From Porphyra umbilicalis (taxonomy: Eukaryota > Rhodophyta > Bangiophyceae > Bangiales > Bangiaceae), in assembly GCA_002049455.2 (NCBI GenBank), contig KV919190.1:1-52394 (forward strand): DNA of 52,394 bases, read 5' to 3'. This document shows positions 1-52,394 of this stretch, one piece after another; the first letter of the stretch is position 1, and every line of letters starts with the position of its first letter. The position numbers were made by a program, and so were the translations under genes. The notes under the pieces were generated by a model, which saw nothing but the letters and a program-made list of their open reading frames with translations, did not search any database and was not told the origin of the DNA.

Positions 1-1305
1 GGATGACCCACGTTGGGGTCGGACTCGTCGTCGAGGTCGACCGTCTCGACGGGCTTCCGCATGGGGTAGCCACCCGCTGGCTCGACAGCCACCGGGAAGG
101 TACCCAGCTCCTCGAATGCGGCAAACCCGTACTCGGAGCTGGGCAAGTAGCTCACCGCCACCATCCGGGCCGCCAGGCCAGGCCCCCCCGCCTCGATTCG
201 CGTGGTCACCGCGGCCCACGGGAAGACCCTCGCGCCCTCTAGGCACCGGACGAACGCAAAGGCTCGGCCCGCCTCGACGCCCTCTTGCAGGTCGTCCACC
301 GGTAGGCGGCCAAAGGCCTCCAAGAGCGCCGGCGTGATCTTCACCAGCTGCCCGTACTGACGCAGCTGGAAGAACCACGCCGCCGCGCAGTCGGCCACCA
401 GCTCCGTCGTCACCATCGCCCATAAGGGGTGGCTCGCGTCGCGGAGGTATGTGTACACATACTCGGCCAGCCACGGCAGCAGCGGCATCACCGGCAACCC
501 CGTGTCGACAAAGACATCCGGCAAGGGTGTCATCGCAGCTGCGTGGCCGGCGTCCGTCCAGCATCCACGACGCCCAGATGGGCGCCGCTACGCCCCCAAG
601 CATCCCCTCCATCCGGCGCTTGCGGTACTTGGCGACGCGAAGCGGGGGGTCGGCGAGGAACCCACCCCCGCGCACCGCGTACTCGAAGTTGACCAGGTTG
701 GCCTCGGTGAACACCTCGTCCTTCGTCCGCCGGAGCAACGCGCTCAGTGCCGCCAACGCCGGGATGTCCTTCGGACACCGGGCGTAGCGGATGTCGAGGC
801 CGGCGTACAACAGCTCCTCCTCGAGGATGAGCGCGTCCGGCCACTCCCGGCGCATGCGGTCAAACGCCATCGCCGCGGTGTGAACCGGGGACGACTCCCA
901 ACGATGGTAGTGCGCGCGGGCCGCGGCGAATATCTCGCGCACCCACGGCTGGATGCCCTCCTGCCGCCCGGCTTGGCGCACCACCTCGTTGGCAAACGCC
1001 AACATGGCGTAGGTCACCGCCTGCACCCCGGGTTGGCCCACCCTCGGGGGGCCGTGCAACTCCCGCAGGGCGACGCCGTCATAGGACGGGCGCACCACCT
1101 CGGACGCGTCCTTGAAGGAGGGAGACAACTCCCAACCCGCCTGCACCAGCCGCCGGCGACACGCCCGGAGATTCACCGCCGCCACCCGTTGGTGCTCCGC
1201 GTCGACGGCCGTCGACGCGGCCGAAGTAGTTCGGGTCCATTCCGCCAGGGTTTGAAAAACTATCTCCCCCGGCAGCCCCCGACGCCACACCAACGGGATG
1301 GGCAT
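1..1305 (-). pseudogene. Antisense retroelement protein (family with 19462-21420), frameshifted, runs off left edge
   Basis: Reading from ATG 1305-1303, an open frame covers about 250 codons. Near 550-560 the coding signal moves to another minus frame, which stays open to base 1, so the C-terminus lies outside the window. The second frame has a TAG at 590-588, so the two frames cannot be one uninterrupted ORF. A one-base change or sequencing error is the simplest explanation. The joined product aligns end to end with the antisense protein of the Ty3 element at 19462-21420. NEVVR is at residues 106-110 and WPDA at 155-158, followed after the shift by TGL, FPW and EYGF. TGL-to-FPW spacing is 93 residues here and 92 there; FPW-to-EYGF is 30 versus 31. 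No enzyme motif is recognised. The gene points away from the putative LTR at 1499-1937 and starts only 194 nt from it, so antisense transcription from that LTR could drive it (inference). Confidence 0.75.
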
Positions 1306-1480
1306 CGCCTCCACCTTGTCGCCGCGCCGGGGGGGCAAGGCCCCCACTCACCCCCAACTCAAGGAAAGGGGGGGGGAAGGGGGGGGAACGCGCCGGCACT
1401 CCCACCCACGCGGGCACACGCGCACCGGCAGTAAACGGCAGCCAACGAGGAGCCGACCACGGCGCCGAGGGACCGGCGCC

Positions 1481-1495
1481 AAGGCAGGGAGGGGG
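1481..1495 (+). other. Purine-rich tract before LTR (candidate polypurine tract)
   Basis: The run AAGGCAGGGAGGGGG lies immediately before TTATGTAGCATAAC. The Ty3 element of this window, read in its own sense, has GGAGGTATGTAGCATATC at the corresponding place. The tract would prime plus-strand DNA synthesis for an element on the + strand whose body lies left of the window. Confidence 0.5.
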
Positions 1496-1498
1496 TTA

Positions 1499-1937
1499 TG
1501 TAGCATAACGGGCGGTGCGACCCGCCCGCGCCCAGGGGTGGGTAGCAACCCACCCCCACGAGACCCCCCGCCGCCGGCTGGCGGCGGGAGCGGGTCCAGG
1601 GGTGCGCCCCCGCGTGCCCCCTCGAGGGGTGGCACGATGGAGGGGGGCCCCCGCAGCCTGTGGCCCGGGGCGTGCTACGTGGGCCACGCGCCCACCGCCA
1701 CTGGAGGTGTGCGGTGGTGGTTCGCGACCCCCTCTCTTCCTCCTCCCCGACGAACGTACTTCCGGTTCTTCTCCCGTTGTCCAAGAAGATGACCTTGTTG
1801 GCGTGACGTCGACCTGCAGCGGCTGTCTGCGGCGCACCACTTCTGCTGGCAAGGCTGTTTGCTGCTCTGCAGGGGGGCCGTTTATGCCTCGTCTCACGCG
1901 TTTATTCTTTGGCTGCGCTTCCTCCGCAAACACTACA
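1499..1937 (+). repeat. Putative 3' LTR of a Ty3-like element extending beyond the left edge
   Basis: The segment begins TGTAG and ends CTACA, giving the TG...CA and short inverted ends expected of an LTR. It is preceded by a purine tract. Its first nine bases, TGTAGCATA, equal the start of the sense LTR of the complete element at 17897-28301. The second LTR and the target duplication are outside the window, so the right boundary rests only on the inverted terminal pentamer. The bases after it are TAACA. Confidence 0.5.
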
Positions 1938-3235
1938 TAACATGTCAAGCAGAGGCCAGGCAAGAAAGAAGGACCAAGAATATTAACTAAAGCGGAGGTC
2001 ACATGGCCCTTACACTCGGGGAACCAGATCCCCGAGAAATATGTCCCACTGCCGCGTATTTCAAATATTTCCGTTCGCGACCCACTTGTGACCACCCCGT
2101 GATTCACCAACCATAACCACGATCTCGAGACTTCTCTGGGACTAGTAACTCCCCGAGCGGGCCTCCAGTTAAGGGCCTAATTTTGTGTAAACCCGTTTTG
2201 GACCATTCATTAACATTACACTGCGCCCCTGACCCCAGGGCGCCGCGAGGATGTCAAGTAGCACCCTTCTCCCGCCTCCACTCAAGGCGTTTTTCGAAGC
2301 CTTGGCCGTCCTCCGCTGAGACGACCCGGCGACACGGTCTGGCTCGCCTTCCCCCCAACTGGGTGGGTGGGCTGGGCGTGTTGTCACACCCACGAAGTAC
2401 GCAGGTACAACACGCCACTGAATTGTATCACACTGAGCAGCTGCAAGACAAAGCATCCGCCTCAAGGTACGTAACGAGGAGCCTGCGGCAGATCGGAGAC
2501 GGATCGAGGGGGTTGCGAAAGACGGCGAGGCCGGCGGGGCGTCGGACGACGCCAAGAGGGTGGGCGAGGGCGTCGTTCTCGACCCAACTCGACGACCTGT
2601 GGCAAAGCCTCAGAGATGCCGCCCTCGCGGTCAAGCTGGCTCTTATGAGGCGAGCGCACTGTTTTTCGACCCTCTCAGAATCACCGAGAGGGCACATTGT
2701 GCGTGGTCCGCCCAGCCTTTTTCGACTCAGAGTGCAGCTGCGCGCTGTCGTTTGCGACTCATACGTGATGCGTTCCATGGAACATAGCGATAGCCTCCCT
2801 GTCAGCTCTCGACAGCAATGCTGCGTCATCAAACTGTGTGCACATATCCGATTGGGCAACGATAGCTTTTCGAACGGAAATTTGACCGGTATCCACCTTC
2901 GTTGCTCGTTTTGATACGTGCTGAACGCTGGTGGCTTCTAGCAGTCCAGGGACGCCCGACACAGATTGATGTGTGACAAACCGTCCTGACTGGCCCTGGC
3001 GCGCGGCGAAACGACGAAGACACACCCGATTTCCTTGTGTGCGCGTCACTTGCAGCCTGCTTCAGCAGGGGCTACAGGCCCACGAATCTGGCCCAATTTA
3101 CCTGGTAAACCCCACGGGGCCAGCACGAGGGACTTGTAGCCCACGTTCTGGACCCCCCCCGCCCAGATGACGTGCGTCCGGCCCCTTCCCCACGGCCGCC
3201 GCTCCGTATTGATGCCAGTAAGGCAATCGGGCCTG
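1938..3235. other. No supported gene
   Basis: Open frames up to about 240 codons exist at 2183-2914 on both strands, but none has recognisable protein-like composition or a motif, and the frames shadow each other. An oligo-C run lies at 3151-3161. I see no RNA gene. Confidence 0.5.
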
Positions 3236-4500
3236 TATGGTGCGTGTCCCAAAAATGAGACATGGCGGATTTTTCTTTTTTTTCTCGGCCCACTGGCCTT
3301 CTGCAACGGTCTGATGATGTAATGTGACCCACTCGGTCTCACTGTGTTTCCAGAAGAGCCCCTGACAGTGTTAGCAGAGGCGGCACATCCTGAGGGGTCA
3401 TGGGGGAAAGTGTAATTCATTGCAACTTCGACAGGTGACGATTACGCGGCCCAATCAAATGCACAAATACTAGAGCAGGCATGGACTGACAATTGGTGCA
3501 CGAAGAAAAGAGCACCATCGTATGGTGCGTGTCCCAAAAAGGAGACATGAACGATTTCTGAAGGACTGACTCATCGCTGCACCGGGGCAGGCGGCGTGGG
3601 GTTCGAGAAAATTCTCGACTGGCCTCCATGGAAAGAGCCTCTCCCAACGCGTGCTTGGCTGACAACTCCTTAATACCCGCCTGTGGGCCCTGTTCTGTGG
3701 ACCTCTGAGATAGCCCCGATCTTGGAGCCAGTTTTTAACAGGTTCTTGGGGTTAAAGGTTTGCAACGCCAAAGCTCATGTGCTAACTGGAGCTGCGATGA
3801 GGGGTGTCCCTAATCGTGTTTTTCTCACAGGTGGCTACACGGGGGTCTATTTCACTTTTTTATGGTTAAAGTGGTGCCCTTTTCTTCGTGCACCAATTGT
3901 CAGTCCATGCCTGCTCTAGTATTTGTGCATTTGATTGGGCCGCGTAATCGTCACCTGTCGAAGTTGCAATGAATTACACTTTCCCCCATGACCCCTCAGG
4001 ATGTGCCGCCTCTGCTAACACTGTCAGGGGCTGTTCTGGAAACACAGTGAGACCGTGTGGGTCACATTACATCATCGGGCCGTTGCAGAAGGCCAGTGGG
4101 CCGACAAAAAAAAGAAAAAACCGCCATGTCTCATTTTTGGGACACGCACCATACCAAAAAAGAACGTGAAAAAGACCCCCATGTAGCCACCTGTGAGGAA
4201 AACACGATTTGGGACACCCTTCATCGCAGCTCCAGTTAGCACATGAGCTTTGGCGTTGCAAACCTTTAACCCCAAGAACCTGTTAAAAACTGGCTCCAAG
4301 ATCGGGGCTATCTCAGAGGTCCACAGAACAGGGCCCACAGGCGGGTATTAAGGAGTTGTCAGCCAAGCACGCGTCGGGAGAGGCTCTTTCCATGGAGGCC
4401 AGTCGAGACTTATCTCGTACCCCACGCCGCCTGCCCCCGTGCAGTGATGTGTCAGTCGTTTAGAAAACGCGCATGTCTCATTTTTGGGACACGCACCATA
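3236..4500. mobile_element. Interleaved foldback/MITE element (A-B-A'-B') with Tc1/mariner-like ends
   Basis: The motif TATGGTGCGTGTCCCAAAAA occurs at 3236 and 3521 in the forward sense. Its reverse complement ends at 4153 and 4500. Arm A (3236-3520) is complementary to 3871-4153, and arm B (3521-3865) to about 4154-4500, so two long inverted repeats are interleaved rather than nested. The outer ends are flanked by TA (3236-3237 and 4499-4500), as expected for Tc1/mariner-type insertion. No transposase is encoded; open frames inside are mirror images of each other on the two arms. Confidence 0.8.
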
Positions 4501-5070
4501 TGCGCCTCACTTTCCCGACGATCACAGCACAACTTCAGACCGAGGTGTTTTTGAGTTCGCGCTTTCAATCCAAATCTTTTTCGCGAACGCGTTTTCAGTA
4601 ATGCTTCCGAACTTACACAAATAAATGGTCTTCGATGTCAGCACAACTCCGGGACAGTTAAGATTGTAATTCACGACCACAAACGCGGGGCGTGTGGGCG
4701 TGTCACGCCCGTTTAGGGTTGCACACGACGCCCCTATTTCGGGGGCGTCAGGGGCGCGCGACGGTCAAAACGCCTTACTGACGCCCCATTAGGCAGCCAA
4801 AACGCCCTTACGACGACGAAAGTAGCACCCTCAGTATTCACAAGGTAGTTAAAGTGGCACCCATACTGGGCACTCATATGTCATTTTCTGTGTCAAGACT
4901 GGGTGCCTGTCCCCAACAAGGTGCGCAGCCGCCACCTGCTGACTCATGTAGACCCCCCTGAAAACTTTCTCTTCGCAACGCCTTGCTGACGCGTTTGGGG
5001 CGCGCGACACCCAAATGACGCCCTTGTGACGCCCTTAACGACGCCCTTAACGACGCCCCGGGCGTTCTGA

Positions 5071-5561
5071 GGCCTTGTCTAGACGGCGCGTGCATGGCGA
5101 GCAGAGACGAGTGCTAGCCAATCAGAACGCACAGTTTCAATCACACGCGAATCACGCGGGCCATATTCGTCCTTCACGGACCGATCGGATGCTATGGCAC
5201 ACGAAGGAGTTACGAGCCAAAATGTGCCATTTCGTCCCTCTTGGGCCGAACACGTTCACGTGTGCGAGATATTTTTTTATATCTCGCGCACGTGAACGTG
5301 CTCGAAAGTCAACTTGAGCCTCCAGTTGCGATATTTTCCGCACTTCTGATTGGTCGAAGTGCTGCCTTCCCCACGGTGAGTTTCTTCCTATGCGAGCGTG
5401 ATCTGATCTACTCGTTTTGGCAGCCGATTTTTGAGCACGTCGCGTTCATGCATGCCGTGTTGCCGTGAAGACAGCAGGGCTCGTTTCACGCCCGTTTCCC
5501 GGAATTGTGTTGCAGTTTATGCCCAATCACGTGCACGACGGCCCGCCGTCTAGACGAGGCC
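5071..5561. mobile_element. Tourist/PIF-Harbinger-like MITE nested in the hAT MITE
   Basis: The terminal inverted repeat is GGCCTTGTCTAGACGG at the left and CCGTCTAGACGAGGCC at the right, flanked by TGA (5068-5070 and 5562-5564). GGCC(T)TTGT-type ends with a 3-bp duplication are characteristic of Tourist MITEs mobilised by PIF/Harbinger transposases. Removing it with one TGA restores the right end of the surrounding hAT MITE so that it matches the 8672-9332 relative. This is direct evidence for the order of insertion. Confidence 0.75.
5248..5304. repeat. Long perfect-type hairpin inside the MITE
   Basis: The arm ACACGTTCACGTGTGCGAGA is followed by an A/T-rich loop and then a near-complementary TCTCGCGCACGTGAACGTG. 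It contains CACGTG-like cores on both arms. It would fold into a stem of about 24 bp. Confidence 0.7.
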
Positions 5562-5581
5562 TGAGCAACCCTACGCCCGTT

Positions 5582-6219
5582 CACGCCCGATCACGCCCTA
5601 ATCACGCCCTTTTGGGGGCGTGAACACCCAAAAGTAGAACCCACAGTCATTTTTCAGTGGTTTTGCAGCACCCCCTTCAGTTGGGCGGCGATCATTGTGA
5701 CCTGCTTCGGGACTCGACAAAACCATTCAATCACAGACCGAAGCCTGCCTCGGCATCGTACAAGTACGACTCAGTGTCCAACATGTTGAAGAGGAAGACG
5801 CATGGCTTCGCCCCACGGGCGGGTGGGGAGGGGAGTAAGAAGATGGATGGCGGCCAGGCAGTCTCGGCACCACCGCCGCTGTACAACTACGGCAGCTGCA
5901 GAAGCAGAAGCTGCCGTCGAAGCCGCAGCCACTGACGCAGAAAAAGTGGGAGGAGCACCCGTCTGGGAGGGGGCCAAACCCGTGGCGTTTGGGGCGGCGT
6001 GCCAGGGCCAGCTGGCTGATCGTCTTGGGCCGCAGCAGTGCGCCCCTGCCCACGTCTCCAGTGCAGTAGATTTCACAATGTTCAGTTCGTCGGCGGCGTA
6101 ATTGTCCTGTGTGATCACGCCCCAGTTCACGCCCTTTTTAGCTTTGGCGTGATGAGTGATCACGTTAAAAAACGTACTTGTGATCACGTAAAACGTGACT
6201 TCCTAATCACGTAACGGAT
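5582..6219. other. Repeat-rich stretch with TCACGCCC motifs; no supported gene
   Basis: TCACGCCC recurs at both ends of this stretch (about 5581-5630 and 6115-6140), and also just left of the hAT MITE at 4703-4710. The region therefore looks like the body of an older DNA transposon into which the MITE jumped. A short Ala-rich frame (5802-6101, +) exists, but nothing identifies it. Repeated (T)GATCACG(T) words at 6110-6210 look like subterminal repeats. Confidence 0.4.
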
Positions 6220-6235
6220 GTGAAGTACAAGCCTA

Positions 6236-6268
6236 CAGGCCAGGGTGTTTTCGCGTACGCGCTTTCAG
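6236..6268 (+). repeat. Short dispersed repeat shared with 51504-51535
   Basis: AGGCCAGGGTGTTTTCGCG followed by xACGCGCxTTCAG is found here and at 51504-51535. The AGGCCAGGG core also ends every RepT copy, so these may be footprints or end fragments of the same transposon group. Confidence 0.5.
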
Positions 6269-6690
6269 TTTCACCTAAATGTTCAAGACCCGGTGGACCC
6301 CGTTTGGTGCCACCGCGCTCTTTGTATACCCGCTACAGTACCGCGGCGCCGCGCCCCGAAACCGCCCCGCGCCACCCGGCCGGAGCGCGACGCCCTCCCC
6401 CCCCTCCCCCCCCACGCTTGGCCATCCCCCCTTGCGCACCCCCCGCCCCCCCTGGACCATGCTTAGTCGCCTCCCCCTGCTCCTCTTTGTCGGCAGCGTC
6501 CTCCCCATCCGACCTGCACGGGCGGCGGCCGCCCCCACGTGCCCCGCCCCGTCGCCCGCCACCGCGCCGTGGCGGCGCCACGCGGCGGGCGTTGTTGGGT
6601 TCACCCCTTTCTTCCCCCCCCCCCCCCACCCTCCTCCATCCCCCCCCCCCCCAAACGGCACGCCGCCCGCACCGCCACGCGGCGGCGAGC

Positions 6691-7227
6691 ATGGCGGCGG
6701 CGCCGCTCCCCCTCCCCCCCGGCACCCGCTCCTTCCCCCTCCCCGGCGGGCACGTGACGCTCCGCGTGACGATGGGGGACCTCACCACCAGCCCGACCGA
6801 CGCGATTGTCAATGCGGCCAACGAGCACATGCTCGGCGGCACGGGCGTGGACGGGGCCGTCCACGCCGCCGCCGGCCCCGCCCTCCTCCGCGCGTGCCGC
6901 GCGTTGCCCCTCCTCGCGCCCGGCGTGCGCCTCCGCACGGGCGACGCGGTGCTGTTGCCCGGCGGCACGGGCACCCTTGGCGCGGCGTGGGTGGTTGGCA
7001 CCGCGGGGCCCATCTACGCGTCGCCGGGCGAGTCGGCACCGCTCCTCGCGTCGGCCGTGCGGCGGTCGCTGGCGGTCGCGGCGGCGCACCCGCCGATCCG
7101 CTCCGTCGCGCTGCCGGCGCTCAGCTGTGGGGTGTACCGCTACCCGCCGGCCGCCGCGGCGGCGCTCAACATGCGGGTGCTTGCCGAGGAGGTGGGGGGG
7201 GGGGGTGCCTGGGGGGGGGGGGCTTGA
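6691..7227 (+). CDS. Macrodomain protein (ADP-ribose-binding/hydrolase type), broken by poly-G tracts at its 3' end
   Basis: Macrodomains bind ADP-ribose, and members of this type remove ADP-ribose or O-acetyl groups. From ATG 6691, residues 29-63 carry the signature GDLTTSPTDAIVNAAN then LGGTGVDGAVHAAAGP. Residues 144-152, ALSCGVYRYP, match the second loop (usually AISTGVYGYP). The frame terminates at 7227, just after two G runs (7195-7205 and 7211-7221). In another frame downstream, LDEVWFYLFSRRLFDVW looks like the missing last strand and helix of the fold, so a homopolymer indel or sequencing error probably breaks the gene here. Upstream at 6459, in a third frame, MLSRLPLLLFVGSVLPIRPA resembles a signal peptide, separated by long C runs (6616-6629 and 6641-6654). 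It could be the true N-terminus if those run lengths are wrong. The domain call is firm; both ends of the gene are uncertain. Confidence 0.8.
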   Translation: MAAAPLPLPPGTRSFPLPGGHVTLRVTMGDLTTSPTDAIVNAANEHMLGGTGVDGAVHAAAGPALLRACRALPLLAPGVRLRTGDAVLLPGGTGTLGAAWVVGTAGPIYASPGESAPLLASAVRRSLAVAAAHPPIRSVALPALSCGVYRYPPAAAAALNMRVLAEEVGGGGAWGGGA

Positions 7228-8329
7228 CGAGGTGTGGTTTTACCTCTTTAGCCGCCGCCTGTTTGACGTGTGGGTGGCCGCCGCCGAGGCGGCGTTTGGG
7301 GGGCGGGGGGGGGGGGGGGGGTGCTCGCTGATTTGGGGGGGGGGGGGGGGGGAGCCCCGTCGGGGTGGGGGGGGGCGACCGGGGCGGGAGCCCAGTCTCT
7401 GACTAGCGCCGGCGGTGGGTGGGTGGGGGGTGGGTGGGGGGGGGGGGGGGATGCGCGGCCGCTGCCACGCCGTGCGCCGCCCCCACCCACCGCTGGCGCT
7501 CGCGGCGACCGCTGCGCGGCGCCGCCGACGCGGCGGCGGCGTGGCGGGCGCGCCCCGCGTTGGCGTGGCGCCGTTGGCGCCGCCGCCGATCTGCCGCGGC
7601 CCGCCCCCGCCCACGGGGCGCGGCCGCCCCGTGTCCGCCGCCGCCTGCCGCCCGGCGGCGTGGCGTGTGGCCGCCGGCTGCGCCTCGGCGACGGGCGGTT
7701 GTGGGGTGGGGGCGGCGCCCGCGGACGGTGTGGCGGCCGCGCATTGCGCCGCGCGTCGGGTGTGCGCGTGTGGGGGGGGGGGGGGGGGGGGAAGGGGACG
7801 CCCCGTCGGGTGCCGGCGCCCCGCCCGCGCGTGTCTGGATGGACGGCAAACGCGGCGGTGTGGGTCTTTGCGTGGCGCTGCGGGGCGCCAGCCCGACGCG
7901 GCCGACGCGGGCGGGGGTCGGGTGTGCGCCGCCCGAGGCCGGCGGCCCGTGTCCATGGCCGCGCACGCCGCGGGGGGGTGTCGACGGGTGGGCGCCGGTG
8001 GACGGCCGGCGCCGCCGCTGCGGGGCGCTCACGCCGCACGGTGGGGGGGGGGGGGGCTCACCCGGGTCGGCGTTGCTGGTGTACATACGCCTGCGAGCAC
8101 GGGCGATGCGGGCGCGGGCTTGATTGGCCGCCGCGCGTGCGCGGGCTTGCTGTGACGGCCTCCCCGTCGGCGGCAGGGCGTGCACCCGCCGCCGCCGCTC
8201 GTGGCGGGGCCGCGCCCGCATCGGTGGGGGCGCCGGCAGACGCCCGGCGGTGGGGGTGCGCCTGCCTCAGAGTGTTTTTGCGTTGCGTTTGCTCTCGCCG
8301 ACCCGTCCGCGCGCGGCGCGCGCCCTCGC
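7228..8329. other. Low-complexity G-rich region, no supported gene
   Basis: Long G runs (for example 7308-7321, 7337-7352, 7440-7450, 7773-7790 and 8042-8054) and GCC/GGC-rich sequence keep several frames open on both strands. Their Gly/Ala/Arg or Pro/Arg/Ala products are what composition alone gives. G runs of this kind can form quadruplexes and are error-prone in sequencing. The first part may contain the displaced 3' end of the macrodomain gene. Confidence 0.5.
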
Positions 8330-8540
8330 CCTATGGGAACAGATGCAGGATTAAACCCGGATATCCCAGGATCTGGGGTCTCCTGCCGCAAGAAAGAAGC
8401 AGTCACCGCTGGTGCTGTGTGCTTACATAAAATCGATGCTCGCCAGAGGTGCTTAAGCACCTCGAAAAAGTGTCCACGCAGTCATTCTTTGCTGGAAGGC
8501 GCCCAGAAACGCTTCTGGGCGCCTTCCAGCAAGATCTGCT
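8330..8540 (+). repeat. Dispersed repeat R2, copy 1, with internal inversion/hairpin
   Basis: CTATGGGAACAGATGCAGGA and the following 120 bp recur at 45790-45915 with scattered differences. Here the last part is present twice in opposite orientation (about 8465-8508 and 8509-8540), giving a hairpin around GGCGCCCAGAAACGCTTCTG. The other copy has one orientation only. Its position beside a RepT end suggests transposon-derived sequence. Confidence 0.7.
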
Positions 8541-8559
8541 CCGTAAATAGATTCGGGTT

Positions 8560-9940
8560 TTCCCTGGCCTTTAGGACAGGGTGCTCTCAAAGTGTAGTGA
8601 TGCACACATATACTTAGAGAATGGGACTTGATCTCCGTTTCAGAGGTGGCAGTCTGCATTCGTGTCCTCAGTAGGGTTCGCAGTAGCGCCCCTATGTGAG
8701 GGGCGTGGGGCGTAATCGCGCCCTAATGGCGCCCTAGCAGCGCCCTTCTGAAGGCTAACGACGCCCCTAAAACGCCCCAAGTAGCACCCATAAATACTGA
8801 ATTAGTACAGGTAGCACCCTATTGTTCCGTGATTCTTCTGTGATCCCAGCCGCTAGTTGATCCAATTGTCTATTTAATGATGACAGTCTGGGGTCGCTCC
8901 TGCCGGTTCCCCGTCAGCCTTTGTTTCCTTCGCATTCAAGCCCAACCACCACCACGCCTACAACAGCACCCTTCACCATACAGACGCTCTGCTGCCGCAA
9001 GGTACCACACCACGTCAAAGACATCACCCAGCCCCACGGCCTTGCGCTGCGAGACGCGGCGGTAGCGGTGGGCACCGCCATCCCCCGTCGGATCCCCTGT
9101 AGAGGCTGTGGCCCCTTGACAACGTGTTCCACTCCCAGCTCCATCACCCGGAGCTGCGTGCTGGGCACCAGGCAATCATGAACTTAAAATAGTGGAATTA
9201 TCCATGCTCTATGCGCGCCCTATCCGCGCCTCGGCGTCGAGGGGCGCGGGGCGTTAACGGCGCCCTAACAGCGCCCTAACAGCGCCTTAACAACGCCCCT
9301 CAATAGCGCCCCGGGCGCTCTTCCCAACCCTAGTCCTCAGGGATCTGAGGGCGTGTCAGCGTTGGAAGGGTCGCGATGACGCTAAAAAGCGAATAGAGTT
9401 ACGTGGCTGAGAAGGACTCTCCTGCCACAAGGGCCACAGGGCCCGGACGGCGTCTGCCCCTCTGCCCCCCCCCACCGCCCCGAGTTGCGCGCGGCAACCG
9501 CGCGCAGCGACTTCCGAGGTTCGACGCGCCCACGATGACCCGCGGGTGATCGTGCCTGCGCGCCGTCCTCTGTTGCGGCGGCGCGTCGGCGGTTGCTGAC
9601 GCCACCTAGCGGCGCGGTTGGATGCGCCCCATCGCGCGGCGATCAGTCCCACCCGCCTGCCCGTGCGCCGTGTCGGCCTCCCTGCCTGCCGTGCGCAGGT
9701 GCGGTGCGCGGCGGAGTGACGCCCCTTCTGTGGGCGTCGCGCGACGCCGGCGGACCGCCGCCGCTGCTGAGGCGGCGGCGGCATCCCTTTCCCCGCCCCA
9801 CTTTCTCCCCGCCGCGGCAGCGTGGCTGTACGTGCCCCCGTGCGCGCTCGCGGCTATGGAGCCGGCCGGCATGCCCGGTGTCGATGCGTCGCCGAGCGCG
9901 CCACCGCCCTGAAGGCCAGGGTCTTGCACGCACGTGCCTG
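8560..9940 (-). mobile_element. RepT copy 1 (DNA-transposon-like dispersed repeat), minus orientation, split by a hAT MITE
   Basis: Read on the minus strand, it begins CAGGCACGTGCGTGCAA(G)ACCCTGGC and ends CCTAAAGGCCAGGGAA. The ACCCTGGCCTTCAGGG start and AAGGCCAGGG end form a short inverted repeat. The same sequence occurs at 41439-42275 (full) and in partial copies at 11150-11370, 40601-41132 and 43425-44156. Comparison with these shows the 661-bp hAT MITE at 8672-9332 is an insertion. No transposase frame is supported. Confidence 0.75.
8672..9332. mobile_element. hAT-like MITE with 8-bp TSD GTCCTCAG, inserted in RepT
   Basis: The element starts TAGGGTTCGCAGTAGCGCCC and ends with the complement of TAGGGTTGGGAAGAGCGCCC. 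The flanks GTCCTCAG at 8664-8671 and 9333-9340 are identical, and the octamer occurs once at the matching point of the uninterrupted RepT copies, giving empty sites in the same window. Subterminal arrays of GCGCCC(TAACA) lie at 8690-8790 and 9245-9320. It is the same family as 4714-5573. Confidence 0.9.
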
Positions 9941-10287
9941 GAATTCTCTTTTTGATTTGGGGTGCCCGACGTTGCTGTGGAGCCGTCCCCAACCCCAAGA
10001 GCCTAAACTGAGACACGTGGAGCATTTTGGAGACACGTTTCTGACACGTATGCACATTCGGACTTGGGGAAGACGTTGTTGGGTGTGCTCTTACAAGAGA
10101 CAGCTGATTCAGCTCAATATGAATAAAAGTGGCCTACACGGACTGGAATGGAAGACTCGCGACCCATATTCCCTTGTAGACGATTCTCTTGTAACGAGCA
10201 CACACTGTATTATATGCTGCTGGACACACAGTCCAAGAGGCGGCACGTGTGCTGCCTCGTCAGGAGGCAGTGACGCAGTCCTGATCT
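9941..10287. other. No gene seen
   Basis: This is moderately AT-richer sequence with repeated GACACGT words at 10011-10040. No coding frame with recognisable content and no RNA gene are visible. It ends in the left target duplication CCTGATCT of the next element. Confidence 0.4.
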
Positions 10288-11141
10288 CAGGGTTGTAAGT
10301 TCATGTTGAATCTACAGATGGTTCGATGAATCAGGTTGATTTCAAGAAACGAACTAAACCAAACGACAAACAACTTGGTTGTATTTACAATTAAATTCCC
10401 GGGCAGATAGGAGCTTTCATTGACCACTTCAAATTGATCAGCCAGGTGGTTCGGCGCTGTGCGGCCGCTCTGACTGTCTCGTTGCCATACACCCTGCAGG
10501 TCAGTCGCGCTGAGAGTTCTGCTCCCAGACCCTCATTCATCTCAACTGTTGCCAATCGGCTGTGTAGCAGCCTAGGCGCTGAGTACGTAGATCGATTCAT
10601 CTGCTGTCAACGTGTGCGTGAATCATAGCCTTTTGGGCTGGAGGATGGATGGGTCGTGGTCGCACCCAGGATTGCGTGGAGTACAGCAAGCTGCTTCTCG
10701 GACAACGGGGCATCCACTCGCCCTCAACGCCCCGTCTACACGTATCGGTGTTTGGTCCTTTCTGTTTGTTCCCCCAGTCTCCGTTGCTGCGCGGAGGCCG
10801 AGGCGGTTGGCAACGTCGTCGCCCTGGCGTCGGCTCGTACCACTCGTTTGGATTGTGTCGCGGTGGTGGGGCAGGAAAGCGGGGCTCTGTCGCCGGGACT
10901 GCAGCAGGCCTGCTATGCGCACGCCACATCGGCTTGGCGACTCAACTCGATGGAGCTCGAGTCAGACAACCCGAATTCCCCAAGCACAATCTCAACTACA
11001 TTAAACGTGGCATCCTAAGTATTACGCGGAACAAGTATGCCCTTTGACATGTTGCGTTCAACCTGAACGCTCCAGCGTTCAAGTGAATCAGGTTGAATTC
11101 CGTTCATGTTTGTCAAACCAAACCAAACGCTGACAACCCTG
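10288..11141. mobile_element. hAT-like non-autonomous element, 854 bp, TSD CCTGATCT
   Basis: The left end is CAGGGTTGTAAGTTCATG; the right end, reverse-complemented, is CAGGGTTGTCAGCGTTTGG. The octamer CCTGATCT is duplicated exactly at 10280-10287 and 11142-11149. Subterminal GAATCAGGTTGA words occur near both ends. The left 200 bp recur in the tandem unit at 42307-42507 and 44188-44388. No transposase frame is evident inside. Confidence 0.9.
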
Positions 11142-11149
11142 CCTGATCT

Positions 11150-11370
11150 AGCGGCGACGTACCGACACCGGGCACGCCAGGCACCGTCCGGGCCCTGTGA
11201 CGTTCTCAGCCACGTAACTCTATTCGCTTTTACCGTCATCGCGACCCCTCAGATCCCTGAGGACACGAATGCAGACTGCCACTTCTAAAACGGAGAGCAA
11301 GTCCCTTGATCTAAGTATATGTGTGCATCACTACACTTTGAGAGCACCCTGTCCTCAAGGCCAGGGAATT
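11150..11370 (+). repeat. RepT copy 2, 5'-truncated
   Basis: Similarity to RepT begins around 11185 (CAGGCACCGTCCGGGCCCTG) and runs through the conserved 3' part to AAGGCCAGGGAA. It provides an uninterrupted version of the MITE target (single GTCCTCAG octamer in reverse complement at 11258-11265). Confidence 0.75.
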
Positions 11371-11687
11371 CGGCCCACCCGTTGTGCCAATCAACCTTTG
11401 CCATCCGGAGTAAAAACGCCACGTGTTCCGACAGCCGTATAGAAGCTTCGCTAATAATTGAGCTGAGTTGATCCATTGTCGGTGTGCCGCTCGGCGTGTT
11501 CGACCTTGCGACGCCGAGCCGTGCTGGCTGACGCGCGCCACGCCCCGCTCGGCAGCTCCGTCTCCTCTTGCCAGCGACATCCACCTACACCCCGAACTCC
11601 TTGTTCCTTCCCTTTACTGTCCCCTTTTACCCTGAGTTTTTTTTTGCCCGGTTTCGGTGCTGTTCCTCCCCCCGCCACGAGGGCACG
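11371..11687 (+). promoter_or_regulatory. Upstream region of BUD31 homologue
   Basis: The interval between the RepT end and the BUD31 ATG becomes strongly pyrimidine-rich after 11560 (CTCCTTGTTCCTTCCCTTTA and a T run at 11637-11644), typical of a 5' leader. A hairpin GCTCGGCGTG...GACGCCGAGC lies at 11491-11520. No clear TATA box is seen. Confidence 0.4.
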
Positions 11688-12659
11688 ATGGCGTTGCGCC
11701 ACAAGCTCAAGCGCCGCCGCGCCCCTGCTGGCATTGAGGTCGTGGCCGACGCGCTCGAGCGGTACGAGCGCCTCATGCGAGACGCTGTCGCCGAGTCCAC
11801 CGACGGCAAAACCCGCGCCGAAACGACCTGGCGCGTCACCAAAATTCACTGGCAGCGCAACCGCCACGTCTACGACCTCTACCACGACGCCAAAGCCATC
11901 AGCCGGGAGCTCTACGACTGGCTGGCAAGGGAGCGCGTCGTCGACGGCCCGCTGCTGGCCAAGTGGCGCAAGCCGGGCTACGAGCGCCTCTGCTCCCTCG
12001 GCGTCATTGCCCGCGGTGGCACGGCGTTTGGGACGACCGGCGTGTGCCGCGTTCCGCTGGCGCAGCGGCGGGGCGCCATCACGCCCAACGTGGCAACCGG
12101 CTGCGTCAGCTGCGCGTCGGGGGATGGAGGGCCCATCTGGTGGGACGACCCGGTGCCCGAAGTCGTTGCGCGGCAGTACGCGGCGCTGCACGGGGAGGCG
12201 GCGCTTGCCGCGTCGTTGCGGGACGGACCGCCGGTGGCAGCGGGGGGGCTTGGGGGGGCGGCCGTGGCTGGGCAGGAAGAGGCGGCGGCGGGTGGGGGGG
12301 ACCGAGGAGTGTCGGCGCAAGAACCGTCGGCCCACCCGGCAGTGGCGACGTCCCCGGCGGCCGAGGATGAAGCGGTGGGCAGTGGGGAGCTAAATACAAG
12401 GGGACGGGGAGGGCAAGACGCCAAGACGGCCGAGGCGGTGGGTGGCCTCGATGCGGTCGGCGCGACGGAAGACGTTCCTGGAGGGACTCGGCGTGACGCA
12501 GCGCACGCCAGCTCGGTGTCGGCGGACACGCCCGCCAGCGGCGACGGTGCCGAGGACCCGGCACCCGCTGGTACCGAGCCGCCACTGAAGAGGGCCAAGG
12601 CTGTCGACGCGTCGCCCCTGGACGTGGGCGGGGCGGAAACGGGTGGATGCGACGGATGA
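11688..12659 (+). CDS. BUD31: BUD31/G10-family splicing factor with long C-terminal extension
   Basis: BUD31 (G10) is a small nuclear zinc protein of the activated spliceosome. From ATG 11688, residues 15-145 follow the family: IEVVADALERYERLMRDA, then KAISRELYDWL (69-79), LLAKWRKPGYERLC (89-102) and FGTTGVCRVP (114-123). The ATG is chosen because the family N-terminus follows it directly and the in-frame sequence upstream is pyrimidine-rich leader. Usual family members are about 144 residues with a dense set of zinc cysteines; this protein is 323 residues. Only C102, C120, C139 and C142 stand where cysteines are expected, and the usual CCxxC and C-terminal CGCRGC clusters are missing, so metal binding may be altered. 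Residues from about 150 are acidic, Gly/Ala-rich and probably disordered. It is followed 542 bp later by another + strand gene. Family assignment is confident; activity is inferred. Confidence 0.88.
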   Translation: MALRHKLKRRRAPAGIEVVADALERYERLMRDAVAESTDGKTRAETTWRVTKIHWQRNRHVYDLYHDAKAISRELYDWLARERVVDGPLLAKWRKPGYERLCSLGVIARGGTAFGTTGVCRVPLAQRRGAITPNVATGCVSCASGDGGPIWWDDPVPEVVARQYAALHGEAALAASLRDGPPVAAGGLGGAAVAGQEEAAAGGGDRGVSAQEPSAHPAVATSPAAEDEAVGSGELNTRGRGGQDAKTAEAVGGLDAVGATEDVPGGTRRDAAHASSVSADTPASGDGAEDPAPAGTEPPLKRAKAVDASPLDVGGAETGGCDG

Positions 12660-13201
12660 ACCGGGGGTACGGGTGCTGTTTGTTGTATTCTTTTTCCTCA
12701 CTTGTCTCTGTTTCGTTTTTCTATCAAGCTTGCTGCCTTCGTCTTGTCACTCCCGCTTGTGTTCGGCGCATGTTCTCCGTTTCTTTCTTGTCTCTGGCGC
12801 TCTGTTCCACTCTGAAAGAAGGGGGCCGCACAGGGCCACTCAGAGGTCAGGGTCAGCAATTAGGGGCTGCAAGCACCGCTCAATTGAGCAAAGCGCGCCA
12901 CGCGTAATCGTAGGTCGACGTCGGTCCAGTTCGGATCTCGTCCCTTGCCGCTTCGTCGGCGAGTCGCCTACGAGGCGTCGCCGCGGCGTCGGTCACGTTG
13001 GATCCAGCTCCCGAAACCCTACCACCCCATTCCGCTCTTTCCCTCTACTCTTCTGTCTTGCTCCTGCCCATTCCTCCCCTTGTGGATGCCCTCGTCTCTT
13101 TTCACTCTGCCCACGAGTGTTCCGCCCACCTGTGTCGCCCGCCTGTGTGTCAACTCGCTGGCTTCGCGACAGGACTTTGCCCCCCGACCCCCCCTCTCAC
13201 C
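12660..13201 (+). other. Intergenic/UTR stretch between two + strand genes
   Basis: The first 120 bp are T-rich (TTTGTTGTATTCTTTTTCCT), as in a 3' UTR. The last 180 bp are C/T-rich and lead to TCACCATGAAC, the presumed start of the next gene. No ORF with independent support is present. Confidence 0.4.
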
Positions 13202-14161
13202 ATGAACCCGGCGGCGCCGCGGATGGTGGCTGCTTCCTTTGCTTCCACATCCTCTGTCTATGTCTCCTCTTCCCCAAGCCGGGAATGTGCCGTCGCTGGA
13301 GCTGCCGACGTCCGCTCCATTCCCGCCTTTGTGGTCGCCCCAGGCGCGGCGCTGCGGCGGCGTGCCCCCCCCGCCATCCGCCATTCCCTGCGGCGACACG
13401 AGGCGTTGCCACTGAGGCCGGCACCCGCCGTCCTGCGGGCAGCGGCGGAACCACCCGCCGCCGCTGCCGCCAGTGAGGGCCCCGCCGCGGTGGACGAGGA
13501 CGCCCCTCCATCCCCCGAAGCTGCACCGTCCGCCACCTCTGACTTTGACCTCGGCCCCGGCCAGGTCGCCGTCCGCTTCATCAACACCCCCACCGGTGAA
13601 GACGTATTGGCGGTGGCCAATCCGGGCGAGCGCCTGCTGTCGGTCGGTGACGGCGTCGGCTTGACCATCCCCCGCTCCTGTGTGTCGGGCCTCTGCGGCA
13701 GCTGCACGTGCGAGCTCCAAGACCCCTCGTGGGTGCCCGAAGACGATGACGCGGACGGCGACGGCGACGGCGGGCGGCCTGGGTGGCAAACCATCCGCGC
13801 GTGCAGCACCGAGGTGATGCTCCTCGACGGCTGCACCGAGATGGTCGTTGACGTGGTGCGGATGCGCACAACGGGGCGGCGGGAGCGGGACCCCTTTTCG
13901 CGCTTTGACGGGCTCGACACGGGCTACGAGGCGGGGGCGGCGCCCAAGGTGGCGGGCATCCGGCGTGACGTGTCGTGCGCGCACTGTGCGGGGGTTGGCC
14001 GCCACACCTGCTACGCCTGCGAGGGGACTGGGAGGGAGGAGGTGGACCCGTCGGGCGTGGGCGGGGGGGCGGGGTCCGCACAGCCCTGCGCCGTGTGCAT
14101 GGGGCTCAAGATCCTCCGCTGTGCGTTTTGCCAGGGCAAAGGCTCTCGGATGGGCCGGTGA
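13202..14161 (+). CDS. Plastid-type [2Fe-2S] ferredoxin-like domain fused to BSD2/DnaJ-type CxxC zinc domain
   Basis: The ATG at 13202 sits in TCACCATGA, and the first about 85 residues are Ala/Ser/Arg/Val-rich with few acids, as in a plastid transit peptide. An acidic linker follows. Residues 120-222 form a ferredoxin-like domain: CVSGLCGSC (C160, C165, C168) plus C201 give the C-x4-C-x2-C...C set that ligates a [2Fe-2S] cluster. Residues 257-319 contain four CxxC motifs (C259/262, C270/273, C296/299, C307/310), with CAGVG, CEGTG and CQGKG as in the DnaJ cysteine-rich domain and in BSD2, a Rubisco-assembly chaperone. The order and spacing argue for one intact 319-residue protein. A job coupling electron transfer or redox sensing to plastid protein assembly is inference. 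The gene lies downstream of BUD31 on the same strand with no frameshift. Confidence 0.85.
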   Translation: MNPAAPRMVAASFASTSSVYVSSSPSRECAVAGAADVRSIPAFVVAPGAALRRRAPPAIRHSLRRHEALPLRPAPAVLRAAAEPPAAAAASEGPAAVDEDAPPSPEAAPSATSDFDLGPGQVAVRFINTPTGEDVLAVANPGERLLSVGDGVGLTIPRSCVSGLCGSCTCELQDPSWVPEDDDADGDGDGGRPGWQTIRACSTEVMLLDGCTEMVVDVVRMRTTGRRERDPFSRFDGLDTGYEAGAAPKVAGIRRDVSCAHCAGVGRHTCYACEGTGREEVDPSGVGGGAGSAQPCAVCMGLKILRCAFCQGKGSRMGR

Positions 14162-14664
14162 GGGGGTGCCGCTGACGGCGGGGGGTGGGGCCGCGCGACC
14201 GCGGTCAGTTGCGTTTTCGGTTTTGCTCGTATCGATGCGCTCCGTTCTCTCCTGTGCAAAGGCCCGACGGCAACGTCTCATAGAGGGCAACCTGCACGGA
14301 AGCCGGCACGGGAGTCCCGTTTGCGGATGCCCTGGGAGCCGCTCCGGAGCGGGAGCTCCCGTGAGAGCCGTCAGGCGAGTAAGTTCCTGGCAGTGAAGTA
14401 CAGGGAGGTTGCCTATCATCTGACCTTTTAGAGCAATCCCAGCGACGTCGGCCCCATCTCATATTCGTTACACGTAGCGCCACGTTGCAGAAACGTGTCT
14501 GTTTATTAAAGATATGGGGCCAGTCGGCTTCTCTGTCAATGTGATCGACCCCAATCTGGTCTCCCGTGCTCATGACGGAATCCTGCAAGTACGAATCAAC
14601 TCCGAAGCACAGAAATGGGGCGGGTGGCGGACCTACCCCAATCGCGAGGCAAAATGGGGTAGGT
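14162..14664. other. No gene seen; flank of the pogo-type insertion
   Basis: After the ferredoxin-fusion stop there is about 500 bp without a supported frame. A hairpin GACCTACCCCAATCG...ATGGGGTAGGTC lies at 14631-14664. The stretch ends at the TA (14668-14669) that would be the left target duplication of the pogo element. Confidence 0.4.
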
Positions 14665-14672
14665 CCGTACAG

Positions 14673-15674
14673 CAGGGTTGTAAGATTTCGACGAAATCAT
14701 CATTCATGGTTTCTTTTCTCAATAATTATCTACAATTATCGTTCATGGTTACAGAAACCATCAGCCCGACTTCTTCTGAAAGTATTGCAGTCTGCTGCAT
14801 TTTGCCTGTCTGAGCCGGGACAGAACGCAATCAGGACGGAATCCTATTGGCCAACAGCACGTATCCGGCTGAGTGGATGGCTGAGAGTCTGTCTTGATTG
14901 CGTTCTGACCCGGCCCGGGCCGGCAAAATTGAGCAGACTGCAATACTTGATGAAGGACCTGAATCATGTCTCGTGTAACAGCCTGTTAGTTCTTCTTCGG
15001 TACGTCTCTCGCGCCCCTCCACACGATGCCTATGGGGGTGGGCCGCCGCCTCCGCCGCGCGGCACGTGCTCGCCGTCATTGGGGCGACGAGGGGACAGCT
15101 CGCGCGGCGGCCGCCGCTGCATTTGCGGCGGACGGGGGGGGGGTCGGAGGGGGGGTGGTTGTGGGCCGACCGCAATCGCCACACGGCCACCCTCACTAGG
15201 GTTGGGGTGTGTGAAGCATTGCGCTCGGAAATGCAGGGGAGAGGAGAAATGGCGACCAGCATGCGAAGAGATGGCACGCATGTGAGCGGAAACGCGGCGG
15301 CGACGACCGCCGAACCGACACACACCATCACGACGGCGATAGCGGCGGCCTCCACCACGCGGCGTGCGGCCGGGCAGGAGTGTAGCATGGCATAGACTCC
15401 TACCGCCTGCACGGCGGCGGTCGGGTGCGCACATTCCGATGGTGCAGCAGGGGCATTGAGAAGGCGAGCTCTGGAAACAAAGACCGACAGAGGCGGTGTC
15501 AGCGAGTCCAGGATCCGCTTGTTCCACTTGCGGCATGACATATATTTTCTTCAAATTAAAAGCGAACACGTGGCCCACGGACGATCATTATCAGAGCGTG
15601 CTGGCATGATTTCGATAATTTTGCGATAATTATGACGGTCATTATCGCGTGATAATTATCGACCCACATCCCTG
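14673..15674. mobile_element. hAT-like element sitting on the left boundary of the pogo element
   Basis: It starts CAGGGTTGTAAGATTTCG and ends CACATCCCTG, a shorter CAGGG(T/A)TGT-type inverted end. Flanks are CCGTACAG (14665-14672) and CCGTCAG (15675-15681): an 8-bp duplication with one A lost on the right. Subterminal A/T words (GATAATTAT, CAATAATTATC) occur near both ends. Open frames on both strands in the GC-rich middle (15030-15578) are not recognisable. Confidence 0.65.
14783..14947. mobile_element. Small palindromic MITE-like insert inside the hAT-like element
   Basis: GTATTGCAGTCTGCTGCATT at the left is inverted as GAGCAGACTGCAATAC at the right, and similarity of the arms continues inward through CAGAACGCAATCA / TGATTGCGTTCTG. 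Two arms of about 55 bp are separated by about 55 bp. No target duplication is clear. Confidence 0.65.
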
Positions 15675-15704
15675 CCGTCAGTGCGTTCTCGTTATAACGT
15701 CCAC

Positions 15705-17600
15705 CCTGATTCACATGAATATGCCGGATTGAAGTTTAAAGTCGCTTGTATCCAATTTGCTGAAGAGATTTGAAGTCTTCGAACTATGCTGCGGCGGCTC
15801 GGCTTTCGAGGTTACCTTTCAATCTGGTCGCGTGCGATTGGACAGTGAAGGACGTTTTCACGATGGTAGATGACGCTCTTGCATCGTGCGCCACTGCCCC
15901 GGCACCCAATTCACCGTCAGAGTGCCGCCACCGTCACGCGGCCCCGCACCACCAAATTGGGACCTGTCAGAGGCGCTCCGCGCCAGACCACGCCCGATTC
16001 CTCCAGTTATCCGAGACGCCCCCCCCCCAGCACGTTGCCACAGCGAGGGGTTTCCGACGGGACGCGTGTCTGTCTGTAAGACACCGGTTTCCACCGCACT
16101 GGGCTTGGGGTGCGGACGTCCGGTCACCGCGCACGCAGCCGCCTGATCACGCACCAGTACTGACGCGGACAAGATCGAGTGCGTTTCTTGGCACGAGCCA
16201 TGCCCGGCCCGACGCCGACCGGCATCATTTCGTGCTTTCAGCCCCGCCCCCCCCGCCCCCACACCGCCGCCGCCACGCATGTGTATTGCGCTGTGCCGTG
16301 CTCGGAACGCGTCGTCTCCCGCATTGTTGCCTTACTGTGGCCGTTCGTACATCTTTTGCTGCTTGCAATCGAGTTGTTGCGGAGGTTCCCCATACTCGAT
16401 CCACTGGCCCTGCTCGTGCCTGTCGTCGCGCCTCACCTGCTGCCGCTTGGATCTTCGTCGCGGTACGGTTCGGCCGCTTCCCATTGGTCGAAGTGCTGTC
16501 TTTCTGAGTGTTGCTTGTCCTCGAGGTTCTCCTTTTTCAAGGACTGCTGCTTTTCCACACAAAACCCCGGCTGGCTATCCCTCCTCTCGGTTGTGGGTTC
16601 GGTGGCACAGCAACGGCTGAGACCAACTAGCGTTGCGGCCGCTCTAGACTGACTCAGTTACTTTGTCTTTCGTATTCGTGCATCGCTTGTGTGTGCCGCG
16701 GTTCATTTGCCGTGTTGCGTATCCTGCTTGCGTGTGCATCTTCGATACTGCCGCTACCTCTCTTGTTGTGTATCTCTCTCCCCCCCAGCAATTCAACACT
16801 GGTCCCCATGCCGCTTTCCTATTGATAGAGCTGCTTCTACTTCCGAGTACGCTCTCTTCCACACTGTCGTCCGTGGGTTGTGTGTTGAACCTCTGTGTAG
16901 TGCCGGCCTTTCTGCTCTACTTTCCGTTGGTCCCCTAACTAGGAAGAGCGAGTCCCCTGTTTGTACTTGTATTCGTGTCTACTATCTTTTTCCAGCGCTG
17001 TGCGGCACATTGGCTTTGAACTCCGTCACCAGTCGTGGCGCAACGAGACTGGTTTCTATCTCTAGAGTGTCCTCTCATCGTTGACGTCGGACTTCTCTTT
17101 GTGCTGCTCCGTTGGCGGCTATGTGTCTGGTTCCTCGGACTGCGGGTCTGTTGGTGTACATTGTACCACAGCACACAACAAGATGCTCCGCGTTTCTTGT
17201 GGATGCAATGAACAGGTGACCAGCTGCCGAGTGGGCGAGTCTGCCGGTGCGCGCGGGCGGGTGCATGTGGCAGTGGGCGGGTCAGTGCACATATCTAGCT
17301 CGCATGTGCCGGTGGGTGGACTGGGACGGGGAATGCGTGAGTGGCTTGTCCGGGTAGGTGGGCCGTGATGAAAAGCCGTTCCATGTGCATTTGGATACCC
17401 GTTACTGCTCACACCACAATGGAGGAGGTCGTTCAACGTAAGGGCTTCCTGATCAAAGTGCCGAGCGCGAGGAAGCCAGAGACTTGTGCTTCTAAGAAAC
17501 ACGTCGATGGGACCACAAAAAGTGACCAAGCTACTTCGATTTGACACACCAGAAGCATCAATGGAAGAGACAGCGAGAAAACAGGCAAATAGAGGAAATC
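15705..17600. other. Left part of the pogo element; no supported gene
   Basis: Frames such as 15770-16507 (+) have His/Arg/Pro-rich composition without motifs. From 16640 to 17110 the + strand is T/C-rich (or A/G-rich transcript on the transposase strand), which could be untranslated sequence downstream of the transposase. A short Lys-rich frame at 17341-17544 (+) is not identifiable. Confidence 0.4.
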
Positions 17601-17896
17601 CTACAGCAGCTCGTTCACAGCAAAGCAGTACTCGGTCTCGGGAAGTGCCGCTGTCTCAGTTGAGTTGCGCTCCCCATCTCGCACTTGCGCCAACCAACTA
17701 TACACTCTCCCTGCACAGTCCACCCGGGCGGCCAAAGTCGGGGGACGTCCAGCCGACACAATAACATCGTCACTCCCCCCCTACAAAGATGTCCTCTGCA
17801 CCCGGCGCGTCATCGTCGCCACCGCCCGACGGTTCAGCATCCAACGGCGCCCCAGGGATGTTGCTCAGCAGAGCCGCTATGTTCGCCGACGCCCCG
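17601..17896 (-). pseudogene. 3' end of the pogo transposase reading frame, beyond the Ty3 insertion
   Basis: If the Ty3 element and one copy of CCCCG are ignored, the minus frame that ends at 28302 continues here without a shift for about 97 more codons, to TAG at 17603-17601. It is rich in Asp, Gly, Ala and Pro. Frame continuity across a 10.4-kb insertion supports this being the tail of the same gene, or of a frame that was still open when the retrotransposon arrived. An in-frame TAA at 28575-28573 precedes it, so it may have been 3' UTR by then. Confidence 0.55.
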
Positions 17897-18289
17897 TGTG
17901 GTATTAATAACGTTAGTTAAATTACCAGTGTACTGAGACCGACCGTAGCCAAGCAATAAAGCGAGTTCTATCGCCGTCGCGGCGAGGAAGAAGACCTTTT
18001 GTTGAAGGGCATCCGATGGGGAGCCGGGTGGTGCCCACGACGGCGACCCCGGACCCACGGTGGTTTAATACAAACAACGGCACTGGTCGATCGACCATCC
18101 GATCAAGCGATCGTAATGAGTGCCGGCAGACAGATAAGACAGGCAAGCAAACAAGCAATAAAAAATAAACAATGCACAAGTAACCCCCCAAAGGGCGTGC
18201 CACAAGCCGAGTCTTACAAATCCGTGGATTCAGCCAGTCAAGGGGGCTACTCGTGGCTAATTGCCAATTGGGAGCAGAGATATGCTACA
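17897..18289 (-). repeat. Left LTR (3' LTR of the minus-strand Ty3 element)
   Basis: 393 bp, TGTGGTATTA...TATGCTACA on the + strand, i.e. TGTAGCATA...ACCACA in element sense. Virtually identical to 27909-28301; the differences I count are G/A, A/G and two adjacent to GAGTC. AATAAA occurs on the + strand twice. Purine-rich GGAGG precedes its start in element sense (18290-18296). Confidence 0.97.
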
Positions 18290-18993
18290 TACCTCCAACG
18301 CGAGATTCGAACTGTCCCGGTGAGATCCGAGGATGGTGAAACCCGATGGGGCGATCGCGGCCTCTTACGGACCCGCGCGGGCGCAACCGCCCAGGCGGCG
18401 GGAGCCGTGGGGGGCGCGCCGCCCAGTCCCGATTGGGGGGAGGTAGCGGTTCGCCGTCGTCGGTCGCGACCGTCCCGCCACACACGCGTGGGCGTGGGTG
18501 GCGGGCAGCTGACGCTGCGGGTCCGACCGGCGCTTGCGCGTACGCGCGCCCTCGCAGGCGAGTCGGCGTCGGCGTCGGCGTGGTGGCCAGACGGCCGGTT
18601 GACAGGCGACGAGCGTCGGGGTTAAGACCCGTTGGTGCGCGGGTGCGTCGTGCAACACGTGTTGGGGCAACCGTCGTCGGCGCCGAGTGGCGCCTCCTTC
18701 GTCGGGGGTTTGACTACCCCGACGACACGGCGAAAGCCAAGACGCGGGTCCGTGGTACCGAGCGTCGGGGTGGGGTTCACACCTCCAGGCCGGTTAGCAC
18801 CGATGCGTGCGCGCGGGGCAGCACCAGCTGGGTGGTCTTCGTCGTGACGGCAGGCGCCGCCCTCGTCGGGGTGTTGACTCCCTCGGCGACGGGTCGGAAG
18901 CCCGGGTGCGGGTCCGCGTTGTGTCGGCACGGGGCCATCCCGTGTCTTCGTGCTCACGCACAGGTGGCTGCCTAACGGCAAGGTTGAGTAGGG
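18290..18993 (+). other. GC-rich spacer with degenerate repeats, upstream of the antisense gene
   Basis: A degenerate block CGTCGGGGxxTTGACT followed by CGGCGAxxxGxCGGAAxxCC and GCGGGTCCG occurs at about 18705-18755 and 18865-18925, with a shorter trace at 18613-18630. For the antisense gene this would be promoter/leader; for the retroelement it is the region before the 3' LTR. No independent gene is supported. Confidence 0.45.
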
Positions 18994-19079
18994 GTGCGCC
19001 GCCGCAAGGTGGCACACCGCGAGGTGGTGGGCCCGGTGAGTGTGGGTTTGTGCGGGGTCGGGGGGGCGGCACGCACGGC

Positions 19080-19432
19080 GGCAAGGGCGGCAAGCCCGGC
19101 GGCGACAGCGGCAAGGGCGGCAAGCGCTGCGGCAAGCGCGGCAAGCCCGGCGGCGACGGAGACAAGGGCGGCAAGCGCTGCGGCAAGCGCGGCAAGCGCG
19201 GCAAGCCCGGCGGGGACGGCGGCAAGGGCGGCAAGCGCTGCGGCAAGCGCGGCAAGCGCGGCAAGCCCGGCGGCGACGGCGGCAAGGGCGGCAAGCGCTG
19301 CGGCAAGCGCGGCAAGCGCGGCAAGCCCGGCGGCGACGGCGGCAAGGGCGGCAAGCGCTGCGGCAAGGGCGGCAAGCGCGGCAAGCCCGGCGGCGTCGGC
19401 GGCAAGGGCGCCAAGCCCGGCGGCGACATCCA
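19080..19432 (+). repeat. 60-bp tandem repeat array
   Basis: Nearly exact 60-bp units, built from GGCAAGCGCGGCAAGCCCGG and GGCGACGGCGGCAAGGG blocks, repeat from about 19130 to 19432, with a shorter partial unit before. All frames remain open; in the frame of the antisense gene they encode 20-residue Ala/Ser/Arg repeats. The array may extend that protein's N-terminus if translation starts at 18994. Confidence 0.9.
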
Positions 19433-19461
19433 GGGTAAACACCCCCCGAACGGCCAACGCG

Positions 19462-21420
19462 ATGGCGGATTCGGCCGCGATGGCGGTGGACGTCGGAGTT
19501 GCCGGTGGCGGTGAGGCCATAGACGGGGCGCATGCCGCCGCGGGGGGCCATCCGGAAGTGGATTGCTCCGCGGACCCGGAGGTCTTGCGCCAGTTTCTGC
19601 CTCGCGGCTCGTACTACGTGCACGCGAACCCTGTGGAGGTGGTTGATGGGGTCCCGCGAGTCACCGACAACCTTCTGTACGAGATGTGCGTACGCAACCG
19701 CGCTCGTGCGCACACGCGCCGTGTCTACGCGCACTACGAGGCGTTGCCCGACTTCATCGACGTGATGGCGCAAGTCGGGTTGCCGGACCACGCGGGCGAC
19801 CGCGTGGCCGAGGTCCTTGGGGACCCGTACTTTGGGAACCAGGGTCCTCAGCGTCGTGTATACGAGGTGATGTCGTTTTGCAACGAGGTCGTGCGTTACC
19901 AATTGCCCTTGCACCCGTTCCACCGCTTGGTGTACGCCAATTCGCTCCTGTTCCCTGTGAAGGGTACAGAGACGATCGAGGCGGCGGCCAACTCGTTTTG
20001 CCGCTTGCTGCGCAACTGGCCGAAGGCCGTCTTCCTCAAGCGGGCTCTCGCCGAGGACCTTTCGGTCCCGTTCGGGCACGACTCCGGTCTGGAGCCGTAC
20101 CTCAAGCAGCTCGCGCTGGTGAAGCACGGGGAGAACGACAACGTCGAGGATGACCGCAGTCCGCGGGTCACCGGGTTGCCGAACCCTTTTCGGCTGCCGA
20201 TGTTCCCATCCGACCACCGTCGGGCCGCTGACACGCGCTTCTTTCGCGGTCGCGAGTTGATGCCCACCGCGTGGGCGGCTGCATTTCTCCGTGCGCCACG
20301 GGAGTTCGACTTGTCCCGTTGGCTTCCGCCTATCCCGGCGTGGGAGTCCCACACGGGGTTGTGGGTGGCGACCCCCGTAGTGGTGTCGTACCTGGCGGAT
20401 GCGTTGCGCAACGCCTACAGCTCCGTCTGGCAGGAGGTGTACTCCGAGTACTACTGCAACTTAGTTGCTGCGTGGGTTCACACCCTGCAGGAGGACAAGC
20501 TCCTCGTCCATGTGGACACGAAGACGCTTCGTCATTTCGACGCGTTGGATACGTCCAAGTTGAAGGACGCGCCCGACGGCGAAGCCAAGTACGTCTTGTA
20601 CGGCAAGATGCGTCAAGCCGTGACGGCGTTTCCCTGGCTGGAGGTCCTTAAAGACGTCGTCTGGCGCGACCGCGACTCCGGGGAAGCCCGTCAGGTGCGG
20701 GTCACGGTCGACCCGACCAAGGAGTACGGCTTTTGCCTTCGCCACCCTTGTGTCGATTTCGAGTGGGCGTTGGACCCGAACGCGCCACTCTCGATGGCTC
20801 GAATCACTTCGAACCATCCCGGGGTGTGGCGTCGTGGTCGTCGGACCTGGGCTCACGCCGTTGGCGACGCCCGAGAGGGCCGCTACCGCCGGCGTTCACC
20901 GCGGCGCGATCGCTCGCCATCTCCGCCCCGGGCGGTGGATGCCACTTGGCCGACCCGCGCGTCTTCCACCGCGGCGGTTGCCTTGTTTGGGTCGGCGCGC
21001 GCGCGCGATGTACACGCACGCGCGCCCCGCGGGGCAGCCTTGTCGGCGGTGGCTAGCGCCTGGGTCGAGCAGATCGCAGGCTTGCGTACCGCTGTTGAGC
21101 GCGCGGACGGACGGGGTGTCGAGTCGGCTTTGTCCATTATTGGACAGGCCGTGGCTCGCGCCGTTGACGGCGAGGCCAACTACGGGCGCTTCGCCCAGCA
21201 CCTCGAGGCTATCCAGCCAGAGGAGGAGGCCACGCCGGCGCGCTTAAACGCGCAGAGCATCCTTGGTCGTCGGACCCACGAGGGCGGAGGCTCGTCGACG
21301 GGGGTTCCGCACTCGGCGCGCAACACGCGTGCGCGTAGTGTCTCGCAGGAGTCGGCGGCCAGTGTTGGCGCGAGCCGGTATTCCCGCCGGGACTCGCGTC
21401 GTCGTGACGACGAGAAGTAG
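19462..21420 (+). CDS. Antisense accessory protein of the Ty3 element (uncharacterised family)
   Basis: Intact 652-residue frame opposite to gag-pol, between integrase and 3' LTR. The ATG at 19462 (CGCGATGGC) is preferred because sequence before it encodes only tandem Ala/Ser/Arg repeats; an upstream in-frame ATG at 18994 is possible. Residues 60-440 form an apparently globular part, with NEVVR (141-145), NWPKA (185-189), TGL (298-300), FPW (390-392) and EYGF (421-424), all conserved in order in the protein at 1-1305. After about 470 the chain is Arg/Ser-rich (RRRSPRRDRSPSPP-like, as in SR proteins), then helical, and ends in another Arg/Ser stretch, suggesting a nucleic-acid-binding or nuclear role (inference). 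No RT, integrase, envelope, signal-peptide or membrane features are seen. It is the only long undamaged gene in the element, while gag-pol carries three stops. Function unknown. Confidence 0.85.
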   Translation: MADSAAMAVDVGVAGGGEAIDGAHAAAGGHPEVDCSADPEVLRQFLPRGSYYVHANPVEVVDGVPRVTDNLLYEMCVRNRARAHTRRVYAHYEALPDFIDVMAQVGLPDHAGDRVAEVLGDPYFGNQGPQRRVYEVMSFCNEVVRYQLPLHPFHRLVYANSLLFPVKGTETIEAAANSFCRLLRNWPKAVFLKRALAEDLSVPFGHDSGLEPYLKQLALVKHGENDNVEDDRSPRVTGLPNPFRLPMFPSDHRRAADTRFFRGRELMPTAWAAAFLRAPREFDLSRWLPPIPAWESHTGLWVATPVVVSYLADALRNAYSSVWQEVYSEYYCNLVAAWVHTLQEDKLLVHVDTKTLRHFDALDTSKLKDAPDGEAKYVLYGKMRQAVTAFPWLEVLKDVVWRDRDSGEARQVRVTVDPTKEYGFCLRHPCVDFEWALDPNAPLSMARITSNHPGVWRRGRRTWAHAVGDAREGRYRRRSPRRDRSPSPPRAVDATWPTRASSTAAVALFGSARARDVHARAPRGAALSAVASAWVEQIAGLRTAVERADGRGVESALSIIGQAVARAVDGEANYGRFAQHLEAIQPEEEATPARLNAQSILGRRTHEGGGSSTGVPHSARNTRARSVSQESAASVGASRYSRRDSRRRDDEK

Positions 21421-21562
21421 CGAGGTTCACTGTTCAGTGACTTGCTCGGTTGACCCCGGTGGGGGGGTGGGGTTAACAATGTCGGGGTCTTACGCCTTTT
21501 TAGGGTGTTGATGTTTCTTCATCTTGTTGTTGTTTGTCGTTTGACATGTTTGTATCCACTTC

Positions 21563-23845
21563 TCAGTTTTTCTGTTTATCGTCATAGCGATGAAGGAAGT
21601 GGCAGGCCATCATGGCCCATGTTGTGGGACTTGTATCCCTTGAGTCTGCTGATAAAAGCACTTCGTACTCGAGACATGCACGTATGGCAGTAGCGTACCA
21701 ACTGGTGTTGGTCCATTGTGGTATTACTACGGTTGCTTCCTCTGTGGTTGTTACCAAGCGTCGAAGGACTGAGTCCAAGTGTTGCACCGGAGGTACCAGA
21801 AACCCGTTGGGGAGCACTGGTACAGGGGGATCGCTCCCGATCAGTGTCGCCTGTGCGGATTTCGGCCACACATATGTGTACGGGCCGTAAACACAGTTCA
21901 GCCGAGAGAAATGCCGCAAGGCAAGTTGGGGATCATACGCAAAGTTGCGCGTCATGGACGGCAGAGTGGACTTGAGCCACGCAACAGGAATTACTTCCTT
22001 AATTGCAACGTCTGTACTTGACTCTGTCCACGCGACGTCGGCATGGATAACTCCGTCACCGGTAACATGGACATGTTGGATAGTGGGTATCCACGTGGAG
22101 TCTATGACGATGTTGGCCACGGTTGTGAGCCCGACCTGTCGGCGACTTCGTCGCGTTGGCGTTTGCCACTCGTACCCCGGTACATGCTTCTTCTTCTGTC
22201 GAAGGAAACGCACCACCAGGTTGCGAGGGAGGTTCTCCAGGGGTTCCCAGGTGTCGTCCTTCGACCCGTAGTCGAACCAGCGCACCTTAGCGCTATAGCT
22301 GTCACCCGTCTGGCGTAAGCCTAGGAGTTTGTCGATCACATACTCATCGGCAGTTGCCGGGGGTGACTTGCGTTGGTCTAGACCATCTAGCAGGGGGTGT
22401 GAGACCGTGTCCGTCGTCGTTGGACGAGAAGCTGGGGTGACATGGTCACTGCTGACGCGTTTCTCCTCGCCGTCGATGTAAATGACAAACGTGGAGGCGT
22501 CCGCGTCTGCGTCAATGACCACGAAGGGTCCAATGGCTTTGCTTTTCAGCTTGTTTTGCCGATCTTGGTTGGTCGTGTATACGTAGTCGCCGATCTTGAC
22601 GTCCGCATTGCGGGTTGCGACCCGATGGTCGAAGTTACGTTTGTAACGTTGTTGCGTCTTACGCAAGGCCTCGACCACGATGGGGATCTGCTTGCGCAGG
22701 CGGGCCATGAACTCGCGTTTGCGAGCTAGGGGTGACCCATCATTGAGCGTTCCCTTATTGGTAAGCGGAGTGCCCGGGGGCAAGTTGCGAACCGTGAGGT
22801 TGGGGATCCGCCTTGCGATAACGAGCTCAAATGGGGCGATGCCCGTCGACCGATGTGGTTGGCTATTATACGCCATGGTGATTACCGGGAGTAGCTGATC
22901 CCATCGTGATGGGTCGTCGGCGACGTAGTGTCGCAGCTGAGTAGCCATGTTACGGTTGTACCGTTCGACTTGCCCATTGGTTTGGGGATGATACGCCGTG
23001 GTGCGAACCGTTTCAATGCGAAGCATCTTCATCACAGCGATGAAGAAGTTCGACATGAACTGGGGCCCTTGGTCCGATAGGATCCCGTCCGGTGGCCCGT
23101 AGGCTGACACCCACGCGTCCATGATGGCTGACGCCACGGACATGGCCGTGATTCGCCGCAAGGCGACGCACTTGGTGAGCTTGGCGAAGCGGTCGGTGAT
23201 AACCAAGATGAAGCGTTTGCCCTTCTTGGAGGCCGGGATGGGCCCAAAGATGTCAACGGACAGCTCCGTGAGGGGCTCGGTAGCCTGAGACAGGGTCAAG
23301 GGCGTGGTGTGTCGCCGCAAGGCGAGGCGATTTTGCGCACACGTTGTGCATTTGGTGATGGTCGAATGAATATCCGTCACCATTGAAGGCCAGTAGTATG
23401 CCTTACGCATTGTGTAATACATCCGGTTCATACCAGGATGGGCGGCCACGATTGTGTGGTGCTCGAGGGTCAACACGCGTTCGCGTAGAGACTTTGGAAT
23501 AACCAATTGTTTGCCGTAAGGCGCACGGCGGTACAGGGCGTGATGCTCATCGCGGAAGAAGGCCTTGGCCGTTCCGCGCTCCACGCGAGTGGACATCTCG
23601 ACGCAGAAGTCGTCTGTTTGTTGTGCTTCGACAACATCGTCGAACTCCACCGGTTCCGGTGCGTCGGTACCCGTGTACCTCCCCGTTCTTAAGCCGTTGG
23701 CCGTCTCGGCCAATGCCAGACAAGGTATATCATCATGGATATCTCCTGGCGGCGCCACCGTTGAGGCGCGCGACATGAAGTCGGGCAGGTGGTGAGATGC
23801 ACCTGGTTTATAAACCATATCGAATGTGTATTCGGAGAGGCGAAG
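21563..23845 (-). pseudogene. pol: Ty3 pol: integrase with chromodomain and C-terminal extension
   Basis: Continues in frame after the TGA at 23848-23846. Counting from the ATG at 23818: zinc-binding H121, H127, C157 and C160; catalytic D189 (SVDIFGP), D249 (LSDQGPQF) and E285 (NGQVERYNR). A chromodomain is at about 491-543 (EYVIDKLLGLRQ, KVRWFDYGSKDDTWEPLENL), which in chromoviruses directs integration to marked chromatin. A further 200 residues follow, with LVPPVQHLDSVLRRL and TVVIPQWTN, unusual for the family. The frame itself is uninterrupted to TAA/stop at 21563. It ends 143 bp from the end of the convergent antisense gene. Confidence 0.93.
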
Positions 23846-26031
23846 TCACCATCGCATAAAGCGTCCGCTTGAGTCGGTCGTGCTGTAGATCCAGCTAAGT
23901 GCTTGGTGATCCGTTCGGATGAGGAACCGTTGTCCGTCAAGGAAGTGCCTCAACTTGAGGACAGCCCACACGACGCCGAGGCATTCTCGCTCCGTGGTGG
24001 AGTAGTTTTGCTCTGCAGCAGTGAGTCCTCGGCTCCAATACCCGACAGGGTGAAGCAGTCCGCCCGGCTCGTCTTGGAGGAGGGTACAACCAACTTGGTC
24101 GGCGCATGCGTCCACGTCAACGACGAGCATCCGATTGGCCTTCGGCAAGGCAAGTACCGGTGGGCACAACAGTGCGTTGCGAAGGTCCTCGAAGGCGGCG
24201 ATAGCCACGTCCGTCGGTGGTGGTAAATCCGGTGGGATCTCGGCCCTATTCAGGGCGTTCAGGGGCTTTGCTCGTTTGGCAAAGTCTTTGACAAACCGTC
24301 GATAGACGTTGCACATGCCCAAGAAGCTTTTCAGCTGGGTCTTTGTGGTTGGGAACTTGGCATGCTTCAGAGCATCCACGTTCTTGTTATGCACGTGCAG
24401 TTGCCCGGGGCGGACAATGTGTCCTAGGTACTCGACCTCATCGGAGAACCACGTGCACTTTTCCAAGTTGAGGGTGATCCCGGCTTCGCGGAGGCGGTGA
24501 AGAACCGTGTCAACGTCTTTGACGTGTTGTTCCGCGTTTGCGGAGAAGATGATGACATCGTCGAAGTAGACAAGGCATATCTGCCACTTCAAGCCCAAGA
24601 GGATAATATCCAACGCGCGCTGAAAGGTAGCGGGCGCGTTCGTCAAGCCGAAAGGCATGGATAACCAGTGGTATATACCGCAGTGCGTCGTGAACGCCGT
24701 CTTCTCTTGGTCGTCCTTGCGTAGGGGTACTTGCCAGTACCCCGCGGTGCAGTCGAGAGACGTGAACATCTGGGCATCTCCCAAGGAGTCGAGGCAGTCC
24801 TCCATCCGAGGCAAGGGATAAGCATCCTTCTTGGTGATGTTGTTTATCCGACGATAGTCGACACAGAATCGGGTTTTGCCGTTCTTCTTTGGTACAATTA
24901 CCACGGGGCTTGCCCAAGCACTATGGCTAGGGGCAATGACGTTGAGCTTCAACATCTTGTTGATCTGATCAGCGATGATCTGCCGTTTGAATGGCCCGGT
25001 GCGGTAGGGTTGGGCCCGTATGGGCAGAGCGTCGAAAGGAGTGACGATGGCGTGCTCCGTAGCACGGCTGACGCCAAGGGTTCCATCCCACATAGACGAA
25101 TGCGTCTTAAGCATGTCACGAATCTGCTTGTGCAGGTACTCGGGTGTCTCACTGAGGTCGAGGTCCTCGAGTGGGTCACGACTCGCGTCGTCCGATGGGT
25201 TATCGGTTCCACCCTCCGGGGTGTTTTCATCCAAGACGGCGGAAAGCATCGGCCCTTGGTAGGGTTCTTCGAACCCCAAGGTTGAGTTCTTGCGAACAAT
25301 GACTTGGTCCTTGCCGAAGTCGCATAACTTAACCAGGAATGGTTCGTCCGGTTTGACGATGGCGATGCCGCGGGCGACTGCCATGGACTTGTGTTGGCAC
25401 AACCGAATGTTCGGTGTGATGGTAACCATACCAGGGGTGTCGCACGTGGCCATGATCCGCTCCTCCTTGTGTCCGTCGACACGCACCTGTTCGCAGGCTC
25501 GAACCCGAGCGGGTTTATCTTGCCAGTGGCGGTCCCACGCGCTGTCGTTAAGACAAGCTAAGATCGGCGTTGGCCGAGGTTGTTCTTCCGTGCAGCGCAC
25601 GTGCTCTTGCCAGACGATCTTGCGCGAGCGCGGCAAGATGCCCTCGATGTTTTGTTCAATGAACTCGGTGCCAAGAATGCACGGGACTGACAAGTTGTCG
25701 GAAACGAGGACTCGGTCAAATAGACGCACACCTCCGGTTTCTACATACAGATGTATGGCATACTTCGTCACAAGACGATTGTTGTTTGCATCTCGGATGC
25801 GCGGAAGCGTGGTCAGCTCTTCGGCGTAAGCCATCCAGTTCTAAGGGAGAACACTAGTTCGCACTATGTTCACCCCGGCGCCCGTGTCTAAGACATGGCG
25901 GCAACTTCGCATTACGCGCAGGCATGGGCCTAATGTGGCTGCGATCTCGTAGTGCCGAAGGGCACGACGTAAGAGTCTTGTCACCGTACGCTTTCGCGTT
26001 CCGCCGGGCAACCCCAAGTCGGGCACCCGGC
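23846..26031 (-). pseudogene. pol: Ty3 pol: aspartic protease, reverse transcriptase, RNase H, with two in-frame stops
   Basis: Lies in the -1 frame relative to gag. The protease motif DTGAG is at 25888-25874, followed after 12 codons by TAG (25840-25838) and then, in the same frame, a 662-codon stretch. Counting from 25834: protease C-terminal ILGTEF (53-58); RT with SLDCTAGY (D361), FGLTNAPATFQ and YFDDV (423-427); RNase H with DVDACADQVG, TERECLGVVWA and RTDHQALSW. It ends at TGA (23848-23846) in the middle of the conserved segment joining RNase H to integrase (RFMRW, then LRLSEY). All catalytic residues I can check are present; only stop codons disable it. GAAAAAC just before the gag TAG (26043-26037) is a candidate slip site for the -1 shift. 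Confidence 0.93.
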
Positions 26032-27678
26032 CTAGACGTTTTTCGAGTCGTCCACGGCGTCGGCCGGAGGCTCGACCTCGTCTTCCTCGACGTTACCGTC
26101 GGCAAGGGCATGAACGCCGATAGGCGGTTGCCGACGCTCGCGAGGGCGATAAGGCTGGGCACACTGTGCGGCGAAGTGCCCCGGCTTGTTACAGTTGTAA
26201 CAGATGTCAGCCCGATTGGCTTGAGGGACGGCGGCCCGAGGGGGCGACGGGGTGCGAACCGGTGTGAACGGTCGTTCCGTCGTCGTCCGCTGGTCTTGTG
26301 TCGCGTAAGCGACTTTGATCGCCGTTGGGCGGGTCATCTTGAGTTGCAAACGCAACTTGTTCGTACCGTCCCAATACATCTGGGCAGTGGCGACCGTCTC
26401 GGACAGGGTTCGGTCGGGGAACTGGTCGTTCAGTACCCGGACGTGCGCTTGCACAAGGTCCGAAAGACCAGTGATGAAGACGTCCTTAACGTCTTGGATG
26501 TCGAATAAATCGTTTAGGAGGTCGCATTGCGTTTCCACGCGATGACCAAAGGCCGTGGGCGCCTCGTTGTCTTGTTGCTTCATCGTAATGATGTCTTGAT
26601 AGGCGTTAGCCATAGTTGCGTGTGTCGCATACTTCGAAAGAAGCCAGTTGACGGCATCTCCGTAGGTACGGATGGCGTAACGCTTACGTCCGAGGGTGCT
26701 GTTAAGCCCGCCGGAGAAGGCCATCTTGGCGTTGCCGGCTAGTCGAAAGACCATAAGCGGAAGGGATTGACCGTGCGTCAGCCCAGCCGCGTCGCATGCG
26801 CGGCGAAAGGTCTTCAAGAACGTGAAGATGCCCTAGGGCAGGGCTCCCGTGAATGGCTGTTGCCCATGGAACGCTCCGTCCAAACGTTTGTTAAGACGGT
26901 GCGACCGCTGTGCCTCTTTAGGCGTATACGTCAGTTGACGGCGGCTCAGGAAGTACTTCCTGTAGTCCAGGAGTGTCTTGAAGCGGCTATTAGCCGGGCG
27001 GATCACCTTGATCCTATCGGCCTTCTCAAGTCGCTCCTTCCGTTTGGTGGGGGGCGCGGGGCGCTTGCGCGCGGCCGCGTCCGACTCGCTCGAGCTGTCG
27101 CTCGGCGAGGACCCACTTGAGGGCGACGGCGGGTGTGGGGGCCCGTGGCCATCGTCCGAAGAGGACGTGTCCGTCGCGTTGGGGTTGTCGTCGTCTGACG
27201 ACGTCGGGCTTGACCCAGAAGCGGACTCGTCGGAAGATGAGGAAAGCGCGGCGTTAGCCGGAGCGTCCTTGCGGACGGACTTGTCCTTAATCACCTTGCT
27301 CGTCTTCTTGACGTCCTTGGTCTTGTCGCCCGACCGGCGGCGAGACTTAGCCACACGGCGTTCCTCCTCATGGGAGTCGACCTTGCGCAAGGCCTCGACG
27401 TCGTCGACCAACTTGTCATTGGCTCGCGCCAGAGACTCGTTAGTCTGTTCTTGGGCCGTTAGGCGTCGCTGAAGTGCTTCAACGGCCGCCTTCAGGCTCT
27501 CCACCACCTGCATCTGCCCAGAGGCGGCTTGATCCGCAGGGATGGGAGGAGTTGGAGCACCGTCCGTTGGGGCATCGGAAGCGGCAGGAGTGCGTTGTCC
27601 CCCGCCCGGCGGCCGGTAGCCAGATGGCAACTTGCCGTCTCTGGCTCGCTGAGTGCCGCCGGTACCACCAGTAGACAT
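26032..27678 (-). pseudogene. gag: Ty3 Gag with CCHC zinc knuckle, interrupted by TAG
   Basis: Start ATG 27678 (CCCAATATG). The N-terminal half is Ser/Asp/Lys-rich, with a likely coiled coil (EALQRRLTAQEQTNESLARA region). A TAG at 26835-26833 lies just before GIFTFLKTFRRACD, the start of the recognisable retrotransposon Gag fold, and the frame then runs to TAG at 26034-26032. Near the C-terminus CYNCNKPGHFAAQC is a classical CX2CX4HX4C RNA-binding knuckle. Apart from the internal stop the frame is intact. The internal stop could be decay or a readthrough codon; other genomic copies would decide. Confidence 0.92.
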
Positions 27679-27908
27679 ATTGGGACCTGAACAAAGTGTT
27701 CCGACTTGGCTTACGCCCTGTGCGCCAACGTCGGAGATCTCAACCGTGATGCCCCCGGCACCACGCCCACAAGTCGATGGCTTACGCCCCGCGCGCCAAG
27801 CGACCGTATCGACACCGTCACAATGCCACGAGGCAGCGAGAAAGTTCTCGGGGACACCGTGCCGCGAGGCACGATGAAGGCGAGGGTATCCCCTGCTGCT
27901 CCACCAAA
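27679..27908 (-). promoter_or_regulatory. Ty3 leader with primer-binding site
   Basis: Two bases after the 5' LTR, TGGTGGAGCAGCAGGGGATA begins. A PBS starts with TGG, complementary to the CCA end of a tRNA; I cannot assign the tRNA. The remaining 200 nt up to gag contain GGGCGTAAGCCA twice and would include packaging signals. Confidence 0.65.
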
Positions 27909-28301
27909 TGTGGTATTAATAACGTTAGTTAAATTACCAGTGTACTGAGACCGACCGTAGCCAAGCAATAAAGCGAGTTCTATCGCCGTCGCGGCGAGGA
28001 AGAAGACCTTTTGTTGAAGGGCATCCGATGGGGAGCCGGGTGGTGCCCACGACGGCGACCCCGGACCCACGGTGATTTAATACAAACAACGGCACTGGTC
28101 GATCGACCATCCGATCAAGCGATCGTAATGAGTGCCGGCAGACAGATAAGACAGGCAAGCAAACAAGCAATAAAAAATAAACAATGCACAAGTAGCCCCC
28201 CAAAGGGCGTGCCACAAGCCGAGTCACACAAATCCGTGGATTCAGCCAGTCAAGGGGGCTACTCGTGGCTAATTGCCAATTGGGAGCAGAGATATGCTAC
28301 A
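27909..28301 (-). repeat. Right LTR (5' LTR of the minus-strand Ty3 element)
   Basis: 393 bp, matching the left LTR at all but about 4 positions and flanked on the right by the second copy of CCCCG (28302-28306). It would contain the promoter for gag-pol. Confidence 0.97.
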
Positions 28302-29964
28302 CCCCGCCTGGAGTATCGTCGACTGTTGTATCAGCCGCGGGGTCATCTAGCGCGACCACTGCCATGGGCATAGTCGCGGTGCCTGCCGCCCCAGCCCGAC
28401 GCAGCGCTGATGCCGCCCCGCCCGCGCTGTAAACGCCGTCAGTGGTGAGATCTGTGGTGGCCACCACGCTCGTGGGCGCAAGGCCACCGCCTTCGTGCAT
28501 AGCAAGCCCCTCATTTCCCGGCGCGGGCGCCAAAGGAACCAGGACGGCGTCGCACAGCCAGGGATCATCCCCTTAAGGCGGGGCAGCGCCAGAATCACCC
28601 GATTCGCCCTCGGGAAAGCCAACCTCGGCTCGCACAAGCGCAGACTGTGCCAGTGAAAGCACTTCGGCGCTCAGCCAATACCGAGCCGCCTGCGCCTTGG
28701 TGACGCGCCCAACCGCCAAGTTGATCAGTCTTATCGCATCCAGCACATGAGGAAGCTTGCCATAGGCCGATCCGCTCGCACCGCGCTTGCGATTGGCTGT
28801 TTCATGCAGCCGGGCTTGTCTATGAGGTACTGCTGCCATCGTCTGCTGCAGCATCTCCGTCCGTGCATGCCGCTTATTGGAACAAATGAAACCCCTGTCC
28901 AATGGTTGTTGCAGCGACGTCACCCCCGCAGGTAAGAACACAAACGTAACACCCGCCAGGCGCACAAGCTTCCCGTGGGCGCTTCACTTGTCTAGCAGCA
29001 GGACCCACGGCCCGCTGGACCTGGCGGTTTTCGCCGGGTACCAGATGAGTGTCAGCCAGTGCTCAAACAGAAAGCTGACCATCCACGCATTGGACTGGGC
29101 CTTGTACAGGCTGCGCTCCTCAGGAGTAGCGTCGGCAAAGCACACGGGGACCGCCGACTTACCAATAAAAAATGGGGGAAGGATGTGGCAGCCCGTTGCG
29201 TTACAGCAAACAGCAAACGTTATCCGCTCCTTATTCTTCATACCCTTGGTCCCGCGTGTCGCTCTGTGGGACTCTTGAGGTGACAAGTAGGTGCCATTAG
29301 GCAGGCACTGGTACATGAATCCAGATTCGTCCTCGTTGTACACGTTGCGTGGATGAAATGCCGACAGCTGCGGTCGCACCCGCTCCATTTCTGCAGCCAC
29401 CGCCTCCTCGTCCACCGACCCAGCCTCCCCGTGAAGACGCACAAAACCCGCAAACCCGCTGCGGTCCAGCCACCGCGTCACCCACCCGGTGCTGCCAGCG
29501 AAATGTGTCACGCCCATGCTGCCAGCTAGCTCTTTGGCGCGCCTTTTCAGGATACCAAACGTCAGCGGTAGACGCAGCTCTCGTAGGCGGGTTGCATAGG
29601 AGCTCAAGGCCGCGTCCAGGGCGGGGAACCGCCCCGGCGTCAGCCGTGCCCGTCCCGCCATGTGTTTGTTGCCCTCGATGGCACGAAGTAAAGCAGCCTT
29701 GTTCTTCCAAATGGTCCGGAAGGTCTTGACGCTGACGACCCAATTGGCTGCCACCGCCGGAAGGTGCGCGCCAGGTGCCGTGAGGTCATGACAAATCAAC
29801 GCCATGGTCGCCAAGGAGATGATCTTCCTTGTTCGTTGGGACGGGGCGTCTCGCTCCCCGGCGCTCGCGGCCGCGTCTGGAGCGCTCGGCCCGCCTGATG
29901 AAAAAACGTGACCAAACGCACAGGCAGTGTCGTCAGTAGGTTTGGTGCCAAAGAATCGTGCCAT
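28302..29964 (-). pseudogene. Pogo/Tigger-like DDE_1 transposase with CENP-B-type DNA-binding domain, interrupted
   Basis: ATG 29964 (GCCATGGCACG on the minus strand: ATGGCACGATTC). Residues 45-95 look like the first (psq-type) helix-turn-helix. Residues 104-180 look like the CENP-B/Tc5-type one (LTFGILKRRAKELA, WVTRWLDRSGF). The DDE_1 core follows: YNEDESGF (D212), LLLDK (D325), VTSLQQPLDRGFI and HVLDAIRLINLAVGRVT. A TGA at 28986-28984 falls two residues after the second catalytic Asp; the frame then resumes at once with SAHGKLVRLAG, so a single nonsense change separates the catalytic parts. TAA at 28575-28573 may be the original end, although the frame is open again up to the Ty3 insertion. 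Family identity is firm; the copy should be inactive. Confidence 0.92.
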
Positions 29965-30733
29965 GGGGAAAGAGAAAGCATACAGGGAACCAGAGCTCCT
30001 AGGTTAGACATGCCCCGCATCAAGCCGCTGTGGACATAACACACACGTTCTTTTCCACTCCAAAACCATCTCTGCTCGCCGGCAGTTGCCGAGACATACC
30101 TGGAGAGCTTGGAGCGTGCGAGTCCGGTCCACCAGCTGCTCCCTGCGTCATGCTGATACCTCGTGCGTCCTGCGCACCATCACCACCTCCTTCTGTGTCA
30201 CGCGATGCGCGACAGAGGAATTTCAGTACCGGACCACCCAGATACAGGCAACCAAATGGGCACTGGCACACGCAAAGGAGTTGGTCAGGGCTGCTCCTTG
30301 CAGTCAGAAGCACGCTCGCGGGAACAGATCTCAGCATGCACAGACATTGCTCTTGTGAAGATCATCGGACAGGCCATGAACATACCGAGTCGGACATCTG
30401 TTGTCGGCGTAGCGTCTCCTGCAGAATCAGTCGAGGGGGAAGACGACACATTCATGTCGGCGGACCACGGTGAGAGTACGGCTATCATGCCACCGCTTGT
30501 GGCCAGTGGAAGCAGACGGCGGTACGTCGCTGTGGCGCGAGCCCCCGGTAGGAACAACGGCTAGCGACGGGCTGCCACACACTGGCAGATTCTCTCGGCA
30601 GCGCCTCGTCAATTGACCGGACGATCTCCAGAAGCCATGGGTTTTGAAAAGCATCTGGCGCCTCAACTTGATTCCGAGCGCGCATGTGATCTAGGCCAAC
30701 TTCGGTTGTGTTTCGCATAAGGCTCTTATATCC
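29965..30733. other. Upstream part of the pogo element; no confirmed gene
   Basis: On the transposase strand, short frames at 30337-30020, 30557-30285 and 30790-30485 follow one another. They could be exons of an accessory protein or chance frames; none has a motif. The last one starts inside the terminal inverted repeat, which argues against it. Confidence 0.35.
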
Positions 30734-30759
30734 GTGGACGTTATAACGAAAATGCACTA

Positions 30760-31684
30760 TAGTCGGCCCCAACGCTGTCCGTGTTCTCATTGGCCAATCA
30801 AATCCACATATGTATCCATTTGTATCGGATTAGAGCAAAACGTGTTCGGGCACGCCCCTGACCACTTTCGAAACTTTATAGCAAAGTTCTGCAATCAATA
30901 GCAATGGCGTGGCCCTCGGCACGCGAGAGCCGACCAACAAATATCGTTCACTGGGACTGGTCAACAGAGCAGAGGTTTGGTGTCCCGTGATCAAATCATC
31001 GAGAGGGTCCTTGTGCGCCACGCGGGTTGCGACTGGGCGGATCATCGGCTGAGCTGGCCAGCCCGCCACCGTCACAGAGCGTTCGGAGAGGGGGAGGGTG
31101 ATCGGCCGGCCAGATCGGGGCGCCTGGGGCGGGTGGTGGTCCGACACCGCCCACAGCGTGTTGAGAGAGGGGTGGGGGGGGTCGGCGGGGTCGAGGCCCC
31201 AGGTGCGTCCCCCACGCAACGTTTCTAAGGGCATCAGTTGACCATCGTCGCGCATGAAGGCTTTTGTGCGGGGGGGGGGGGGTCGGTCCGGCTGCCCGGC
31301 CTGCCGCGGCGCGCCACGCACCGGACCCGTCGACGTCACGCCCACGGTTTCGACACGAGCGGCCCGCATCACCACCCGCGTCCCCGCTCCCGTCCGTCGC
31401 CCTCTTCCTGCATGATCTCTTGGCCTCGTCCGTTGCCCCTGTCACCGCCCTCGGTTTGAGAAGCTTGACCCGCGCACCATCTCCTCTTGTGCATGTCCCC
31501 CCCACCTGCACTCTCATTTTTATTTCTACCGCACCACGTCTAGCTCCCCACGGCTGCGACAACCATCATTCTTTTCGGCCACTCACCGCGACGCTTGCCG
31601 CCACCGGCGTCCGCGTGTGGCCAGCACCGTGGACGTCGCCCCGGTGCCCTCGCCACAAGCTGTTTGGCGCGTTTGTCCGGGGGC
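30760..31684 (+). other. Region before the Harbinger transposase, probably its leader and the element's left end
   Basis: The + strand becomes C/T-rich from 31330 to the transposase ATG. A run of 12 G lies at 31270-31281. I searched for GG-rich ends with 3-bp duplications matching the far side (36.6-38.5 kb) and found none I trust, so the Harbinger boundaries are undetermined. Confidence 0.4.
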
Positions 31685-33198
31685 ATGGAGCCCGACGAAG
31701 ACGAGCCGTTCCCGATTGCCGTGCTACTGTCTGAGGACGACGGCGCGGACATTTGCGCCGCTGTGCAGGCGCATGTGGCGGCGGTAGTAGCGCTGCGGAT
31801 GCGTGTGAGTGCGTGGTGTGTCAGCCGACGTGGCCGCTACAGTAGCTCCCTTCCTGGACGTCGGCCAAACAAGCAGCGGGACTTCGATGACGGGCTGAAC
31901 AACATTGTGCGAGATTACTTTGGAGTCTATGGGCGAGACCCTGTCTACAATGAGCACGACTTTGACACGCGTTTCCACGTTCCGCGTGCTGTGTTCCGGC
32001 GCGTCTATTCGGAGGTCAAGGACACCCCCTTCTTCCGGCGGCGTATCAACGCTACGGGCCGACCGCAGGCGCACCCTCTACAAAAGTTGGTTGCTGCCTT
32101 TCGCTGGCTCGCGTATGGGGAGGCGGCAGACCGCGCCGACGAGTACGTGCGGCTTTCCCGTTCAACAATCCTCCTTTCGGTCAAGTGTTTGGTGGTATGC
32201 ATCGTGTCTAAATGGGAGTCAACCAACCTGCAGCGGCCCAACTACGCGGAGCTGAAGACGATCCTGGACCGCAACGCGGAGCGTGGCTTCCCCGGGTGCA
32301 TGGGCTCGCTTGATTGCAGTCACTGGGCGTGGCACCAGTGTCCCAGAGGTATGGCGGGCAGCTACCAGACCCGAAAGGGCTCGCGCTGCATTGTTATTGA
32401 GGCTGTGTGCGACGAGGACCTGCGGATTTGGCACCTGTTTGTTGGCGAACCTGGGAGCCTCAATGACATCAACGTGATGCACTAGTCCCCCCTCTACCTC
32501 GATGTGACGGCAGGCCGGTGGCCGCCTCGCAACAAGTCCTAAACGCTGAAAGGAACAAGTCGCACGCTGCCGTACTACCTGGTGGATGGCATTTACCCGC
32601 GATATGCCTTCCTCATGTCCTCGCACCCCATGCCCTCCACTGAGGAGCAAATGGTCTTTAACCGCCTGCAGGAGGAGGTCCGCAAGGACGTGGAGCGCCT
32701 TTTTGGTGTCCTGAAGCAACGCTTCCACATCGCGCTCCACCCTGGGCGCTGTCGGTCGGTTAAGATGCTGGTCCTAACCTTCAAGGCGATCTGTATACTG
32801 CACAACATGTGTGTTGAGAGCCGCCGCGAGGGCCTTTTCAGATGCTGCAGATGCGCAGAGGGACCTAACGGTGGGGGGTTGCTGATGCTGTGGATGGTCA
32901 CGACGAGGGATCTGGGAGTGAGGACGTCAACGGACCTGATGGTGGGCCAGCTGGCTGTGGCTGCAGTGGACATGGTGGTGAGGCGGACGTCGGGGCGGGT
33001 GCTGCCGCTGGGGGAGCTGCGCCTGGCGGCGCACACGCCGGCGCCAACGCGCCCCTCCACATCAACCCTGTCGAGCAGCCGCCAGCGGGCGGCATGGCCG
33101 CCGTGTTTAACGCCTGGGGCGAGACTCGCAATGTTTCTGAGCACGAACAACTTCGTGCTGACATCACCGCACATGTGTGGAAAGACCGCGGTGACTGA
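31685..33198 (+). pseudogene. PIF/Harbinger DDE transposase, with two nonsense codons and a late frameshift
   Basis: From ATG 31685 the frame carries the DDE_Tnp_4-type core: GCMGSLDCSHWAWHQCP (first Asp), FVGEPGSLNDINVMH (second Asp), YYLVDGIYPRYAFL and VRKDVERLFGVLKQRF (catalytic Glu), then AICILHNM. TAG at 32483-32485 directly follows INVMH and TAA lies at 32539-32541; both are in frame with what follows. After about 32840 the coding signal moves to another frame, ending FNAWGETRNVSEHEQLRADI...WKDRGD with TGA at 33196-33198, the normal C-terminal pattern (LRxDLxxHxW). The original protein would be about 500 residues, rather longer than the usual 350-450. Plant-type Harbingers pair this enzyme with a Myb-like protein, present here convergently at 34.5-36.5 kb. 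Confidence 0.92.
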
Positions 33199-33236
33199 TT
33201 GGCCCCGTACCTTTCTTAGAGCGACAGCAGGTGACA

Positions 33237-34358
33237 TACAATGGTTTTTTTTCCCGTTGGGCAGGGTTTTTTTCTTACTTTATTTTGTTGTCTATTGCAC
33301 GTGAAACAGAGAGCCAAAGTCGACAGCGCCGCGGTCAGAACTGGCGTGAACAGCCGAGCGCGCGGCTGGAGCTCAACTTTGGCAGGGGCCTGCGGGGACA
33401 CCCCGTTGCCCTCTCCGCCAGCGCGGCCGCCAAGCCGCCGCGTTCACAGTGTCGACGCCGCGTCGTCGCCTCGTCTCCCGCCGCGTGGCCACCAGCGGCA
33501 GGCCCGCCGCACGCATCGCGCCATGCGCGATACGGAGAGACAGCCGCCGGTCAGAGGCGGCCTCGCCAGCGCCGGCGCAACGCCGCGCCCGGGCGCGTCC
33601 GCGCGGCGTGCCGCCCTCTGCCGCTCGCGCGTGCTCCCGCCCCGTTCGCCGCCGTCTGCCGCGCGCGCGTGCTTGCTCCCTGTCCGATGCCCGTGCCGCA
33701 TGCCAGTGCTCCCTCCTGGCCCGCCGCACTGGCCCGCGCGCGTGCTCCCTCGCGGCGCGCCGCCCTGTTCCGCGCGCGCGCGCTCCCTCGCGGTGCGCCG
33801 CCATCCGCCGCACACGTGTGCTCTCTCCTGGTCCGCCAGCCCCTGCCGCATGCACGTGCTCCCTCGCAGTGCGGAGCCCAAATGCACTCGCGCGCGCTCC
33901 CTGGCGGTGCGCCTTCTCGTTTTGCGCGTGCTGTGGGCGTGCGCCCGCCACCCCGCGCGTTGGCTCCTGCTGTGGCCACCCCCCATTCCCGCCCGGCACT
34001 GCCCCCGGCTTTCTCGCCCTGGTATACCCGCGCGTGCGAGAGGGGTGCTGTTTTTTTGTTTGGGTGGGGGTGTGGGGGATGGGTGCTGGGGGAAGAAGTC
34101 TGGCGGGTAGGGGGGACGAACAGTTAGTTGTGATAGGGGGCGGTATTGTTTGATGGCGACGAGTGGTGCGATTGTGTCGCCAAGCCCTTTGCTGCAGACG
34201 CAGGTGGCGCCTGTTTTGTGTGTTCCCTGGTGTAGCTGATATACCAGCTTCCGCCACGCCGGACAAGAGAGTGGAAAACTGGTGAAAGGGACGAGGACTG
34301 CGAAGTGGGTAGGAAAAAAAGAACCCTGCCGAGTGGGGGAAAAAAACCCATTGCTACA
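33237..34358. repeat. Inverted T-run repeat flanking the gap between the convergent Harbinger genes
   Basis: CAATGGTTTTTTTTCCCGTT...GCAGGGTTTTTTTC (about 33237-33275) is the inverse of GAACCCTGCCGAGTGGGGGA...CCCATTG (about 34318-34358). Each lies just past the 3' end of one of the two convergent genes. They could be paired 3'-end signals or the ends of a 1.1-kb insert; no target duplication is obvious. Confidence 0.65.
33590..33960. repeat. Degenerate minisatellite
   Basis: Blocks of about 40-60 bp containing CGCGCGTGCTCCCTCGCGG(T)GCGCCG recur seven or eight times with many substitutions. They keep several frames open on both strands (Arg/Ala/His-rich products), which I do not regard as genes. 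Confidence 0.65.
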
Positions 34359-34545
34359 ACTATCAACTAACATGGATGCGCACCTGCAATACACAGTACA
34401 GTCTCTACACGGCCTCAGTGCTGTCGGTGGTGCTGCCCTCGTCGCTTTCGTCAAGATCGCGCGTGGTCCGCAGCTTTCAGACGAGGAGAGCCTTCGCAGC
34501 CTGCTCCTTGGAGGCGTGCGCTTTGCGGCCAGCCACGGATGCGCG

Positions 34546-36550
34546 TTATTCTGGACGCTCCGCCGTGCCAGTCGCCGCCCGCGCCGCCGGTGCAGACACA
34601 GCTGCTGCGGCAGCTGTGCCGGGCGCCGCCGGGGCTCTACGCGCCGGCGGCGCCGGTGCTCCGGCGGCAGGGCTGACATCTGGCGGCGCCGCGAGCGACG
34701 AGTCGCGCACACCGAGGCCGGCCACGCCGCCGTTCAGCCCGTTCACAGACTCTTCCACACCCGCAGCCCCCCCCGCACCACTAGTCAACCCCATTGATAC
34801 ACCAGCGCTCTGCAGCATCTTGTTGACGACATCTTGGCGGTAGCGTGCTGCCTCGGGCGTTTTTTGCATGGATGGCGACTTGAAATAGCAAAGGGCGGTG
34901 TGCTCGTGTTGCGCCGCAGTCATATTGGCCAGCGCGTCCGTGCTTGCCTGCACCTGATTCTCATATTGCATGTCCTCGAGGCGCGCCGCTTTGACGGCCT
35001 TGACGCCACCAGGGCGCCGTTGGAAACCGCCATTGCTTTTGTTAAAGCCGCCGACGCTCCCGCTGCCGGTCTCGTCTTCCGACGTGGTATCGACGTCCGT
35101 CCGGGAGATCACCAGGTTGGCGGCGCCGCTAAACTTGTCGCTCTGCCGGAGCACCCGCCAGCAAGCCACCCACTTTCAGTGAACCAGCTTCGCCTTGCGC
35201 TTGCGTGTCGAGTCCTGTCGCTTGTCCCTTTCGCGGTCAGTGCGGATAGCGTCGTACACGTCCAGCGAGCAGTAGCGAGCAACGGCACCGCTGATGATGT
35301 CCTCCTCCGTGAGGTTTCCAGTCGTTGGCATCGCCTTTACAGCCAGGTCGTGCGATGTGAAAGTACTCACACCCGTGCGGATCCGCTTGAACTGCTTCTC
35401 GAGGGCACTTGCGTTACGCTCCACGCGCATGGGCCCCTTCTTGTTCATCTTGTCTTCCCACACCTTATGCACCGCCGCCCACAGATCATCATTGCTCTGA
35501 CTCGTCTTATGCACAGCGTCGATAGACACAAGCAGGTAGGCCTCGCAGAGAGGGACGCGGTCGTCATCCTTCCACCCCAAACTCGACCTCATGTTCTTGG
35601 GAAGAGCGTAGGCTACTGCAGGTAAGGCTGCGGCGGGAACAAAGGGACCACGCGTGGAGTCTGTCGGGCCACAGGGACGAGTTGATAGGCCAGAGGGGGG
35701 GGGGCTTGAGGCCCCTGCACCGCGTACAGAGGAAGGCTTCCGAGGTCCTGCGGCGTCTGCTGCGGCAACTGCTGCGGCGGCGCGGGCAACCAGGTCCAAG
35801 ACGCGAAGGTATTCCGCGACGACGTGTGCGTCAGCACCCACTCGTACCTTTGCGGCGCTGGATGAAGCGCGCCGGGGTCGCCCCGCCAGGATGACTGCGC
35901 GCCAGGCGCCAGATAAATGGTCGAAGGGCGTGCAGCGTGTGACGACGGCGGGGCGTCCTCTTACCACCCTGTATGCGACGAGAAGCACGGAGGACCAGAA
36001 GGGGGCCCCGGGGAACGACTAGGCGGGTTCCAGGGGCAGTGATTGTCGGCATCCACAGGCGGGGACGGGCAGCGTCCAGGCGGGCCAAAAGGGCCCGGCG
36101 GCCGGCGCGGCGAGTTCCACGGGCGGTGGTTGTCAACACCCCGAGGTGGGGACGGGTGGCGCCCGGTCGGGCCAGGAGGGCCTGGCGGACGGCGCGGCGG
36201 ACTCAGCGGACGGAAGAAATTACCGCCCCTCGGCGGTTCAGGGCGACCTCTCGGCGGGCCAGGCGGGGCGCCCAGCACCCGCCTCGGTGGTGGGCGTGGC
36301 GGGCCAGACGGGAAACCGGGTGGGCGTCGAGGAGGGCTGAAAGGCGGCCTGCCGCGTCCACCACCAGGAGGGAGAGGTCGACGCACTGGGTCAGGGGGGG
36401 CACGATGCCCACCGTCTAGGTCCCAAGCTCCTCGGGGTCGAATCGCGCGCCGTTGTTGGTCGGGGTCCTCAGGCTCGTCACGTCCACGGTCGCGACCATA
36501 GACGGACCGCGGCCGCTTAAGTCGATGCGGCCGCCCTCAATCGTTGCCAT
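34546..36550 (-). pseudogene. Harbinger Myb/SANT-like accessory protein, interrupted
   Basis: PIF/Harbinger elements encode a Myb-like protein that helps bring the transposase to the nucleus and DNA ends. Core: GWKDDDRVPLCEAYLLVS, DDLWAAVHKVWEDKM and VERNASALEKQFKRI at 35580-35380, a trihelix/SANT-like layout typical of the family. TGA at 35178-35176 is followed in frame by KWVACWRVLRQSDKF, the conserved cW.iL..s segment, then an Asn/Gly-rich and Ala-rich tail to 34546. N-terminally the coding signal seems to sit in other frames: Pro/Gln-rich PPQQLPQQTPQ (35837-35613) and PPGPxGPP repeats (36386-35961), perhaps starting MATIEGG at 36550. At least one nonsense and two frameshifts (or introns) are therefore implied. 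Convergent to the transposase. Confidence 0.78.
36030..36330. repeat. Tandem repeat, about 88 bp period
   Basis: GGGCAGTGATTGTCGGCATC...GGCGGGGACGGGCAGCG at 36033 recurs at 36121 as GGGCGGTGGTTGTCAACACC...GGTGGGGACGGGTGGCG, with a more degenerate third unit. On the minus strand it encodes PWNxPxRxPGPxGPP units of the Pro-rich Myb N-terminus. Confidence 0.65.
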
Positions 36551-38950
36551 CGCCAAAGCAGGGGGGTGGAGGAGGTCCCCCCTGCCTCGCGTGCGGCATG
36601 GGAGGTGGATGGGCAGGAGGAGTGGGGGCATGCACGTTGAGATGGTCAGAGGGGCCCTCGCAGGTACAGGGAGGGGAGGGCGGGAGGAGGGGGGTGTTAC
36701 TGTTGCGTTGGGCGCGTCGTCTCCGAGAGTCGTTGGCACTCTTCCCGCGCGTCATGGTCGGAGGGCGGGGAGGTCGTCACAGTCGGGGGACACGGATTGT
36801 GCGGGATACAGAAGGCGCGAGAGCTGTGGCGCCCCACGGGAAGGGAGGCCCGGGGTGGGGGCAGGGCGTCACACGAGCGCTGGCACCTGCGGAAGGCCGC
36901 CAGGGCCGCCCGAGGACGCCACGCACGAACTGCGTCAGACACCCACGCGCGCACGAGAACACTGCGAGCGGTCCCTTAAATCGCTGTTTGTGGCTGCGGA
37001 CCACAACCCGCGTGCCGGCCGGGTCGGCCGACGCCCCGTAGCAATGCGTAGAAAAGCGGATCAGCGCGCGGGCTGCGCCAGGACCCCACATTCGTCTGTG
37101 AGAGTGGGGGACGACAGCCTGCGTGTCCCCTTGGCCTGAGCCTAGCTGGGCAGGAATCGGTCAGGCGGCGGACACGCGCGCGCAAACAGTGCTGCAGGTC
37201 CGCCGAAGCGGTACCTAGGGGGGCGGACAACAGCCTGGCTGCCTCCCGGGCCCGCCCGCCCTGCGACAAGTGGCGCCCGGCGGCCGCCCCGCACGCGGGT
37301 AGCGTGGCCCGCGCCTCCCATACTGACACCTCCGACAGCGGACCACCGCCTGTGGGGGGCAGGTCACCGCCATCGCTGCGCAACAGGGGTCCCAAAACGG
37401 ACCCACGCGTTGGGGGACTGCCCCAAGACCACAAATCTGAGTATCGTGAGGCGTGCCACTGCCACAGAGCCATAGCGTAGCTCGCCACGCCGCCTGTAGG
37501 GCTCGGCCACCGGGCGACAGCTGAGTGCCAACCGCCTCTTCACGCCCCGCCCACGCACGTGTCTGCCCACGATGCGCAGACGGTCCACCTGATGCGGCCG
37601 ACCAACGGCTGCCCGACTACTTCGCTCAGCCACTGATTGCTGCGCGGCGCCCGCTCGCTGTCCGTCCAGTGTCCCGGTCAATCACGGGATCGTCCTCTCG
37701 TGATGACCCCCGCGCGATCTGCTTTGACTGATTGAAGGATGGCGGATCGATCTAGGTCCAAACCGAGCCCAATCTACGACCTTGGACTTCTAAAATGCTC
37801 CGATTCCACTAAAGCCCGTGGAGGTCTATCTGGATAAACGATTGATTTTCCGCGAAGGCCAATCAGACAGCGCCCCTTCGGCCTGAAATCCAAGAAATCT
37901 TCACGAGAGAGGCTCATGACATCCGCTTTTGTTCGTAGACACCCTCGAGGCCACAGCAGCGTCCGTTCCACACAACATGAGAGGGTCCCTGTCGGGCCTG
38001 GACAGCACCTCCATCTGCTCTCAGCATCTGCTGACGACACAGCCGCAACCCAGATTGTGGGTGATCCGCCTTATGCAGTACCCATCGTCGCCTGCGGGAG
38101 GCCTCGGCAACAGATAGCCTTGTTGGACGAACCGTGGCACTGGCACATGTCTTCGCGTTCACCCTATGTTGTGTCGTATTGAACACAATTAGGATACGTT
38201 TAGCCTTGTTTCGCGAGCTGTTGTTCAATTCTTGGTCTCGTGGCGTGCTTGATTCTGTTTCGAGGGACTTCGGCCGGGTTCTGTGGTGGATCTCCAGTCG
38301 ACACGGGACAGCTTTGCCATCCGCAGTAACTCGGTCCTTCTCTTAACAGCCAATGGTCCCATTTGGGTCATGTGTAATCCAGCAACGTATACCCTAACGT
38401 CCCTTCGGCCATGATAGTTTGGACGGCCGATGTCGCGCAGTACATACCGCCCGTCGGGATATGGGGCCCCCAGGATAGCCTTCCCACTGAGAGGGCCACA
38501 CGTGTCACCCCAGATCGGGTCAAATGGAAGATGGGGCCGACCTTGCTGGGATTGCTTTTAAGGACAAACTAGGTGCCCGTGGGCCGGCTAGCGCCTCGTG
38601 TTTCTGTGAGTCTCGGTCGTATCCAAGCAATCTCAGCGGGAAAGGGTCTGCTCAATACCTGTCAGAAAGCTATGTTACCATTGGAGAGAGATTATTTCTT
38701 ATGAAAGCTCTAATTCACACTCATTGACTGCGCCTCCAACATGCCACTTTCAAAACAGTACCCTTCCGTACTCTCCCCGCTTCACCCCAGCCCAGCGCAC
38801 CTATCGGTCCCAGCGCATCTCATCCCACCATATCTACGGCGCCTGCACTCCCCACCCGCCCCACCCACCCCACCCTGCCCACAACCACCCCACCTCAACC
38901 TACCGCGCCCCGCCCCTCACGCACCCCACGCACCTCACACCCTCCCTCCC
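36551..38950. other. No supported gene; probable Harbinger right flank
   Basis: GC-rich to 37700, then AT-richer with no long protein-like frame. From 38720 to 38960 the + strand is almost pure C/A/T with CCACCC(CACCC) runs. I see no RNA gene and no trusted terminal repeat. Confidence 0.4.
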
Positions 38951-38954
38951 CTCA

Positions 38955-40520
38955 GAGCATCTCCACCAATGAAGCCAACCGTCCAACCCAACGGCCACGT
39001 GTGCACAACGTGTGGTGCTGTGACTGGCTCTCCAAACGCAGAGCCAAAACTAAGCAGATCACGTCTCAAGCTTGGTCTCGTCTCGACGTCTCTGGCTGTG
39101 GGCCTCTTTTGTGGCACGCCAGTATTCTCACAGACGTACTGCACACAATTCCTATGACTGCCAGATCGTCTCGCAACTGTGTGCAAGCCACGGGTCACGA
39201 TTTCCATTGGCTTTCGTGGTCCGAACAGGAAACCAGGAGTTGGCCAAACGACTCGGGGCGTCTCCAAACAGGCCTGTTTGGAGTGGCGCTGCCGTTCAAG
39301 CTCCAAAAGAATGGCGATCCCTCCAGGCAACCACGAGATGTATTAAGGGCATGTCCAGCAATGGAGCCAGCCGCCCAACCCAACGGCCACGTGTGGGCAA
39401 CGTGTGGCCCCGCTACTGGCTCTCCAACCGCCGGGCCAAAACTAGGCACATCACGTCTCAATCTTGGAATGCTGCAGGCGCTCCTAGACGGTGGGCCTCT
39501 TTTTGTTGCGGCCCAAGCATCCGCCAAGGTCTCACCATGGATCTGCTCCGATCACAGAGCATCTCGGGACTGTGTGATCGCCACGGGCCAGCCATCCTAT
39601 TGGCGTTGGATGGCCTCGTTCGGACACATTTTTTTGCGGGGCGCTTTGGAGCGCCGCCGAACGGGCCTGTTTGGACCCCGGTGCCGTTTCGCTGCCGTTG
39701 AACCTCCAAAACTAAGAGCGTCTCTACCAATGGCTCCAACCATCCGAACAACCAAACGTGGCACCGTTTGGCCATTTGGACGGTTGGAGCACTGGTGGCT
39801 GGGATCCGCTCCAAACCTAGGGTGTGACGGGGCTGTGACGGCCCATAAATAGACCGGTTCACATTTTTCTAATCCCTTGATACATCTCGTGGTGGCCTCG
39901 CGGTATCGTCCTTCTTTTGGAGCTTGAACGGCAGCGCCACTCCAAACAGGCCTGTTTGGAGACGCCCCGAGTCGTTCGGCCAACTCCTGGTTCCCTGTTC
40001 GGACCACGAAAGCCAATAAAAAGCGTGACCCGTGGCTTGCAGACAGTTGCGAGACGATCTGGTAGTCATGGAGATTCTATGTATTGCATCTGTGGGAATA
40101 CTGGCGTGCCACAGAAGAGGCTTACCGCCAGAGCCGCCGAGACGAGCCCAAGTTTGAGACGTGATCTGCTTAGTTTTGGCTCTGCGTTTTGAGAGCCAGT
40201 GACAGCACCGCACGTTGTGCACACGTGGCCGTTGGGTTGGACGGTTGGCTCCATTGGTGGAGATGCACTAAGCGATTGCGCGGGCCGCACACGAGACCGA
40301 TTAGATGACTTGAATATGTGAGGAAGGGCTATTTTTGGACCGTCACACCCAAGTTTTGGAGCTCGACTCAGCCACCAATGCCCGGTTGGCCAAACGGATC
40401 CACCTTTGGCCACGTTTGGAGTTTCGGACGGTTGGCTCCATTGCTGGACACGCCCTGAGGGATTAGAAAATGTGAACCGGTCTATTTATGGGCCGTCACA
40501 GCTCCGTCACACCCTAAAGT
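38955..40520. mobile_element. Cluster of nested/opposed inverted repeats (foldback-type DNA elements)
   Basis: 38955-39345 is inverted at about 39880-40267: both contain CCAACCCAACGGCCACGTG and the palindrome TCCAAACAGGCCTGTTTGGA, at 39263-39282 and 39941-39960. Between and beyond them, GTCCAGCAATGGAGCCA (39353, +) is inverted at about 40434-40450. The block GACGGCCCATAAATAGACCG...TTCACATTTT at 39838-39875 is inverted at 40466-40503. The arrangement suggests related elements inserted into one another in opposite orientation. No protein is encoded. Confidence 0.75.
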
Positions 40521-40600
40521 CGTTCTCATGGTATGAGACGCCCCAAAAAAGCGGCGTATCTTGGCGACATCCACTCAGATTGTGCCCAAACTTGGTAGTC

Positions 40601-41132
40601 AGGCGGCCTGCCGGCGTCGCGCGACGCCACCGGGAGAGGCCGTCACTCCGCCGCGCAGCGCACCTGCGCACGGCGGGCGCAGCGGCCGACATGGCGCACG
40701 GGCGGGCGGGTGGGACCGACCGCCGCGCGACTGGGCGCCTCTAACTGCGCCACTAGATGGCGTTAGAAACCGCCGGCGAGCAGCCGCAACGGAAGCCGGC
40801 GCGCAGGCACGATCACGCCCGGGTCACCGTGGGCGCGTCGAACCCCGGAAGTCGCTGCGTGCGGTCGCTGCGCGCAACTCGGGGCGTTGGGGGGAGGCAG
40901 GTAGGCAGGCGCCGTCCGGGCCCTGTTACTCCTGTGACAGGACAGTCCTTCTCAGCCAGGTAACTCTATTCGCGTTTAGCGTCATCGCGACCCTTCCAAC
41001 GCTGACACGCCATCAGATCCCTGAGGACACGAATGCAGACTGCCTCTTCTGAAACGGAGAGCAAGTCCCTTGATCTAAGTATATGTGTGCATCACTACAC
41101 TTTGAGAGCACCCTGTCCTAAAGGCCAGGGAA
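40601..41132 (+). repeat. RepT copy 3, 5'-truncated
   Basis: Similarity begins at GGCGGCCTGCCGGCGTCGCG and runs to CTAAAGGCCAGGGAA, shared with 41627-42275. It lacks the 131-bp hairpin MITE found at 41972, giving an empty site (CAGGTAACTCTATTCGC). Confidence 0.8.
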
Positions 41133-41438
41133 TTCGGGAAACTGTAAGGCTGGCGGTCATTTCGACGGCCTCGCGCTGCGCCGCTCGCGGATCTGGGTGG
41201 AGTTGATCCGGGCGTGCATGCAGGTCCTTAGAATGTTTGGCGTCGGAATGCGCTGAAAATCTGGGCCGTCACGCAATCCATTCGTTTGCCAGTGTAGCCC
41301 GTGTGTGAAACCCGATCGCGGCCATCCCATTGGTGGGCTGCACAGATATGGCGCGTCGCTAAAGAATGATCGGATCCGAGCAAGTTCCACAGCAAGTTGC
41401 AGCATGCTGTGATCGTGCTGTGACTGTGCTTTAATTTC

Positions 41439-42275
41439 AGGCACGTGCGTGCAATACCCTGGCTTTCAGGGCGGTGGCGCGATCGGCGGCGCATCGACAC
41501 CTGTCACGCCGGCCGGCTCGATGGCCGCGAGCGCGCTCAGGGGCACGGACAGCTACGTTGCCGTGGTGAGAAGGGTGTGGGGCGTGGAAAGGGGTGCTGC
41601 CTCCGCCACAGCAGCGGCAGCGGCCCGCCGGCGTCGCGCGACGCCCACGGGCGGGGCCGTCACTCCGCCGCGCAGCGCACCCGCGCACAGCGGGCGGGGC
41701 GGCCGACACGGCGCACGGGCGGGCAGGTGGGATCGACCGCCGCGCGATGGGGCGCCTCTAACCGCGCCGCTAGATGGCGTCACCAACCACCACCCGCAAC
41801 AGAAGCCGGCGCGCAGGCACGATCGCCTGCCGGTCATCGTGGCCGGGTCAAACCCCGGATGTCGCTGCGCGCGGTCGCCGTGCGCAACTCGTGGCGGTGG
41901 GGGTGGCGCGGGGGCAGGCGGCGTCCGGGCCCAGTGACCCTTGTGGCAGGACAGTCCTTCTCAGCCACGTACAGCCGTTCTCCCAAAAATCCCGCACTCC
42001 AACTGTTGCAGAAGAGTTCCAAATCGGCCTCTGCGGGGTTGTAGAGGCCGATTTGGAACTCTTTTGCAACTGTTGGAGTGCGGGATTTTTGAGAGAACGG
42101 GTGTAACTTCATTCCCTTTTAGAGTCATCGCGACCCTTCCAACAATGATACGCCCTCAGATCCCTGAGGACACGAATGCAGACTGCCACCTCTGAAACGG
42201 AGAGCAAGTCCCTTGATCTAAGTATATGTGTGCATCACTACACTTCGAGGGTACCCTGTCCTAAAGGCCAGGGAA
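41439..42275 (+). mobile_element. RepT copy 4, full length, containing a hairpin MITE
   Basis: Begins CAGGCACGTGCGTGCAA and ACCCTGGCTTTCAGGG, and ends CCTAAAGGCCAGGGAA. It includes GC-rich middle and conserved 3' segments and carries the 131-bp MITE at 41972-42102. From 41544 onward it belongs to the tandem duplication, so positions 43425-44156 are its duplicate. Confidence 0.8.
41972..42102. mobile_element. 131-bp hairpin MITE (first copy)
   Basis: Arms CCGTTCTCCCAAAAATCCCG...CAAATCGGCCTCT and the inverse pair almost perfectly over about 55 bp around a short G-rich loop. GTA flanks both sides (41969-41971 and 42103-42105). RepT copies at 9395-9405 (reverse), 11213 and 40960 lack it. Duplicated at 43853-43983. 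Confidence 0.85.
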
Positions 42276-42306
42276 AATAAAATTACATGCTGAGGGCTCC
42301 TGGATG

Positions 42307-42507
42307 CAGGGTTGTAAGTTCATGTTGAATCTACAGATGGCTCGATGAATCAGGTTGATTTCGAGAAACTAACCAAAGCGAACGACAAACGTCTTGGTTG
42401 TATTTATGGCTAATTGCCCGGGCAGACAGGAGCTTTCGTTGACCACTTCAAATTCATCAGCCAGGTGGTTCGGCGCTGTGCGGCCGCTCTGACTGCCTCG
42501 TTGCCAT
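42307..42507 (+). repeat. Left end of the hAT-like family of 10288-11141
   Basis: CAGGGTTGTAAGTTCATGTT and the next 180 bp match 10288-10490 with scattered substitutions, then similarity stops at GCCATATTGTCCC. The matching right end is not found downstream, so this is a truncated copy. It recurs at 44188-44388 through the tandem duplication. Confidence 0.8.
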
Positions 42508-43852
42508 ATTGTCCCTGACGCGATTCTGGATCAATGACGCCCGAAGTGGATCACCAGAATCGTCGATTCCGGCTTGTTTGCCCGTTGCTTTTTGTTCCCA
42601 CGAACGCCGTTGCCTCGATACATAGCCGAACAAGGAATAAACCTACCTGCAGGAAGCTCTAGGGAAGACGCTTCTTTTGGTGCCAGTTGGGCTCGTAGGC
42701 TCGAAAAAAAAGGGCAGTGATCGATGGGTTGAGCGCACAAAGCGCTTCTCAGCGTCGAAGTGCCCGAAACATTACGGATCAAGTCGATCGATCGGGATCA
42801 AGTCGATCGATCGGAATCAAGCTCGCACCAGGTGGTGGCAGTCTGCGAGCGCGCGCGCTTTCTCGCGGCAGCGTCGGCACATTGTGCGGCACTGGCCATT
42901 GTCTCGCAGCCGACAGGCAAAACGACAGTCCCGTCAGCCGCACCCTCCCGCTCCAACCCTCGCTCCCGCTCGGTCCTCCCCACTTGCCCAGCCTCCTCAC
43001 TTGCCAAGCAGCGGCTCAACATGAAACGTGTATACGAGGGGAGGGGGCGGAACCCGCACCCTTTTTTCGGACGACAACGAAGAGGGGGGGTGAGCGGGGG
43101 GGTCCCACGCACGCCTTGCCGCCCGCAGGGAGGCGGGGCGCTCGCCAGATGGGCACCCTCGGCGTGCATCGGGGCGTACACGGCCTGCTGCGGCGCAGCG
43201 GGTTGGGCAATGCCCACCGTGGCGGCGACGCCGGTGGCGGCGGCGGCGGCGCCACTACAACGGGATGTGAGGGTCCCGCGAGCGACGGCCCGATGTGGCA
43301 GCCCGACTCGGCGCCATCCTCGTCCGCGCTCCTCGTCCGTGCCACCCCCCGTTACGGCGGCTGCCCGCCTCCCCCGCTGCGACTGCCTGCCCGCGGTGCG
43401 TCGGCGGCCGACGGTCCCGACCGTCACGGACAGCTACGTTGCCGTGGTGAGAAGGGTGTGGGGCGTGGAAAGGGGTGCTGCCTCCGCCACAGCAGCGGCA
43501 GCGGCCCGCCGGCGTCGCGCGACGCCCACGGGCGGGGCCGTCACTCCGCCGCGCAGCGCACCCGCGCACAGCGGGCGGGGCGGCCGACACGGCGCACGGG
43601 CGGGCAGGTGGGATCGACCGCCGCGCGATGGGGCGCCTCTAACCGCGCCGCTAGATGGCGTCACCAACCACCACCCGCAACAGAAGCCGGCGCGCAGGCA
43701 CGATCGCCTGCCGGTCATCGTGGCCGGGTCAAACCCCGGATGTCGCTGCGCGCGGTCGCCGTGCGCAACTCGTGGCGGTGGGGGTGGCGCGGGGGCAGGC
43801 GGCGTCCGGGCCCAGTGACCCTTGTGGCAGGACAGTCCTTCTCAGCCACGTA

Positions 43853-43983
43853 CAGCCGTTCTCCCAAAAATCCCGCACTCCAACTGTTGCAGAAGAGTTC
43901 CAAATCGGCCTCTGCGGGGTTGTAGAGGCCGATTTGGAACTCTTTTGCAACTGTTGGAGTGCGGGATTTTTGAGAGAACGGGT
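43853..43983. mobile_element. 131-bp hairpin MITE (second copy, by tandem duplication)
   Basis: Identical to 41972-42102 at an offset of 1,881, so it arose by duplication of the region and not by a second insertion. Confidence 0.85.
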
Positions 43984-45302
43984 GTAACTTCATTCCCTTT
44001 TAGAGTCATCGCGACCCTTCCAACAATGATACGCCCTCAGATCCCTGAGGACACGAATGCAGACTGCCACCTCTGAAACGGAGAGCAAGTCCCTTGATCT
44101 AAGTATATGTGTGCATCACTACACTTCGAGGGTACCCTGTCCTAAAGGCCAGGGAAAATAAAATTACATGCTGAGGGCTCCTGGATGCAGGGTTGTAAGT
44201 TCATGTTGAATCTACAGATGGCTCGATGAATCAGGTTGATTTCGAGAAACTAACCAAAGCGAACGACAAACGTCTTGGTTGTATTTATGGCTAATTGCCC
44301 GGGCAGACAGGAGCTTTCGTTGACCACTTCAAATTCATCAGCCAGGTGGTTCGGCGCTGTGCGGCCGCTCTGACTGCCTCGTTGCCATATTGTCCCTGAC
44401 GCGATTCTGGATCAATGACGCCCGAAGTGGATCACCAGAATCGTCGATTCCGGCTTGTTTGCCCGTTGCTTTTTGTTCCCACGAACGCCGTTGCCTCGAT
44501 ACATAGCCGAACAAGGAATAAACCTACCTGCAGGAAGCTCTAGGGAAGACGCTTCTTTTGGTGCCAGTTGGGCTCGTAGGCTCGAAAAAAAAGGGCAGTG
44601 ATCGATGGGTTGAGCGCACAAAGCGCTTCTCAGCGTCGAAGTGCCCGAAACATTACGGATCAAGTCGATCGATCGGGATCAAGTCGATCGATCGGAATCA
44701 AGCTCGCACCAGGTGGTGGCAGTCTGCGAGCGCGCGCGCTTTCTCGCGGCAGCGTCGGCACATTGTGCGGCACTGGCCATTGTCTCGCAGCCGACAGGCA
44801 AAACGACAGTCCCGTCAGCCGCACCCTCCCGCTCCAACCCTCGCTCCCGCTCGGTCCTCCCCACTTGCCCAGCCTCCTCACTTGCCAAGCAGCGGCTCAA
44901 CATGAAACGTGTATACGAGGGGAGGGGGCGGAACCCGCACCCTTTTTTCGGACGACAACGAAGAGGGGGGGTGAGCGGGGGGGTCCCACGCACGCCTTGC
45001 CGCCCGCAGGGAGGCGGGGCGCTCGCCAGATGGGCACCCTCGGCGTGCATCGGGGCGTACACGGCCTGCTGCGGCGCAGCGGGTTGGGCAATGCCCACCG
45101 TGGCGGCGACGCCGGTGGCGGCGGCGGCGGCGCCACTACAACGGGATGTGAGGGTCCCGCGAGCGACGGCCCGATGTGGCAGCCCGACTCGGCGCCATCC
45201 TCGTCCGCGCTCCTCGTCCGTGCCACCCCCCGTTACGGCGGCTGCCCGCCTCCCCCGCTGCGACTGCCTGCCCGCGGTGCGTCGGCGGCCGACGGTCCCG
45301 AC

Positions 45303-47014
45303 GGCCCGCCCCCGATGACGGCGGTGGCACGCCGGGACGTGCGGCCGCCCCGCCGCTCCAACGCGCTGCCACATGGACGGGCGCGTAGGTCGGCACGGCG
45401 GTACGGGCGGGCGGCGGCGCGCGCCCGTCTGACTGCCGCCGGCCGCGGCGGGCGGGGGCGGGCGGGGGGGGGGTTGCTGACGCCCCCAGTGGCGGCGGCG
45501 GTAGCTTGCAGGGCTTGATGTCGCGCTGGTGGCCTTCGCGAAGTGAATACAGGTGTGCCCTGGCTTATCTTTGGCTAGCTAGCCTGGGCAAAAGAGTCAT
45601 CATTTCAGGAACGCCCACAAACACATCGGATACGGTGGTGCACGAGGCGGTTTTCAATGGCGCGACCGTCAGGTTGGTACAAATGATGCTCGAAGCCTCC
45701 AATGTCAGACCCGGCATGCGCTCTGTACAGCTGCTCAAGAAGGGACTGGCCCAAAAACTTCCAAAAGGCCAACATCGACGGACCAGGCCCTATGGGAACA
45801 GATGCAGGATAAAACCGGGATATCCCAGGATCTGGGGACGCCAGCCTCAAGAAAGGAGCAGTCACCGGGGGTGCTGTGTGCTTACACAAAAGCGATGCAC
45901 GCCAGAGGTGCTTCTGGGCGTCTTCCAGCAGAGAATGACAGCGTGGACGTTTTTTCGGCATCTGATTGGTCGGTCGGCTCGGTTGTTTGACCCTTGGAGA
46001 GCCCAAGTTGGCGACTGCACGACTTGGTCACGGTGTCCCGTCATCGGCGAGCAGATCTGCTGTGCACAGCGGTTGCCTTCGTCGTGCTTGTGTGTTGTGT
46101 GTGAGGCTGTTTGACTTGCCTGCCCACCGTGTGTGATATGTCGGGTGCATCTTTGTGCCGCTTTTCGGGGGGGAGGGGGGGTGGGGCGCGGATCGTTGCG
46201 GCAGTCGGTGGTCGCGCCTCCATTGCCGCGTCGTCCTCGTGTAGGTCCCGTCTCCACACGTACCTCACCCCCGTCCGCTCCCTTTCATATCCTTTTGTGC
46301 TTGGGTGCTTCCTCTTTTCTATGTCCATTACCCCACCTGTGTCTGACGATTGACTTACTTCGGGGTTGCAGGATGTGGGGGGAGAGGTCGCGTCCCTTTG
46401 TAAGAGGGTGGGGGGGGCGGTTGCTTGGAGCATCTTGTGTTTCTCGGGTGGTTTGCAGTGGACACGAGGGTGTGACACAGGCCTTCAGATGTGGCGCAGG
46501 GTCGTGTCATGATATCATGCTTCCGACGTGACGTCTTCTGACCGTTTCCCTTTTGCTCTGTTGTTCCGCCTTGATGTTTCTGTGTTTCTCTTCTTGCTTT
46601 ATTTCTTGTGCCCGACTGGGCTTGGCTTCTCAGTACGAGGGGCTACGGGGGGGGACATGAGGATGGCGCTTTTCTGTGGGGGGGGGAGGGGGGGATGTGG
46701 TGGTTCGTAGTGAGTGTGTCTGGGCCAGGTTATTGTTGGTTGGCGTCGAAGTGGTGCTGGGTGACGGGCTTGGCTCTATCTTCGCTTTTGCGAGGGTGCC
46801 TATGGGGGTGGTAGTGGCGGTGGGTTTTCGTGGCCGTGGCCGTGGTCGCCGTCTTGCGCCCTCGCGGCCTTTGAGTTTGGTTCCAATAAATAAATCTGTT
46901 CCCGTAGGGACGCGTCCTGACTGCACTGGGACTCTGCCGCGACGCGTTCCGCGCTCGGGAGACCGAGACCGTGATGCAGTTGCGCTGGTACCCGCTGCGA
47001 TTCTTCTACAAGTT
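45303..47014. other. No supported gene; contains R2 copy 2
   Basis: 45790-45960 matches the repeat at 8330-8540. Downstream, from 46050, the + strand is T/G- and T/C-rich with TTGTGTG words and G runs. A basic Ser/Thr/Pro-rich minus frame (47139-46630) overlaps the end of the zinc-ribbon gene and is not convincing on its own. Confidence 0.4.
45790..45960 (+). repeat. Dispersed repeat R2, copy 2
   Basis: TATGGGAACAGATGCAGGAT through CGCCAGAGGTGCTTCTGGGC corresponds to 8332-8460, and the last about 45 bp to the inverted part of copy 1. Confidence 0.75.
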
Positions 47015-47496
47015 CTACAACTTCGGCATCTCTGGGGACCCGCCGCGGCCGGCTTTTTTGTTGAAGTGACTTTGGTTTGGGGCGACAAAACCAACGAGGC
47101 GATCGGACATGAGAACATACAGGCGCGGGGCGTTGTCAACGTCTAGAGCGACGACGGGGCCGTCACACGTGAGGCAGACGGCGGTTTGTCCAAGGCCCAA
47201 ACGGGGCGAGCCTGCACGTAAGCCCACTCTAAAGTCGAGGTCGTTGAGAGTTGGGCAGTGGCGGCAATTGTCCCGAGGTTCGCTGGCTGAGGCCGCCCGC
47301 GCGGCCTAGGAATAAAAGCAGAGCACCTTGTTTGATTCATCTGCTCGACCCACAGGTGTCGTACGTGCCACTCGCGCGTGACCCCCACAGATGCACTCGG
47401 CCAGTCCACTTGTACGCAGCACACAGCATCCGCCACACGCACCCGTCTGCTGTTTTCACCACCCACCTTCGCCGGGGCGCCCCGCCTCGCCGCCAT
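47015..47496 (-). CDS. Small zinc-ribbon-like protein, two exons (predicted splice)
   Basis: Exon 1 (47496-47467) encodes MAARRGAPAK and ends AAG before GTGGGTGG. A 161-nt intron (47466-47306) ends TTTTATTCCTAG. Exon 2 (47305-47015) continues in phase 0 for 96 codons to TAG. Both splice sites fit the GT-AG rule and the acceptor has a pyrimidine tract; the phase match across the junction is the main support. The 106-residue product has CRHC (24-27) and CLTC (54-57), a basic N-terminus, and a strand-rich segment VVALDVDNAPRLYVLMSD. Size, basic start and two CxxC pairs recall Elf1-type elongation factors, but the Elf1 C-terminal signature is absent, so I leave it unnamed. An unspliced reading would begin in exon 2 and lack an ATG before C24. 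Confidence 0.5.
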
Positions 47497-48784
47497 CACC
47501 GAGGTGCTCCGACCTCACACGCCACATCCCATCGCTTTCCTTGTGCCCGAAGCAGGCGAACGGCACGCCGTCGCCCGCGCCACTCCTCTGCGGGCGCCGC
47601 GCTCCGCGCTCCCCTCCCCCGCCGTCGCAGGCGTTCTCTGCGCCTGCGCGAGCCGGCGCGGCCCGGCTCTCCGCAACCGGCGCAGCTGGTCCGCGACGCG
47701 GCGGGGCAGTCGATCCATGGCCGTGCCTTCGTTCGTCGACGGGTGGCGGCGGCTCGGAGAGACGGGGCACCGTGTGCCGCATCCCGCGCTTGCAGTTTCG
47801 TTTTTCGTTGCCTCACCCAGATCCCCGCTATTGGCCAAGCACCATCCGGTCCGTCTTTCGAGCCCATCCAGTGGTGCAACACGCAGGGGCCCGGCGCGAG
47901 ACCCGTCGCCCCGACTCGTCTCCGTCAACCCGCTGGGACGGTGTTGATCCCCGGTGGTCAACAGTCTGGCGGGGAAAGAAGACTTTGATCTCCACCGGTG
48001 GTCACGAGGAATTGATAGGGGGCCACCCATTCGGGTCGACGTCAGCAGCGAGCGAGCGGGGCGCCCAACCCCACACGCGCTGTACGCCATCCCACTTGGA
48101 CGAGCGCAGTGCGATGCAAAAGAGCCTGCAGCGGAAGATCCCCGCCATAGTTGCGGCGGGGACAATCCCTCGGGGGTGGGGGGTGGGAAGCCTCTGCTGC
48201 CGGCGGGAGCCGCGGATGATCTCGCGTCCAGCGTGCGGGCGCAGCGGCCCCGGGCGATGACCCTGAACGTCGTCACTGGCGGGGCCCCCCCGCCGCCCCC
48301 CACGTGGCGGGCCGCCGCCCCCACGCGCGGCCGCCGCAGCCGACCTGTGCCGCGGCAGAACACTCTCCCCTCAGCTGCGGAGCGTATCAGCCGCCATTGA
48401 GCCCCTCGAGCGGGGAGGAGGTGCCTGCTGGGGAAGAGGACGAGCCGCAGGCGATCTCCCCACGGCCGTTGATGGACGCGGGCGAGTGCGGTTTTACGCC
48501 GGGACGTCAGCGCCGTTTTGGTGCTACGCCACAGGGACGCCCGGCTTCTCCAGGACGGCGCTTGCGTTGACCTGCCGTGGGGAGGGCCCCGCCTGCTACC
48601 CGAGGGGTGTTACCCGCTGCCGTGTGTGCCGCGCACGGCGGGTAGGAGTACCCGCTGGGGCCCCTCCGCCGATGCAGGCGCCGCAGTCAAGAAACGGCTG
48701 GGGAGCACCCCCGCCCCACGTGCGGCAGAGCGTTGGATGCGCCAATGTGCTTCTCGAGCGGGGGGAGGAGCTACCGGAAATGTG
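47497..48784. other. No supported gene
   Basis: Overlapping long frames on both strands (for example 47391-48260 and 47954-48400, +) have Ser/Pro/Arg-rich composition typical of high-GC noncoding sequence. Short frames near 48380-48570 are slightly more protein-like but carry no motif. The end of this stretch is the promoter of the next gene. Confidence 0.4.
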
Positions 48785-48791
48785 TATAAAG
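48785..48791 (+). promoter_or_regulatory. TATA box
   Basis: TATAAAG in the context GTGTATAAAGGCGG lies 167 bp before the ATG at 48952. A start about 30 bp downstream would give a leader of about 135 nt, rich in CA and CACACA. Confidence 0.5.
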
Positions 48792-48951
48792 GCGGCCATC
48801 CACCGGGCCAGTTTCCTTCTGGTCTGCCCCACCAGAGTCGCATCCACACACACACAAGCCTAACAGCCGTCGCCCACATCTCCAGGACGGTTCTCTCCAG
48901 CACACGGAGCGCCGGTGCGTCCAACACACGCCGTCTTGACACACTCGCACG

Positions 48952-49712
48952 ATGCCTCGCCATTCTCCACTGCGGCTGCTGCCGCTCGTGACGGTGCTGC
49001 TGCCACTCTTCGCGCCGTCGGCGGCGGTCGACTCCATCCTGGCTGCCGCCAACGGCGGCGCCAGCTTTGATGTGGCGGCCGCCTCTCCCCCGCCGCCCTC
49101 CCCGCCGCCCTTCCCGCCGCCCTCCCCGCTGCCACTTGCCGTGGCGGTGGGCACCTCCCCGCAGACGAACGGGACCCCCCCCACTTGGATCTCCACCCGG
49201 CCGACCGTGCGGGCGGCTGTGAGGCGAGCTGGCCGATCGCCGCGGCCTTTCGGATCATGCAGCGCCCCCTCGGCCACTCCGTGCGCTCCCCCATCCCCAA
49301 CCTCCCCACCGCAGCCGCCGTCGGGCCCCCCGACGGCATGGCCATCTGGGCGGCCGTCCACCTGGGGCCCCGCACCGGCACAGGGCGGCCGGCGGCGCTC
49401 GCGCGGCGGGACTTTATCACCTTCCGCCGCCGCCCGATGGACTATTCGGCGACGGGGGACGCCGCCCGCGGGTGGCCGTCGTGGCCAACCGTGCCAGCGT
49501 TTACGGGCTGCGCGTGGCGCAAGTTTGAGCGCCGCATCCTACACGCCGCGGCGGTGGGGCAAGTGTCCATCTACTTTCGGTTTTCGGGCTATGGCGTGGG
49601 GGGGGACCGGCGCCGCCCGCGAACCGCAGAGGTGGCTTTTTCGTGGGACCAGCGTGTGTCCAAGGGGCGTTACCGGCGCATCCACGAGGCGCGGGGTTTT
49701 CCCAACGCGTAG
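48952..49712 (+). CDS. Predicted secreted protein with Pro-rich linker; frame shift or short intron in the 5' part
   Basis: ATG 48952 opens a clear signal peptide, MPRHSPLRLLPLVTVLLPLF then APSAAVDS, with likely cleavage near residue 25. A Pro-rich linker (PPPPSPPPFPPPSP, about 44-58) follows. From about 49180 the protein-like sequence is in another + frame: DLHPADRAGGCEASWPIAAAF, RRDFITFRRRPMDYSATG, FTGCAWRKFERRILH, VSIYFRFSGYGVGGD, ending at TAG 49710-49712. The change coincides with an eight-C run at 49174-49181, so an indel or read error is likely; a small intron of length 2 mod 3 cannot be excluded. The mature part of about 170 residues has two cysteines that could pair and many aromatic residues. 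I do not recognise the family; an extracellular or cell-wall role is inference. Confidence 0.6.
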
Positions 49713-51480
49713 GGGGGGCGGGAGTTCGCGATGGGGGGGGGGGGTGGGGGGGGCGCATGCGCGGCGGAGGGCAAGAGAACGGCGTCAGGAGGCGTGAGGC
49801 AGCGTCACGGAGACACCACGGCGGACGGGGGACGTGCATTGACAAAAGAACGGCCATGCGTTTGTCGGTCGGGCCACCCACACCCCGCCCCGCCCCCTCT
49901 CGTGCGTAAAAGACAACAATCAGAGTCCCACCGCGGTCCACACACACACACGCACACGGCACAAACACACGCAGCTGTTGACGGCGGCCCCGCCGGCCCG
50001 ACCACCCCCTCCCCTCACGCGCGGTGGCGCCCCCCCCCCCCCAAGCGCGGTCCGCCGGAAGGCGCACCCGCCCGCGTCCGCCGCCCGAAACACATCCGTC
50101 CGCCGCCCCATCATGAGCTCCCAGCAGCGCCCCCCCCCCCCCCGCCGCGGCCGCCCCGCCGACTCAGCCGACACAATCGTCACGGGGCGGCAGAGGTCGA
50201 CGACGGCGCCCGCCCCCCCCCCCCCCCGCCGTCGCCGCCGCCGCCAGCGCCGGCGCCGGCGCCGGCGCCGCCGCCGCCGCCCGCCGACGCGCCGTCGGGC
50301 GGGGACGACGCGGCCGCGGCGGCGGGCGGCGGGGCGGCGACGCCCCCTCCCGTGCCCGGCGGGAAGAGGAAGAGGTCGGCGCCGAAAGAGGCGGGCGCGA
50401 CGAGCGCCGCGCGGCGGGCGCGCCACGACCGCCACACGCGGGGGCAGAGCCACACGTCGCCGGCGGCGGCGGTGGTCGGCGCCGCTGGGGCGGCGCACGC
50501 CGGCGGCGGGGCCGTGCGGACGACGCCACGGCGGGGTGGGGGGGATTGGACCGCCACGGCAATCTGCGGGGGGGCGGGGGGGGGAGGGGGACCCGCGGGG
50601 GGTTCCTCTGCCCCCGCCGCCGACGACGGCGGCGGCGGCGGCGCCCAGCGGCCATCCGCGAGCGCCCACACCTGCGCGTGCGGGCGGCCGTCGCCGCCGG
50701 CGGGCACCCCGTCGGGGAGGCACAAGAGGACAGCCCAGCGCCCCCCCCCCCCCCCCCCCCGCGACGCCCGCGTCGACGGCGGCGGCGACGCGCGCCGAGA
50801 CGCGGCAGAGGCGCGCCACCGCCGCCGCCGCGCCGGGCGCGGCCGACCAGCGGGCGGGCACGTCGACGCCAGACGCGTCCCCGCCCTCCCTCCCCCCCCT
50901 CGTCCTCGTCGTCCACGTCGCCCCGCCCGCCGCCGCCCGCCACCCCCGCGTTGTCGCAGCGGCGCGCCCAGCGGGCGGCGGCCTCTCCGCCCACAGTGGG
51001 GAGGGCGGGGAGGGGCGGCTCGTCCGCGTCGAGGGCGGCGCCGTCGAGGTTGGGGATCGGCGCCTGCGCGGAGCGCGCCGACCACCAACCCGCGTCGGGG
51101 GGGAGGGGCACCGCTACCGACTGGCGGGCCGCCGCCGCCCGCCGACCGTCGTCTTGTCGGCGGCAGCCGGCGGCAGCGGCGGCAGCGGCGGCAGCGCGGG
51201 AGGTGGTGGCGGTGTCAACGGCGGCGGCGGTGGAGTGCGTGCGTGGCACCCCCCGACGGGGCCGGTACAGGCCGTGCCGCGCCTGCCTTCACGCCTCAGC
51301 GACGACCGCGGCGGCGATGACGGCGTCGCCGGCGGGTGGCTGGGGGGGGCGACGGCGCGTCGGCCTGTGGGGTGGGCCGCCCGCTCGACGGGCGGCTGCT
51401 CCGTCGTGGCGGCCGTCGCCCGGCGGTTGACGAGCAAGTGGGTTGTGGTTGCGACGTGCGGTGAACGTCCAGTATCTCAT
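49713..51480. other. Extremely GC-rich, homopolymer-rich region, no confident gene
   Basis: C/G runs (50030-50042, 50132-50145, 50214-50227 and 50743-50760) and CCG/GGC repeats leave several long frames open on both strands, all Arg/Pro/Gly/Ala-rich. A + frame from ATG 50113 (MSSQQRPPPP) may be a real start that is lost in the C runs. A CA microsatellite lies at 49943-49975. Confidence 0.4.
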
Positions 51481-51503
51481 GGCATGGGAATTTTCAAGTT
51501 CCC

Positions 51504-51535
51504 AGGCCAGGGTGTTTTCGCGAACGCGCCTTCAG
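51504..51535 (+). repeat. Short dispersed repeat shared with 6236-6268
   Basis: AGGCCAGGGTGTTTTCGCG then AACGCGCCTTCAG matches 6236-6268. It is followed by TTCCCTGGACTTTAGTCTAG, similar to a reversed RepT end, so the two may be the facing ends of a lost insert. Confidence 0.5.
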
Positions 51536-51835
51536 TATATTCCCTGGACTTTAGTCTAGGGTACTTATCAACATGCGCATGGGGTCACACACATAACTTT
51601 TTTTTTTTCTCCAGTGCACGCGCGGGAGAACTTGCGGTTGGCCCCGTGTGCACACCTTTTCGGGCGGTACGCAGTGTATCGATCACTGCTGCGGGTCTGT
51701 AGTACCACAATCTAGGGGGTTACCTCGGAAGGAGGGAAGTAACGGCCGTCTCAGCCGCTCGCGCGACACCCGCTATGGGACTCGAGGTCCGGGAAGTCGG
51801 GCCGATCGAAACTTCAAGACATCAAGACACGGTTT

Positions 51836-51941
51836 ACTTGCCGGCGACGACGGTGCCTCCCACCGTCGTCGCCCTTCGTCCTAAAAGGGCGGAAACCGTC
51901 GCCCGGGCCCAATTTCCCCAAATGGGAATTGACCCGGGCCG
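51836..51941. repeat. Two adjacent hairpins before the last open frame
   Basis: GGCGACGACGGTG...CACCGTCGTCGCC at 51842-51871 and CCCGGGCCCAATTTCCC...GGGAATTGACCCGGG at 51902-51937 are both strong stems. Such structures could sit in the 5' part of a retroelement or be MITE remnants. Confidence 0.6.
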
Positions 51942-51951
51942 TCACCAACCA

Positions 51952-52394
51952 ATGCAGATAATTCCCTCCATGCATGTCAAGTCCCCCGAGGCGATCATTA
52001 CAGACGAGGGGGAGAAACCGTCCCGCGCGCAACGCGCTGCACCCGCCGCGTGGCGCCCGGTCGGCCGTCGCCTGCCGCGCCCTCTCGGGCGCGCCAGCGC
52101 CCGCTCGGGCGCGCCAACCCGGCCTCCCGCGGGGCCCGCGTGCCGGGCGCGGCGGATCGGGTACGCTCCCTCAAGTGGCCCGAGCCGGGCAGCGGGGCCG
52201 CCCCCTCGCCCCGCCATCCCGCGTCGCCAACCCGTCGGCCACCACCGCCGCTGGCGTCGCCACCACGCGTCGTGGACCGCCGTCCCCCGCCGTCGCCGAC
52301 GTCCCCGCGGTGGCCCCCTGGCGCATAGGGGGCCCCGTAGTACTACATCCCCTTCGGCTGAGATGGAGCCGTCCCCGGCGACGCCTCCGCTAGC
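51952..52394 (+). CDS. Open frame running off the right edge, unidentified
   Basis: From ATG 51952 (MQIIPSMHVKSPEAIITDEG...) a frame stays open for 147 codons to the end of the window. The first 30 residues are of mixed, protein-like composition, then Arg/Pro-rich as expected from base composition. It could be the first ORF of a retroelement, or chance. No motif is visible and the other two + frames are also open. Confidence 0.25.
   Translation, partial: MQIIPSMHVKSPEAIITDEGEKPSRAQRAAPAAWRPVGRRLPRPLGRASARSGAPTRPPAGPACRARRIGYAPSSGPSRAAGPPPRPAIPRRQPVGHHRRWRRHHASWTAVPRRRRRPRGGPLAHRGPRSTTSPSAEMEPSPATPPL

Follow-up and report, generated by a model that had tools for sequence, protein, structure and literature searches.

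The window analysed here is the whole of a contig of 52,394 nucleotides from the red alga Porphyra umbilicalis (C430 in our numbering), and the genome searched with it comprises 83.8 Mb in 665 contigs at 63% GC. Within the window lies a Ty3/gypsy chromodomain element of about 10.4 kb in minus orientation, with its 5' end at 28301 and its 3' end at 17897. This element carries a long gene, here called aORF1, on the strand opposite to gag and pol. A relative of a second type, aORF2, lies at the very start of the contig, and a third lineage, aORF3, is found on other contigs. The features that matter for the argument are these.

17892-17896 and 28302-28306, no strand: target-site duplication CCCCG, 5 bp, on the outer flank of each LTR
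17897-18289, minus strand: 3' LTR, 393 bp, a repeat of 27909-28301 with 4 mismatches
19075-19427, no strand: tandem array of 30/60-bp units (12.1 copies at a 30-bp period or 5.5 at 60 bp, by Tandem Repeats Finder)
19462-21420, plus strand: aORF1, antisense accessory gene of 652 codons, ATG at 19462, stop TAG at 21418-21420
19549-20760, plus strand: conserved core of aORF1, residues 30-433, defined by alignment and common to aORF1, aORF2 and aORF3
20761-20997, plus strand: basic linker, residues 434-512 (R+K 0.20 in residues 431-520 vs 0.11 before)
20998-21417, plus strand: C-terminal domain and tail, residues 513-652, common to aORF1 and aORF2
21563-25834, minus strand: pol with protease, RT, RNase H, integrase and chromodomain, by Pfam
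26032-27678, minus strand: gag with a CCHC zinc knuckle (Pfam zf-CCHC above cut-off)
27909-28301, minus strand: 5' LTR, 393 bp, repeat partner of 17897-18289
559-1347, minus strand: second member, aORF2 type, first piece, 71% identical to the copy at C70:277311 over 249 residues
84-560, minus strand: second member, second piece in another frame, with 75% identity to that copy in residues 250-408

The host element is a chromovirus. RVT_1, RT_RNaseH, rve and Chromo all exceed their Pfam cut-offs in pol, the chromodomain follows RT, RNase H and integrase in that order, and the LTRs are flanked by a 5-bp duplication; Retrotrans_gag reaches E 0.0018 in gag, which is below its cut-off. Membership of the OTA/Tat group, whose elements have a second, archaeal-type RNase H and no chromodomain, does not fit, since the chromodomain is present and Pfam at E up to 1 found no further RNase H family in the two pol pieces. 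A frame check of this copy finds a single in-frame stop in gag and a single one in pol. Directly outside the 5' LTR is a pogo/Tc5-type transposase fragment (28984-29964, minus strand; DDE_1 E 4.8e-13, HTH_Tnp_Tc5 E 1.6e-8).

The rest of the window mixes protein-coding sequences with other repeats. The former include a Macro domain protein (6220-7227, plus strand; Pfam Macro E 2.6e-25), a BUD31 splicing-factor gene at 11568-12659, which marks the genome as eukaryotic, and a ferredoxin-type 2Fe-2S domain followed by a cysteine-rich tail (12998-14161, plus strand; Fer2 E 7.1e-8). A Harbinger-like transposase lies in two frames at 31595-33304 (plus strand; Plant_tran E 1.1e-24 and 8.4e-19), and near it is a weak NAM-associated match (34549-35169, minus strand). 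Large inverted repeats with a fold-back-like form occupy 3235-4500 and 38951-40272, with arms of 341 and 283 nt (94-98%) and of 399 nt (90%). A recent duplication at 41544-45518 has a spacing of 1,881 bp and is identical or nearly so over at least 300 nt, with further relatives at 8.5-11.4 kb.

A preliminary description of this DNA reported an intact frame of 652 residues, antisense, between integrase and the 3' LTR. Our coordinates, the LTRs and the Pfam matches all agree with this. The gene lies between the end of pol at 21563 and the LTR at 17897-18289, and 142 bp lie between the facing stops of aORF1 and pol, so that the two genes are arranged tail-to-tail.

The protein can be divided by comparison with aORF2. 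The cores of the two align over some 400 residues with E about 1e-17, and the C-terminal domains, of about 90 residues, align with an hhalign probability of 89.7 and E 1.8e-6, where the maximum among 20 shuffles was 0.66. Between these parts aORF1 has its short basic linker, and aORF2 has in that place a long, coiled-coil-like, RS-rich stretch in which RS or SR pairs are in excess (47 vs a shuffle mean of 28.1). An Arg/Ser-rich tail had been claimed for aORF1 as well. Its tail is indeed very basic, but its 8 RS dipeptides are no excess over a shuffle mean of 9.0. The core of the antisense proteins has a pI of 6.0 and 7.0 and the remainder 11.5 and 11.6. There is no segment of membrane strength, the best 19-residue hydropathy being 1.08, 1.56 and 1.19 in aORF1, aORF2 and aORF3.

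No known domain was recognised in this protein. Pfam gave no family for the aORF1 protein of the window with E allowed up to 1, and for 33 members with the limit set at 0.1 it gave none either; a weak FERM_F1 match to aORF2 was dropped at E 0.14, and a PDB sequence search of the antisense protein returned nothing above cut-off. The earlier statement that the protein lacks a known motif thus holds, and the possibility raised with it, a captured fragment of a known host gene, finds no match in Pfam or PDB. AlphaFold gave a mean pLDDT of 32.9 for aORF1 (33-row alignment) and 40.5 for aORF2 (24-row alignment). These models are unusable, so nucleic-acid binding has no support from any fold.

aORF1 is a family of many copies. 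In a six-frame genome search it occurs at 68 sites or more, all of 90-100% identity among the best 68 of 480 candidates, and 46 of these 68 have no internal stop; since scoring was confined to the best candidates, such genome counts are minimum values. A protein database search found 34 relatives at 57-91% identity, which originate from public metagenome collections. A wider profile search, with 7,996 candidates scored, yielded 178 proteins, and the best 120 of the 178 are all at least 54% identical to the query.

Selection on the protein was measured from 34 aligned copies placed on a tree. Three of an initial 37 were left out, L034 as the same copy as L017, and L025 and L036 as partial. Substitutions were placed by parsimony and the expectation was taken from the same mutation types. 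Internal branches approximate the replicating lineage and terminal branches mostly approximate decay after insertion. On internal branches the aORF1 frame has 67 nonsynonymous changes against 151.6 expected and 139 synonymous changes against 54.4 expected, a dN/dS of 0.17, with 1 stop. On terminal branches it has 453 and 235, a dN/dS of 0.78, with 16 stops, and the two sets of changes differ at Fisher p 3e-17. The other five frames over the gene give internal values from 0.34 to 3.66; the 0.34 belongs to the mirror frame on the opposite strand, which has 12 stops. By region the internal dN/dS is 0.56 in residues 1-30, 0.12 in the core, 0.28 in the linker and 0.25 in the C-terminal part.

The element's own integrase provides the control, taken as its last 450 codons (2 of the 20 loci used covered only 573 bp). 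At the same 20 loci the internal dN/dS is 0.12 for aORF1 vs 0.17 for integrase, and the terminal dN/dS is 0.45, not 1, for aORF1 vs 0.52 for integrase. The aORF1 protein is kept about as strictly as integrase. It had been proposed that this protein is under selection, with a dN/dS near 1 as the result that would speak against it; the 0.17 on the internal branches of 34 copies bears the proposal out, and we regard it as nearly certain that aORF1 is an accessory gene whose protein is selected.

The second member at the start of the contig had been used to argue the same point. The words NEVVR, WPxA, TGL, FPW and EYGF are indeed common to both, in the same order, with 92 vs 93 residues from TGL to FPW and 31 vs 30 from FPW to EYGF. 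However, NEVVR and WPxA lie in the frame at 559-1347 and TGL, FPW and EYGF in that at 84-560, so this copy is frameshifted. The resemblance goes beyond chance: the best match of this second member among copies of the aORF family has E 4.3e-11, and its match to aORF1 of the window has E 2.7e-8. In the longer relative on C70, residues 29-398 align with aORF copies at E values as low as 7.9e-18. Compared with the relative at C70:277311, the window copy has a dN/dS of 0.30 in the first piece and 0.18 in the second, and two alternative frames of the first piece give 1.0 and 1.8; the C-terminal part of aORF2 gives 0.28. Both copies have been under constraint.

The preliminary description also placed this second member antisense beside a putative LTR. 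It is homologous and its C70 relative is antisense, but the window copy is broken, and no repeat that could be its LTR partner was found in window positions 1-8000 or on C70. The contig ends at base 1, next to the second member, and pol is not seen beside it in the window. C70 supplies the missing context. It contains two gypsy copies placed head-on; over 4.2 kb they have 80% identity, and their integrase is 45-56% and their RT 61-69% identical to the window element over the better parts and 29-40% elsewhere. The right copy has pol on the minus strand and the long copy of aORF2 on the plus strand, in which a single stop follows codon 408. In the left copy pol is on the plus strand and only the C-terminal third of aORF2 is present, on the minus strand, with one stop inside the C-terminal domain. 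Both aORF2 frames end about 240-245 bp from integrase, tail-to-tail with it. An antisense tail-to-tail site is therefore common to diverged lineages, and the inference drawn earlier from the two window copies was right, though the window alone was not sufficient for it.

aORF3 is harder to place. Its three copies, about 670-750 residues long, lie on contigs C78, C116 and C3 (L048 5360-7600, minus strand; L050 446-2695, plus strand; and L049). The core matches aORF2 at E 2.5e-18, and homology of the tail with the C-terminal domain is not supported (hhalign 0.43 and 0.36). The 14.4 and 14.0 kb around two copies and the 4 kb around the third contain no match to gypsy gag, RT or integrase. A crude dN/dS is 0.73, from 28 synonymous and 57 nonsynonymous changes. 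The gene sits inside a multi-copy repeat, of which two copies have 8.1 kb in common at 96%, and a 1.6-kb piece neighbouring it occurs at nine places. One diverged copy of the repeat, on C4, has no aORF3 region in the stretch fetched. We do not accept this repeat as a clean mobile element: the borders of the copies differ, and on one contig two copies are separated by about 8.5 kb. aORF3 may be the source of the antisense gene, or it may be an escaped copy.

Two further observations bear on function. The first is the tandem array. All 20 gene-bearing copies compared have it at this position, where it ends some 30-50 bp before the ATG, and its unit varies from 9 to 111 bp across copies, as does its length. 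The reading frame of the array relative to the ATG differs between copies (the window vs L032), so the array lies outside the protein. Neither of the two aORF2 copies has such an array.

The second is that many elements lack the gene. Among the best 60 of 1,705 integrase candidates, 35 are followed within 1.5 kb by an aORF match, opposite in strand to the adjacent integrase in all 35, and 25 have none among the matches listed. Three gene-less copies were inspected, on C339, C391 and C24 (the last truncated by the end of its stretch). Between array and integrase they retain only codons 47-88 or so, and their arrays are longer, about 0.6-0.8 kb in all three, with units that differ from those of gene-bearing copies; the region at L063 1800-4100 belongs to this subfamily and has such long arrays of a differing unit. 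A 241-bp query across the deletion junction matches at full length at all 40 places scored, the best of 465 candidates. These include 20 of the 25 gene-less integrase copies, the other five being on C526, C423, C196, C36 and C130. In 12 of the 20 the integrase has no stop or a single TGA. We rejected the idea that this TGA marks a dead pol, since in C339 it shortens the end of the frame by only four codons. One deletion founded a large gene-less subfamily that still spread. The expectation that the frame should recur at the same place in other elements is thus borne out in 35 of 60 integrase copies and in the lineage with 45-56% identical integrase, but at least 20 of the remaining 25 have lost most of it.

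Because this subfamily spread, aORF1 is not needed in cis. Gene-less copies that spread beside gene-bearing ones imply that the protein acts in trans or is dispensable, and a constraint equal to that on integrase speaks against plain dispensability.

It is important to realize that antisense extra ORFs between pol and the 3' LTR, termed aORF-3R or eORF-3'R, are already known, for example gene23 of maize Grande, rice RIRE2, ORF4 of Silene Retand, PvRetro13 and brtn of Botrytis Boty (PMC7264820, PMC6317226, PMC8365987). aORF1 resembles them in its position between pol and the 3' LTR, its reverse orientation, its length (652 codons where 250 or more are asked for), its many copies and its neighbouring tandem repeats, which large plant elements have too. 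It is found in 35 of 60 scored copies and is conserved like the element (0.12 vs 0.17 for integrase), with one subfamily having lost it. It differs in having no Pfam domain, where plant examples sometimes hold pfam04195 or pfam10536; these and pfam03078, the Retand, Ogre and Athila domains, are absent from the Pfam results given above for the window's aORF1 and the 33 members. It also differs in its chromodomain host, since one plant survey assigns most gypsy eORFs to the non-chromovirus OTA group (PMC6317226). Beyond what the plant cases offer, it has purifying selection measured against integrase and a shared deletion of the gene. Judged by sequence, the aORF proteins form a new family, and a chromodomain element carries them; among the open-access papers listed by our searches none describes a comparable gene in a gypsy element of an alga. 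Retroviral accessory regulators are, like aORF1, encoded by accessory genes near the 3' LTR (PMC7264820). HBZ of HTLV-1 is one of these, and its gene is antisense as well. aORF1 has no detectable sequence relation to them and no bZIP or other Pfam domain.

Any account of function has to start from the frame, its place and strand, the homology across lineages and the selection in the replicating lineage, all of which the analysis shows. The explanation we prefer, tentatively and at somewhat short of an even chance, is that aORF1 is an accessory gene of a chromodomain Ty3/gypsy element encoding a trans-acting nuclear factor that would help its own element to be expressed or to evade silencing. 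That the core is neutral, the linker basic and a membrane segment missing suggests a protein that binds nucleic acid in the nucleus, a role also proposed for Grande gene23 (PMC7264820). On this explanation a promoter of its own, antisense and located between the 3' LTR and the ATG, would drive transcription of aORF1. The protein, with its neutral core, basic linker and small C-terminal domain, would enter the nucleus, bind nucleic acid of its own element and help expression or silencing escape, and its action in trans would let gene-less copies with LTRs, pol and tandem array still spread. We count against it the lack of arrays in both aORF2 copies, the lack of an RS excess in aORF1, the terminal dN/dS of 0.45 and the mirror-frame value of 0.34, and the spread of the gene-less lineage of C339, C391 and C24 also fits a dispensable gene.

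A more specific proposal takes the VANC proteins as its model, which are anti-silencing proteins of the Arabidopsis VANDAL elements with fast-diverging noncoding tandem repeats as targets (PMC5735166, PMC10398659). The aORF1 protein would bind the adjacent array and clear silent marks from all copies that carry one, gene-less copies included. Both systems pair an accessory protein of a mobile element with variable noncoding tandem repeats and possible action in trans, but VANDALs are DNA transposons and aORF1 is in an LTR retrotransposon. The array that adjoins the gene in 20 of 20 copies, varies in unit and length and is longer in all three gene-less copies argues for this proposal. The aORF2 lineage without arrays, the differing units of gene-bearing and gene-less copies and the arrays common in large plant elements that have no such factor (PMC6317226) argue against it, and we consider it unlikely. 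That aORF1 is a sequence-specific anti-silencing or activating protein recognising the array in trans, and that the gene-deleted subfamily with its lengthened array exploits it, is rather unlikely as well.

The remaining explanations fare worse. The gene could be a captured foreign one, its core derived from a gene or another mobile element, that now rides as a passenger with little benefit. Capture may be its origin: aORF3 has the core and no gypsy gag, RT or integrase in the stretches examined, and the amplification of gene-less copies also suits a passenger. A passenger would hardly be constrained like integrase, however, or kept antisense in both the aORF1 and aORF2 lineages, and we think this quite unlikely. 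A structural or particle protein, either a second nucleocapsid or something envelope-like, seems to us more doubtful still. The layout of core, basic linker and helical-looking C-terminal domain does resemble that of some nucleocapsids. Yet the element already has a gag with a zinc knuckle, antisense expression would uncouple the dose from gag-pol, and gene-less copies spread. Envelope-like genes are in sense and encode a transmembrane protein, whereas aORF1 is antisense, with a hydropathy maximum of 1.08, and the maxima of aORF2 and aORF3 are below membrane strength too. That only the antisense RNA matters, through double-stranded RNA control, with the frame as a by-product, is very improbable and already disfavoured. 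Such RNA roles are known in other elements (PMC7264820), but amino-acid selection acts here in one frame and the protein is conserved across lineages whose DNA cannot be aligned.

Long known from LTR retrotransposons, antisense extra ORFs have had no function assigned to them. One plant survey describes them as so heterogeneous that any role was questioned (PMC6317226). The aORF family shows integrase-strength selection in the replicating lineage and has persisted in diverged chromodomain elements. Gene-bearing and gene-less copies occur in one genome, with the array as a candidate target, and this makes the old question of function testable. If aORF1 does recognise the array, an LTR retrotransposon would have its own VANC-like system, and antisense extra ORFs would gain a function.
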